IMG/VR virus record: IMGVR_UViG_3300009103_000046
Coordinates: 1 to 50,119 of that record
Direction: 5' to 3' (one strand)
DNA: 50,119 bases
Origin: a virus
The notes beneath the pieces are model-generated. The model saw nothing but the letters and a program-made list of their open reading frames with translations. It searched no databases and was not told the origin of the DNA. Both the position numbers and the translations under genes were made by a program. This document shows, piece after piece, positions 1 through 50,119 of this stretch; the stretch's first letter is position 1, and every line of letters starts with the position of its first letter.

Positions 1-54
1 CCCTTCACATGATGATAGTACCAATGATGCTATAATATATTTATCTATTTTCAT
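1..54 (-). CDS. Lipoprotein N-terminus (partial, runs off window)
   Basis: The first 18 codons read MKIDKYIIASLVLSSCEG. This is a short signal peptide with a charged start, a hydrophobic core (YIIASLVL) and a lipobox-like LSSC, so the mature protein probably begins at Cys16 as a lipid-anchored lipoprotein. The ATG (54-52) overlaps the TGA of the preceding gene in the classic ATGA arrangement, and GGAAGG lies just upstream. The rest of the protein lies outside the window, so no function can be assigned. A small phage lipoprotein could be a spanin or an envelope-modifying factor, but nothing here decides it. Confidence 0.6.
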   Translation of the reverse strand, partial: MKIDKYIIASLVLSSCEG

Positions 55-263
55 TTTTTCCTCCCAACTGCGATTACGTCACCCTCTTTGCACTTACGAG
101 AGTAGACATGTATTGTCGTAGGCGAGTACTTATGAAACAAAGAATCATAAATCTCGATTGTGCATACGCCCTTTTCTGCTTTGTCTACCGTTCCTATGAT
201 TGTGTATTCAACCTTGGGCTTTGAATGCGCCAAGCAGCCCACAAACAATAATATGTTAATCAT
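51..263 (-). CDS. Small exported or lipoprotein-like protein, 70 aa
   Basis: The protein starts MINILLFVGCLAHSKPKVEY. It has a very short hydrophobic stretch and a Cys at position 10 (FVGC), which could be a minimal lipobox, although Phe at -3 is not typical. The remainder alternates beta-type residues and ends with KEGDVIAVGRKK, a small beta-barrel flavour. The ATG lies in an 8-nt overlap (ATGATTAA) with the preceding SH3-like gene, whose 3' end supplies the ribosome-binding site GGAGGTGAT. The next gene starts inside its stop codon, so the pair is translationally coupled. Function unknown; export is an inference from the N-terminus only. Confidence 0.6.
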   Translation of the reverse strand: MINILLFVGCLAHSKPKVEYTIIGTVDKAEKGVCTIEIYDSLFHKYSPTTIHVYSRKCKEGDVIAVGRKK

Positions 264-468
264 TTATCACCTCCATCCACTTTTCATAACAAAAGAAATG
301 TATTTCATCACCAACCAAGACACTCCATGCTGCTCCCCAATCATCTGCTATAGATTCGGCTACCTTTTTTATTAAGATGCCTGTCTTTCCAATTAAATGA
401 TGCTTGGTTACAAGCATAGTGTGGTTCTCGATATGTTCTACAAATTTTACTAAGTCACCCTCCTTCAC
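256..468 (-). CDS. SH3/KOW-like small protein, array copy 10 (70 aa)
   Basis: Starts MKEGDLVKFVEHIENHTMLV and ends MEVIND. It begins at a GTG (468-466) preceded by GGAGGTGATA, which lies inside the previous gene. It carries the family pattern: K-x-G-D-L-V, then a G-I-L-I strand, then W-S-V-L-V, and a terminal EVI. It is one of the longer copies, with an extra stretch after the second strand (KKVAESIADDWGAA). It is the last of the array; the gene after it is not a paralog, yet the EVI codons still carry a GGAGGTGAT site for that gene. No known function. Confidence 0.8.
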   Translation of the reverse strand: MKEGDLVKFVEHIENHTMLVTKHHLIGKTGILIKKVAESIADDWGAAWSVLVGDEIHFFCYEKWMEVIND

Positions 469-646
469 CTATCACCTCCAGGCTGCTGGTGTATGTATAT
501 GTTGTGCTGTTGTTTGTAATCCAATAAACCTTCCAGAAAAATTCGTCCCGAGCAATAATGACTCCAACTTGGTTTTCAACCTTTTGAGGGCTATATTCGA
601 CATTTTTCCATTTATTCTTTAGCTTTACTAAGTCACCGACCTTCAT
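455..646 (-). CDS. SH3/KOW-like small protein, array copy 9 (63 aa)
   Basis: Starts MKVGDLVKLKNKWKNVEY and ends LEVIGEGG. The ATG sits in a 14-nt overlap with the previous copy, whose TTGGAGGTAATTA provides the ribosome-binding site. Strands GVIIA and WKVYWIT match the family core. Tyr/Thr-rich residues (TTYTYT) precede the C-terminal LEVI. Small basic-N-terminal beta protein; function unknown. Confidence 0.82.
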   Translation of the reverse strand: MKVGDLVKLKNKWKNVEYSPQKVENQVGVIIARDEFFWKVYWITNNSTTYTYTSSLEVIGEGG

Positions 647-818
647 TAATTACCTCCAAATATTCTACCTTATATTTTGAATGTCCACCGTTACACCAAA
701 TCACCCAAACTATTCTGTCTACATATGCACCTCCAGCTTTCACGCTGTGTGTTGGGTTAGATGTCACCACACCAATCCTATGGAAATACTTGCACCTCAC
801 CAAATCACCGACTTTCAT
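633..818 (-). CDS. SH3/KOW-like small protein, array copy 8 (61 aa)
   Basis: Starts MKVGDLVRCKYFHRIGVVTS and ends YLEVINEGR. The start is an ATG after GAGGTGATCA, in a 14-nt overlap with the previous gene. The G-V-V-T and V-W-V-I-W strands are clear. The central insertion (HSVKAGGAYVDR) differs from other copies, as expected for a variable loop between conserved strands. Confidence 0.82.
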   Translation of the reverse strand: MKVGDLVRCKYFHRIGVVTSNPTHSVKAGGAYVDRIVWVIWCNGGHSKYKVEYLEVINEGR

Positions 819-987
819 TGATCACCTCAAAAATGTAATCAAACTTATAAAGCTTTTGGATTTCATCATCGACAAGAACCTTTATCCAAGTGATGTGCTG
901 GACTTTTGTTTCTCCCAAATAAATTCCAAACAAATGATTTATTGCTCCGTGTTTGTAAACTATCTTGACTAAGTCACCCACATTCAC
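805..987 (-). CDS. SH3/KOW-like small protein, array copy 7 (60 aa)
   Basis: Starts MNVGDLVKIVYKHGAINHLF and ends FEVINESR. It begins with GTG (987-985) directly after GGAGGTGATAA. The core strands are F-G-I-Y-L-G and I-K-V-L-V-D. The last codons (GAA AGT CGG TGA) are the +1 reading of the next gene's ATG AAA GTC GGT GA, so the tail residues E-S-R are forced by the overlap. Confidence 0.82.
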   Translation of the reverse strand: MNVGDLVKIVYKHGAINHLFGIYLGETKVQHITWIKVLVDDEIQKLYKFDYIFEVINESR

Positions 988-1132
988 TTATCACCTCCAG
1001 AGATTGCTCAAGAACAATTGATTCTCTGCCGTTATCCCACTCTACCAATATCCACCACACACTGTGTCTAAAGACTGGCCCCTTCGATGTTCCAATGTCA
1101 TCCTTGAACTTTACTCTAGTTCCAGCTTTCAT
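974..1132 (-). CDS. SH3/KOW-like small protein, array copy 6 (52 aa)
   Basis: Reads MKAGTRVKFKDDIGTSKGPV at the N-terminus and LEVISECG at the C-terminus. The motif is a variant (K-A-G-T-R-V instead of K-V-G-D-L-V), but the W-W-I-L-V-E-W strand and LEVI end place it in the family. It opens the second half of the array: its ATG follows CGGAGGAAAGAAT and a promoter of its own. A 14-nt overlap couples it to copy 7. At 52 residues it is near the minimum for this fold. Confidence 0.8.
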   Translation of the reverse strand: MKAGTRVKFKDDIGTSKGPVFRHSVWWILVEWDNGRESIVLEQSLEVISECG

Positions 1133-1153
1133 ATTCTTTCCTCCGATGAATTG

Positions 1154-1181
1154 AATATAACACGTTTGGAGATATTGTCAA
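1154..1181 (-). promoter_or_regulatory. Sigma70-type promoter inside the SH3-like array
   Basis: On the minus strand TTGACA (1181-1176) is followed by a 16-nt spacer and TATATT (1159-1154), with TGT just before the -10 (extended -10 type). The predicted start is near 1147, giving a leader of about 15 nt that contains CGGAGG before the ATG at 1132. The -35 begins immediately after the stop codon of the gene ending at 1183. It sits at the only non-overlapping junction of the array. Confidence 0.7.
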
Positions 1182-1182
1182 A

Positions 1183-1398
1183 TTAATTTTTTACTAGAAC
1201 TAGCCACTTCTCCGCATATGGTTTTGTTTCATTCGTGGCTGGAAAGTGTACATCCCACATAAATTCTCCCCTATCATAGGTAACTTCTATCACCTCTCTC
1301 CAGCCCAATTGTCTTACGATGATGCCAACTTCATCTGGCTCGTATGAAAACACCGCCACCCTCACTAAGTCTCCAATTTTGAACTTGGGCTTAGGCAT
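1183..1398 (-). CDS. SH3/KOW-like small protein, array copy 5 (71 aa)
   Basis: Starts MPKPKFKIGDLVRVAVFSYE and ends KWLVLVKN. An N-terminal extension (MPKPKF) precedes K-I-G-D-L-V; strands are V-G-I-I-V and M-W-D-V-H-F. It is the longest copy and has no C-terminal LEVI, which fits its position: no gene overlaps its end, because the next one has its own promoter and ribosome-binding site. The ATG lies in an 8-nt overlap (ATGCCTAA) with the gene before. Confidence 0.8.
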   Translation of the reverse strand: MPKPKFKIGDLVRVAVFSYEPDEVGIIVRQLGWREVIEVTYDRGEFMWDVHFPATNETKPYAEKWLVLVKN

Positions 1399-1576
1399 TC
1401 ACTTTCTCTAGTGCCTCGCACACATCATATTGATTAAAGCCATCACGACTACCACTCATTGCCCAAACAACAAAGACGCTAGATTTTGTTACTTCGACAA
1501 CAATGCCATAGCGCCCTTTAAGAGCTTCTGGTTTCCACTTGACGAGATCTCCAACTTTAAACGGTTTTGGACTCAT
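1391..1576 (-). CDS. SH3/KOW-like small protein, array copy 4 (61 aa)
   Basis: Starts MSPKPFKVGDLVKWKPEALK and ends ALEKVNA. It has a short basic/proline extension like copy 5, so copies 4 and 5 may be each other's closest relatives. Strands are Y-G-I-V-V-E-V and V-F-V-V-W-A. The start overlaps the previous gene by 20 nt; GGTGG, about 5 nt upstream, is a plausible weak ribosome-binding site. Confidence 0.8.
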   Translation of the reverse strand: MSPKPFKVGDLVKWKPEALKGRYGIVVEVTKSSVFVVWAMSGSRDGFNQYDVCEALEKVNA

Positions 1577-1715
1577 GCGCCACCAGGTTCAAAGTCCATT
1601 CAGAAGTAATTCTACCGTCATTGTGCAGGACTATCCACACCTGCTTAGCTACTTGCTTTAATAAAACAACCGCCTCTTCTTCTATTAATGTGCATACCAA
1701 ATCACCCACCTTCAT
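1557..1715 (-). CDS. SH3/KOW-like small protein, array copy 3 (52 aa)
   Basis: Starts MKVGDLVCTLIEEEAVVLLK and ends NLVAHESKTV. It follows TTGGAGGTAGTAA and overlaps the previous copy by 14 nt. It keeps the first motif and the V-W-I-V-L strand but lacks the LEVI ending. Its last 20 nt are overprinted by copy 4, so the tail AHESKTV is dictated by the start of that gene. A glycine turn between strands 1 and 2 is not obvious, making this the most diverged copy. Confidence 0.75.
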   Translation of the reverse strand: MKVGDLVCTLIEEEAVVLLKQVAKQVWIVLHNDGRITSEWTLNLVAHESKTV

Positions 1716-1869
1716 TTACTACCTCCAACTTTGAAACATCTTCCATATAAATATATTCAGAACCAAGCCATGCTACTTCCACAAGACATTCACTTATTAT
1801 GCCAGTTACCAAGCCAAATTTATCCCATCTTCCATGTGGCAAAAACTTTACCAAATCACCGATTTTCAT
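1702..1869 (-). CDS. SH3/KOW-like small protein, array copy 2 (55 aa)
   Basis: Starts MKIGDLVKFLPHGRWDKFGL and ends KLEVVNEGG. The ATG follows TTGGAGGTGATAA and lies in the standard 14-nt overlap. Strands are F-G-L-V-T-G-I-I and V-E-V-A-W-L-G. The C-terminal LEVV codons contain GGAGGTAGT, the ribosome-binding site of copy 3. Confidence 0.82.
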   Translation of the reverse strand: MKIGDLVKFLPHGRWDKFGLVTGIISECLVEVAWLGSEYIYMEDVSKLEVVNEGG

Positions 1870-2050
1870 TTATCACCTCCAAATCTTCTATTCGAACATT
1901 CTGAATAGCGTTCCAATCTGACCAATGAACTGTGACATATCTCTCATCTATAATAGCTATGACTATTCCAAACCCATACATTAACTCCGGTGCTTTATAT
2001 GGATTTGCATCAGCAACTAATGAACCTACTTTTATCTTGCTATTATTCAT
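1856..2050 (-). CDS. SH3/KOW-like small protein, array copy 1 (64 aa)
   Basis: Starts MNNSKIKVGSLVADANPYKA and ends DLEVINENR; strands are F-G-I-V-I-A-I-I and V-T-V-H-W-S. It is the first gene of the array. The ATG at 2050 has no visible ribosome-binding site, and a promoter-like -10 overlaps it (see 2048-2076). The true start, or the way this gene is translated, is therefore uncertain; no other ATG, GTG or TTG precedes the family motif in frame. The coding call rests on clear homology to the other copies and the 14-nt overlap with copy 2. Confidence 0.7.
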   Translation of the reverse strand: MNNSKIKVGSLVADANPYKAPELMYGFGIVIAIIDERYVTVHWSDWNAIQNVRIEDLEVINENR

Positions 2051-2076
2051 GTAACATGATATGAAACAAATGTCAA
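2048..2076 (-). promoter_or_regulatory. Promoter-like element before the SH3-like array (weak)
   Basis: TTGACA (2076-2071) is followed by a 17-nt spacer ending in TGT, then TACATG (2053-2048), which aligns with the -10 boxes of the two better promoters nearby. The -35 again starts right after a stop codon. The -10 is poor and overlaps the annotated ATG of the first array gene, so this may be degenerate, or the gene start may be misplaced. Confidence 0.35.
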
Positions 2077-2077
2077 A

Positions 2078-2233
2078 TTATTTTTGATTTAAAAAATTAT
2101 AAAAACAAACATAAGCGAAAACACCACTTAATCCACACCAAAACCAACTTCCATTTGCAAATGCAAACACACAAAAATAAAAGTTTAGAACAGAACAAAA
2201 TAGACTCACCCACTTACTGTTTAGAAAATTCAT
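2078..2233 (-). CDS. Small membrane protein, 51 aa
   Basis: Starts MNFLNSKWVSLFCSVLNFYF and ends YNFLNQK. Two hydrophobic segments (about residues 9-27 and 30-46) separated by a short polar turn suggest a small two-pass inner-membrane protein. The ATG overlaps the TGA of the resolvase gene (ATGA), and AAGGAG seven bases upstream, inside that gene, is a good ribosome-binding site. I recall similar tiny membrane proteins in marine T4-like phages, but cannot name a function. A role in holin-like or superinfection processes is only a possibility. Confidence 0.65.
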   Translation of the reverse strand: MNFLNSKWVSLFCSVLNFYFCVFAFANGSWFWCGLSGVFAYVCFYNFLNQK

Positions 2234-2763
2234 TTCGTCTCCTTTTCAATAAGTAGTCCTGCTCTGGCAATAACCACTGAGTCTGCTTTATCATCGGTTC
2301 CTGGCTTGGGGTTACCGAACCTCGTATATTCAACAATAAAGTTTTTTGGGTATTCGCTCTGCGCCCATTCAATAACCTTGAGCTTTGTATTCTCTCCACG
2401 CTTAATCTTCAACCCAACAAGCCCTCTTGCCTTATTCGCCGCAATAGATACGGAGATTACACCATACAAGTCACGCACCATGTAAGACACCATGCCATTG
2501 AAACGTTGAAGTTTTGCCATTGTCATTGCTGTTGTCTTTCCTCCAGAGAACATAATGAATGGAGACTCTATGTATACTTCCTCTATATGATATTGATTAT
2601 AATTTAATTGTAAATAATTCTTTAATTGATCACATCTATTCTCCAATTCATCTTTGGAGCTTAGTTTCACTACTTGACAATCAATTAAGTCTGCGTTAGA
2701 GTTTAAAATGGTTATCCCAACCCGGCTCGTACTAACATCCAAGCCTAATACAAATTTGTTCAT
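2230..2763 (-). CDS. ruvC: RuvC-like Holliday junction resolvase
   Basis: 177 aa with an RNase H-like fold of the RuvC type. Acidic residues are in the expected places: Asp9 in LGLDVSTSRVG, Glu66 in VYIESP, and Asp158/Asp161 in GTDDKADSVVIA near the C-terminus. The family cleaves four-way DNA junctions using two metal ions. In phages it resolves recombination and replication intermediates before packaging, the job of endonuclease VII in T4. Length is normal for the family. The ATG at 2763 has no ribosome-binding site and sits essentially at the predicted start of a consensus promoter, so the mRNA is probably leaderless. The gene is coupled to a 51-aa membrane protein by an ATGA overlap. A transposase-type RNase H function is less likely given the size and motif spacing. 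Confidence 0.85.
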   Translation of the reverse strand: MNKFVLGLDVSTSRVGITILNSNADLIDCQVVKLSSKDELENRCDQLKNYLQLNYNQYHIEEVYIESPFIMFSGGKTTAMTMAKLQRFNGMVSYMVRDLYGVISVSIAANKARGLVGLKIKRGENTKLKVIEWAQSEYPKNFIVEYTRFGNPKPGTDDKADSVVIARAGLLIEKETK

Positions 2764-2770
2764 AACTTAC

Positions 2771-2799
2771 ATTATAACATATTTTTTGGGGTTTGTCAA
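2771..2799 (-). promoter_or_regulatory. Perfect consensus sigma70 promoter
   Basis: Minus strand TTGACA (2799-2794), 17-nt spacer ending in TGT, TATAAT (2776-2771): all twelve consensus bases plus an extended -10. It lies in the 39-nt gap between the last structural gene and the resolvase. The predicted transcription start is about 2764-2763, at the ATG of the resolvase itself. Confidence 0.88.
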
Positions 2800-2802
2800 G
2801 TA

Positions 2803-3408
2803 CTATTTTAAACTTGCTCTTTGAAAATTGCTTAACCCTTTCTGTAGTTCTGGGTTTGTTTGTTGGGCATAGTCTAAAGCGGTGGATGCTTTGTCAAGCG
2901 CTTGCTGTCCGGTGAAGTTGCCTTCTATGCTACTGTTGTTTGGTGCTTTGACTTTCAAGGTAGCCTGTGCATCTGCGCCTTTCACTTTCGAGAGAACAAA
3001 AAGATATTCTAAACCATTATCACATTGGATATCGATGGAGAGTTCTTTACCTGTGACTTGTTGGGTTTTCATTGCAACCTCTTCCAAGCTCATCTTGCAC
3101 TCTTCTGTTGTCATTTCCATCATTGAAGTTTGAATCTCTTCGCCGGCATCTGATGTCTGTGTGGATTTTGCTGCTGTCATTGCCTTGTGTACATCGCCCT
3201 TTTGAATTTGGGTGTTTACGATTTGGTTTTCCACATTCCAGTTTTCAACTGCTGCCTTGGCTACGTTTGGGGCAAAGCCCGACTTCGCAATCAAAAGCCC
3301 AACAATGAATTCCTTAAAAGAAATTTCATCTAGTTGTTGCTTTTCTTTTAAAGTGTTTTGTATTTCTTCGTTAATAATTCTCTTCAAATCTTCACTGGTG
3401 ATGTTCAT
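2803..3408 (-). CDS. Hypothetical protein with helical EE leader, 201 aa
   Basis: Starts MNITSEDLKRIINEEIQNTL, followed by KEKQQLDEISF. This amphipathic leader of the form I-T-x-x-x-L-K-x-I-I-x-E-E is one I recall at the start of many unrelated marine-phage proteins. The rest is mostly helical (Gln/Ala/Thr-rich, residues 50-120) with a beta stretch at about 125-160 (LSIDIQCDNGLEYLFVLSKV) and a helical C-terminus. It is the last gene before the resolvase promoter and probably closes the late operon. AAAGGAAAACC lies upstream of the ATG. Function unknown; a head or assembly role, or use of the leader for processing, is speculative. Confidence 0.7.
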   Translation of the reverse strand: MNITSEDLKRIINEEIQNTLKEKQQLDEISFKEFIVGLLIAKSGFAPNVAKAAVENWNVENQIVNTQIQKGDVHKAMTAAKSTQTSDAGEEIQTSMMEMTTEECKMSLEEVAMKTQQVTGKELSIDIQCDNGLEYLFVLSKVKGADAQATLKVKAPNNSSIEGNFTGQQALDKASTALDYAQQTNPELQKGLSNFQRASLK

Positions 3409-3428
3409 TCTAGGTTTTCCTTTTGATA

Positions 3429-3439
3429 TTAAATAGTTT
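3429..3439 (-). promoter_or_regulatory. Spacer motif AAACTATTTAA (candidate late promoter element)
   Basis: The 11-mer AAACTATTTAA on the minus strand begins inside the stop region of the preceding gene and ends 20 nt before the ATG at 3408. The identical 11-mer occurs in the gap before the gene starting at 42623. No other evidence for promoter activity. Confidence 0.25.
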
Positions 3440-4856
3440 ATAACAAATCGTATTTTAGCTTAAACGTCAAATCTTTATTCTCTTCTTTGCGATACGGACG
3501 AGCCATGTCAGCAACCATTATGAGATTTCCATCTTCATCGTAGATTCCAATTTTTGTTATGTACGTTACCTTCCTGAAGTCCTCTTCATGGTTTTCATAT
3601 GAAGATGAAACAACATTCTTTATTGGAACATCGTATTCTGAGTATGTGTGTTGTGTCTTGTTGTATTTGTATGAGCCGGTTAAGTCTGTGAAGCTTGGGT
3701 TGTTTGAGAAATTCATTTCGCCTTTGTCTGCATGACAGAACAACGTCAGTGTGTTCTTATATGATGTGCCCTCAAAGTCAATACCAAAGCTTGCACTACG
3801 AACGGTATTGTGGTATCGTGTAACTGCCGAATCAAGCTTGTCATATTCATCCGCAGTTAAAGTACTATCCCCATCGACGTCCGAATCCCCGCTCTTCCAC
3901 ATATTCATTCTTCCCATGTCATTTGCGCCTGTTCCAAAATAGAGCCAAGCATGGTTATCATAACCGGCACCGCCACCCTGATGTTCATCATAATCAATTG
4001 GAGCATTGTCGGTGCCGTCAACAAGGTTGGTGCTGCCATGAAACCATGAAGATGTGAAATGTGCTTTAGAATTATAACCAGAACTCGAAGACACTGAAGT
4101 CTGTGGGAATGCGAAAATACCTTCAGTATAGTACACCAAGCCGATAACACTACCAGACAAAACTCCATAGTCACATATGAGTTCACCATTTTCGTTTTCA
4201 TCCCTCGCAGATGACAAAAGGGAACCTGTGACATAATACTTCAGATTAACAGAGCCCCTTTTGATTGCAGAACCATAGAAGATAGACGGAACATCAATGA
4301 GGTTAGTGCTACCCGATATGATGCCCCTTGTCCACAAAAACCTTTTGCTCAGTCTGGAATATTTTCTACCAGCAGTGTGAAGCGCTGCTATCCTATGACT
4401 TTGTTCGGGTTCATTGTCATCCCAATCAAAACCTTCATAAGGACTAGCAGTAGTCTTACTGATAAACATTCTTGTTATGCTTGCAGTTAATGGATAAGTT
4501 TGTTTAGCAGTTTGTTGAGTGTTCGGAGGCGAGAGATCATATGTGTCTCCAGTCATAAAATCCATTCCTGTTTTGAAGGCATACTGAAAACCATCCTCTA
4601 TTATGAATGGGTATGCCATGCTACTCGATGGTCTATTGATATTAAGCTCATAAAGACTAATGCTTCCGCTTAACGTATTCTTATACGTATCGCCATACAT
4701 AGTCATATGACTGTTTCCTTTTTTATGTACAGTTATCGGAGCGTCAACTTTCTTATTTATGTAAACATTCTGATTTTGAATATAGAAAGAACAAGCAGGA
4801 TGCATTTTTACTCTACTGATAAAAATATCATTCTCTTTGAATAATTTCTTTGACAT
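3438..4856 (-). CDS. Virion structural protein, paralog of the preceding gene (472 aa)
   Basis: The C-terminal third mirrors the gene at 4856-6094: a G-x-x-x-F-N/S-N-N-P-S/T-F/Y segment (here EMNFSNNPSF), then a Y-I-T-x-I/V-G-I/L-Y-D strand, and a closing block with R-P-Y-R-K/L-R-K-D and a repeated K-L-K-Y/R-L-D-Y ending. A calcium-loop-like stretch DSDVDGDSTLTADE lies near residues 323-336. No signal peptide or membrane segment. It starts at an ATG overlapping the previous stop (TAATG). I recall this type as structural proteins of marine myophages, with no defined role; neck, tail or fibre attachment are all possible. Confidence 0.7.
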   Translation of the reverse strand: MSKKLFKENDIFISRVKMHPACSFYIQNQNVYINKKVDAPITVHKKGNSHMTMYGDTYKNTLSGSISLYELNINRPSSSMAYPFIIEDGFQYAFKTGMDFMTGDTYDLSPPNTQQTAKQTYPLTASITRMFISKTTASPYEGFDWDDNEPEQSHRIAALHTAGRKYSRLSKRFLWTRGIISGSTNLIDVPSIFYGSAIKRGSVNLKYYVTGSLLSSARDENENGELICDYGVLSGSVIGLVYYTEGIFAFPQTSVSSSSGYNSKAHFTSSWFHGSTNLVDGTDNAPIDYDEHQGGGAGYDNHAWLYFGTGANDMGRMNMWKSGDSDVDGDSTLTADEYDKLDSAVTRYHNTVRSASFGIDFEGTSYKNTLTLFCHADKGEMNFSNNPSFTDLTGSYKYNKTQHTYSEYDVPIKNVVSSSYENHEEDFRKVTYITKIGIYDEDGNLIMVADMARPYRKEENKDLTFKLKYDLL

Positions 4857-6094
4857 TAATAATCTAGTCTGGCTCTCAGCGTATATTCAATTGTAGGGTC
4901 TTTTCTTAGTGGTTCTGATAGCTTACCAACCGCCATAAGATTATCATTTGAATCATACAAACCAACTCCTGTAATGTAAGCTACTGGTGTATCTGTTGCT
5001 TGTTCTTTAACTCTTATTTGACTTGATGTCAAATAAGTTGGATTGGAAGAATAGTTAAACTCGCTATGTTCAACACGACAGAAATAAATCGAAGAATTCA
5101 ACTCAATTGTATTGTTAAACGAAACGTCCATTATTCTTGCTCTCAAGCCATCGCACGAACCACTAATAGAGCCTGATGCAAACGAGTTAAGAACTGTTGT
5201 GCCGTCTTTGTGATTCTGGCCGTGAGAGTTTGGTCCAGTTTTAAACATCGGATGAACTATAGGATGATAGCCCAAATCATTAGTACCAACATTATCATAT
5301 GCATCTTTATCCAAGATGCCACCATTTGCAGCTATCTTTCCCAAGAAAACACTAGAAGTAAGAACCATGACGCCTGCTTGATAAAATATCAAACCGACTT
5401 TATTGTCTTTTAATCCAGTGGATTCAACAACATCCTCATAAGGAGTTTGACCAGCATGCTTTGTGGCATACAATATTCCGTATTCACCAACAGGAGAATT
5501 GATTTTAAACGAGTTCTCAGCATCAGTATCAGCAATATTAATAGAAGCATTATGAGACGAATGTTTTGAATTAAACGGCCGCCTGTCAACAGGGCTGGCA
5601 TCTACAGAACCAGACCCCACGCCCAATACTATGTTAAAGGATCCTTTTTTAATCTCATCTTTTACAAGAAGCCGAGAAAAAGTTATAAAATAGCACTCAT
5701 TCATCTTGTCTGCCGTGGTTCCAACTAAATCGCCATCGGCATCAAATCTTCTAATAGATGGCGCATCTGTATTTCCATCAAACTGAAATCCATAAAGAAC
5801 TTGCGCCATTTGATTGTAAATATTTATCTTTTTAGCATTTTGTCTATTTGATGATCTACTCAGTGCCGATTGCGCTGAATACCCTATTGTGATATCAAAA
5901 ACATGATTTGATGATGAACTTAAATACGGATAATCGAATACCGACTGGAACATGCCGTGAGCATAATTTTTGATATTGTTGCCCCCATATGTTCCTGAGA
6001 CAATTGTCCCTGTTAGTGGGATTGCCTCATGTAGTAGGGTTTTAGTTGTTATTTTGTCCGTGGGGGATATTACCTTTTCACTTCCTTTAGCCAT
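4856..6094 (-). CDS. Virion structural protein, 412 aa
   Basis: Mostly beta-type sequence with Ser/Asn-rich loops. An internal GLIFYQAGVMVLTSSVF segment near residues 235-255 and a C-terminal block (EFNYSSNPTY, then YITGVGLYDSNDNLMAVGKL, then R-K-D-P) are shared with the following paralog. DADGDLVG around residue 122 resembles a metal-binding loop. GGAGAAATATA precedes the ATG. It lies in the run of long tail genes after gp6 and is followed by a one-base-overlap paralog, suggesting gene duplication and a heteromeric structure. Exact virion position unknown. Confidence 0.7.
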   Translation of the reverse strand: MAKGSEKVISPTDKITTKTLLHEAIPLTGTIVSGTYGGNNIKNYAHGMFQSVFDYPYLSSSSNHVFDITIGYSAQSALSRSSNRQNAKKINIYNQMAQVLYGFQFDGNTDAPSIRRFDADGDLVGTTADKMNECYFITFSRLLVKDEIKKGSFNIVLGVGSGSVDASPVDRRPFNSKHSSHNASINIADTDAENSFKINSPVGEYGILYATKHAGQTPYEDVVESTGLKDNKVGLIFYQAGVMVLTSSVFLGKIAANGGILDKDAYDNVGTNDLGYHPIVHPMFKTGPNSHGQNHKDGTTVLNSFASGSISGSCDGLRARIMDVSFNNTIELNSSIYFCRVEHSEFNYSSNPTYLTSSQIRVKEQATDTPVAYITGVGLYDSNDNLMAVGKLSEPLRKDPTIEYTLRARLDY

Positions 6095-6110
6095 TATATT
6101 TCTCCATTAA

Positions 6111-7091
6111 TTAATATATTTTTACAAATCGTACAGGAATATCTACTGAGTATCCTGTCCTGACGCCCGTTATTTTTACCAAAGTGTCAATGTATCTTAC
6201 AGTCTGCTGGGCTCCAGGCGAGGCTGCGTTATTTAGCATTGTTGTTGTCCCTCCCAACCGGTTAAAAAGATAGTCAGATTGTGCCAGAGCAGGTTGCGCT
6301 CTGATTTTGAAATTCAAAAAAGAAGATCGTCTGCCGTCAATAACTTGACTATTCTGATGTGGCTGAGTTGAGCGGTTTCTCAGTACCATAGTAGCCTGTC
6401 TATTTGTCGCTGATGGGTTTACCGTAAACGAATAAATTTGCATATTATCATCATCAGGGGAGGCAGTAATTGGGCTCTGATCAACACCATTCCTGTTTGT
6501 AATTATGCCAAGCCTGTTATCAATCTCTATTAAATATTCTCTTTCTGCTAAGCCTCCCGTAAGCGGGCCCAAGTTTGGAGGGAGAGCCACATTATCAATT
6601 CCGGCATCTACCCTAATAAACCCAGACTTGTTGTTTGCAACATCAAACCCAAACAAGAATCCATTAACTTTATCACCGCCTTGATTGTTTGTGGTAACTC
6701 CTTTGTCATCTGTACCATTCACGCCGCCCTCAGTATCTTGATCTACAGAAACCATAAAGGTTCCCTTGCTATGCATAGCTGAGTCTCCATTGCCTCTCTG
6801 TTCGTTCAATTTTAAAACTGGGAGGTATAGTAAGTTGTTGTTGGGGTAGCTAACCAAAAACGAACTCATGTTTGATGTGTTGTTTGAAAAGGATTCAAAC
6901 ACTGGTGTTTGGATGATTTGTAAATCCTGATAAGCAGAACCAGTTGTAGTATCAAATAAAGCATAATTTATTTCATCATCGCTCAACTTAAACTTTGTGA
7001 TATTGAAGGTGCCGTTTGCTAATTGTCTTCTGCCTTCATCTGTCAAAATGACATCAAATACAATATCACCACTATTATCTTGAAATCCCAT
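6111..7091 (-). CDS. Virion structural protein with LTxxGRxxLxxG / DDEINY N-terminus (326 aa)
   Basis: The N-terminus reads MGFQDNSGDIVFDVILTDEG, then RRQLANGTF and FKLSDDEINYALFD. The pattern L-T-x-x-G-R-x-x-L-x-x-G ... D-D-E-I-N-Y recurs in a shorter form in the gene at 12734-13738. The rest is beta-rich with an acidic Asp/Gly-rich loop region (residues 125-145, EGGVNGTDDKG) and ends in a strand-rich block (VKITGVRTGYSVDIPVRFVK). AAAAAGGAGT precedes the ATG. The 74-nt gap upstream (7092-7165) holds only an A/T-rich stretch with a weak TATATAAA (7112-7105); I see no terminator hairpin. I recall relatives in marine phages as structural proteins. Confidence 0.7.
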   Translation of the reverse strand: MGFQDNSGDIVFDVILTDEGRRQLANGTFNITKFKLSDDEINYALFDTTTGSAYQDLQIIQTPVFESFSNNTSNMSSFLVSYPNNNLLYLPVLKLNEQRGNGDSAMHSKGTFMVSVDQDTEGGVNGTDDKGVTTNNQGGDKVNGFLFGFDVANNKSGFIRVDAGIDNVALPPNLGPLTGGLAEREYLIEIDNRLGIITNRNGVDQSPITASPDDDNMQIYSFTVNPSATNRQATMVLRNRSTQPHQNSQVIDGRRSSFLNFKIRAQPALAQSDYLFNRLGGTTTMLNNAASPGAQQTVRYIDTLVKITGVRTGYSVDIPVRFVKIY

Positions 7092-7165
7092 TTATTTACT
7101 CCTTTTTATATAATAAATACTTCTTTTTTTGTTTTTTTACTTTTAAAAAATGTCATAAAACACAT

Positions 7166-9580
7166 TTATGGCGGCAGAGGAGGCTTTTTAATTTTAAAAT
7201 ATAAATTTAAATCTATCTTTTTACCAGTGTTCTTGGACTCAAGTCTCAATTTGATATATTTATGTCCCATTTGTCCGTTATATTTCCAAATTTGATCAAT
7301 TATGCCTTCTTCGTCAAGTTCGCCAATACTAATATTGTCTATATTACTTTTTGCCGAAAGAGGTTTTTCATATGTATCCTGTCCGACAACTAAGTGTCTG
7401 TCGTTTATTTCTATTTTCAAAAACCTCCTAAAATCCATATCCATTGAATAGTCTTTTGGTGCTTCTATTTCCATAGTTTCAACTTTTAAAATTGTCTCAT
7501 CAGCATCTTGAAACTTTTCCACAACATATATCGGAGATGGATTTGATACATTTCCGTTATGTGTCCTTGTCCTAAATAAATAGTAATATTTTTTCTGATG
7601 TACCAAAAAATCAAACATTGTTGCCAACCTATCTCTATCCCCAAAGCCATCAACCTCGCTAGATTCAATAACATCATATGCATAGTCTGAAAAGTCTATA
7701 ATCGATGTTGGTTTTTCTTCCATCCTAAAAACTTCGAATACTGAATCTGACGCGACAAAAGATGAATATATATTAGGAGTATAGCAATATCTTTTTAAAT
7801 CTTCGTAGTATGTTTGCTCCGAAGCCTCAAAAGTAATTAAAGGCTTTAAGTCGTTTTTAAAAACATTAATATCAATAGGATCTTCAATAGATATTTTTAT
7901 TTTATTCTTTTCTGTTGAAACATTTTGAAATCTTACCATAGGCTCAACAGGTGGTGGCTCAACAATTTTTAATTGTTTTTGATAAATGTCAATAGGTATA
8001 ATTTTGATATCCGGCGTCACACTCAATGTTGCTTGTGCCTGATATGGGCCATACTGCCCAGGATCAATCACCGTTGCGTTGTGATCTTCGGCGCCTGTTT
8101 CCATGTCAAACCACGCTATATCGCCATCTTCATTAGTTTTTGTAACAAGTCTGTCCTTAAAGCCAATCTGCATGCCATAAATTAACAAATATAAAGAAAC
8201 ACGATAATTATATGAAGTCTTAAATTGTACCTGGGTATCGAAGAAATTTATCATAGAGTCGTGATTAAGAAAATAAAACGCTTGCCTTGAATTGTTCGCA
8301 CCAGTACGTATGACACGAAATGCAACTACCTCCGTATAACAATTAAAATCCTTAGAAAATAGTGTTTCAAAATCAAACAACATGTCTTCATCTAAAGGTA
8401 AACAGCCACCCTTAAGGGCAACCAACTTTGCAATCCAATCTTGGTGATTCATCACCCCACTATCTAACATTGAAAAATTATCATCATATAAAAATAATTC
8501 GTCTGGGGCATCTATATCATCTGGTTCAATTTCTGCTAATGCCTCGTAGAAATCAACAGCAGGGTATGTTACTACATCATTAAATTGAGTATTATTTGAA
8601 TCTCCTGTTGTTCTTAATTGGATAGAGTCGGTTAAATTATTTTTTAACATAGACATCAACAGTTCTTGCCATTCCATTGATGAAAATAATTCTCTAAATT
8701 TATCTCCCTTTATTGGCCCAGATGGGGACATCCATATAGGCGTAGCAACTTGTTGAATTTCTATGATATTAAAAAATGGCACATGTAGCATTTTAGAATA
8801 TGCAGCCTGAGAGTTTGATGGCATCGGAAACATTACAAAAACATTTTCTTTTTTTCTAGCGTCTGTCGTTCCAAGAGTCACGCCATCCGTTACGTATCTA
8901 TAGAAATAATTCTTATTGATATTATAAAGCCCTGCGGAATTATAACCAAAGGTATTTGTCTTAAATAATTGCGGACTAAATAAGTGTAAAGTTGTATTAC
9001 AAGAGTCGTATTGTTCAACCATGACAGGCCGGGGATACGAAAACTGTCCGGTATTGCCGGGGCCACGGTAAAAAAGTCTTTTTGCATGAGTCAGTGTTTG
9101 AAACATTTCAAAATACTGCCCTTCCAAATAGCTAGGCAAGCTTGTTTCTGGGGTTGTTCGTGATAGATTTTCATACTCTTTTAATCTAAAATGATAAAAA
9201 CTGTGTGATCCACCAAACAAGGTATTACCTGCACTTATGACTGTTTGTTGATCTTCCTCCAACATCATCCCGGCTTGATGGTATGAAACTTGCTCTGTCT
9301 TAAACAAGTTGGCTATAATATTTGCCCATTGATCATTTCCCAATTCATCCTGGCCATCAGGTCCTGCTGCTATTCGTATCGTTTGTTGCAATTCTGTGTC
9401 CGCTGTATTCGACGGCACTATGGTTTGGGGCTTTAATAAAATATGTTTTATTTTTCCATTAGCCTCACCAGGCGTCATCATTTCTTCACCATTTGGCTTT
9501 TTTATAAGAATTGCGTGATTTTTAATGTATTCTTTGAGGCTTAACGGTGTTGCGTTCTTCATGGAAATATTAATAGACAC
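7166..9580 (-). CDS. Large virion structural protein, 804 aa
   Basis: Starts at a GTG (9580) chosen because AAGGAGGATGAAAG directly precedes it; the start overlaps the previous gene by 11 nt. The N-terminal 400 residues are mixed, with an aromatic-rich region (FRLKEYENLSR ... FEMFQTLTHAKRLFYRGPG). The middle holds acidic stretches (EIEPDDIDAPDELFLYDD). The C-terminal 250 residues look like small beta domains: a fibronectin-like YYYLFRTRTHNGNVSNPS around 685-702, and a final strand block KYIKLRLESKNTGKKIDLNL ending in PPLPP. No enzyme motif seen. Context puts it among tail or fibre components; I cannot assign a specific role. Confidence 0.7.
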   Translation of the reverse strand: MSINISMKNATPLSLKEYIKNHAILIKKPNGEEMMTPGEANGKIKHILLKPQTIVPSNTADTELQQTIRIAAGPDGQDELGNDQWANIIANLFKTEQVSYHQAGMMLEEDQQTVISAGNTLFGGSHSFYHFRLKEYENLSRTTPETSLPSYLEGQYFEMFQTLTHAKRLFYRGPGNTGQFSYPRPVMVEQYDSCNTTLHLFSPQLFKTNTFGYNSAGLYNINKNYFYRYVTDGVTLGTTDARKKENVFVMFPMPSNSQAAYSKMLHVPFFNIIEIQQVATPIWMSPSGPIKGDKFRELFSSMEWQELLMSMLKNNLTDSIQLRTTGDSNNTQFNDVVTYPAVDFYEALAEIEPDDIDAPDELFLYDDNFSMLDSGVMNHQDWIAKLVALKGGCLPLDEDMLFDFETLFSKDFNCYTEVVAFRVIRTGANNSRQAFYFLNHDSMINFFDTQVQFKTSYNYRVSLYLLIYGMQIGFKDRLVTKTNEDGDIAWFDMETGAEDHNATVIDPGQYGPYQAQATLSVTPDIKIIPIDIYQKQLKIVEPPPVEPMVRFQNVSTEKNKIKISIEDPIDINVFKNDLKPLITFEASEQTYYEDLKRYCYTPNIYSSFVASDSVFEVFRMEEKPTSIIDFSDYAYDVIESSEVDGFGDRDRLATMFDFLVHQKKYYYLFRTRTHNGNVSNPSPIYVVEKFQDADETILKVETMEIEAPKDYSMDMDFRRFLKIEINDRHLVVGQDTYEKPLSAKSNIDNISIGELDEEGIIDQIWKYNGQMGHKYIKLRLESKNTGKKIDLNLYFKIKKPPLPP

Positions 9581-12500
9581 CTTTCATCCTCCTTGTTGTT
9601 GGGATTGTTTTTGTTTTTGAATCCCTCCTAGAAACCAATTTACCTTTGGTTGCTACGGGCTTTTTCGACTTTTTACTTTTACTTTTAAACGGATTCAACA
9701 TTCTGTTATAACCTATATAATTTTCTATAACTATTCCCCTAGATAGCATTTGCGCTCTATTCTCAGAAGAATCAAGAAGGGCTTGAGAATTTTTGTTTCT
9801 ATTCAGCAATGCTCGCTTTTTCCTATCTGCGTTTATATTTTCTGGTGGTTTTCTTGCCAAAGGCTCTTTGTCTTCTTCGAGCATGAAAATTTCACCAGCA
9901 GAATCAACCTCTTTGTTGCTAGATTTAGTAAACAAATTATTACTAACATCCACCATTCTGCAAAGCTTGGAGGAGCCTTTTATCGAATTATACCCAGCAT
10001 CATCCAAATCCACAAATACAGGTTTTGATAAATCGTACAGCCCATCTCGATTCTTTAAAAAACCTTTAAAGAATTGAACCTTCTTAATATTTGAAAAATT
10101 TTGATGTGCCATTTCAGAAGTTAAGGGGTTTGAAAAGATATCTATTTTATTTTCTAAAATATTGTTTTTAACTGCTGCTGATCTAGATAAAATTAATGAT
10201 CTTATTTGCAATGGTATTTCAGAAGGATTTAGAGTTTTGTTTTTTATTGACTGAGAAAACACATTTTCCTTTTTACTAAAATCTATCATTGAGATTTCTT
10301 GTTTACTCATTGCCCTTTTAGAATGAAAAGCCATAGCTATTTCATTTAAAGACTCTTTGTTTTTAAGCATTTCGTGTGGTTTTGATTTTATAATTTTTGA
10401 TAAGTTCTTAACAGCAGCGCTTTTGCCACCTAAATACGCAGATGCATCAATAAGGTTATTGTTTTTTAAAGCAGTTCTTACTACCGCCATGTTAATAGGT
10501 ATATCCATATGCCCATCGGGAATTTCATTTATAGTTTTTGCTACTTTCAACAAATTAAATAAATCATTATTTTTTGCAGCTTCTGCTAGGGAGCTTGTAT
10601 CTATTTTGATACTTCCGACATTTATCTCTTCTGGTGTGAAATTTAAATATTTATTTTTTTCTATATTTGTCATTTGGCCTATACTATTTGAATCTAGTGA
10701 TTTTAAGTCTTTTAAGTTGGTGCTTGGTTTTTGTTTAAAATATTTTGATACCTCCCTATTCGCCCTCTTAATAAAATCAGACTTCTTTACCTTTAGGGGA
10801 CTCTTTTTTGAAAATTTAATAAAATTATATTTTATTCTAGCAGTTGGTCTTTTGATATAAGTTTTTGAAAGAACCTTCTTAAGCTTTAAGGTAATCTTGG
10901 TTTTTGGTCTTCGAGAGCCAACTGAATTTTTAGAACCAAAGTTTGAATATTTTATTGCATATCTTTTTTCAATCATTTTAATTATTAAAGAAACTTTTTT
11001 GGAAGCCATTTGCAAACTTTCCATTGTACACGTGGAAGGATTTATTTTATTTAAAAACATCTTTTCATCAAAATTTATATTTAAAATTCCACAAGCATCT
11101 TTAGCCGCTTCTATGCCTCTTATTATAAAACTGTTTGATAGCCCCGCATTTGTGGCACTTTTAGAAATAATACGAGAATTGTCAACACTTTTTTTGACTC
11201 CGTGTTCTTTTAAAAAGTTTTTAATAAATTTAGGTTTAATTTTTGCACTTCGCTTATCAACCATTTTATTGGCTGATATACGCTTATTAAAATATCTTAT
11301 GTTTTCATGAAAAGAAGATAACCTTGCCAAAATATTTCTAACATATTGTTTATACTTATCTTTTACCTCTATATCGACAATATACCCATATTCACCTTGT
11401 GTTAGATTTTTCAATTCATGATCTGAAAACTGAATTGTTTTTATTCTATTGTCCAGTCCTGATTTTACTTCTTCTATCGTGATTATTTTTTCTTTATCTC
11501 CGTCAAGTGCTCCTTCTTCTTCTATGGTTAGTCCTTGTCTAAAAAAGGCTTTTTTCTGCAAATCGGGCACACTTATTAATTCTTTTGGCTTAAGAAGGTG
11601 TATTGCTTTTTGCAAATTTCTTTTTGATGGAATTCTTTTTTCAGTTTTTTTATTAATTTTTCGATGTTTCTTTTTATTTTTTAATTTTAAATTAATTGCA
11701 TTTTTAGACATCAATTTTTTAGGCACCTTAAATCTAGAAATTGAAATATTGCTTATTTCTAAAGTATCTGAAATTTCTGAATGTAGCTTTGGGTCGGCTT
11801 CATGGATTTTATCTCCAAATCTGGTTTTTCCGATTGCCAAATTTCCTAAATCAACTAAAAATATTCCTTGAATATTCTCTTCTGCGTCTGGTGTAAGTCC
11901 ATATTCATAAAGGGCTTTTGGCTTCTGTTTTTCCTTCTGCGGTTTGCGAGAAGGAACCAATCTTGGCTTTCGCTTTTTAGCAAATGCCTTTGGAGATAAA
12001 TCATTATAAATTAATTTATGATTGTCAACTCGTACCAAATCTAACACAGGGTGCGACTTTGAAGTATGAAAACTACCTGCCATCCAAGTGTTGTTGTGCC
12101 TATGAATTGGGCCTGCCCAAATATCATCAGAATCTTTTATTCTAAATTCATTAGTTCTTTTAGATATCTCGCCTTTTTTTATAATCCATTCCCCAGACAA
12201 GCTACCACGAAGAGAATTCCTTTTTGCATTATTAAAAGAAGTCCCATGCTTTTTATTATAATCTTCCATTGACGTATAAGTGAAAGCATATAGCGCCATA
12301 TTTTTAATTTCATTTTTATGTTCTTTAGGAATAGAAAATTTAAACTCATATTCATAAACATATTTATTATTCATATTCTTAGACAAATAAATAGAATTTC
12401 GCTTTTTCACACTTTTAGATTTACCTATAAACCACGGACTTTTACGAAGTGGAATTGGAATTAATATTTTGCCACCATTCAATTTATTAATAGTAATTCT

Positions 12501-12734
12501 TCTATCTGATAATTTCGCGTCTTCTTTCTCAAAAACAACGGAGCACTTTATTTTCAACAAATTGTTGATATGTGTGTTATTTTTTGCCCAGGATGCCCGT
12601 AAACCCTTCGGGCGATCATTATCCAAAAGACATACTTTTGCTTGAATTTTAAAATATCTGTCGTTTTCAGTTACGGATATTTTATTAAAATATACATTTG
12701 GTAAATTTTTCTTATTTATTAAGCCACGAATCAT
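9570..12734 (-). CDS. Lysine-rich structural protein, 1054 aa
   Basis: I chose the ATG at 12734 because it overlaps the previous stop as TAATG and follows TTGGAGGATT; a TTG three codons upstream is less likely. The N-terminal 240 residues are beta-rich and contain DIWAGPIHRHNNTWMAGSFH followed by T-S-K-S-H-P, a Trp/His-rich motif. From about residue 260 to the end the protein is unusually rich in Lys, Ile, Asn and Ser, mostly helical, with many KK pairs and a very basic C-terminus (KSKSKKSKKPVATKGK). Strong AT bias partly explains this, but neighbours are not as basic. Nucleic-acid, teichoic or LPS contact is possible; no known domain recognised. Confidence 0.65.
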   Translation of the reverse strand: MIRGLINKKNLPNVYFNKISVTENDRYFKIQAKVCLLDNDRPKGLRASWAKNNTHINNLLKIKCSVVFEKEDAKLSDRRITINKLNGGKILIPIPLRKSPWFIGKSKSVKKRNSIYLSKNMNNKYVYEYEFKFSIPKEHKNEIKNMALYAFTYTSMEDYNKKHGTSFNNAKRNSLRGSLSGEWIIKKGEISKRTNEFRIKDSDDIWAGPIHRHNNTWMAGSFHTSKSHPVLDLVRVDNHKLIYNDLSPKAFAKKRKPRLVPSRKPQKEKQKPKALYEYGLTPDAEENIQGIFLVDLGNLAIGKTRFGDKIHEADPKLHSEISDTLEISNISISRFKVPKKLMSKNAINLKLKNKKKHRKINKKTEKRIPSKRNLQKAIHLLKPKELISVPDLQKKAFFRQGLTIEEEGALDGDKEKIITIEEVKSGLDNRIKTIQFSDHELKNLTQGEYGYIVDIEVKDKYKQYVRNILARLSSFHENIRYFNKRISANKMVDKRSAKIKPKFIKNFLKEHGVKKSVDNSRIISKSATNAGLSNSFIIRGIEAAKDACGILNINFDEKMFLNKINPSTCTMESLQMASKKVSLIIKMIEKRYAIKYSNFGSKNSVGSRRPKTKITLKLKKVLSKTYIKRPTARIKYNFIKFSKKSPLKVKKSDFIKRANREVSKYFKQKPSTNLKDLKSLDSNSIGQMTNIEKNKYLNFTPEEINVGSIKIDTSSLAEAAKNNDLFNLLKVAKTINEIPDGHMDIPINMAVVRTALKNNNLIDASAYLGGKSAAVKNLSKIIKSKPHEMLKNKESLNEIAMAFHSKRAMSKQEISMIDFSKKENVFSQSIKNKTLNPSEIPLQIRSLILSRSAAVKNNILENKIDIFSNPLTSEMAHQNFSNIKKVQFFKGFLKNRDGLYDLSKPVFVDLDDAGYNSIKGSSKLCRMVDVSNNLFTKSSNKEVDSAGEIFMLEEDKEPLARKPPENINADRKKRALLNRNKNSQALLDSSENRAQMLSRGIVIENYIGYNRMLNPFKSKSKKSKKPVATKGKLVSRRDSKTKTIPTTRRMKGVY

Positions 12735-13738
12735 TAATCGCAATCCTCCAAATCTTCTGGTTTAACTCTGGAGGCATATATGTCGAAGTCCTCAAACTCT
12801 TCTTCATCTGGGCAATCAAGCTTTTCATCCAAAAATATATTTTTAATTTTAAGATCTCCTATGGTTGCACAAATTTCTTCTTGCGGAATTTGCATATCTG
12901 TTGTTAGTTTTAAAAAGTGCCCTATGTGATTCACCGGGTATCCTCCAATCGGGGTAATTTGAGGCTCTTCTTCGCCTTCAAATATGCTTCCCTCATTCAC
13001 ATCTAGCAAGATGCCATCTTTAATTTTAACCTCTTTGGTTGGAAAATTTAATTTTTCATAAACAGTGAAGTCATTATGCTGAGGGAGTTCATACACTTTA
13101 AATGCCGTTATTGAAAAATTATCACTTTCATCAAAGCCATTTAACTCTTTTACCCGAATTATTGGGTTTTCATACGAAAAAGTGAAAAACGTACCATCAG
13201 CATACGTATTTGAAGTAAAACTTTCCTTATGTTCCAATATATCGGGGACAAGCTCTGGATCAATATTGGAATTTATACTGGCTGTTATATTTATTACTAA
13301 TGCCAATTGTGGTATCGGGGCAGTGGCAACAGTGGCTGTTGTGTAGTGCTTCTTTGTTTTAGATTTTTTAAGGTTGCCCCTAAATAAATCAACTTTATAA
13401 TGTGGTGCATTTTCAGATTTATAATCATTTGTACCAACGGTATTAATACTTGAATGTATAACATCGTCTATTGTTATTTTCCGAATATCGGACATCATGG
13501 CACTTTGAGATTCAAATTTTCGAACATTAGTCTCAGCACCAGTTATATTCGGGTTAGATTTTAATAAAGGGGTTTTTTCAGTTACTCTTATGTGGGTGTT
13601 GCTTTGTTGTTCACCAGATGTTGAACTCATGTTTTTAGAATCATATATTATATTATCATCAAGAAATTTATAATGATGAGGTTTTAATTTTCCAATAGAC
13701 AGCAAATACCTCCCATATGGAGTTAACTCAATTTTCAT
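12734..13738 (-). CDS. Virion structural protein with MKIELTPYGR N-terminus (334 aa)
   Basis: The chosen start gives MKIELTPYGRYLLSIGKLKP, then HYKFLDDNIIYDSKN. This matches the N-terminal pattern of a marine-phage structural family as I recall it, and AAGAAGAAGT lies just upstream. An ATG ten codons earlier (13768) with GGAAAAGATAA is the alternative. The L-T-x-x-G-R-x-x-L-x-x-G ... D-D-x-I-x-Y pattern is shared with the gene at 6111-7091. The middle is beta-rich; the C-terminus is strongly acidic (DEEEFEDFDIYASRVKPEDL). It ends in a TAATG overlap with the next gene. Probably a tail or fibre connector; unproven. Confidence 0.7.
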   Translation of the reverse strand: MKIELTPYGRYLLSIGKLKPHHYKFLDDNIIYDSKNMSSTSGEQQSNTHIRVTEKTPLLKSNPNITGAETNVRKFESQSAMMSDIRKITIDDVIHSSINTVGTNDYKSENAPHYKVDLFRGNLKKSKTKKHYTTATVATAPIPQLALVINITASINSNIDPELVPDILEHKESFTSNTYADGTFFTFSYENPIIRVKELNGFDESDNFSITAFKVYELPQHNDFTVYEKLNFPTKEVKIKDGILLDVNEGSIFEGEEEPQITPIGGYPVNHIGHFLKLTTDMQIPQEEICATIGDLKIKNIFLDEKLDCPDEEEFEDFDIYASRVKPEDLEDCD

Positions 13739-13751
13739 AACTTCTTCTTTT

Positions 13752-16700
13752 TTATTGAAAAATGTCATTTATCTTTTCCACGATTTCTTTTATATTGTCA
13801 ATACTGCCGACAATAACGCTATCTTCTTCGTCCTCATCTGCTTCGATATCTTTATCCGCAAATTTAATTTTTGTATCCATTTTAACTAGTTCTATCATAG
13901 AAAAGAAATCGTATGGCCAGTTGTAAGTGATTTCTGGATCCACTTCATCACTAGAATTAGGATCTGGGTTTAGATCTGATACATCTGCAATAATAGACTG
14001 TATTGTGTTTGCTCTTCTGAGTTCGCCATACTTTTGAAAAAGCTGATCAGAATATCTGGTTTCTGCCCTTTGTTTAATTTTAAAAACCATCCACCTAAGC
14101 TTTTCCTTTTTTATGTCACCCTGATTTAACATGAGTGTCCTTAACAAAGGGTGCTTTATGGTGCTTGTTGCTTTTTCATGAGATAAGGCAGATTCGGGCA
14201 ATATACCTTGCCATATATCCTGCAAATCTGTTTGAGAAAATTCGAAACTAAATGAAAAGATATACATCAAAAATGGATCCACCGTATCGGGATATTTAAC
14301 AAAGTCCATCTGTGGTGGTATTACAAACCGCTGCATTTTTCTTATCATACTCAACACTAGTTTTCCTGGACGCGGAATACCTATCGCCTCGCCTCTTTCG
14401 GTAGATTTACCCTCAAGTATTCTTTTTCCCATCTCAACAATGTTCCTGCCTTCTTCCTTAGTGTCCCCAAGTCTAAAAAATTTCTTCCCTTTGCTTGTCT
14501 CAATAAATGGTATTGCGACAACTCCTTCATAGAATTTTTTAGAATTTGTAATTTGTCCCAGCTTCTTGGCATTAGTATTGAAACCACACAATGAAGCCAA
14601 AGAGCCATACGAATTAGCAGTCGCTGCGGATTCATCCTTATAATTAATGAAATACCCAGGGTTAATATCTTCGACTTTTAAGAAAATTCCCGTTCTACCT
14701 GTTGGGATTTTACCATATTGGTGCCACATGCCTCTGGGTGCTAATTGTTGTGCATATTTTACCGTGGTGCCGGGCTCTTCTGGGAGAGTCATCCCTGGGT
14801 GGTTTCCATTGGTATCTCTATAATGATTAAAATTTAATATTGGTGTTTCGAATTTGGTTTGTATAATCCACTGATTATTTCTATCTCCTTCAGTGCCATC
14901 AGTATACTGCTTCTTTGTACCAATGGAGAAGGCGTTTAAAGAAGCAGTAAGCTGTAGTGCGTTTCTATTAATGTATGGAAAAGCTTGTGGTCCAATACTA
15001 GCTGTTGCGACATTGTGCTGTAGAGTGGTTGTTGAATAATGATCATGATAAATATCTGGTATAAATCTTGACTGTTCATAAGTTACATTAGCCAATATCT
15101 CTGCTACTGAGAACTTTTTTGTTTCTGGTGCGGTAAAATAAACATCCATCCATGCCTGACCATGATAATATGGAGGAGTATATGGGAAATTATACCCATT
15201 TGACGAATCCATTTGGACAAAGAATTCCATTTCCTTTATCTCACCACTCCAAGAAGCCGTTACAAAAGCTTGCGAAGCAGGAGACCTATCGGTTCTCCAA
15301 CCCCCAATGTTTGGAGGATTATCGGATGCCGGCATTGATCCAAAGCCCGTAATTCCCATTGTGGGCGGGCCAAATGCTGATGGTCTTGAGTACATTGTTA
15401 TAGTTTCATGAAGAGTGGGAGTTGATGTATCAGCAACAGTAGAAATAACATCTTGAGGTACCAAAAACTTTTTAAGATCATTGGAGTCTTTTGCGTACCG
15501 TATTGGTGCTCGATTCATAGAACGATACATCTTTATTCTCATAGCATATTTTTTATCCTTTATCGCCACCCCAAACCCAGGATGTTTTTCTGGTAAACTT
15601 GCAATATGTGTCATTGATTGATTTTTTAAAAAGAAATTTGGTACCTCGGCTAAAAAGTTGTTTGCCATTTTGGTATATAAGCTATCTCCTCCGCCATCCC
15701 ATGTACAAGATCCAGAATGGTTACCACTTGGGTGAGGCTCCATGCATGGCAACTCTGTATTTGCCAAATACTTAGATGGCTCTACTAAAGCCTCAAATGG
15801 AATTCGCTTATTAAGCTGCTCGCTGATTGACCACTGGGCTCCATAACTTGGGTATTCGTATGTCTCAGCGCCGTCATTTTCATCCTCATACGGGGTTGTT
15901 CCACCCAAAGAACCAGATGATTGAAATCTTCGATAAGAACCAGTCAAAACAGGATAATCACACGCCACGCCGCTCTTGATGGTGTTGAATAGAACCCCAG
16001 GCGCGAACAACGGCGATAGCAAGCTTTGAAAATTTATTTCTCTAAAATTGCTTGTATCTATCTCATTGCCAAAAAAATCTGAACCTGTTGGTATAAGGTG
16101 GGCACTTAATTTGGTATTATTTCTATAGCTTTTATAAAATTGCTGTGCCAACTCTACACTTCTTTGTACTGGGTAGAACCCATCGTATGGAACAAACTTA
16201 CTTATAATATTACAAGAGAGTTTAATTTGAGATGGCTCTACCAAGTCTTCATGATCTTCAAGCACAACATCAAAGTTTTTCAAAAAATCAGTATTAGAAT
16301 AAACTTCATAAAACTCTTTTGTGGTGCTGTCACTGATGTCTTTGCGTCCGCCATTAATATTTAAAAATCTATAATTTGAAGCACCAACAGAGTTGGACAT
16401 ATAAAATGGAACAAAATCACTTATTGTGAATTCTGGTATAATTGTATGATCTTTGCCGAGGTTTCTTATATCTTTAGCAGTGATATCATAGTTATCAGTA
16501 AAGGGTCCTCGACCACGAGCCAATGGCGCATCCCAGGCAGCTTCGCCTTGAAAATTATAATACCTTGGTATAACGTTACCACTTAGCCTTTGAGATAATT
16601 CAAACATCCCAGATGGATTTGATATGGAGCCAGTAGTTGTTTGGCAATGCCTCCGAGAATATAAAGCTGCCGGCCTCAAATAAATACTAGTATCGTGATG

Positions 16701-18131
16701 GAAACTATTTTGCGTTGCATTCCATGTATCGGTATCGGGATTATATGTTCTAAGGTGATGGTAGTGTTGATGATATTCCTCTTGTATATATTTTTGAAGA
16801 TTTTCATAAAACTGTGAATATGGATTCCATAATGTGCCAAACGAAGCAGTATTAAAATATTTATATTTTGAATTAGTAAGCGACCCTAAGTTCGTCCATC
16901 TTGACCCAGTAGTAAAGCCAAGATACCTTCCTAAGTAATGTGGTGTTTCGCCAATCTGCTTATGATTGTTACCCAACTCTGGGTATGTCTCGTCTCCCAA
17001 GGTTTGTCTCCAGTCCGCTGTGTGCCAATTAGGATCAACATCCAATGGCCATATACTCCTTTTAAGAGGAGGGATGCAATTCAATTGGGAAAACCCAGGC
17101 ACCAGCCAATGCTGTGATCTATCTGTTGCGTTGTCTCTCCAATTAAATGAAAAGTTTGTTCTTTGTCTTGTGTACGACTTGTATGTATATTTTTCAGGTG
17201 GATAGATTGTTTGAGAAAAACTACAATGCCCAAAAATATTAAATGGACTCTTATAGCTATCTAACCCTCCATCTAAATACATGCTTGTTAAATCTTCATA
17301 GTCATCGCTTCTTTCTGGTTCTTCTACTTCGGCAATTACATTTACTTCATCATTTGTAAAATAGTTAATTTCATTTCCAAGGGTTGCATACATTGTATGT
17401 CTTTCAATCGTGAGTCCAGATTTCATCGCAGCTTCCTTAACAGAAGAAAATTTCTTGGATGGTAAATTTTTGAGAATCTCTTTGGGGATATCCAAAGTTC
17501 TACCTTTTCTTATTGAGATTTTTCCCAAATCTGCCTCAAACGGCTTATAACAAGAAACGACACTAGGTTCGTCAAAAAGCCTAATACCAGCATATTTCAA
17601 AGGCAATACTGATCTGAGTCCGTCCATTCTAACAACAATGTTTTGTGGATTTTTTAAAATTGTGAAAAGGTTATTCTTTCTTTGTTTTCTTATTAGTGGA
17701 TTTTCACCATTTTTTATTCCTTTGAATCCTGGCCACCCATATGGCCCATTTCGATGAATCATCAAAGCATTAAAGAAAGAAGCCGTGCTAGGCAATTCGT
17801 GAGAAAACGAATGGTTCTTATATCGCTCCAGACTTGCCCGGGCCCAAATGTATTCCGGATAAGCTGGAAGATCAAGTGAATATACAAGCTCTTCATTGTC
17901 CACGCCGCCATATATTCTAATATTTTGTTCAACAGGTGGATTTTCAAGCGCTCCCATATAATTCTGGGCGACAAAATGGTTGCTCCTCTGTTTTTCGACT
18001 TGCCTTAAAGTGTAACTTGCAGTTGGCGAACCGGTAATTGGATAAACATGAGTTTGGTTTTTTACATCATACCCACACGATTCGTATATTAACGTGTTTA
18101 AGCCTACAAAATCTAAATAATAATTTGACAT
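13752..18131 (-). CDS. Large virion structural protein, 1459 aa
   Basis: Starts MSNYYLDFVGLNTLIYESCG after AATAGGAGTAAAA. An early segment FFNALMIHRNGPYGWPGFKG, followed closely by NPLIRKQRKNN, is a signature I recall from large marine-phage structural proteins encoded next to the LamG-type giant. The body is Tyr/Ser/Thr/Pro-rich and beta-like, with many aromatic-proline loops (FNYPY, PPYYHGQAWMDV). The C-terminal 250 residues are helical (QRFVIPPQMDFVKYPDTVDP, then MYIFSFSFEFSQTDLQDIWQ) and look like a folded docking or assembly domain. It probably forms the same appendage as the 3811-aa protein encoded directly before it. No enzymatic motif seen. Confidence 0.75.
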   Translation of the reverse strand: MSNYYLDFVGLNTLIYESCGYDVKNQTHVYPITGSPTASYTLRQVEKQRSNHFVAQNYMGALENPPVEQNIRIYGGVDNEELVYSLDLPAYPEYIWARASLERYKNHSFSHELPSTASFFNALMIHRNGPYGWPGFKGIKNGENPLIRKQRKNNLFTILKNPQNIVVRMDGLRSVLPLKYAGIRLFDEPSVVSCYKPFEADLGKISIRKGRTLDIPKEILKNLPSKKFSSVKEAAMKSGLTIERHTMYATLGNEINYFTNDEVNVIAEVEEPERSDDYEDLTSMYLDGGLDSYKSPFNIFGHCSFSQTIYPPEKYTYKSYTRQRTNFSFNWRDNATDRSQHWLVPGFSQLNCIPPLKRSIWPLDVDPNWHTADWRQTLGDETYPELGNNHKQIGETPHYLGRYLGFTTGSRWTNLGSLTNSKYKYFNTASFGTLWNPYSQFYENLQKYIQEEYHQHYHHLRTYNPDTDTWNATQNSFHHDTSIYLRPAALYSRRHCQTTTGSISNPSGMFELSQRLSGNVIPRYYNFQGEAAWDAPLARGRGPFTDNYDITAKDIRNLGKDHTIIPEFTISDFVPFYMSNSVGASNYRFLNINGGRKDISDSTTKEFYEVYSNTDFLKNFDVVLEDHEDLVEPSQIKLSCNIISKFVPYDGFYPVQRSVELAQQFYKSYRNNTKLSAHLIPTGSDFFGNEIDTSNFREINFQSLLSPLFAPGVLFNTIKSGVACDYPVLTGSYRRFQSSGSLGGTTPYEDENDGAETYEYPSYGAQWSISEQLNKRIPFEALVEPSKYLANTELPCMEPHPSGNHSGSCTWDGGGDSLYTKMANNFLAEVPNFFLKNQSMTHIASLPEKHPGFGVAIKDKKYAMRIKMYRSMNRAPIRYAKDSNDLKKFLVPQDVISTVADTSTPTLHETITMYSRPSAFGPPTMGITGFGSMPASDNPPNIGGWRTDRSPASQAFVTASWSGEIKEMEFFVQMDSSNGYNFPYTPPYYHGQAWMDVYFTAPETKKFSVAEILANVTYEQSRFIPDIYHDHYSTTTLQHNVATASIGPQAFPYINRNALQLTASLNAFSIGTKKQYTDGTEGDRNNQWIIQTKFETPILNFNHYRDTNGNHPGMTLPEEPGTTVKYAQQLAPRGMWHQYGKIPTGRTGIFLKVEDINPGYFINYKDESAATANSYGSLASLCGFNTNAKKLGQITNSKKFYEGVVAIPFIETSKGKKFFRLGDTKEEGRNIVEMGKRILEGKSTERGEAIGIPRPGKLVLSMIRKMQRFVIPPQMDFVKYPDTVDPFLMYIFSFSFEFSQTDLQDIWQGILPESALSHEKATSTIKHPLLRTLMLNQGDIKKEKLRWMVFKIKQRAETRYSDQLFQKYGELRRANTIQSIIADVSDLNPDPNSSDEVDPEITYNWPYDFFSMIELVKMDTKIKFADKDIEADEDEEDSVIVGSIDNIKEIVEKINDIFQ

Positions 18132-18139
18132 TTTTACTC

Positions 18140-21100
18140 CTATTCTTTCTTTTTCCCAGCAACAGTTGAGATGGCTGGAAACACTATAGCCGGCTTTACT
18201 GAGTGTGTTATGCTTTTTATCAAATCCACTTTATTCACAGTTGTTGAATTTCTGCTGTTTCCTGATAAATCATAAAAATTGGTTTCTGTATCGTCAGTTG
18301 GGCTGTACTCTTGTGTCAACCTTCCTGCTCCCATCATATACCACAATTCCAACGAACTTATGCTTAATGGTGAGCCTTTTCTACCTCTCTTATAAATTTT
18401 AAAAGCTTGTCTAGCCGTTAGAGCAGAACTGTATATAGTGAGGTTGTCTATTTTCCCATGAAAACCATCGAACGCATTTTCAGCGGTATCAATCTGTGCT
18501 CCTATAGATGCATGTTGTGACACTATACTATACCAAGCGCCTGTTGGGGCTGTTCCTGATTCTGCTAACACGACACCTACCCCGTTGATATATAAGGATG
18601 GCTTATTGGATGATGATGAGGCATCATATTGCAAAACAAGGTGTACCCACTCCCTGAGATTAATAGCATTAATGTCTGTTTTCCAATATACCTTACCGGA
18701 GGTGTTAACCCATTTCGTAAGAAATACAATTCTATTATCGTCTTCAATATAAAGCGACACATCTCCATATCCGAAATCAAGAATACGTTGATCACCTGTG
18801 CCTAGATTATTTATCCAAACAGAAAATGTCATTTTTGATGTACCAGTCCCGGATCCATTTCCTATTATTCCATCCCATGTTGCCCCTGTTCCAAAATTAA
18901 TATAACTATCAGTGCCATTGAAGTAGGCATATTCATCAGCTTTTTGGTCCACAACAATTTCGCCATTCTTGGGTGCATATCCAAATATATTTTGCTTTCC
19001 GCTTCTTATCCCATAATCATGCCCAATGGTTTTATCAATCCAGCTATACTGGAAATCGCTTCTTGGTAATGTGCTTCCAACGAAAGCGTTATCATGTCGC
19101 ACAACCAAATCTGGATCATCTTGGGTGTGCTTGTCACTTGCTCTATAGCTGGTGTTTCTATGGTATTTGTGAAAATTTGGATAATCCTCATTCAATATTG
19201 ACATCTTCAACGATAAACCGCTCTCAGAGTGTCTGTTGTGTTTTGACATATCATAGATTATTGTATTTCCATCTATTCGCTTGTATCTGTTATCAGTACT
19301 ATCTCCCATGCCATACCAAGCAGCTAAATCAGAATTGAGCCCAAGGTTAGTGAGGCTTTTCTTTCGCCCATTGCCCTCTATCATAACAACTTCTGCTAGC
19401 GTTAAAGATCTGTTAAATATTGCCATTTCATCAATGTAGCCATCAAAAAACCCGCCCAAACCGACACTCGTAGTTCCTATCCAAGCATGCTGCTCACCGA
19501 ACTCATTATTAAATCCTTGATAAATTTCTGAGCCCCCAACAGTACCAATGGTTGTACTCCAGGATATCTCTATACCATCTACATACAAAATAGGATTATT
19601 TGATGTGGAAGATGGATCATAAGTTAAAATAATGTGGTGCCATTTATTTATAGAAATGATACCATCTGCTGTTATCCGAGTCATAGGATCAGTTGTTGAC
19701 CACTCTGTTGTAAATGACACCTTTCCGCCATTCATAACAGTTAAAATAGTACCATCGCTATCCATAGATATTATTGGATACACAGCTTCTGCTACGCTAT
19801 TAATATTTATCCAACAAGATATGGAAAATGAAGGATCAGTTTTCAATACTCTCTTTCTGGCTCCGCCAAAATAATCAATAGCGACACTAGATGGTACCTG
19901 TGCTGTTAAATTATTAGATGAAACACTATCATAAAATACCGAAGCAGTATCCGAAGGATGATCAAATGTCCACCAACTTAACGGACTACCAACTGAGTGT
20001 TTTGTTAAATCATAATATTGATTACGTAAGTGAAACTTCAGAAGTTCATCAACACTTGATTGTGTAAAATACTTATGCCATATCGCAACATCATCAACAT
20101 ATACCGTCAAGTTATTTATTGAATTGATACGAACCTCATCCAAACTAGAAGGGTTTGCACTGAACCATGCTTCCAAATTACTATTGGTTTTAGTCCAATC
20201 CCCACCGGCACTCATCACCATGTTTGACGCCCTAACTAATGAAGCCCCATCTTCATATAAATAGAATTTTACATCATTTGGATTTTGCACATCCCCACCA
20301 GCTACTTCAAAAGCCCCATCAAAAGTAAAAACATAATGTTTATATGTTGAACCATCAAGGTTAAGAGCAAAACTAGTCTTGACATACTTCTGATCATGAT
20401 AATATATATATATTGACAACTCGCTTGTATTGGTGTTAAACGCCGCGTAGCCAACTTCAAGGCTATCATCTCCGTTATAAAGATTGAACAATTTCTGAAC
20501 TGACACGGTTAGAACACTAGGATCCATCTTCATCCACCAAGAGATTGTTATTCCATCATCACCAGATGCATTTACCGAGTATGTTTCGCAATGAACGCTT
20601 GTATTGGTAATCTTTATGGCTTGTGATTTTGGATAATCAAACAACAAGGCATCATTCCACTTATATGAAGGCATCAGCTTTACAGCCTCTTCTATCGGTG
20701 CTCCTCGGGAAAAACTTGTAACAATGTCATAACCATATTCAGAATCTCTTCCTCCGTGCCCCGTATACCGTGTTAAAAGCGTCTTTAAGCCTTCACGCTT
20801 ACCTAGGTGGCTATTAACTCTAATCGTGCCATTTTCACCGCTTCCTGCGCCTCTAACGCTAAGGTTTCTGTATGGGATTGCATTGTATGGAGAATACTCT
20901 CCAGAGAATGCATCAAGGTAGCCACGGGTTTGGATTTCCGGACCGCCTGGTGCGGAGAATCGAGTTGTAAATACAGTTTCGTTCTTCTGTGTTGAGTCTC
21001 TAAATGAGCCACTTGGCAAAGTCAAAACAACATCTTTAGCATAAAGAGTGGGGGTTATACTCATTTTCCCATCCACAATGCTAGATTTACTAGGATCAGC

Positions 21101-24100
21101 AGACAATAAGTTGTTAGAACCCTTATTGTCTATTACCGCCTCTATTGAATCACTGACATTATCGAAAGAATAGTAACTAACACAATATGTATTGTATTCA
21201 CTATGATTACTAATGGTATATCTTATTTTGCCGTCATTATATAACTCTCTTACTTCACCAAGATCGAAATCCTTATCCCATATTGTGACATCATCTATAT
21301 AAATTCTAAAGTCAGTGTCTCCAATCTTATCAAGTTGTGCTGCTGCATTGATATGAGATTTGTGCTTATTTTCTGTTATATTGCTGGACAAGTATACTGA
21401 TGTTTGTTCTTCTCCGTCAACATAAAGCTTTATGGTTGCGGCGGAGGCACCTGTTCCGGAACCGTCCCATGTTGCTCCTCCATTGTGAGTAAACACGTAG
21501 TGCCTCCATGTGTCATCGTCATGTTGCGCCGAAAAGCCCATCCGAACAGATGTTCCATCGCTGTAGGTTGTCTTGACGTGAAGTTCGTTGGCAGCACTTG
21601 GCCAATAAATGTCAATAACATCACTTCCACCAGCATCATCTATAGAAAACAAATCAACATCGGCAAGACTACCAGGTAATTCACCAGATGGAATTTTTAA
21701 CCATAAGCCTATAGTCCAGCCATTCTGAGCCGTGAATCCAGAGAAGCTGCTGTCTGCCAAGAGAGTTTGGTTTAAATACATTCCCCTACCAAGAGTATCA
21801 ACCACCTGTCCATCGGGGGAGCGGTTACTGAAGGCGCCATAATAGTTACCAGACAAATATGGAGTTTGTCCTATCATCGTCATAACATTGGTTGTCGCCC
21901 ACAAATTGCTTTGCGAATTAATCGACAATGGAATATAATTCAATATATCAGAGTTGGTTCTATGATAGAGATTCATTTCCTTTTTACCAGCGGCAACGGA
22001 AATATACTCATATCTCTTGTGGTAATTCCCAACCCTATTGCCAACCTTATCATGCGGTATATTCTTTACATTAACGGGGCGTTTGGCATGCTCCTCTCTA
22101 TATCTTGTTGCTTTTTTCTTCCAGTTGTCTGGGTACCTGAGTGTTCTGATATCTACACCATAATCAGCAGGAGCAAAACCAATAGCACCATCAGCAGCAC
22201 CGGAGCCCGTATGCTCCCCCACCAGCAATCTCCATGCTTCAGGGCGAGAGTACATATCATCTAAATTTTTGTATTTATCTGTTCCATTTGCAAATGTCCA
22301 AGTTGCAGAATAAGGAAAATATGAATTACCCCAAGGCCTTGCGCCTGTGTTATTTCCTTTTGTCCCAGGAATTGCCTGGGTTATTATAAACTTATTGTAA
22401 TCGCCTGATGGGTTTCCAACATGCGGTGCGACTCCAAATTTTCCTGTTGATTCAATAGCATTTTTAATATTGGTTTCCAAAATTGAATTACCAGAGCCTA
22501 AAGAGATGGCGATACCATTGGGAACAGTAAGAGACTTTTTCGCACCACCATCCACAAAAAAAGCTTTAGATGAATCTGCTATTGTTAAATGATTATTAGA
22601 CGCAGTATTATCTTTGATATTTGATGTTGAATCTGTTGCATGATCGAAACTATAGTAGCTTACCAAATAATCAGCAGCTAGTGAGTGGGTTGTTATATCA
22701 AAATAATTTGAACTATTATATAATTCAGTAACATGTTGAGGAATGAACCACTTATCCCACACAGCTATATCATCAAGCGAAAAAATTAAATCTGTATTTC
22801 CAATTTCATCAAAGTTTTCAAAAGAACGCAGGTTAGAAGCATCCATTGCCTGTGATACATTTGAAGTGCTAGAGCCATCCAAAGACACTTCGGTGCCATC
22901 AACGTATAACTTGAAATCGTTAAATGCATGTGCTGCTGAAGTTTTTCCGTCAAATGTTATAACATAATGTCTCCATTTGTCATCTCCATGGTTAGTTACA
23001 AACTTAGCAGTAGTCCTCTCATTATTCCAATACCTCGCTGTGGCCTCAAGAACATTACTGTTGTCTCCGTAGTAAAGGATTAAAGCAGTGTCCCCACTAT
23101 TATTCTTAAACTCAAAAAGCACATGAACACCTGCTCTTGGCAAATGGGTGGCTGGTACTTTCATCCACCACGACAAAGTAAATCCATTTCCATTTGTGTA
23201 CCCAGAGAAATTCGAATCATACATTTTGTTTTCTGCTAATTTTAAGCCTTTTGAGTATGCCGCATTATATGCATCAAATGCAAAAGTGTGTTCAGTGCCA
23301 TCTGTTGCATTTAAAGTAAAGAATAGCCCGTCCAGCAAAGCCTTGTTGGCATTAGAAAGCGTCCAATTCCAAAAATCTATTTCTTCCACATAAGCCCTAT
23401 CCTTTCCAACTGGATGGGTTTGGGTGCCACCTTCAGTTCTTAATGAGGTATCTACCTTATTTAATCTAACATGTCTTGATTGGTGTCCTCCTACCCAAGT
23501 TTCAGTAAACGGCCCTTGCATTGGAATCTCATTTGTTCTATCAACAGTATCTGAATGTAAATTGGTTACAACAACATTCTTTGCAAAATTTTCCGAAATG
23601 GTTTTGTTATACCCACTGGTAACGGAGGCAGAATGAAAATTCATTGGATAGGTGCTAATGCCCTTTCTCTTATAGAAATATTCACTACTATCGCCATCAG
23701 GCATATTGCCATAATCTAAAGCATGTTCACCACAAGTAACTGTAAAATTATATTTTTCTTTTTCATTTGGGTGCTTCTTGTCTAAGCATGCTGTCTCTGG
23801 CTCTACGCCGGTTCCTTCTCCTTCTCCAACTAAAAGGACATTTTTAGGAATGTCTTGTCCCCACCAATGACTTGTCGGACCTAATGGGCGCACATGGTGG
23901 TGAATGTTGAGTCTATCTTTATTCTGATAATAGTTTATGCCACCATGGATTGTACTCTTAAATACTCCGGAAAACCTATAAGGATGAGACATTGCTTCCA
24001 AAACATATGTTTTTGCAAAATATGCTTGAGATGTCTTAATATCGTAAAACTTTATGGGCTTTGGGTTAGTTACTTTTTTAAGCTGTGCTCTCAAAAGATC

Positions 24101-27100
24101 AGAAGGGCTATTGAGTATCCGTCTATGTTTTTGCCATAAGCAATTTTTATTTTCTATTATGTTGGTGCTGTCGTAATCTCCATCTGCGTCTGTATCGACA
24201 AGATACGTTGGCGCATGTCCGGTTTTCCAATTGTATGCAAAATAGTTTACACCCTTCATTGTCCCTTCGGTTGAGGTTTTCTGCCCAATGTAAGGAAATT
24301 TCTCAACAAATTTGTTTCTTTCCAATATATGACTTTCAACAATATTCTTGACTGCTGGTGCGAATTTAGCTGACGCTGGTATCATCTGTTGAATGCCGTA
24401 TGAAACAGCTTCGTCTATCCACTTGAAGTATTCAAAATATTTTTCAGGATCTGGGATATTCTTAACCTTATTAAAGAAAATGGTTTTTAAATCTGCCATT
24501 TCTTTATAGCTTGATCTGTATCTGTCGGCAGGCGCACCCATCAAGTTGCTAAAGTCTTTAACTGTTGCGAACATATTTATCATTTCATCGGAAACAGCGC
24601 CATAAGGACTCTTCTCGAACATATAAAAATTGTCATTTCTATCATCATCTCTAAAGAAAAATTCCTCTTTCTCTCCAACTATTTGAACCCCATCTGATGA
24701 CATAGCGTTCTCTGGATTTCTTTTCTTTGCTGCGTAAATGAATTCTTTGTCAACAGCATCTGTTGAGCTTTGAATGAAGTTAATTGCTTGACCGCTGTTG
24801 TCTTCTTTGGAAATGTCTCCAATATATGATAAGTGCGTACCACCACCGGAAAAATTCTCAATTCTTAAAGAGTCTTCATTAATATTGGTAGTGTTGCCAC
24901 GATTGCCCCGAGAGCCATTCCACATTTGAGTTATTGTTATAAACTCTGAAACAGAACCATCAGCAGGAGATGCTGTTATGAGCCCAGAGGTGGTAGCAGT
25001 AGCATCATTGATTGTTAAGGCTATCCTCTGTAATGCTAATGCTGGAGTGGTGACACCGGAGGTTCCAATGGTATTACCAGTCACTGTCGTAACGCTCGAA
25101 TCAGTGGTAAAGGTGTGTACTGTTCCGAAAACATCTTGAAGAAATATCTTTTTTCCTGTTGTTGTGAAGTCTGCCGATGTCCATGTAGCTGGCGGTTCAG
25201 GAATAGGTATTGAAATTTTGGCTGATGCTTTCTTCACTGTCTCCGCAGATTTATCTGGGACAATAAACTTGCCATTGGAATCAGAACCAGTTACTGTTGC
25301 AAAATCCCAATGAATAGCCAAAGTATCTATCTGTGGTGTGTGTTTATCGGAGCCATGAAAAACATTATCACTCCTATGAGGATAGGTAGTTCCGTAGCTT
25401 GTTGCATCATATGCATGTTGTTTGACATCTTCATTAGAGAGGTAGCTTTGCCAAAACCTAAATTGAGATATCTTGGCGTCACTCTTCTCAAGAGCATCAC
25501 CAGTAAAGTTTGTTATGTGGGCGCCAACATATGGCCTTTTGGCGCAAGTAATCAAGGACTCTCCTGTTGACTTTAAACTGATAGTCCCAGAAACATGAAA
25601 TGGCCCTCTTTTGATGTCATTACCAACAGTACTTAGTCCATAAAAATCAACTATATAGGTATCGGCGCTACTGCTGATTCCTGATAGGGAGCCTACAAAA
25701 GGATGATCTGCATGTCTTACTCTGGCTGCTAAAAGCCATTTTTCATTATCATAAGCATTGGCGAAATATGGACTCATCAACTGTTCGTTAGGAGGCACAG
25801 GATTAGTTGGAACATTGGTGTTCGGATTTGATATGGAACAAGATAAGTGAAACCTCACTCTATCGCTGCCTTCATAGTCTCTAATAGCGTATGCTCTCAT
25901 TGAAAAGTCATCAGTTGGCCAATTTAAATCCGCAGGGTTGTTCACATTCGCTCTATGAAATCCAAAAAGCGAAGCGGTAGCAAATGGCGTTATAAAGTGT
26001 CCTGTTTGTTCTCTTGTTAACTTCTTTGGCAATATGAACTCACATTCCATAGTAAGCCCAGAATATTTTAAATCCTTCTGTATGTGTTTGGTGTCTTCTC
26101 TGGTGACGTAGGACACATTCGCTGGAGTGTCAACTGTTAGGTGGTTTGTGCCTTTATTATCTTTAATTGTTGATGTGGTATCTGCTACGTTATCAAAAGT
26201 ATAATAACTGACAAGATTATCTGCTACTAATGGGTGGGCTAAAATGTTATCGATTTTATATAATTGGTTAACATACTCTGGTGTTCCACTTGCATTATCA
26301 AAATAAGAATCCCAAATAGACACATCATCTATCCAATGCTTAATAGTGGCAGTTGATCCAATCTGAAATTTGTCCCAAGTCCCCAAGTCAGTTGCTGCCT
26401 TGTTGGTGCCGCCAGGCGCTGTGGAATCAGCGGTGAACTCAGTTCCATTCACAAATAATTTTAAATTATCCGCAGCACCAGAGCCGTCTGTTGCTCCGTC
26501 GTATGTTATAACGTATCGATACCACCTTCCATCATCAACACCAGTAAAATCATATGTGTGTTCAGGCCCGGATACTCCGCCATTATGAAATGCTTTAATC
26601 TTCAAATATTTCGTGGCGGCTGGGAAATATACATCAAGAGCCTTCTGGCTGTTGGCGTCTTTGACTAAAAATATATTATTTGACGATCCAAAAGGCAATT
26701 CCCCACCAGCGATTCTCATCCAAAAGCTTAAAGTAAATCCGTTGCCATTGGTAAATCCAGTAAACGAAGTATCCTCTGCAAATGTATCATTCATATACAA
26801 GGCTTTGCCGTAGCTATACAGTGACTCTTGTCCGTTTAGGAATGTATACCTAGAGGTGGATGAGCTATGGTAAACCGAACCTGCGAAGTTATCAGGGTGG
26901 TTAAGATTCAGAACCGGCTTTGCTATTGACTTAAATTCGTAATTGTCTCTTAAGGAATACGTCGAATTATCAGCATAAAGATTCAACTTTATAAGTTCAG
27001 TGTCAAACCCAAAGCATCTAAAGTAATTTCGAAAAGCCTTTTCGGTTCCTTTCGATTTGTATATATACGTCAAGTTGTTATAGATGTTTTGATAAATCTG

Positions 27101-29575
27101 TTGTTTTACTTTTTCAATATCACCAGAATACATTTCATTGAAATCTCGATTCCTAAACTTCTCAACTATATTTGCATCTACAAACATATCTGGCATTACG
27201 AAGCCACGCTCTCTCAATATGTCTTTCGCAAGCAAGTTTGGAGCTATTTTGGTTCCATCGTGATATTTAATGTCTTTCATTGTATTGACATGTGATATCT
27301 GTGCGTGTAGTGTGTCGAAATAGCTTGCCATTATTTGGTATAAGAACTTGATATTCTCATTAGTTTCAGAATCTTCCCTTATTAGCCAAGAGGGAAGAAG
27401 ATGATACATCATACTTGTGCTATTAAGATCAGAAAAACTTCCTGTTGTCTTGTAAGAAGCCAAAGAGGCAGATACTTGTGGGTGAGAAGAGTATACAATC
27501 GGATCTTTAAATTCCTTATTTGCTCTGCCTGATAACACAATGGCAGAGCCAGTGTTTCGAACTCCAGCCGCATAACCTACCCATTTTCCATTAGTTATTC
27601 TACCAGAATAATCAAGAACATTCTTATCAATAGCACTGTTGCCTGTTATTCCTTCATTAAACTTATAGTATATACCCAAGTGTCGATTTGGATCATGCTT
27701 GTTCGTTCCTCCGCCAACATGATCAAAGTAATTTAACCCTATCTCCTTTGGTGACCTTTCTGTTTTCCAATATCTGAACTCATCCAAAGAACCTGAGAAT
27801 TTGCCATCTCCAATTTTAAAGGCATTTTGTCCGCTCATAGAATAGATTCTTGATACTGAGAAGGGGTCATGAATTGTGAGATTATTATTGCCCTTACTAT
27901 CCGTAATAGTTGGCGTAGTGTTACCATCAATTCTATAATAAGACTCCAAATTAGCTGCCTCTGTGTGCCCAGTGGCGTCGAACACTGCCCCGGCGTTGTA
28001 CAACTCTGTAACGTTAGCAGCAGAAAGATGTTTTTTCCAAACTGCTACTTCATCATAATGGAATTTGGAATTACCCAGGTGGAACTCATCAAATTTCTTT
28101 AAATCAGATGAGGTTTTACTAGACGTAGTTCCGCCGTCAGTATAATGTGTTATTTCGCTACCGTCTACATACACTTTCATGTTGGTAGAATTGCCGAGAA
28201 AGTCCACAGCGCCATCAGTGGTAAATACAAAGTGTCTCCACTTGTCATCTGCGTATGCTGCGAAATCATATTTTTTCCAAACGAGAGATGTCTGGTTGGG
28301 TTGATAGTTAGCCCTAAGCATAAGCGTAGTTGGTGAATTCTGGTAGAATATAGCCATGAAGGGAGGGTAGGTACCACCCGCCCTGAAAAGCTCATAGTCG
28401 ATGCTGGTGATGTCACCATCTAAAGCGTTCGTTGGGATTTTTACCCACATGCTAACAGCAATACCAGCCGTTGAAAAGCCGGAAGAGCCAAACGCAAAAC
28501 TGGTGTTTTTTGCCTTTACTCCGCCCAAATCAACAGCATCTCCATGTCCTGTTCTGCCTGTGCCGGGAGCAGGCATATATGGCGAAACGTATGAACCACT
28601 TACCAATGAACCAATGGTGCCGACAATGCCTCTGGAATACCCTCTTATCGAGCCAATCGCAGCAGCATGAGATGAACCGGCGTTAAACTCTCCATTGAAA
28701 TACATCTTTGCTTCCATTCTGTAGGCAGAGTGGGCTTGGCTATAATTCTTTTTAAGAGTGAAGGCATAATGGTTCCATTTACCATCGGCAATTCCATCTG
28801 TATTGGGGGCATCAAAATTAACTTCCCCCCATCGACTAGCATTTTCAGTACCCGATGCCCAGTTTAGTTGAAACTGGTTTGCGTTTGTGAAATTTAGATT
28901 TACCTTGCCATAAGAAGAAGACAAGTAACTTTCTTGATTCCACATCTCAAATAAACATTCTCTAGTGGCATGCGTAGCATCAAAAGCGTTCTTCTTCATC
29001 CAAAATTCAATCGTACAACCATAACCTTCGTCAAAAGCCAAGCTAGATCCTTTTCTAGAACCACTCTCAACATTATAAATCATTGAACTGTCAAATGTTT
29101 CACTAAACGGCTTGCCCTTCATGCCGCCTGAAGCTGTATGAATTCCGGCATCTATAAAGATGTATTCTTTTTTTGTATCTGCTATGTTGTATCCTGTCGT
29201 GCCGTCTTTGGTTCCATCAAAACCCTGATATCCCAACTTTGCATACCCATTGGTTCTTGGGTATATATTCTCGAAGACATATCTATCCAAGTGGGTAGAT
29301 TTGTTCTGAAATTCCTGCTTCTCTGCTAAAGTTCCATCATATGGGTATTGACCATAGATTCTTTTAAAGGCATATTCATAATAAAGCTCTGCTGAACCAA
29401 ATTTTGCAAAATTAGATGCCGTAGCAAAATCAACGGGAGGAACAAACCTTTCCTTCTCTTTTTGTTTGGCTACAACATATTTACTAGATTCTGCTCCGAA
29501 AGAAGCCGACTCCACGCTCTTTACAGGAGAATCAAACTTCTTAATACCTTTATCAAATAAATCTTTTATGCTCAT
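18140..29575 (-). CDS. Giant LamG-repeat virion protein, 3811 aa
   Basis: At 11.4 kb this is the largest gene here. A scaffold with an N-terminal helical part (residues 1-150), a middle helical core (roughly 690-900 and 1640-1780) and a C-terminal segment is interrupted by at least seven LamG/concanavalin-like jelly rolls. Five share one signature: F-S/T-L-S-x-W-M-K-I-P, then D-D-x-W-R-H-Y-V, L-Y-V-D-G-x-E, D-D-V-x-I-W-D-K, V-x-E-L-Y-N and S-Y-Y-S-F-D. They lie near residues 343-578, 920-1159, 2105-2345, 2594-2837 and 2979-3238. Two more (3238-3422, 3547-3753) are a different LamG type. A calcium-loop-like DTDADGDYDS lies near 1790. LamG domains usually bind glycans or form adhesive stalks, so a receptor-binding fibre is the best inference. 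It overlaps its upstream neighbour by one base (TAATG). I recall the scaffold, with C-terminal SAPGGPE and SDFQYSWI motifs, from marine phages. Confidence 0.85.
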   Translation of the reverse strand: MSIKDLFDKGIKKFDSPVKSVESASFGAESSKYVVAKQKEKERFVPPVDFATASNFAKFGSAELYYEYAFKRIYGQYPYDGTLAEKQEFQNKSTHLDRYVFENIYPRTNGYAKLGYQGFDGTKDGTTGYNIADTKKEYIFIDAGIHTASGGMKGKPFSETFDSSMIYNVESGSRKGSSLAFDEGYGCTIEFWMKKNAFDATHATRECLFEMWNQESYLSSSYGKVNLNFTNANQFQLNWASGTENASRWGEVNFDAPNTDGIADGKWNHYAFTLKKNYSQAHSAYRMEAKMYFNGEFNAGSSHAAAIGSIRGYSRGIVGTIGSLVSGSYVSPYMPAPGTGRTGHGDAVDLGGVKAKNTSFAFGSSGFSTAGIAVSMWVKIPTNALDGDITSIDYELFRAGGTYPPFMAIFYQNSPTTLMLRANYQPNQTSLVWKKYDFAAYADDKWRHFVFTTDGAVDFLGNSTNMKVYVDGSEITHYTDGGTTSSKTSSDLKKFDEFHLGNSKFHYDEVAVWKKHLSAANVTELYNAGAVFDATGHTEAANLESYYRIDGNTTPTITDSKGNNNLTIHDPFSVSRIYSMSGQNAFKIGDGKFSGSLDEFRYWKTERSPKEIGLNYFDHVGGGTNKHDPNRHLGIYYKFNEGITGNSAIDKNVLDYSGRITNGKWVGYAAGVRNTGSAIVLSGRANKEFKDPIVYSSHPQVSASLASYKTTGSFSDLNSTSMMYHLLPSWLIREDSETNENIKFLYQIMASYFDTLHAQISHVNTMKDIKYHDGTKIAPNLLAKDILRERGFVMPDMFVDANIVEKFRNRDFNEMYSGDIEKVKQQIYQNIYNNLTYIYKSKGTEKAFRNYFRCFGFDTELIKLNLYADNSTYSLRDNYEFKSIAKPVLNLNHPDNFAGSVYHSSSTSRYTFLNGQESLYSYGKALYMNDTFAEDTSFTGFTNGNGFTLSFWMRIAGGELPFGSSNNIFLVKDANSQKALDVYFPAATKYLKIKAFHNGGVSGPEHTYDFTGVDDGRWYRYVITYDGATDGSGAADNLKLFVNGTEFTADSTAPGGTNKAATDLGTWDKFQIGSTATIKHWIDDVSIWDSYFDNASGTPEYVNQLYKIDNILAHPLVADNLVSYYTFDNVADTTSTIKDNKGTNHLTVDTPANVSYVTREDTKHIQKDLKYSGLTMECEFILPKKLTREQTGHFITPFATASLFGFHRANVNNPADLNWPTDDFSMRAYAIRDYEGSDRVRFHLSCSISNPNTNVPTNPVPPNEQLMSPYFANAYDNEKWLLAARVRHADHPFVGSLSGISSSADTYIVDFYGLSTVGNDIKRGPFHVSGTISLKSTGESLITCAKRPYVGAHITNFTGDALEKSDAKISQFRFWQSYLSNEDVKQHAYDATSYGTTYPHRSDNVFHGSDKHTPQIDTLAIHWDFATVTGSDSNGKFIVPDKSAETVKKASAKISIPIPEPPATWTSADFTTTGKKIFLQDVFGTVHTFTTDSSVTTVTGNTIGTSGVTTPALALQRIALTINDATATTSGLITASPADGSVSEFITITQMWNGSRGNRGNTTNINEDSLRIENFSGGGTHLSYIGDISKEDNSGQAINFIQSSTDAVDKEFIYAAKKRNPENAMSSDGVQIVGEKEEFFFRDDDRNDNFYMFEKSPYGAVSDEMINMFATVKDFSNLMGAPADRYRSSYKEMADLKTIFFNKVKNIPDPEKYFEYFKWIDEAVSYGIQQMIPASAKFAPAVKNIVESHILERNKFVEKFPYIGQKTSTEGTMKGVNYFAYNWKTGHAPTYLVDTDADGDYDSTNIIENKNCLWQKHRRILNSPSDLLRAQLKKVTNPKPIKFYDIKTSQAYFAKTYVLEAMSHPYRFSGVFKSTIHGGINYYQNKDRLNIHHHVRPLGPTSHWWGQDIPKNVLLVGEGEGTGVEPETACLDKKHPNEKEKYNFTVTCGEHALDYGNMPDGDSSEYFYKRKGISTYPMNFHSASVTSGYNKTISENFAKNVVVTNLHSDTVDRTNEIPMQGPFTETWVGGHQSRHVRLNKVDTSLRTEGGTQTHPVGKDRAYVEEIDFWNWTLSNANKALLDGLFFTLNATDGTEHTFAFDAYNAAYSKGLKLAENKMYDSNFSGYTNGNGFTLSWWMKVPATHLPRAGVHVLFEFKNNSGDTALILYYGDNSNVLEATARYWNNERTTAKFVTNHGDDKWRHYVITFDGKTSAAHAFNDFKLYVDGTEVSLDGSSTSNVSQAMDASNLRSFENFDEIGNTDLIFSLDDIAVWDKWFIPQHVTELYNSSNYFDITTHSLAADYLVSYYSFDHATDSTSNIKDNTASNNHLTIADSSKAFFVDGGAKKSLTVPNGIAISLGSGNSILETNIKNAIESTGKFGVAPHVGNPSGDYNKFIITQAIPGTKGNNTGARPWGNSYFPYSATWTFANGTDKYKNLDDMYSRPEAWRLLVGEHTGSGAADGAIGFAPADYGVDIRTLRYPDNWKKKATRYREEHAKRPVNVKNIPHDKVGNRVGNYHKRYEYISVAAGKKEMNLYHRTNSDILNYIPLSINSQSNLWATTNVMTMIGQTPYLSGNYYGAFSNRSPDGQVVDTLGRGMYLNQTLLADSSFSGFTAQNGWTIGLWLKIPSGELPGSLADVDLFSIDDAGGSDVIDIYWPSAANELHVKTTYSDGTSVRMGFSAQHDDDTWRHYVFTHNGGATWDGSGTGASAATIKLYVDGEEQTSVYLSSNITENKHKSHINAAAQLDKIGDTDFRIYIDDVTIWDKDFDLGEVRELYNDGKIRYTISNHSEYNTYCVSYYSFDNVSDSIEAVIDNKGSNNLLSADPSKSSIVDGKMSITPTLYAKDVVLTLPSGSFRDSTQKNETVFTTRFSAPGGPEIQTRGYLDAFSGEYSPYNAIPYRNLSVRGAGSGENGTIRVNSHLGKREGLKTLLTRYTGHGGRDSEYGYDIVTSFSRGAPIEEAVKLMPSYKWNDALLFDYPKSQAIKITNTSVHCETYSVNASGDDGITISWWMKMDPSVLTVSVQKLFNLYNGDDSLEVGYAAFNTNTSELSIYIYYHDQKYVKTSFALNLDGSTYKHYVFTFDGAFEVAGGDVQNPNDVKFYLYEDGASLVRASNMVMSAGGDWTKTNSNLEAWFSANPSSLDEVRINSINNLTVYVDDVAIWHKYFTQSSVDELLKFHLRNQYYDLTKHSVGSPLSWWTFDHPSDTASVFYDSVSSNNLTAQVPSSVAIDYFGGARKRVLKTDPSFSISCWININSVAEAVYPIISMDSDGTILTVMNGGKVSFTTEWSTTDPMTRITADGIISINKWHHIILTYDPSSTSNNPILYVDGIEISWSTTIGTVGGSEIYQGFNNEFGEQHAWIGTTSVGLGGFFDGYIDEMAIFNRSLTLAEVVMIEGNGRKKSLTNLGLNSDLAAWYGMGDSTDNRYKRIDGNTIIYDMSKHNRHSESGLSLKMSILNEDYPNFHKYHRNTSYRASDKHTQDDPDLVVRHDNAFVGSTLPRSDFQYSWIDKTIGHDYGIRSGKQNIFGYAPKNGEIVVDQKADEYAYFNGTDSYINFGTGATWDGIIGNGSGTGTSKMTFSVWINNLGTGDQRILDFGYGDVSLYIEDDNRIVFLTKWVNTSGKVYWKTDINAINLREWVHLVLQYDASSSSNKPSLYINGVGVVLAESGTAPTGAWYSIVSQHASIGAQIDTAENAFDGFHGKIDNLTIYSSALTARQAFKIYKRGRKGSPLSISSLELWYMMGAGRLTQEYSPTDDTETNFYDLSGNSRNSTTVNKVDLIKSITHSVKPAIVFPAISTVAGKKKE
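18315..18935 (-). repeat. LamG type II copy 2 (residues ~3547-3753)
   Basis: Contains MTFSVWINNLG, REWVHLVLQYDASSSSNKPS, LYINGVGV, FHGKIDNLTIYSSALTARQA and LELWYMMGAG. It forms the C-terminal domain of the giant protein. Confidence 0.75.
19308..19862 (-). repeat. LamG type II copy 1 (residues ~3238-3422)
   Basis: Contains FSISCWININSV, NKWHHIILTYDPSS, PILYVDGIEI, FDGYIDEMAIFNRSLTLAEV and LAAWYGMGDS: a standard LamG jelly roll, distinct from the type I copies. Confidence 0.75.
19862..20637 (-). repeat. LamG type I copy 5 (residues ~2979-3238)
   Basis: A longer, more diverged copy: GITISWWMKMD, YKHYVFTFDGAF, YVDDVAIWHKYF, LSWWTFDHPSD and SVSSNNLT. Followed without a gap by a type II LamG. Confidence 0.7.
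21065..21795 (-). repeat. LamG type I copy 4 (residues ~2594-2837)
   Basis: Contains GWTIGLWLKIPSGELPG, DDTWRHYVFTHNGG, IKLYVDGEEQ, YIDDVTIWDKDF, CVSYYSFDNVSD and DNKGSNNLL. Confidence 0.75.
22350..23340 (-). other. Small beta domain D, copy 2, split by a LamG (residues ~2078-2408)
   Basis: FTLNATDGTEHTFAFD opens the domain; its expected second half (NIKNAIEST, then IITQAIPGTKGNNTG) appears only after about 240 residues of LamG sequence. Confidence 0.6.
22545..23262 (-). repeat. LamG type I copy 3 (residues ~2105-2345), inside domain D
   Basis: Contains GFTLSWWMKVP, DDKWRHYVITFDG, FKLYVDGTEVSL, SLDDIAVWDKWF, YLVSYYSFDH and DNTASNNHLTI. It separates the two halves of beta domain D copy 2. 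Confidence 0.75.
24890..25165 (-). other. Small beta domain D, copy 1 (residues ~1470-1562)
   Basis: Pattern: a strand with F-G-T-V-H-T-F-T, an Ala/Leu helix (PALALQRIALTIND), then ITQMWNGSRGNRGNT. It matches the inserted domain of the 674-aa neighbour (STDGTERTYEF ... ALLKTAIEG ... IKQTTSGIGGNT). Confidence 0.5.
26098..26818 (-). repeat. LamG type I copy 2 (residues ~920-1159)
   Basis: Contains GFTLSFWMRI, DDGRWYRYVITYDG, LKLFVNGTEF, WIDDVSIWDSYF, NLVSYYTFDN and KDNKGTNHLTV. It interrupts scaffold sequence between SRYTFLNGQE and KHIQKDLKYSGLTMECEF. Confidence 0.75.
27655..29045 (-). other. LamG-like domain interrupted by a second LamG (protein residues ~177-640)
   Basis: The host jelly roll begins CTIEFWMKK, continues to GKWNHYAFTLKK and MYFNGEFNAG, then breaks after PAPGTGRTGHG. 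It resumes about 235 residues later with NAFKIGDGKFSGSLDEFRYW, the expected closing strand of the same fold. Confidence 0.65.
27840..28548 (-). repeat. LamG type I copy 1 (residues ~343-578), nested in a LamG
   Basis: Contains IAVSMWVKIP, DDKWRHFVFTTDG, MKVYVDGSEI, YDEVAVWKKHLSAANVTELY and the closing D-S-K-G-N-N-N-L-T. It lies in a loop of the surrounding LamG domain. Confidence 0.7.
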
Positions 29576-31599
29576 TATTTTATTACTCTAAATTTGAATT
29601 CTTTTGGTTGTTCTACCCACGAACCAGCATAGCCATCATAAAACGAAAACCTGAATGTATACTGGTAACCGGTCTCGAAAATACTCATCGGCAAATCAAA
29701 ATAACTCCCAGAACCATCATACGATAGACGAGAATATTTACCACCAGTACTAGCGTAATCATAGGCTAATACTTCAAAATTGTCAATAGTCCTTAATACT
29801 CGATACGAGGCAGAAGGTATTGTTATATTCTCTGGTGCTGACTTAACTTTCGAATAAACATTTGGAGACCAGTTCTTCTCTCTAGCATAAAGCCTAAATC
29901 TTGCCGTTTGGTTTTGATGATATTCCTTTCTCAGGTTGGGCATTGATATTACATATTCTGCTCTAGTTGCCGTTTGGGATGGTTTAAATTTAATTGGCGT
30001 AATTGCTGATCCAGTTAAAACTTCCTCAGAACCTACCAGCCATACATCATACAGATATGGTTCTGCTGCTGGGAGTGTGCCAGTGACACAGACATCTGCC
30101 CTGTATATCCCTTTTGATACTCTGCTGGCTTCCCATGCGGTTGTTGCAGCGGCAGCGGCGGAGCCGCTTACAATTTTTACAAACTTAATACCAGTTGCGG
30201 CTGCTCCAACTGGACCAGCAGAAGTACCAGAGTACAACTTAACTTTGGGCTTTGTAGCACTACTTCCGCCGATGTCCTGCAATTGTCCACCAGCATAATT
30301 GTAAAAATATAAACTATTATAATTCATAGCAGAAGGCAGCAGGGAACTTTTTATATGAAAATTATTTCTATCATCTTTAATGATGTCGTTAAATTGAGCT
30401 TCCAGCACAGGCTTCTTATAAAAGAATTCCGTGCTTCTTCCGAAGAACATTTTTGTAAAATAAGACTTCTTTGCTCCATTGGGGTTTTTAACTGCATTGG
30501 TATCTGTTCCATCATTTGGATAATAAGCCTCTTGAGCATCTGATAATTTTATTCCAAATCCATGATTAACCTTGCCTGAATCTGCATCACCAGATAAACC
30601 TGTTATCCACTGCTCGACAAGAGTGGTGACATCAACTTTCATATTTTCCACACCCTTGTCAAAATACTGGGTGGCTGTGGGCGAAGCATGATAATCACCG
30701 CCAACTGATGCCCAGTTGCCATTGCCACCAGCAAATCTAGTGGCGCCAATACCACCATTAATAGTTAAGTCAGAAGCATTGCCGTTTGTCACGGCAGGAA
30801 TAACTGTGTTTCCGCCGATTCCGGAAGTGGTTTGCTTTATTGTCAAAGTGTCATTCGAATTGGTATCATCACTTAAAGTCACAGTTAATTTTCCAGCGTG
30901 TCCTGCTGTTCCCTCAATGGCAGTCTTTAATAGGGCGGCGAAGCCGCCTTGAGTGGTGGCTGTCTCTCCTGTGCCGTACCATCGAACAGTGGTACCCCCA
31001 GCAGAGGCGCCATTTGCATAACTGCCGCCATATTGAAACTCATAAGTCCTCTCAGTTCCATCAGTAGATGTTAGGGTAATTCCCGGAGGTGAGCCATCAT
31101 CTAATCCGCCAACACCATTGCGTGTTCCATTAATAATTTTTATAGTTGCACTAGCGGAGGCATGAGTCCCATTAGCATTTATCCAATTGGAACCAGACTG
31201 ATTTTGCGTTACGTCTCCATACGTTGCCATATCTAGTCCACGACCCTCTTCCCACGAAGACGATACCGCCAATACTGTAAGGTTTATCTTTTGTGGTGTG
31301 GTATATACATGCCTAGCGTTATAGAGATTCAAATAAAAACTAACCGAGTCTTTTGCTGGGATTTTTCCATCTGTTCTGTCTTGTTTGATTTTATCAATGG
31401 GAAACTTTATAAGTATCCTTGACATTTCAGAAGATTTAGTTGCACTAACGCTATTAAGCCTATTATAAATTGAATATACTTCTAATAAGTCAGAAGCCCC
31501 CATATTAGAGCCAGTTGCCCTTGTCTCTGAGTCGCTTGGCGCATAAAATGCATTTGTTATAGTGTTATCTGCGCTGGCTGTGTATCTTAAAATCGGCAT
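29575..31599 (-). CDS. Tail structural protein with an inserted beta domain (674 aa)
   Basis: The N-terminal half resembles a DNRLRE/carbohydrate-binding-like beta domain as I recall it: WEEGRGLDM and SNWINA at residues 116-142, continued by GGDYHASP and VDVTTLVEQWITG at 300-334 and NHGFGIKL. Between the two halves (about 150-290) sits a Gly/Thr-rich domain (STDGTERTYEF, then ALLKTAIEG, then IKQTTSGIGGNTVI) that also occurs in the giant neighbour. The C-terminal half has FFGRSTEFFYKKPVLEAQF and a closing immunoglobulin-like block (YQYTFRFSFYDGYAGSWV). It overlaps gp6 upstream and the giant gene downstream by one base each (TAATG). Likely part of the baseplate-attached appendage. Confidence 0.7.
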   Translation of the reverse strand: MPILRYTASADNTITNAFYAPSDSETRATGSNMGASDLLEVYSIYNRLNSVSATKSSEMSRILIKFPIDKIKQDRTDGKIPAKDSVSFYLNLYNARHVYTTPQKINLTVLAVSSSWEEGRGLDMATYGDVTQNQSGSNWINANGTHASASATIKIINGTRNGVGGLDDGSPPGITLTSTDGTERTYEFQYGGSYANGASAGGTTVRWYGTGETATTQGGFAALLKTAIEGTAGHAGKLTVTLSDDTNSNDTLTIKQTTSGIGGNTVIPAVTNGNASDLTINGGIGATRFAGGNGNWASVGGDYHASPTATQYFDKGVENMKVDVTTLVEQWITGLSGDADSGKVNHGFGIKLSDAQEAYYPNDGTDTNAVKNPNGAKKSYFTKMFFGRSTEFFYKKPVLEAQFNDIIKDDRNNFHIKSSLLPSAMNYNSLYFYNYAGGQLQDIGGSSATKPKVKLYSGTSAGPVGAAATGIKFVKIVSGSAAAAATTAWEASRVSKGIYRADVCVTGTLPAAEPYLYDVWLVGSEEVLTGSAITPIKFKPSQTATRAEYVISMPNLRKEYHQNQTARFRLYAREKNWSPNVYSKVKSAPENITIPSASYRVLRTIDNFEVLAYDYASTGGKYSRLSYDGSGSYFDLPMSIFETGYQYTFRFSFYDGYAGSWVEQPKEFKFRVIK

Positions 31600-33395
31600 T
31601 ACATTATTATTCCTTTGATATCAGATATTGGGTATTTTATTTCTAAAATACAATTTTTTGGTGTGTTTATGTATGTTCCGTCTTTTGATAAAAAATCATC
31701 TATGGAGCCAATGTTCCCTGAAGAGTATCCTTCGCTAGTAAGAGTTTTTGGAGTTACTTTTATGGTATCTACAACCCCCTTTGTTTTATTAATAGTGTTG
31801 TAGATGCTTGTTATATACATCGGCTCACCAATATAAAATTCTTCTTTAAATAGTTCTATTAATCTATCTTGCACTCTTGACAAAACTTCTACTCTGTCGA
31901 ATTTGGAATCAACAACAAATTCATAATCAAAACCAACATTTATAATCTTAGCATCCTTTATATCAATCAAATCAGAAATTATTTTATTTTTGTTAAGCCA
32001 AGTTTTTAAATTATTTTTTGTTGTATCATTAACCTTCATTAAAAAATTATCACCATCCTGAGATATTACATACAGACACAACCTTTTATTGGTTCCACTT
32101 GGGTCATTATAAACTGAAACTCGCTTTATGCTTCCAAATTTTGGTGGCATTTGGTAGCAATAAGCCTCATAGTCGTATTTTGTAACTATCCTATTTTGAG
32201 CAGCAAAAATAGCATGAGCGCGGTACTTTATTTCGTCTGTTGATGGCAAAGAAGCATCATACACTATTTCTGTTGAATTCGAAACTTCTACACTATTTCT
32301 AATAAAATTATAATCTGCTGAATAGAAAGATTCACTATCATACGGAAAATCAATCTCTAAAGATGATACTGTGGTTAGATTGTCGATGGCTACATTGTTG
32401 TCAACTCGATTATTCGAGGTAAAAGTGACTTGCAAAACAGTATTTGAAGGCACTATTCCAAACTTATCAGTAGATATTAATTTATTTGGATCAAAAGCTG
32501 TGTCTGTGATGAATCCTTTCCCGTTCATATTTAACATGACAGATGCCGGGTCTATGATACCAGTGCTTTCAAATTCTGTTTCTGAACCATATCCAAATTG
32601 TAAATATGTTCCACCAATATCTTGAGTAACCACAAACCTTCTTGACGCTATATGTGGTTTTAATATTGATCTAACTCCATCTTTTTTAGCATTAGGGTTT
32701 GTAGTTTCTAAATATATGACTTCTTGAGACAAGTGATCAACTTCATAATACTCATGCCCCTCAGAATCAAAAACCGATATTACTTCATTGATTCCATTTG
32801 GCCCAATTCTAACTTTTCTAAACTTTTCATAATTGCCAACATCAAATTCATCATAATATGAAGTCCCAGATTTTACCTGCCCGGATGATCTTAAGACGTA
32901 GTGAGTTGCCCTGTTTGTGTCTGGATCATACCTACCAGCTACCATTTCGAGTGTTGGATCATTAAAATCAACATCTTCTGTTAATGTAAATATGGCGCCA
33001 TTAGTGGCTTTAAGATTAGTACCTCTCTTAATAACTGGGAACAACTCTTCTATTGGGCCCAAGTCATTTTCCATTGCTGGTATCAACACATATAAATCAA
33101 CAAATCCAAAAGCAGCCGGCCTACTGAAGAATTTATACCCCATTTGCTCTGCCATTTTTCTTACATTACTATATTGAGTAGCTGTTTCGAGGAAGCTCTC
33201 ATTAATATTGTAATCAAGATAATAACTAAGTATATCGCCAACATATGCAACTGAATCAAACACCATTGAACCAAACGACGAATCATTAAAATCAGTATAC
33301 CTGTTAGGGTAGTATCTCCTTGCATGTTCTATTAAATCTTCTTTTATCTCGTCAAAACTAAGACTTGTATAATTTATTAACGGCTTCTTTGGCAT
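31599..33395 (-). CDS. T4 gp6-like baseplate wedge protein
   Basis: 598 aa. The N-terminus (SFDEIKEDLIEHARRYYPNR, then YTDFNDSSFGSMVFDSVAYV, then LSYYLDYNINESFLETATQY) is the typical opening of T4 gp6 and related baseplate J-like wedge proteins. A run of beta strands and a helical C-terminal part (LSRVQDRLIELFKEEFYIGE) complete the fold. In T4, gp6 forms the inner ring of the baseplate and joins the six wedges. The gene follows gp25, the same pairing as in many T4-like phages. GAGGAGT precedes the ATG. It ends in TAATG, coupling it to the 674-aa protein. Confidence 0.88.
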   Translation of the reverse strand: MPKKPLINYTSLSFDEIKEDLIEHARRYYPNRYTDFNDSSFGSMVFDSVAYVGDILSYYLDYNINESFLETATQYSNVRKMAEQMGYKFFSRPAAFGFVDLYVLIPAMENDLGPIEELFPVIKRGTNLKATNGAIFTLTEDVDFNDPTLEMVAGRYDPDTNRATHYVLRSSGQVKSGTSYYDEFDVGNYEKFRKVRIGPNGINEVISVFDSEGHEYYEVDHLSQEVIYLETTNPNAKKDGVRSILKPHIASRRFVVTQDIGGTYLQFGYGSETEFESTGIIDPASVMLNMNGKGFITDTAFDPNKLISTDKFGIVPSNTVLQVTFTSNNRVDNNVAIDNLTTVSSLEIDFPYDSESFYSADYNFIRNSVEVSNSTEIVYDASLPSTDEIKYRAHAIFAAQNRIVTKYDYEAYCYQMPPKFGSIKRVSVYNDPSGTNKRLCLYVISQDGDNFLMKVNDTTKNNLKTWLNKNKIISDLIDIKDAKIINVGFDYEFVVDSKFDRVEVLSRVQDRLIELFKEEFYIGEPMYITSIYNTINKTKGVVDTIKVTPKTLTSEGYSSGNIGSIDDFLSKDGTYINTPKNCILEIKYPISDIKGIIM

Positions 33396-33405
33396 TTTTT
33401 ACTCC

Positions 33406-33789
33406 TCAATATGATTTCGATGAATTTGAAACGTTCAATGATAATGTATCAGATACGCTAGCACCTTGAAAAGAATAATATATTTTAATATTTATTCCCA
33501 ACCCCTCTTCAAGCAATAACACAACTACATCCATTAAATTTAAATAAGGCAAATATCTTTTTATTGCATCTGATACTTCAGTGGCAATATTATTTAATTC
33601 ACCTCCGGATGGATTTTCAAACAAATATTTTTCCACCCCAACGCCATACTCTGGGTCTGAGATTTTTTCACCTGGGAAAGTAAATAACAAATTCTTTAAA
33701 TGAAATTTAGCTAGCTCTTTTAAGCCACTAACATTATCATAGCCATAGGAATTATCAAACTTTAAAGGAATTTTAGGAGCAAATATCAT
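33406..33789 (-). CDS. T4 gp25-like baseplate wedge protein
   Basis: 127 aa, the normal size for the GPW/gp25 family. Diagnostic segments are LKELAKFHLKNLLFTFPGEK (residues 23-42), the following P-E-Y-G-V-G-V-E-K-Y-L-F-E, and INIKIYYSFQG near the end. In contractile-tail phages gp25 sits at the sheath-baseplate junction, where it initiates sheath polymerisation together with gp6 and gp53. The small gap to gp6 (10 nt) supports the operon. The upstream GGTGGAT is a weak ribosome-binding site. Confidence 0.9.
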   Translation of the reverse strand: MIFAPKIPLKFDNSYGYDNVSGLKELAKFHLKNLLFTFPGEKISDPEYGVGVEKYLFENPSGGELNNIATEVSDAIKRYLPYLNLMDVVVLLLEEGLGINIKIYYSFQGASVSDTLSLNVSNSSKSY

Positions 33790-33814
33790 TTTTTATCCAC
33801 CATTATAAATATCA

Positions 33815-36800
33815 CTAACCCATTAATTTATCGTATTCACTTTGACATTCATTTCCATCTTTGTCATATGGCCTAGGTTTGACGTTGGCAGACCACCAGA
33901 AAGGCAGAAAACTAAACCACCTCTTCATGCCACCAAAGAACATCTCTCTCCATGCATTAAACAAATCAGAAAACTTAAATGAATCCCCTGCATCGCCATC
34001 ATCAAAGTCGTCACTTAAATAAAAGCCCGAAAACATGTGCCTAACTACTCGCTTACTTCTAACAAAACTTTTTCCATCCCAGCCAGTTTTGAAAGTAACT
34101 TCTTCTTCTTTTTCGCCTTCCTCTGGTTCTGGTACTTCTTTCCAGCCATCATCCTGTCCTATTGAAAGCTCAAATGACAAATTTGAAAGAATAGCCGACA
34201 TACTAGAAACAACACTCGCAGGAAATATATATTTGAACATTATTTTGTATTCAGGCGTTTTTATTAACTTTCTTACCAAACAATCTAAATCCAACTTGTA
34301 TTCGCCTGTTTCCCAATGAAAGTCTTTTATTTTATGATCAAGCATTTCAATCTCAGCAGAGGCAATTGGAATAGAGAAGACGTTTTCATTATCTAAACAA
34401 TAGAATGCTTTCTCTAATTTGGAAATCTCCATATCGCCTTCCCCAAGGGGCGACTTAACACGATCATATATAAGATCTGCCACATTGGGCTTGGGAACTT
34501 TCATAAGAATTCTCAAGCCGTAATACACCCCAATAGCACCTTCATAACTAACTGGCATTTGTTTGGAATAATCAATTTCAAATTCATCCAATATTATCTT
34601 GTTAATCAACACGTTTTGGTATTTCGGAGTTTCGGATGTTGTTTCACCTGTTTCTTCGTCAGTAGTCGTAACTACTAGTGTGCCACTCTCAATAGCTTGC
34701 AATTGCATATCTGTTAGGTTAATATCAAAATCAACTATTAAAATTGGATGCTCAAGCAATAAATCAAACATTTTTGTAAATGGCATAGAGTATTGATGTA
34801 AAGCATCGCCAAAAACATCACTCAAATAATAATCACCAATCTTATCAATATTAGAATCTACAAAATTTTGAAATTCCTCTATATTAACAACGCCCTTTAA
34901 TTTGTAGTCTCTGTTTTTCACAACCAAGGGAACACCCGTTTCATCATCTACAGGCTGACTTGGAATATCAACATTTTCTAAGGGCTCTTCTGGGATTTTA
35001 GGCTCGGCGGTTCTGGGAATGGCAACTTCACCCTTTGGAAGAACAACTGTTGGAAGTGGTGGCTTTTCCATTATGCGAATATATTTCTCAATTTTAAAAG
35101 ATATTTCTTCATCGTCAGTTTCCCATCGAACACCCTTCCCCGGTGAAATGGCATCTTGATCTATATCTGATATAACGTCGGCAGCATCTCCGACATTAAT
35201 TGGCTCGCCTTGAGCAACTCTTTCTTCATTATCTCTAGAGCCAAGTCTTTGTAATTCATTTTGTTCAAAAAATTCATCACTTGTTAAAAAATACATATCC
35301 AAATTAACCATATCTGGTTTATAATTGTTATTAAAGAACCCCATAATCTGTTGGAACTCTTTTTCAACCAACTTATTAAATATAATCTTGGCTTCTTCCT
35401 CAACTGTTCTAATGGCAAAGATTTTACTAGCAAATTCCCATGATTTTTTAGTTGGGCCTAGTAGGGTATCCAAAAAATCAACTTGTTGTTCAGAATACCA
35501 AAGAGCTTCTCCGAACTTTTGATAAGCCAAAGCACAATAGTGAAAATAATGCTTCTTTGGATCTAATGGATCAAACACTGGCATTTCTTCTTCATAAAAT
35601 TTGTAATAAACTTTCTTTTTATGAATGTCCCAATAAGGAATGCCGGAATCCGTTTCTTCTCTTGTAGAGCCATCTTTTTGCCATTCCCAATAATAACCAT
35701 TGTTCTCCATAGCATCAAAACGTGCTAAGGTTGTTGAGTTATCCCCTTGGACGTGTTCTCCATAAAATATATCGCTATTTTCTGGTGATATTGCTTCTTC
35801 TTCTGTTACTTCTTTTACTCGTTGCTCAATTGTCATTTTTGGCTTGCGTTCTGCTATATTATAATATGTCCCTATAGATTTTATATTTCTATCAGCAGCG
35901 CCGAATCGCGATTTCTTTGAATCAACCATTTGGCTAGACTTTGGGGAAGTCCACATTTCTAATACGTTTATGTCATTTCTATCATTAGGAAAATGATAAC
36001 TTTCTTGCATTTCTCTTATTTTTTGCATTGCACCAGCTATAGGCGAGCCCTCTTCTAATTCAACATCCCCTCGTTCATACATTCTTTGATACATTTGCAC
36101 TCCGACTTCTAAAACCAAAAGCCAATAATTCTTTTTTTCCACCTTTCTTGGAAACCAAACATCGGTTGTTTTCAAATCATCAGAAATTCTTTTAGTTATA
36201 AGTGATGCCAATGTGGTGTCAAAATTATTTTCATTATATTCTATGTTTGATATAACAGGTAAGGCAGGAATAATTTCATCAATTATAACCGTTCTAATAA
36301 TAATTTTAACTAATCCTTCAAGTGCAGCATGATTATCCTTATTAAGAATTCTATCAAATGGCACTTCAAGAAAGCAATCGCCTTTATTCATAGATAATCG
36401 CTCATCTACTGCCATTTTGTTTTTTGAATTATTAACATGGTCGACAACTTGTGACATTCTCAAAACATGTTCACTAGATTTTTCGCAACCATCAATTTCA
36501 GGGACTAAAGATTTCACTATTGCAAACCATCCTCCTTGCTCTGGTTCTTCGATATAAAATGGTGGTCTTTTGTAGGTTCCGCCATATTTTTTTGGATCAA
36601 GCAAATGTACCCTTTCATGATACTCTTGCATTACGCCGAGAACTTGTTCATCTTCTTCGTGCGTATATTCAGATGCACCCTCTTTATCAACATAGATTAA
36701 ATTTTCTTCTATAATATCATCAAATTCGAATCCGTGTTTAAATTTCTCGTCATTTGCTACCATCATATTTTTAACAATATTAAAAAATTTGCTTGCCATT

Positions 36801-39800
36801 TTATCATAAAAGTTGGAATTTATATTCTTTACTACCCTTGATGACATTTGAGAAGTACTTTTACCCAATACATATCTCAATGCTTGTAATCTATATTTAG
36901 CTTTTTTAGAATCATCAAATTCAAATTCAGACATATAAGCAGAAACATCTTCATCATGAGGCATTTTTATAGTTTGAATAAGCTTACCAGTTAATCCAGA
37001 CATATGATCAGAACCATTTACAAATGGTTTATTCTGATCTTCTATCAACATTTGATAATCAAAGCTTGGTTCATCTACCTCTCTATTAAACCCCTCTGAT
37101 ATAAACCCAACAGCATTCCTTTCTGCATTCATTGGAAACAAATCAGATTGTGGAGGTTGTGGGATTTGAAATTCCATTTCATAATCAGGCACTTTGTGTT
37201 CGGGGAGTGCCGGAATATTATAAAAGAAATGCTTATAAGCAAAATCCCAAAATTCCCAATATTCATAATCCACATCTACATTATACCCTGGTGTCACATC
37301 ATATGAAGAGACGAATGTTGATTCTTTCTGAAGCTCTGTTTGTAAATATTTTCCAACAGTCTCCGGAAAAAAGCCGGTGTCTTCTACAATATCTCCCCAC
37401 AATTTAAAACTTGTATCATTTTCTGCTGCTTCTTCAGAATCATAATAAAAACACTTAGTCAAAAAGAAATTAGCCCAAACGTTATGCCAATAAAGACTCA
37501 ACCCATTAGTATCTGCCATGATTTTACTAAGAACCCCGTCTTTTGAGCCAAACAAATCCTCAGTAAACTTAATTTCAACAACCTCAAAGAGATCTTGCAT
37601 CAATTTGTTTTCCATTTTTATTTCTGATGCCGGTGCTCTATGTAAGGGGCTGTCATGTCCTCCTGCCTCTAGGCATTCAGGTCCATTGGGGGCTGCTGGG
37701 TTGGCGCCATCTGGGTAATATGGATTACCATAACTCAAGTCTCCCCAATCATCTCTAGCTGGTGTTCTAGACATTGCTTCAATAATAGCATCTTTGACTA
37801 CTTCGTCTGGACCATTGATTGCTGCGTCGAGAAAATCATCTAGCGCGTCCTTTGCTAATTTATTATAGTTTTCCACTTGTTCTTGAGCGTCTTCTTCATT
37901 TAAGCCACGATTCATCAAGTCATCTTTTCTAAGCTTATCCCAAGCATCTAACTCTTCCGATGTCAGACATATATTATCAAACAATGGCCTGTTTAGGGCA
38001 CCTGGTTCATCTAATGCGTTCAGCATTATTTGCTGTTCATCGTTTGGGATAAGATTTCCTATATGTTTAAACAACTGTGTTGTTTTTGCTGGTGTATTGA
38101 AAAACACAGAAGGGGAAATGCTCATAGGCATCCCATTGACGGCATTAGCTGCATCTGTTCTTGTCCTAGCCATTATTTTTGTTACTCGATTAATTAATTC
38201 TGGGTTTCCTTCTGGGTCTAACATACACCGCATAAAATCATCTTTACTCATGTTTCCTGCTAGAGCAATAGCAGCTTGTTCGGCTACCATTTCTGCCTGA
38301 TTAGTATCACTAATACCAGCAGCCTTAAGTGCCGCTTCTGCTGTTTTTTTAACTTCATCTTCGGTGGCATTTGGTCCACAAAATGCATCTCTAAAAGCAC
38401 TCAAAAACGGATTATCTTTACCAGATAATACATTTAAAGCTGATTTTCCAATTGCTGCTAGTAAATCACAAAGCATTTTTTCTAAAAATTCTAATAATTT
38501 TACTAACAATTTTATTAATATTTCTTTTATAATTTTTTTCAAAATCTTCAACAATTCTGCTTTAATTATTTTCCACGGATTATGCAACTTGAAATCAGGA
38601 AATTTCCAATTTAAGAAACCCATCGTAGGGTCACAAACATCAATTTTGAATTTTGGAAATTTAATTAATTGCTTCAAAGGGGGGTTTATAATAGGAGTCT
38701 TTGGGCAAGAGAAAAAAGTTTCCAAAATCCAAATAATCATATCAACAACAGGCACCTGCTTTAATAAAAATAAAATATCGTCTAAACCAAGGAATTTTTC
38801 AAACGCCTCAAGATACGATTGCAAAATAACACCAACCATATTTGCAACACCCTTACCAATAGAACCTTGGCTGGGGCGTAATTTAGAAGCAGTTGCCATC
38901 TTTTTCATGAACTTATCCATCATTTTTTTGGCTTTGTCTTTGTCAGCATCCCACTTCTCAGCTTCTTTTTCCATCAATTTGCCGCTTGCATCTTTTTTAG
39001 GCAAATATTTACTCGTTAAGGCGTTGTATTTTTTAGTATTAAAGCTATTTTTGAGATTATCAATTCTCTTTTGGGCATCTGTTTTTTGTTGTTCTGTTCT
39101 TTTTTTAGAATTTGCTTTATTGGTATATGCCTCTAAACTAACCGAAGCACCCATCTCACCCACAGTGGCAGAAAGCTGTGATTGTACATAATTTGTGATT
39201 TCCGTTTGTTTGTTAATTGGCAAACCAACAAACAAATAATAAAATTGATTAATATTCACGGCTCCGATTACCTTCTTCATTAAAGCCTTTAATATGTCAC
39301 CAAAATCCATCTGCCCGAATAAGCACTTAAGGACTTTTCGTAAAGCGATTACCATACCACATAAACCAATATCTTTCAAAAATGTATCCATCTTTTTCTC
39401 AATTGGATCATGGTTGTCATCTCTTGTCATCATATCTTTAAAATATTTAATTAATGAATCATTATAATCGAATTTTTGAAATGCAAGATCTGCGATATCG
39501 CCCATATATGGATGATCTTTTTTCGCATTTTCGTATGCCTTTGAATTTTTTGCTTCCAACATTGCTTGACGCTTAATATCATTCATTTCCAGTTTGACAG
39601 CCTCTTTCGCCATGGTTTCTATCTGCTCTTTCTTTAGTCCTTTTCCATATTCCTCTTTTATCATTTTTTTGTATTCTTTGATTCTGTCGTTTTTTAATTC
39701 TCTCAATTTCTTTCTATATATCTTCTTAAGAGTCGCATCTAATTTCTTTTTACGAAGTCGCTCAACCGCAGGATCCATGTGTTTTTTCTTATCAGTACAC

Positions 39801-41485
39801 ATCTTTTTGGCTATCTCATCTTTTAAAGCATCTACTGTTCCGATTATTAAGTCACTAATAAGCTCTCTATAATCAATTATATCTGCGAATTGATCAGCTA
39901 TGCAACCAAGTGCAGTATTTGGCTGATCATCTGAAATTGTATCGGCACCCTTATTAACATAAGTTTCTGGGAAAATGTGATCTGGAATGAAGTCACGTAT
40001 CTTCTTTGGCTCTGTAGCAGTCATTGCCATGATCGCTGTGTCTTTTTTGCTTAATAAGTGTAGTGCAGTTGGGTCATATACCTTTTCTATAAAACCAGTC
40101 ACCCCCTTATCTTTCTTGGGCTTTAATTCCTTCCAATCACAAAATGGGGATTTATACTCTATTTTTTGTATGTATAACTTTCTTACATTTTCTCCTTCGC
40201 CCATATCTCCAAGTGAAATTTTAAGTTCCTGGACAAGTTTACTATTAAACTTCAAACCAAAGAAATTCATATAACTAAAATGAAGATTATTTTTTTCTAG
40301 CAAACTTTCTAACTCTTCTTTGAATGTCTTTATGTTTTCTTTTAAGTCCCCAAAAAAGAATAATTTTCTACCTGTTTTGTCATCTTTAAAGTGAATAGCC
40401 GCATTATCTAGAAGAAGCATTGTGTCCTGTTCATACCTATATAAAACCAAACCGGTATAAAGCTGTGTATATTCAACTCTCCAATCTTTATTAGTAAGGT
40501 AGATTTCCATATCACTAACTGCATCATCATCAATATCGTCGGATTCGACTGGTTCATCCGGAATTACATTAAAGTGAAATGCTGGTATTCTAACTTGAAA
40601 CTTCACTACACCCAAATCATTATCTACAAAAACCCCAATTGTATCATCATTGTTCTCTGGTATATACGCATTCCATTCCAACGCATATGGATTAAGGGAA
40701 CCATATGTATCCTCTAGCCTTTGTAGCTCTTCTATCCTATCAGAGGGAAATATTCCTCTAAGCTTGTCTTCAAAGATAGAATATTGTTCTGCATCATCTG
40801 CTGTTCCTTTTGCGGCGATTGTGCCCCTTATGGTACTACTAAAAATTGACACACCCAACCCAATACCAGCAAACACTGCCCATCCCACTGGTCCAGATAT
40901 TAGTACTCCTGCTGTCATTCCGGCATAAGCTCCTGCGAACCATCCCATGGAGGACACCCCATCAGTTACAGAACTGCCGTAAGATGCCATTATAGCTTGG
41001 TATTGTTGTATTAATTCTCTATTCTCCTCGAACTCTTCCCACGAACCGACACAGTTGCCAAAAGCACATACCGTCCTATCGCTAACTGTTTTATTGAAAT
41101 GGCCTAATGCCATTCTTATGCCGTCTTTCATATTGTCTTGTGCCCATTCTCGCAAGTTGACATAAGTCTCTTTTGTTTCTTCTTCTTTTATTAAGTTTTG
41201 GGTAGTAAATTGTTCCCCCCAATACCCAGATGCTTTTATCGATGTTTTGACTTCGTATGGCTTAGAATTAGGGTCCGTTGGATCAAACCCAAGCTCCTTC
41301 AAGTCCCTAGTAACAACAGCTACATACTCGCACTCTTTAGCATCGAAGTATGGCTCCTCTTGTTCCAGCCAATCTATTGGTAATGCACTCTCGTTACATT
41401 CCTTTGGCGGACAAATAGCCGCTGGTGCAAATGTTTCCTTTTCGGCACATTTGTCTATTTGTAAATGCTTAAATCCTTCTGACAT
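33815..41485 (-). CDS. Giant virion protein with membrane-like segments, 2556 aa
   Basis: I chose the ATG at 41485 because TTGAGGAAATA precedes it and it clears the previous stop; a GTG ten codons upstream (41515) would overlap that gene by 23 nt. Features along the protein: a Gly/Ala-rich hydrophobic hairpin at about 178-225 (GMTAGVLISGPVGWAVFAGI); a Lys/Glu-rich helical, probably coiled-coil stretch at about 562-652; and a strongly amphipathic or hydrophobic helix set at about 970-1012 (LKKIIKEILIKLLVKLLEFL). From about 1040 to 1220 it is Asp/Ala-rich and helical. The C-terminal half is mixed and acidic. No catalytic motif seen. It lies between gp25 and a spike-like protein, so a baseplate or tail-tube-associated role is likely. 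I recall relatives in marine myophages as structural proteins. It lacks the uniform repeats of a tape measure. Confidence 0.75.
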   Translation of the reverse strand: MSEGFKHLQIDKCAEKETFAPAAICPPKECNESALPIDWLEQEEPYFDAKECEYVAVVTRDLKELGFDPTDPNSKPYEVKTSIKASGYWGEQFTTQNLIKEEETKETYVNLREWAQDNMKDGIRMALGHFNKTVSDRTVCAFGNCVGSWEEFEENRELIQQYQAIMASYGSSVTDGVSSMGWFAGAYAGMTAGVLISGPVGWAVFAGIGLGVSIFSSTIRGTIAAKGTADDAEQYSIFEDKLRGIFPSDRIEELQRLEDTYGSLNPYALEWNAYIPENNDDTIGVFVDNDLGVVKFQVRIPAFHFNVIPDEPVESDDIDDDAVSDMEIYLTNKDWRVEYTQLYTGLVLYRYEQDTMLLLDNAAIHFKDDKTGRKLFFFGDLKENIKTFKEELESLLEKNNLHFSYMNFFGLKFNSKLVQELKISLGDMGEGENVRKLYIQKIEYKSPFCDWKELKPKKDKGVTGFIEKVYDPTALHLLSKKDTAIMAMTATEPKKIRDFIPDHIFPETYVNKGADTISDDQPNTALGCIADQFADIIDYRELISDLIIGTVDALKDEIAKKMCTDKKKHMDPAVERLRKKKLDATLKKIYRKKLRELKNDRIKEYKKMIKEEYGKGLKKEQIETMAKEAVKLEMNDIKRQAMLEAKNSKAYENAKKDHPYMGDIADLAFQKFDYNDSLIKYFKDMMTRDDNHDPIEKKMDTFLKDIGLCGMVIALRKVLKCLFGQMDFGDILKALMKKVIGAVNINQFYYLFVGLPINKQTEITNYVQSQLSATVGEMGASVSLEAYTNKANSKKRTEQQKTDAQKRIDNLKNSFNTKKYNALTSKYLPKKDASGKLMEKEAEKWDADKDKAKKMMDKFMKKMATASKLRPSQGSIGKGVANMVGVILQSYLEAFEKFLGLDDILFLLKQVPVVDMIIWILETFFSCPKTPIINPPLKQLIKFPKFKIDVCDPTMGFLNWKFPDFKLHNPWKIIKAELLKILKKIIKEILIKLLVKLLEFLEKMLCDLLAAIGKSALNVLSGKDNPFLSAFRDAFCGPNATEDEVKKTAEAALKAAGISDTNQAEMVAEQAAIALAGNMSKDDFMRCMLDPEGNPELINRVTKIMARTRTDAANAVNGMPMSISPSVFFNTPAKTTQLFKHIGNLIPNDEQQIMLNALDEPGALNRPLFDNICLTSEELDAWDKLRKDDLMNRGLNEEDAQEQVENYNKLAKDALDDFLDAAINGPDEVVKDAIIEAMSRTPARDDWGDLSYGNPYYPDGANPAAPNGPECLEAGGHDSPLHRAPASEIKMENKLMQDLFEVVEIKFTEDLFGSKDGVLSKIMADTNGLSLYWHNVWANFFLTKCFYYDSEEAAENDTSFKLWGDIVEDTGFFPETVGKYLQTELQKESTFVSSYDVTPGYNVDVDYEYWEFWDFAYKHFFYNIPALPEHKVPDYEMEFQIPQPPQSDLFPMNAERNAVGFISEGFNREVDEPSFDYQMLIEDQNKPFVNGSDHMSGLTGKLIQTIKMPHDEDVSAYMSEFEFDDSKKAKYRLQALRYVLGKSTSQMSSRVVKNINSNFYDKMASKFFNIVKNMMVANDEKFKHGFEFDDIIEENLIYVDKEGASEYTHEEDEQVLGVMQEYHERVHLLDPKKYGGTYKRPPFYIEEPEQGGWFAIVKSLVPEIDGCEKSSEHVLRMSQVVDHVNNSKNKMAVDERLSMNKGDCFLEVPFDRILNKDNHAALEGLVKIIIRTVIIDEIIPALPVISNIEYNENNFDTTLASLITKRISDDLKTTDVWFPRKVEKKNYWLLVLEVGVQMYQRMYERGDVELEEGSPIAGAMQKIREMQESYHFPNDRNDINVLEMWTSPKSSQMVDSKKSRFGAADRNIKSIGTYYNIAERKPKMTIEQRVKEVTEEEAISPENSDIFYGEHVQGDNSTTLARFDAMENNGYYWEWQKDGSTREETDSGIPYWDIHKKKVYYKFYEEEMPVFDPLDPKKHYFHYCALAYQKFGEALWYSEQQVDFLDTLLGPTKKSWEFASKIFAIRTVEEEAKIIFNKLVEKEFQQIMGFFNNNYKPDMVNLDMYFLTSDEFFEQNELQRLGSRDNEERVAQGEPINVGDAADVISDIDQDAISPGKGVRWETDDEEISFKIEKYIRIMEKPPLPTVVLPKGEVAIPRTAEPKIPEEPLENVDIPSQPVDDETGVPLVVKNRDYKLKGVVNIEEFQNFVDSNIDKIGDYYLSDVFGDALHQYSMPFTKMFDLLLEHPILIVDFDINLTDMQLQAIESGTLVVTTTDEETGETTSETPKYQNVLINKIILDEFEIDYSKQMPVSYEGAIGVYYGLRILMKVPKPNVADLIYDRVKSPLGEGDMEISKLEKAFYCLDNENVFSIPIASAEIEMLDHKIKDFHWETGEYKLDLDCLVRKLIKTPEYKIMFKYIFPASVVSSMSAILSNLSFELSIGQDDGWKEVPEPEEGEKEEEVTFKTGWDGKSFVRSKRVVRHMFSGFYLSDDFDDGDAGDSFKFSDLFNAWREMFFGGMKRWFSFLPFWWSANVKPRPYDKDGNECQSEYDKLMG

Positions 41486-41492
41486 TATTTCC

Positions 41493-42623
41493 TCAAGTTG
41501 TGTTAACGTGGCCACTTAATATGTGTGTCGCCATTTGCTCCATATTCAGGTAATTCTTTTTCATAATATCTATATCATGCTTCATTATCTCAGTATATGC
41601 TGCTGTTGTTATTGTTTTTATACATCCAGTAATTGCCTTTGATGTTGCATACGGATCCGATGGGGCAGTTGGGCCTAAAATTCCGCCACCTGCGGGATGA
41701 AAATGACCGGAAAACGCCGTCATTAAGGTTCTTAAATTTCTTCCATTTTCTGTTATTCTTTGGGACAAGTCAAGCAATATATCATTTACTTGCATTAAAT
41801 ATCCCACTAAGTTGTCTCCTTTAACTACCGGTTGTAATTTTTTTACACGTTCTCCAATTGCAGGCATAGAGGTATCACCAAGTATGGGAATTATACCCAC
41901 TATCATCTCATCAGTATAGTTACCAGCTATCAAGTCAATTTTAGGAGCATTACGTTCATTTTCGCCACCCACAGCGCTCTTTTCGCCCGTTATCCCTCCA
42001 TTTTCTAATTTCTGCTTTCCGGCAACTATCTTAACATGATACCTACCAACAAGCCTAGCGTGGTCAGCTTTTAAAACGGCTCCTGATTTGTTCTTAGTAT
42101 CAGCAGGACTGCCCTCAGAGCCTCTTGCAATCCCAAAATAGTAATCTACATCACTTGCTTGAGAAATATAAAGCCTCGCAGCATCTAAATGAAAATTTGG
42201 GGAGGCAGCGTAATGAGTAGGCTCCCCAGCAACAGCCCCGGCGCCATCGAGCATAGCAAGTTCTTCAGCTTGCTCTTCAGCGGTATTAGCTGAAGAGACT
42301 CCGTGGATTTCATCATAAGGCCTTTGTGAATCAGCGCCATCAAGGCCAGCTATCAAATCTATCATTCCGCAGCCAGTTGCCCCCCTGCCGCCAAGACCGG
42401 AAGCCGGGTTACCATATCTGTCTCTCCCCAGCACAATAAATGAATTATTGTTGCCACGATACACCACTTCTGATCCTGCCCTGCCATAATCAGGAACTGG
42501 TTCATACATAAACTGTCCATATAGTCCTATGGGGCCTCTTCTTTTTTCTTCTTCTTCTATTTCTTGTCTTTCTTTCTCAGATAGATTCGCCCTACTTCTT
42601 AGTTCTTTTTTTCCATTTCCCAT
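41493..42623 (-). CDS. Virion structural protein, possibly central-spike related (376 aa)
   Basis: An N-terminal basic/acidic helix (residues 5-28) is followed by a Gly-rich beta region with VLGRDRYGNPASGLGGRGAT, then G-C-G-M-I-D-L-I-A-G and later APKIDLIAGNYTDEM. Such I-D-L-I-A-G strand repeats occur in marine-phage structural proteins I recall. The C-terminal third is helical (KLQPVVKGDNLVGYLMQVND) and contains GHFHPAGGGILGPTAPSDP. GACGGAG precedes the ATG. Placement between three murein hydrolases and the 2556-aa protein suggests a baseplate hub or spike component; this is inference from context. Confidence 0.65.
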   Translation of the reverse strand: MGNGKKELRSRANLSEKERQEIEEEEKRRGPIGLYGQFMYEPVPDYGRAGSEVVYRGNNNSFIVLGRDRYGNPASGLGGRGATGCGMIDLIAGLDGADSQRPYDEIHGVSSANTAEEQAEELAMLDGAGAVAGEPTHYAASPNFHLDAARLYISQASDVDYYFGIARGSEGSPADTKNKSGAVLKADHARLVGRYHVKIVAGKQKLENGGITGEKSAVGGENERNAPKIDLIAGNYTDEMIVGIIPILGDTSMPAIGERVKKLQPVVKGDNLVGYLMQVNDILLDLSQRITENGRNLRTLMTAFSGHFHPAGGGILGPTAPSDPYATSKAITGCIKTITTAAYTEIMKHDIDIMKKNYLNMEQMATHILSGHVNTT

Positions 42624-42638
42624 ATTAAACTCCGTCTT

Positions 42639-42649
42639 TTAAATAGTTT
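42639..42649 (-). promoter_or_regulatory. Spacer motif AAACTATTTAA, second copy
   Basis: The same 11-mer as at 3429-3439, in the 37-nt gap between the transglycosylase gene and the 376-aa gene, 15 nt before the ATG. A related AAACTATTC lies in the spacer near 46718-46726. Function unproven. Confidence 0.25.
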
Positions 42650-42660
42650 TATCAAATTTT

Positions 42661-43821
42661 TTATAATGGTTCATTTTCCAACAGCCATTCATACCACCTC
42701 GTTATTTTTTTAACATAATGTTTGGTTTGGCCACACAAGCCATTCTTACAATCCCATGTATCACTCATTACTGTTTTTGGGCCATATTTTCTCAAATTTC
42801 CTTTTCCGGCGTTGTATGCCATCAATCCTAATTCCATAACAGAATATCCCGTGCCGCCTGTGTTTACATTTGCAACATCTTTATAATACTCAAATATAGT
42901 AGAGCCTCGATATGATTCTGACGATACTTGATTCATCTTTTTTACAATATAAAAAACACCAAAATGCACTGCTTGATCAGCATTACCAAGATTTATCCTA
43001 TCATATTTTAACACTTTATTAATCCCTCTTGCCGTACCGGGCATTACTTGAGTAAGTCCAGATGCACCAACAGACGATTGCGCTTTTAACTTGAAGGTAC
43101 TTTCTTTCCACATAATAGCCTTGACAAGATTTGGATCTATATTATATTTAGCTGACCACTTAACAATAAGATCATCATAGGTGTTCCTGTCTTTCATGCT
43201 ATTGTAGTCTTTCTCTATTTTTGTATCCTTGCCCTTAACCCCCAATGGATCATCAAATTTTGTATCTTTCAGGGGCTTTCCATAAGCTTTTGGTGTTCCA
43301 ACATCTCCATCCCACTTTCTTGTTGCTTTTCCTCCAATAAGCGTAGTAATAAAAAACATATCCCCCTGTTGATATACAATCACCTCCGAATTGTAAGGCG
43401 GGACATCACTGCCGGGGTAATCAGTATATGCCCAAGGATGTTGGCTGATTCTCCATTCTGCTTCCAGTATAGATATGCCTTCTTCATTTGGGTTTGGGAG
43501 CATATTCGTAAAATGCACCCTATCATCTAGGTATCCACCCGCTTTAAATCTAATTTTAACTCGATACCTTCTAATCCCATCCCCCAAATCTATCGCCCGT
43601 GTTATATTCATTGGAGGCAATTTTTTTGAGGCTTCTTCTCCATGTGGCGATGTAAGTCCTGATAAAACCTTCGCAGTAAAAAAATTTGTAGTTCTAGAGT
43701 GAAGTATATCATCTGAATTGTCTCTCAACCTATCCATGATGCTTTCAAAGTCATCCGACCCTCTGCCATATACAAATGGCAAATTATCAATATTAATTTT
43801 GTTTTTCTTATATCCTGACAT
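42661..43821 (-). CDS. Baseplate-associated SLT lytic transglycosylase (386 aa)
   Basis: The N-terminal module (about 45-185) contains GDGIRRYRVKIRF, NPNEEGISILEAEWRISQHP and W-A-Y. It is shared with the two genes before it. The C-terminal domain (about 213-382) is a soluble lytic transglycosylase: catalytic Glu240 in MWKESTF, GLTQVMPGTA at 255-264, AYNAGKG at 335-341 and HYVKKITRWY at 368-377. These enzymes cut the MurNAc-GlcNAc bond to give 1,6-anhydro ends. In virions they open the cell wall during DNA entry. The ATG has no clear ribosome-binding site. No signal peptide, consistent with a particle-bound rather than secreted enzyme. Confidence 0.88.
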   Translation of the reverse strand: MSGYKKNKINIDNLPFVYGRGSDDFESIMDRLRDNSDDILHSRTTNFFTAKVLSGLTSPHGEEASKKLPPMNITRAIDLGDGIRRYRVKIRFKAGGYLDDRVHFTNMLPNPNEEGISILEAEWRISQHPWAYTDYPGSDVPPYNSEVIVYQQGDMFFITTLIGGKATRKWDGDVGTPKAYGKPLKDTKFDDPLGVKGKDTKIEKDYNSMKDRNTYDDLIVKWSAKYNIDPNLVKAIMWKESTFKLKAQSSVGASGLTQVMPGTARGINKVLKYDRINLGNADQAVHFGVFYIVKKMNQVSSESYRGSTIFEYYKDVANVNTGGTGYSVMELGLMAYNAGKGNLRKYGPKTVMSDTWDCKNGLCGQTKHYVKKITRWYEWLLENEPL

Positions 43822-43829
43822 AATGTTTT

Positions 43830-44939
43830 TTAATTACTATAGAAATTTCCTTTTTCTAAATATTCCCAGTGCCATGGTTCCCAAGGCTCTTTGTCGCTCG
43901 ACATCCTTGCCCAACCTGGGTTGTGCCAATTATATTTTGGGGCATTCAAATCAAACCACTTGTAATTTGCTGAAAGAAACGCAGAACGGTGCTTGTTTGC
44001 TTTTTTTCCATGGAATTGGGGATTTTTTATATCTACCGCCACTGCTAGCCCATGAAGTGATTTTCCTGTGCCTGCTCTCCACTTAGACGATCCCTTTTTG
44101 TTTCCTGCTGCCTGTTGTGCCAAAGTTCGATAACCTGAAATTTTCAACTTTTCTCCAAATTTCTCAAAATATGCTTTTGCCAAAAGATCCCATTCTTCTT
44201 TTACATCAACTAAAAGCGTTTTCATAGATTTTTTATGTTTTATTGAATATCTAAGATCAGGATCGACAAGCAAAGGCTTACCGTCTATATCATCTGGTAT
44301 TTGTCCATTTTTAATTATCTCGTAATCAACGCCGGCGGCAATTCCAAAATATGGTATGTTAGTTCTGGCACCGCCATATACCTTAAAACCAGATGTGTCT
44401 TTTATACCAGGGCCATGAATGTCGCCAGTTTTCAATATTATTGGAGTATTAAGATTTTGCACAACAAAATAAGTATTATTTTCGAATCTCAAAGAAACCA
44501 GATCGCCATACTTAAAGGACGAACCTTTGTCCAGAGGTAAAAGGGTGTAGGCATCTGGTAATTTTGATATTCTCCATTGTCGTTCCATTTGGGTTATTCC
44601 ATCCTCATCTGGATTATGCATATCAGTAGGTTGCATCTTCTGTAGGCCGAAAGATTCTTTATCATAAATTTTCACTTTCATTTTCACTCTTCTGATTCCG
44701 TCACCAAAATTGACAAAGTCAAATGCATTTGCTCTTTCATTTTTCTTTAGTGTACTATCAAATATGCCCTCTTGTCCACTGTATACTACGCCTATCCACT
44801 CCTCTGATGTATTAGATAAGTCATAAGTGTCTGATGCCTCTGCTAAATAATCCTGCACTCCTTCCATATATCTAGAAGGAGTTCCTTGAAGAAAATGATA
44901 ATGTTCCATTCCTATTAAATTTTTATATTTAAAGCTCAT
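43830..44939 (-). CDS. Baseplate-associated M15 (VanY/VanX-type) peptidase (369 aa)
   Basis: The N-terminal module (about 45-185: FGDGIRRVKMKVKIYD, NPDEDGITQMERQWRISKLP) is homologous to that of the next gene. The C-terminal domain has an M15 zinc-peptidase signature: SLHGLAVAVDI (Ser294, His296, Asp303) and EPWHWEY (Glu354, His357), giving the H/D/H ligands and the E-x-x-H catalytic glutamate of VanX-like enzymes. The usual Gly in S-x-H-x-x-G-x-A-x-D is Ala here. YRTLAQQAAG upstream fits the family. Such enzymes cleave peptide stems or crossbridges of murein. No signal peptide. GTGGAGATAA precedes the ATG. Confidence 0.87.
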   Translation of the reverse strand: MSFKYKNLIGMEHYHFLQGTPSRYMEGVQDYLAEASDTYDLSNTSEEWIGVVYSGQEGIFDSTLKKNERANAFDFVNFGDGIRRVKMKVKIYDKESFGLQKMQPTDMHNPDEDGITQMERQWRISKLPDAYTLLPLDKGSSFKYGDLVSLRFENNTYFVVQNLNTPIILKTGDIHGPGIKDTSGFKVYGGARTNIPYFGIAAGVDYEIIKNGQIPDDIDGKPLLVDPDLRYSIKHKKSMKTLLVDVKEEWDLLAKAYFEKFGEKLKISGYRTLAQQAAGNKKGSSKWRAGTGKSLHGLAVAVDIKNPQFHGKKANKHRSAFLSANYKWFDLNAPKYNWHNPGWARMSSDKEPWEPWHWEYLEKGNFYSN

Positions 44940-44951
44940 AATTTATCTCCA

Positions 44952-46421
44952 CTACTTACCGGTAACAAGTTCTTCATAAAGAGGGGCATTAGGTATTAAG
45001 CCAACCTCAATCAAGAATCCTAATGCCCACTTCCCAACCATATGCACACCGTCAGTCATAGGTTTTCCACCTTTCCTTGTATCATACCCTTTAGTAAAGG
45101 ATGGCACATCTTCATATGGATTTATAAAAGTTAAATCACTAAAGCTACCGAATTTCCAAGTTTTGCTTGGCATTTTAGATAATATTTCTTTAATTTCTTC
45201 ATTCTTTTTCTTTCTTTGGTTGAATTTCGTCGTTGGCTCTCCCTTTACATATTCGGCTTTATGCATTGTCGATGGAGGAGCACCTATCCAAACAATTTTC
45301 GCTTTTGTCGATTTGGCAACTGATTCTAGTTGTTTTGCTAAATCTGCTGCGCCTTTGGTTCCGTTACCACCCATAAACAAAATTACGAAATCGCCCTCTT
45401 CCAATCCACCAGGGCCGCCTTCCACAAAAGGCTTCACATTCTTCCAAAGACCTTTTCCATCAACCCACTGATATGGCTGAGTGGAATGTTTTCCGTGTCG
45501 AAACACTTTCTTCTTTACAACCTTATTTGCGCCAACCTTTTCTGGGAGTTGCTCCCACCACTCTTGTAATGTTCTCCCAAGAGTAAGCTTGCCATCGGTG
45601 AATTTCGTATTATAGCTAGTGCTAGATGGCTCTGCTTGACTATCACCAAATATAACTATCTTTTTTGCTTCCAATATGGCTTGCCCAATCTTTCCATTTA
45701 GTGCCAATGATCCCAATGTGCCATTGCCCCTTGGGGAACACATTGAAGCATATTTATATCCCTTACCAGCAATTGGAAGAACCGGGCGCGGTGTAGACTC
45801 TCCATCGGGGCAATCAAACAAATCCTTTGGTGGTTTAGGCGGAGTTGTCCTCATTGTTTTTTTATGAGACGGTGGTTTTGTTTTTGGCGCCTCTTTAACT
45901 ACAGCTTTTGACTCTCTTGATTTTCCAGATACAGAAGTAGATTGAACTATTAAAAATAAGTTGGACATCTGCTTAATTGTAACAACAGAGCCGTAAAAAA
46001 TATTATTATGGAGATCATAACTCATTTCACTATATGCAATTGGGTGCATAGATGCTAAGTACTGCCTGTCCATAAAATCTGATGCTTGCATTGGGTTGGG
46101 GAGTGTTGCGGTGAAATCATCAACAGAATCATACAAAACTTCCGTTATCCTAAATTTAACTTCTGATCTATTTGTCCCATCGGGAAACCTCTTTTGTAAA
46201 ATCGGATTTATGAGCATTCCTTTTTTCTTTTTTGAAACTGAAATACCGCCGTGTTCTCCACTCAATATCACAGCTTTAAAAATTGCTTGCTTAGTTGAAA
46301 GTTGATTATCGTACTCTGTTATTCCTAGGCGAGTGTATCTATAATTTATATACCTTTTATTGCTGTTTTGAAAAAACTGATAGGATTCTCCCTCTACACG
46401 ATTTTTGTTATAATCACTCAT
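44952..46421 (-). CDS. Baseplate-associated SGNH hydrolase (esterase type), 489 aa
   Basis: N-terminal module (about 45-165) related to the next two genes: EVKFRITEVLYD, LPNPMQASDFMDRQYLASMH and P-I-A-Y. A Lys/Pro-rich linker (about 165-215) follows. The C-terminal domain (about 250-480) carries SGNH blocks: IVIFGDSQA (Ser261), a Gly at about 310, VILFMGGNGT (Asn353) and TDGVHM (Asp457, His460). SGNH enzymes include esterases that deacetylate sugars, among them peptidoglycan O-acetyl esterases, but the substrate here is not shown. The start overlaps the 96-aa gene by 8 nt (ATGAGTGA). Confidence 0.82.
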   Translation of the reverse strand: MSDYNKNRVEGESYQFFQNSNKRYINYRYTRLGITEYDNQLSTKQAIFKAVILSGEHGGISVSKKKKGMLINPILQKRFPDGTNRSEVKFRITEVLYDSVDDFTATLPNPMQASDFMDRQYLASMHPIAYSEMSYDLHNNIFYGSVVTIKQMSNLFLIVQSTSVSGKSRESKAVVKEAPKTKPPSHKKTMRTTPPKPPKDLFDCPDGESTPRPVLPIAGKGYKYASMCSPRGNGTLGSLALNGKIGQAILEAKKIVIFGDSQAEPSSTSYNTKFTDGKLTLGRTLQEWWEQLPEKVGANKVVKKKVFRHGKHSTQPYQWVDGKGLWKNVKPFVEGGPGGLEEGDFVILFMGGNGTKGAADLAKQLESVAKSTKAKIVWIGAPPSTMHKAEYVKGEPTTKFNQRKKKNEEIKEILSKMPSKTWKFGSFSDLTFINPYEDVPSFTKGYDTRKGGKPMTDGVHMVGKWALGFLIEVGLIPNAPLYEELVTGK

Positions 46422-46704
46422 CCTTATCTTTACCTATCATATCAAATATCTGATTAACTTCATCACTTGATAAACCTTGTTCTTTTTCTTTTTTAGACAT
46501 CAACCCAACAACCTTTACAAGTTGTTCGTTTGAGCGCTGTAGTGTTTCAACATACTTCGCCATAACAACGCCTATTTGTTGATGCCGTGATTCGTCTTTA
46601 GAAAGCCACTTAATAGCGTCATTAAGCAATTCTTTTGTCATCTCTCTGTCTTTTCTTATATTTTCGACAGCCTCTTCAATATATTTTTCTGTTTTTGAAC
46701 TCAT
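46414..46704 (-). CDS. Helical hypothetical protein, 96 aa
   Basis: Starts MSSKTEKYIEEAVENIRKDR; almost fully helical and charged, with heptad-like hydrophobics (residues 5-65) and a C-terminal SSDEVNQIFDMIGKDKDE. It could be a small chaperone or adaptor. It sits between the late sigma factor and the cell-wall enzyme trio and overlaps the latter by 8 nt. No recognised family. Confidence 0.65.
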   Translation of the reverse strand: MSSKTEKYIEEAVENIRKDREMTKELLNDAIKWLSKDESRHQQIGVVMAKYVETLQRSNEQLVKVVGLMSKKEKEQGLSSDEVNQIFDMIGKDKDE

Positions 46705-46722
46705 AATTTTAATTAGAATAGT

Positions 46723-47409
46723 TTAAATTTTTCCATTGTTCCAGTCGTCTTTAAACAACCTATACTTCCTTCTTATCTTGTTCAATTGAGATACAACTTG
46801 CTTAGTATTCATGCCAGTTAATTCTCTAAGATAAAGATAAATTGCCTTTTTATTAAAAATCTCGATATCATCAATAGAAGAAAGCAAAATTTTTATTGCT
46901 TCATATACTTTCCTTTCGCTCTCTTTCATGTCGTTTGTGCCCCAGCCATCTATCTCTTCCCACAGCTTTGTCCAGAAATGACGATACTCTTCTTCATTGG
47001 GCCATTCATTATAGCATACAATTTTGTCTTCGTCAACTTCTTTTAGGGCATCTTCATAATCCACCTCTCGCTTTGCTCTCTTGGAGGTTTGCTTTACTTT
47101 ATGAATAAACCAATTTTTAGTAATGACGCTAAAATAAGAAAATGCTTTTGAGCCTTTCTTTGGATCATACTTCTCTAAGATTGTTGTTAGCCACACCTTA
47201 CACTCATCTCTCAATTCATCAATATTTGGCAGAGTTGTAAACTTATAGGTAAAGACAATCTTATCTACCATCTGATCAAATGCTGGTTGTATCCATTTAA
47301 CGTATAGATGTGTCCTTTCTTTGTTGCATGAAGAGTTGGTATATCTAATTATTGCCTGTTCGTGTTCCTGCGTAAAATACATTTTCTTGGCTGACTTCTT
47401 TCTTGGCAT
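46723..47409 (-). CDS. T4 gp55-like sigma factor for late transcription
   Basis: 228 aa from the chosen ATG, giving MPRKKSAKKMYFTQEHEQAI, which matches the basic start of marine gp55 homologs as I recall them. A TTG eleven codons upstream is less likely. Sigma region 2-like features follow: IQPAFDQMVDKIVFTYKFTT, then ELRDECKVWLTTILEKYDPK and AFSYFSVITKNWFIHKVKQT. The C-terminus has a helix-turn-helix-like stretch (YLYLRELTGMNTKQVVSQLN), longer than T4 gp55 but in the position of a promoter-recognition or core-binding part. In T4, gp55 replaces sigma70 and, with gp33 and the sliding clamp, directs transcription from TATAAATA late promoters. The start overlaps the previous gene by 65 nt. Confidence 0.83.
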   Translation of the reverse strand: MPRKKSAKKMYFTQEHEQAIIRYTNSSCNKERTHLYVKWIQPAFDQMVDKIVFTYKFTTLPNIDELRDECKVWLTTILEKYDPKKGSKAFSYFSVITKNWFIHKVKQTSKRAKREVDYEDALKEVDEDKIVCYNEWPNEEEYRHFWTKLWEEIDGWGTNDMKESERKVYEAIKILLSSIDDIEIFNKKAIYLYLRELTGMNTKQVVSQLNKIRRKYRLFKDDWNNGKI

Positions 47410-47740
47410 ATTCTTCTGGTTCCTCTTGTGAATCTTCCTCAATCTCCAGTGGAGTTGTCATAGTGTACACATCAGAATACTCTTCTTCCAATATCTCCAG
47501 TAAACTTGTTGTGTGAGAGATTACAAACTTGATATCTTCATCTCCATAATATTGTTCTAAATTATACACACCCTTTAGGTGTCCTCGGTAATTATTCAAT
47601 AAATCAACCAAATCGCCCAAATTTTCGCCTACAAACATTAGCTTGGCTAACACCCTACGGATGTACCAAAAGGCGAAAAAATTGGCTATTACGGACGCTA
47701 AAAGGGCTATAATTAGCCACAATGTAAAATTAACTGTCAT
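47345..47740 (-). CDS. Membrane-anchored hypothetical protein, 131 aa
   Basis: An N-terminal transmembrane segment (WLIIALLASVIANFFAFWYI, residues 8-27) is followed by RRVLAKLMFVGENLGDLVDL, a helical middle with YNLEQYYGDEDIKFVISHTT, and an acidic tail (EEDSQEEPEEYAKKE). This architecture is common in T4-like marine phages as I recall, with unknown function. It ends 65 nt inside the sigma-factor gene and starts in an 11-nt overlap with the zinc-ribbon gene. Confidence 0.72.
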   Translation of the reverse strand: MTVNFTLWLIIALLASVIANFFAFWYIRRVLAKLMFVGENLGDLVDLLNNYRGHLKGVYNLEQYYGDEDIKFVISHTTSLLEILEEEYSDVYTMTTPLEIEEDSQEEPEEYAKKEVSQENVFYAGTRTGNN

Positions 47741-47990
47741 ACATCTGACTCCTTGCTTCCTTTTTCATATCAGATAGAAGCTCTCTGTTTTCTTCGATAG
47801 CGTTATTAGTCAACGTACCAGCCTGTTGGTTCCCAGAGTGAGACTCTTTTTTGATAATAGGCATCTGCGGCACTCTCGTTAAGAAGCCTGGCTTTTGGCA
47901 CAATTGGCACGATTCTTGCACCTCTTTCATTCCATGTCTGACTTGGAAATGGTCATCGCAAGAATCACAGCGATATACGTATCTTGGCAT
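47730..47990 (-). CDS. FmdB-type zinc-ribbon protein (86 aa)
   Basis: I chose the ATG at 47990, which gives MPRYVYRCDSCDDHFQVRHG. It overlaps the previous stop as TAATG, and this is the classical start of the family; a TTG seven codons upstream is the alternative. Cys8-x-x-Cys11 and Cys28-x-x-Cys31 form a zinc ribbon. Residues after 45 are a polar helical tail. In bacteria FmdB-like proteins are small putative regulators; in phages the role is unknown. It could bind nucleic acid or polymerase, near the late sigma gene. Confidence 0.75.
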   Translation of the reverse strand: MPRYVYRCDSCDDHFQVRHGMKEVQESCQLCQKPGFLTRVPQMPIIKKESHSGNQQAGTLTNNAIEENRELLSDMKKEARSQMYDS

Positions 47991-48217
47991 TAAGGCTTGC
48001 GCCCATGCCAAGTGCTTCTGTCTGTTTCTTTGGTTGTGACATCTGGTGCTGTTCCTTTTGATGTCTTGACAAGGGGAGGGTTCATTACCACAACCTCTCC
48101 TGAATCGTCAACTTGTAGCTTAAATCCTTGGAGAACAGGGACGATATCGCTCTGCTCCATTAAAGACTTTTGCAGAGCCATCATTACGGCTCCTACTGCT
48201 TGATTACTTAATTTCAT
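47990..48217 (-). CDS. Small conserved phage protein, 75 aa
   Basis: Starts MKLSNQAVGAVMMALQKSLM. Residues 4-22 form an amphipathic helix, then EQSDIVPVLQGFKLQVDDSG, then a Pro/Lys/Thr-rich tail. TTAGGAGTACAAA, inside the HAD gene, is a good ribosome-binding site; ATGA overlap with that gene. I recall nearly identical N-termini in other T4-like marine phages, always unassigned. Confidence 0.7.
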   Translation of the reverse strand: MKLSNQAVGAVMMALQKSLMEQSDIVPVLQGFKLQVDDSGEVVVMNPPLVKTSKGTAPDVTTKETDRSTWHGRKP

Positions 48218-48519
48218 TTTGTACTCCTAAAGTATATGTCTGAGTTAATGTTTTTATCGTCAATGAACAAATCGTATATTGGCTTGCCAAGTCTTAACTC
48301 ATGGTACTTGACTCCCCATTCTTTAAACTGCTTCTCTGTGACTTCTCTCCAGTCAATCCCTGAGCCTGTTCCTCTGGCTGTCCAATAAATAATCTTGCTT
48401 CCAGACTCGTACAGCTTGTTTATCTTCTTTATTCTCTCCATCATTGGCTGAGCCAATGAATAGTCTCTAGATTCCGGAGACTTACATATTGTTTCGTCTA
48501 TATCTACGTAGATAATCAT
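48214..48519 (-). CDS. HAD-superfamily phosphatase-like protein (101 aa)
   Basis: Motif I is VDIDETI (Asp6, Asp8), motif II is WTARG (Thr47), Lys79 lies in RLGKP, and motif IV is FIDDKN (Asp87, Asp88). It is a compact, capless HAD fold, similar in size to phosphatases linked to capsule or sugar metabolism. Likely activity: hydrolysis of a small phosphate ester; a polynucleotide phosphatase is less likely given the size. AAGGGAGAATTGG upstream, inside the sulfotransferase gene, provides the ribosome-binding site. It overlaps that gene by 38 nt. Confidence 0.8.
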   Translation of the reverse strand: MIIYVDIDETICKSPESRDYSLAQPMMERIKKINKLYESGSKIIYWTARGTGSGIDWREVTEKQFKEWGVKYHELRLGKPIYDLFIDDKNINSDIYFRSTK

Positions 48520-49264
48520 CCAATTCTCCCTTATAAAATTTGAAAAATAATTCTTCTTTTTCTTCGATTGCTTGCTTTTCTGGTTCAGTTAAATAGTCTT
48601 TAAACTGTTGTGTGTAACGTGTCTTATTCATTTGCCTTGGTGGTATTTTTGTTTGGAAAAGAGATTCTAAATCTTCGATTAAGTTTTCATGCCTTATAAC
48701 GTGATCAATAATATTTTGATTTATGAAGAAATCATAAATATTTGAATATTTATGAATCCTGGAATCTATAATACACGTTTGAAATAAAAATTGATGTGTC
48801 ACAACTCCAGTTGGAAATTTTGTATTTAAAATATCTCGCTTTATTGCGTTTCCACCCGACTCCCTTGGGAATGTGTGATAGTTTAATTCAAGCAAATCTT
48901 TATAATACTTCATAAAACAAGCATACACCTGAGCATCCAATGGACCGAGAAAGCCCCTATTCTCTTTTATTCTTTCAGTGTTAATGGGAATATCGGGTGG
49001 ATTCTTAATGTGGTTCTGAAAAACATGAGGTAGTCGTATTATATGAGAGTATTTTGAACAATAAATATCAACAGGATTTCTAACCGATACAATATTTTCA
49101 AACTGCATCATTGAAGGATGGTCGTTTACTCCATCATGAGCCTGAAAATCTTCTGCTCTTTTGGCTTCAAAATCAAACATTTCCTGCAAAATGTGGCGAA
49201 TAGTTGTACCTCCACACTTATGCAAATGAATAAAGCTCATTTTGAAATCATCATTATAATACAT
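48482..49264 (-). CDS. Sulfotransferase-family protein (260 aa)
   Basis: The PAPS-binding motifs are present: FIHLHKCGGTTI (residues 11-22; the 5'-phosphosulfate loop with Lys16) and SVRNPVDIYCSKYSH (residues 60-74; the 3'-phosphate site with Arg62 and Ser70). The later FFKFYKGELDDYLRRYR is a helical C-terminus. The family transfers sulfate from PAPS to hydroxyls or amines of sugars and other acceptors. Gene order (dioxygenase-like, methyltransferase, sulfotransferase, HAD) suggests modification of a glycan or small molecule, on the phage particle or in the infected cell. The acceptor cannot be told. Confidence 0.75.
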   Translation of the reverse strand: MYYNDDFKMSFIHLHKCGGTTIRHILQEMFDFEAKRAEDFQAHDGVNDHPSMMQFENIVSVRNPVDIYCSKYSHIIRLPHVFQNHIKNPPDIPINTERIKENRGFLGPLDAQVYACFMKYYKDLLELNYHTFPRESGGNAIKRDILNTKFPTGVVTHQFLFQTCIIDSRIHKYSNIYDFFINQNIIDHVIRHENLIEDLESLFQTKIPPRQMNKTRYTQQFKDYLTEPEKQAIEEKEELFFKFYKGELDDYLRRYRRNNM

Positions 49265-49266
49265 TC

Positions 49267-49944
49267 TTATTTCCTGTCAAATACAACCATCATAGACCAC
49301 TTTCCTGATACATGATGTCTGCCTGTGTCCTCTATCATCATAGTGACATCATAGTATTCTTTAAAAAGATTAGTTATAGACTCTTTTGTGAAATAGTGAT
49401 AATGCCCACAAAATTTTTCTTTCTGGGTTATTGCCCTTTTTACAGGAACCTGAACTATGAGGCGTTTGGCAATTTTTGAATACTTTTTAGCAAACGACTC
49501 TATATCATCAATATGTTCAAGAATATCAAATGCGATTAACGTATCATAAGACAAATCATCTGATAATTCTAATAAATGACAATCATATATTTCCCCTAGT
49601 TCATAATCTTTCAACTTCTTTGCCAAATTTTTGTCAAGCTCACAACAATCAACTTTACCATTGATGCATTTTTGTATTTCTTTTGCCAAATGGCCGTCAC
49701 CAGGACCAACTTCTAATATTTTATCTCCGATATTAATATATGGCTTTATTATTTTCATAATATTGGACACAAACAATTTCCTTATATTAGAAGGAAACAA
49801 AGGATTATGATCTCTATATTTTTGATAAAACTCATGTTCGTTTATTACATAATGACAATAAACATGCAGACAGCTTCCGCATCTATATATCTTTGTAAAA
49901 TCTCCAACAAGACTTATTGGATTTCCACAGCATTTACATTTCAT
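49267..49944 (-). CDS. Zinc-ribbon class I SAM methyltransferase (225 aa)
   Basis: An N-terminal zinc ribbon (Cys3/Cys6 and Cys22/Cys25) is followed by a Rossmann methyltransferase: motif I ILEVGPGDG (residues 76-84), an acidic post-I CELDKN, and IAFDILEHIDDI at about 137-148. The domain order resembles sugar C-methyltransferases with a putative zinc-binding N-terminus, but the usual C-terminal domain is missing. Likely acceptor: a sugar or nucleotide-sugar; DNA is unlikely, as there is no target-recognition region. AAGGAGAAAAAA precedes the ATG. The gap to the sulfotransferase is 2 nt, so the pair is probably co-translated. Confidence 0.8.
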   Translation of the reverse strand: MKCKCCGNPISLVGDFTKIYRCGSCLHVYCHYVINEHEFYQKYRDHNPLFPSNIRKLFVSNIMKIIKPYINIGDKILEVGPGDGHLAKEIQKCINGKVDCCELDKNLAKKLKDYELGEIYDCHLLELSDDLSYDTLIAFDILEHIDDIESFAKKYSKIAKRLIVQVPVKRAITQKEKFCGHYHYFTKESITNLFKEYYDVTMMIEDTGRHHVSGKWSMMVVFDRK

Positions 49945-49961
49945 TTTTTTCTCCTTTTTTG

Positions 49962-50119
49962 TTAATAAATCCCAAATGCAATTGGGCGATATTGAGATGT
50001 CAAAGTAGAACGAAAAGAGCCGACTTCCCCTATACCCCTTTTGTGAAGCCCAAAAGTGTCAGCAATCAACAAAGTGTTTTTAGGTGCTGATGTTATCTTT
50101 ATATTATCATACCCAAGGC
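49962..50119 (-). CDS. C-terminus of a PhyH/2OG-Fe(II) dioxygenase-like protein (partial)
   Basis: 51 residues are visible, ending TSQYRPIAFGIY. The stretch KNTLLIADTFGLHKRG and the following Arg resemble the distal part of phytanoyl-CoA dioxygenase-like enzymes, where G-x-x-x-x-x-D-T-x-x-x-H supplies the second iron histidine and a nearby Arg binds 2-oxoglutarate. The proximal H-x-D lies outside the window, so this is a tentative call. It precedes the methyltransferase by 17 nt and probably belongs to the same modification operon. Confidence 0.5.
   Translation of the reverse strand, partial: LGYDNIKITSAPKNTLLIADTFGLHKRGIGEVGSFRSTLTSQYRPIAFGIY

Follow-up and report, generated by a model that had tools for sequence, protein, structure and literature searches.

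The stretch of DNA analyzed here (the window, at its full length) comes from a virus record of 50.1 kb in which baseplate genes of the myovirus type are present. Near its left end lie ten consecutive small open reading frames (ORFs) on the minus strand, extending from 2050 to 256 and read from right to left. The array is located 3' of a gene for a RuvC-like resolvase and is followed at its far end by a 70-aa ORF. The features are given below, those of the array region in the direction of reading.

2771..2799, minus strand: perfect sigma-70-like promoter (TTGACA-17-TATAAT) ahead of the RuvC-like gene
2230..2763, minus strand: gene for a RuvC-like Holliday junction resolvase, located 5' of the array (phrog_159, E 2.9e-10)
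1856..2050, minus strand: copy 1, 64 aa, head of the array, KVGSLV variant
1702..1869, minus strand: copy 2, 55 aa
1557..1715, minus strand: copy 3, 52 aa, among the most divergent
1391..1576, minus strand: copy 4, 61 aa
1183..1398, minus strand: copy 5, 71 aa, last ahead of the internal promoter
1154..1181, minus strand: sigma-70-like promoter (TTGACA-16-TATATT, 11 of 12) that lies between copies 5 and 6 and divides the array 5+5
974..1132, minus strand: copy 6, 52 aa, first past the internal promoter, KAGTRV variant
805..987, minus strand: copy 7, 60 aa, GTG start, NVGDLV variant
633..818, minus strand: copy 8, 61 aa
455..646, minus strand: copy 9, 63 aa
256..468, minus strand: copy 10, 70 aa, GTG start, KEGDLV variant, end of the array
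51..263, minus strand: ORF of 70 aa that overlaps the last part of copy 10, with the same GGAGGTGATAAATG start
31599-33395: gp6-like baseplate gene
33406-33789: gp25 baseplate gene

An earlier note on this DNA, made by reading the sequence, had described the ten genes as tandem paralogs, three of them shorter than 56 aa. Both statements held: all ten ORFs exist, the short ones measuring 55, 52, and 52 aa, and a hidden Markov model built from 225 members outside the window recovered every copy (Z=12380), with E values from 5e-11 for copy 8 to 1.7e-3 for copy 6, the other weak match being copy 3 (E 7e-4). The 70-aa ORF did not match the family profile. In the alignment, the copies share a framework of M-K-V-G-D-L-V, G-I-V, V-x-W, and L-E-V-I. 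The motif K-V-G-D-L-V, which the note had taken to be common to all, proved to be so only approximately, since copies 1, 6, 7, and 10 deviate from it and just the G and the final V occur in every copy, and the G-I/V-V strand, likewise ascribed to all the copies, is absent from copy 3 in the alignment.

We then searched for the array in related viruses, as the note had proposed, and found the family to be widespread. An iterated profile search retrieved 1250 members in 158 related viral sequences (1.7 Mb, some of the sequences overlapping each other), while none of the reversed sequences used as a control scored under E=0.01. Tandem arrays were found here too, with runs of up to 23 members among the loci read and with 6-32 members per contig in twenty contigs. 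Clustering at 60% identity divided the 1250 members into 913 clusters, 697 of them singletons. The family fits no Pfam or PHROG family: Pfam KOW (PF00467) gave 12.5 bits with copy 4 against a gathering cut-off of 22.3 and no hit with the other copies, no KOW hit at E 0.01 was obtained among 79 family members, and any one PHROG family matched at most 5 of these 79 at the same threshold, the best match of the window copies being phrog_1690 (E 0.0065). A tblastn search of cultured phages, for which two of the copies and an artificial sequence of typical make-up served as queries, gave non-significant hits only, a peptide-pattern search for sequences closely related to copies 6 and 10 found none, and the junction pattern described below gave two hits in the GTDB genomes, both in contigs of metagenome-assembled genomes, and pointed to no firm host.

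The RuvC-like gene served as an anchor for locating syntenic loci, and in L094-L098 it is adjoined by an orthologue of copy 1. Since 17 of the 25 contigs with a related RuvC-like gene (all of them fragments) lack the family, its patchy occurrence suggests that it is accessory and dispensable to the lineage carrying that gene. ClpS was rejected as a fixed partner of the arrays, as it is present in 6 of 35 contigs only.

Consecutive genes of the array are joined in a characteristic manner. Of the nine junctions in the window, six have reading frames that overlap by exactly 14 nt, and the other three differ. The six are as follows.

1846..1881, minus strand: junction 1/2, 14-nt overlap; tail LEVINENR*, Shine-Dalgarno GGAGGTGAT, ATG and KIGDLV of copy 2
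1692..1727, minus strand: junction 2/3, 14-nt overlap
964..999, minus strand: junction 6/7, 14-nt overlap, GTG start
795..830, minus strand: junction 7/8, 14-nt overlap
623..658, minus strand: junction 8/9, 14-nt overlap
445..480, minus strand: junction 9/10, 14-nt overlap, GTG start

Copy 1 ends with TTG GAG GTG ATA AAT GAA AAT CGG TGA, which reads LEVINENR* and carries the Shine-Dalgarno sequence, and another frame of the same end, ATG AAA ATC GGT GAT, gives MKIGD of copy 2. In its typical form, a segment of ca. 33 nt, TTGGAGGTRATMAATGAARGTCGGTGAYTTRGT, encodes the tail of the upstream protein (LEVINESR*), the Shine-Dalgarno sequence and the start of the next gene, and MKVGDLV, with the upstream stop TGA inside the GGTGA of the junction. 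The consensus over 404 different junctions is TTGGAGGTRATMARTGAARGTCGGTGAYTTRGT. Family-wide, the exact 14-nt overlap was found at 480 of 776 unique junctions, about 38% being of another type; among other same-strand neighbors in the same contigs it occurred in 5 of 943 cases, the usual overlaps there being -4 and -1. Because many of the loci had been found through the junction pattern, we checked for a search bias. In loci located by way of the RuvC-like gene, 20 of 29 junctions showed the overlap; once the junctions matching the search pattern were dropped, it was present at 358 of the remaining 643.

We then asked which parts of this segment serve the protein and which serve the junction. 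The motif GDLV occurs at 329 of 393 overlapped and 180 of 226 non-overlapped starts and, being still common at the latter, is a structural motif of the protein. The third base of its glycine codon is fixed at the overlapped starts (GGT in 384 of 393, versus 128 of 226 at the non-overlapped ones), because GGTGA must hold the upstream stop. At the other side of the junction, the tail N[EG]xR was found at 175 of 405 overlapped gene ends versus 12 of 260 free ends, and the glutamate codon of the tail is GAG in 96% of the overlapped ends, 72% of the free ends, and 42% of cases inside genes, a preference that a Shine-Dalgarno sequence would demand. Since the tail motif and the codon bias are both tied to overlapped ends, the often repeated LEVINESR tail is for the most part a translation signal that is itself read as protein. 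No terminator-like stem-loops were present at the junctions; the single minus-strand example within the array lies in copy 10.

The earlier note had also placed the array behind host-type promoters and had seen in this a sign of an early module. The promoters in question are the two sigma-70-like ones listed above, ahead of the RuvC-like gene and, inside the array, ahead of copy 6; directly ahead of copy 1 there is no comparably strong promoter. The argument for an early module was not borne out. Sigma-70-like promoters precede 25 of 136 array heads, against 7.6 in shuffled sequences, but they precede 136 of 462 long genes in the same contigs and, being at least as common there, are no specific sign of an early array. 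Neither array heads nor long genes are often preceded by the T4-type late motif TATAAATA.

Structure prediction, another of the checks that the note had proposed, was carried out for two of the ten copies, the typical copy 8 and the divergent copy 3. AlphaFold modeled copy 8 as a five-strand SH3-like barrel (pLDDT 92) and copy 3 with the same strand order of the barrel (pLDDT 93), both with a short 3-10 turn (HHH) ahead of the last strand, so that the postulated SH3/KOW-like mini-fold was seen in both models. Their structural matches in the PDB are barrels of the SH3-like type and comprise eS4, HspQ, PetP, PWWP, Tudor, and chains of MutS2 and Spt5 complexes, at TM 0.65-0.83 and with E values that are nearly all weak (0.01 or worse). 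Among predicted viral structures, the nearest belong to unnamed proteins 50-85 residues long and to the T4-type gp30.5 (BFVD Q400H0, TM 0.80), which resembles the copies in size and in its predicted small SH3/KOW-like fold but shares 17% identity with them in the aligned part, the likeness being known from its predicted structure. Most framework columns of the family alignment carry 2-4 bits and most loop columns 0.1-0.5 bit. A scaffold carrying many specificities, each maintained individually, would be expected to show such nearly unconstrained loops, and a relaxed structural constraint in the loops after an ancient duplication would also fit.

One could imagine that the proteins are stand-alone KOW-like domains that bind to RNA, RNA polymerase, or the host ribosome, with every copy adjusted to its own site or transcript. 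The best structural neighbor of copy 8 is indeed the SH3/KOW portion of ribosomal protein eS4, those of copy 3 are the MutS2-disome complex and PWWP/Tudor domains, and the best match of the family profile among PDB sequences is Spt5 KOW (E 0.014), with uL24 and NusG lower. We nevertheless regard this explanation as unlikely, as none of these matches is strong, the fold is a generic one, the single Pfam KOW score stays below the cut-off, and the net charge of the members, from -11 to +9 with a mean of -1.0, indicates no consistently basic surface.

To see how the content of the arrays changes, we compared related loci. The most telling pair is L010 and L012, which are 99.5-100% identical and have 17 and 16 copies, respectively, the difference being one 156-bp cassette. 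The extra cassette is flanked by two exact copies of the 20-bp repeat ATGAAAGTCGGTGATTTGGT, and without it the Shine-Dalgarno sequence of the preceding gene stands directly ahead of the next gene. In several further contig pairs, cassette-sized gaps were found with 19-47 bp of common sequence at the start codon. L016 and L059 carry 21 copies each and have ten cassettes in common (ca. 83% identity), with one adjacency conserved. In L094, the closest relative of the window (its RuvC-like protein is 86% identical), the common copies 6, 8, 9, and 10 stand in the order 6-8-10-9, no counterpart of copy 7 lies in their midst, and ahead of them stand seven other copies.

The commonest homology block between loci was one cassette long. 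Right ends of the blocks fell 10-40 nt past a start codon in 76% of cases, versus 12% expected, and left ends fell at most 25 nt ahead of one in 60%, versus 12.5% expected, although the conservation of the junction itself partly favors block ends there. For this reason the L010/L012 pair weighs most: it is a single event, seen in metagenome assemblies, and the only case free of that bias. The breakpoints of shared segments thus appear to fall at conserved gene borders, the place at which homology between gene boundaries would put them.

The copies themselves evolve under purifying selection, as maintained proteins would. Outside the junctions, 107 pairs at 70-99% identity gave a median dN/dS of 0.15, and about one pair lay above 1, which rules out ongoing positive selection or current hypermutation. 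The variety of the arrays would consequently stem from the shuffling of old, maintained cassettes. The diversification suspected in the earlier note stands insofar as there is one scaffold with unconstrained loops; the copies, however, are under purifying selection, and what changes is the set and order of whole cassettes, by gain, loss, and permutation at the dual-use junction, a feature that the note had not mentioned. The dN/dS values also bear on a mostly neutral expansion, in which the junction repeat drives the turnover and the arrays are a stock of genes of low function kept by mutation pressure. The patchy presence of the family, its generic fold, and the high turnover of content evident from the number of clusters and singletons would all agree with that, but the rarity of pairs above 1 and the persistence of 14-nt junctions with Shine-Dalgarno and start intact across hundreds of cassettes do not, and we find such an origin improbable.

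Taken together, we rather favor the view that the array is a self-assembling cassette library of small SH3-like barrels shuffled through their junctions. Each cassette encodes one small predicted barrel with a fixed framework and nearly free loops, and the junction segment does four jobs at once, supplying the upstream gene with its tail and stop and the next gene with a Shine-Dalgarno sequence, a start codon, and the MKVGDLV strand. As the same segment is present at most junctions, recombination between any two of them could add, remove, swap, or permute cassettes while keeping the frames, stops, and ribosome sites intact, and presumably the translational coupling as well. Related phages accordingly hold different combinations drawn from a shared pool. 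We infer that the exchange is caused by homologous recombination or annealing at the junction. The loops may bind different targets, most likely host or defense proteins, the set being reshuffled to match varying hosts. The scaffold with its loops, the accessory distribution, the purifying selection, and the fast turnover of the set are the reasons why our best guess at the function is that these are probably binding proteins against host or defense targets, reassorted by recombination. That they are instead protease adaptors redirecting host Lon/Clp to many host targets, together with phage ClpS in some relatives, we consider very improbable, since the match of HspQ, a Lon specificity factor (5ycq), to both models (E 0.03 and 0.08) is a likeness at the level of fold and the family alignment shows, beyond the framework, neither a conserved degron nor a conserved motif for protease docking, even though ClpS genes adjoin or stand near the array in L094 and some other contigs.

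The cassette library proposed here has parallels among known systems. Integron arrays likewise consist of tandem, shuffled gene cassettes drawn from a shared pool, but here the Shine-Dalgarno sequence for a cassette is carried by the one before it, and homology alone appears to suffice for exchange. In the nin region of lambda, conserved gene-boundary sequences have been proposed as drivers of the mosaicism of lambdoid phages. Gene exchange at short border homologies is an old idea (PMC3029335). Lambdoid borders resemble the junctions of the array in that short sequences allow whole-gene exchange with the frames unbroken; they differ in that the genes there are unrelated and each border is individual, while the array has one tandemly recurring junction between paralogues of a single fold that codes for part of both proteins. 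The PeSL cassettes of T4-type phages (Arbiol 2010 and Comeau 2014, cited in PMC4503421) are, as far as that account goes, also repeated elements at gene junctions that mediate the shuffling of small accessory genes. As described there, however, they consist of a promoter and a stem-loop between genes, whereas the junction of the array is coding and contains a Shine-Dalgarno sequence; an early promoter with a stem-loop was not found at the junctions, the only strong promoter being that between copies 5 and 6. In Cluster K mycobacteriophages, start-associated sequences (SAS) form a conserved repeat that overlaps the ribosome-binding site of many genes (PMC3203893). These lie upstream of the starts of many gene families, while the block in the array spans the start and reaches both into the gene and into the end of the upstream one. 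In the open-access literature we found no description of this family or of phage SH3/KOW arrays with shuffling, nor of a tandem single-fold array in which a dual-coding junction is both translation signal and exchange site.

The array would offer a concrete answer to the question of how small accessory genes can turn over without damage to the operon, namely, that the coding ends of the genes are themselves the exchange site. It is possible, and we put it forward tentatively, that it represents a viral modular repertoire of binders, in which dual-coding junctions let phages reassort specific inhibitors of host or defense proteins by the exchange of single cassettes. Built like a binder library, this large and uncatalogued family, with its 1250 members in 1.7 Mb of viral sequence, may be a source of candidate inhibitors of defense systems and host enzymes.

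A variant of the SH3-like family, found in the related viral loci L003, L004, L032, and L057, carries approximately 70 extra residues separating the second and third framework blocks and reads KVGDLVYLYRRKKPGLGLVV ... VSWIKLPSDYEM ... WFPIDWFKK. This insertion variant is conserved across contigs. Family-like SH3 domains were also seen in larger proteins: those of 160 to 180 aa encoded by the loci L031, L046, and L070 have such a domain at the C terminus and share an N-terminal domain. On the minus strand of the locus L063, a 155-aa ORF comprises an apparent GIY-YIG nuclease domain plus a family member (DVNREMKVGDLVK); it could be a true GIY-YIG/SH3-like fusion or else a start-site artefact.

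The phage-encoded ClpS (PF02617) was found in 6 of the 35 contigs searched (G006, G007, G008, G019, G020, and G040), with E values of about 1e-27 to 1e-31. In L094, the closest relative of the window, its gene (10118-10438, plus strand) separates two parts of the SH3-like array.

Other genes of the window, all on the minus strand, are as follows.

51-263, minus: 70-aa ORF, hydrophobic N terminus
18140-29575, minus: 3811-aa ORF, several repeats, LamG/concanavalin-like by eye
48214-48519, minus: PHROG match named phosphoheptose isomerase (phrog_1238, E 1e-28)
49267-49944, minus: methyltransferase, near the right end

The 70-aa ORF, at the end of the array, has a cysteine in a possible lipobox-like setting; its translation starts at an SD-type junction shared with the array genes, but the ORF does not belong to the family. 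The 3811-aa ORF, judged from its sequence, probably encodes a tail-fibre or adhesin-type protein, and the two right-end genes (48214-49944) are possible surface-sugar accessory genes.
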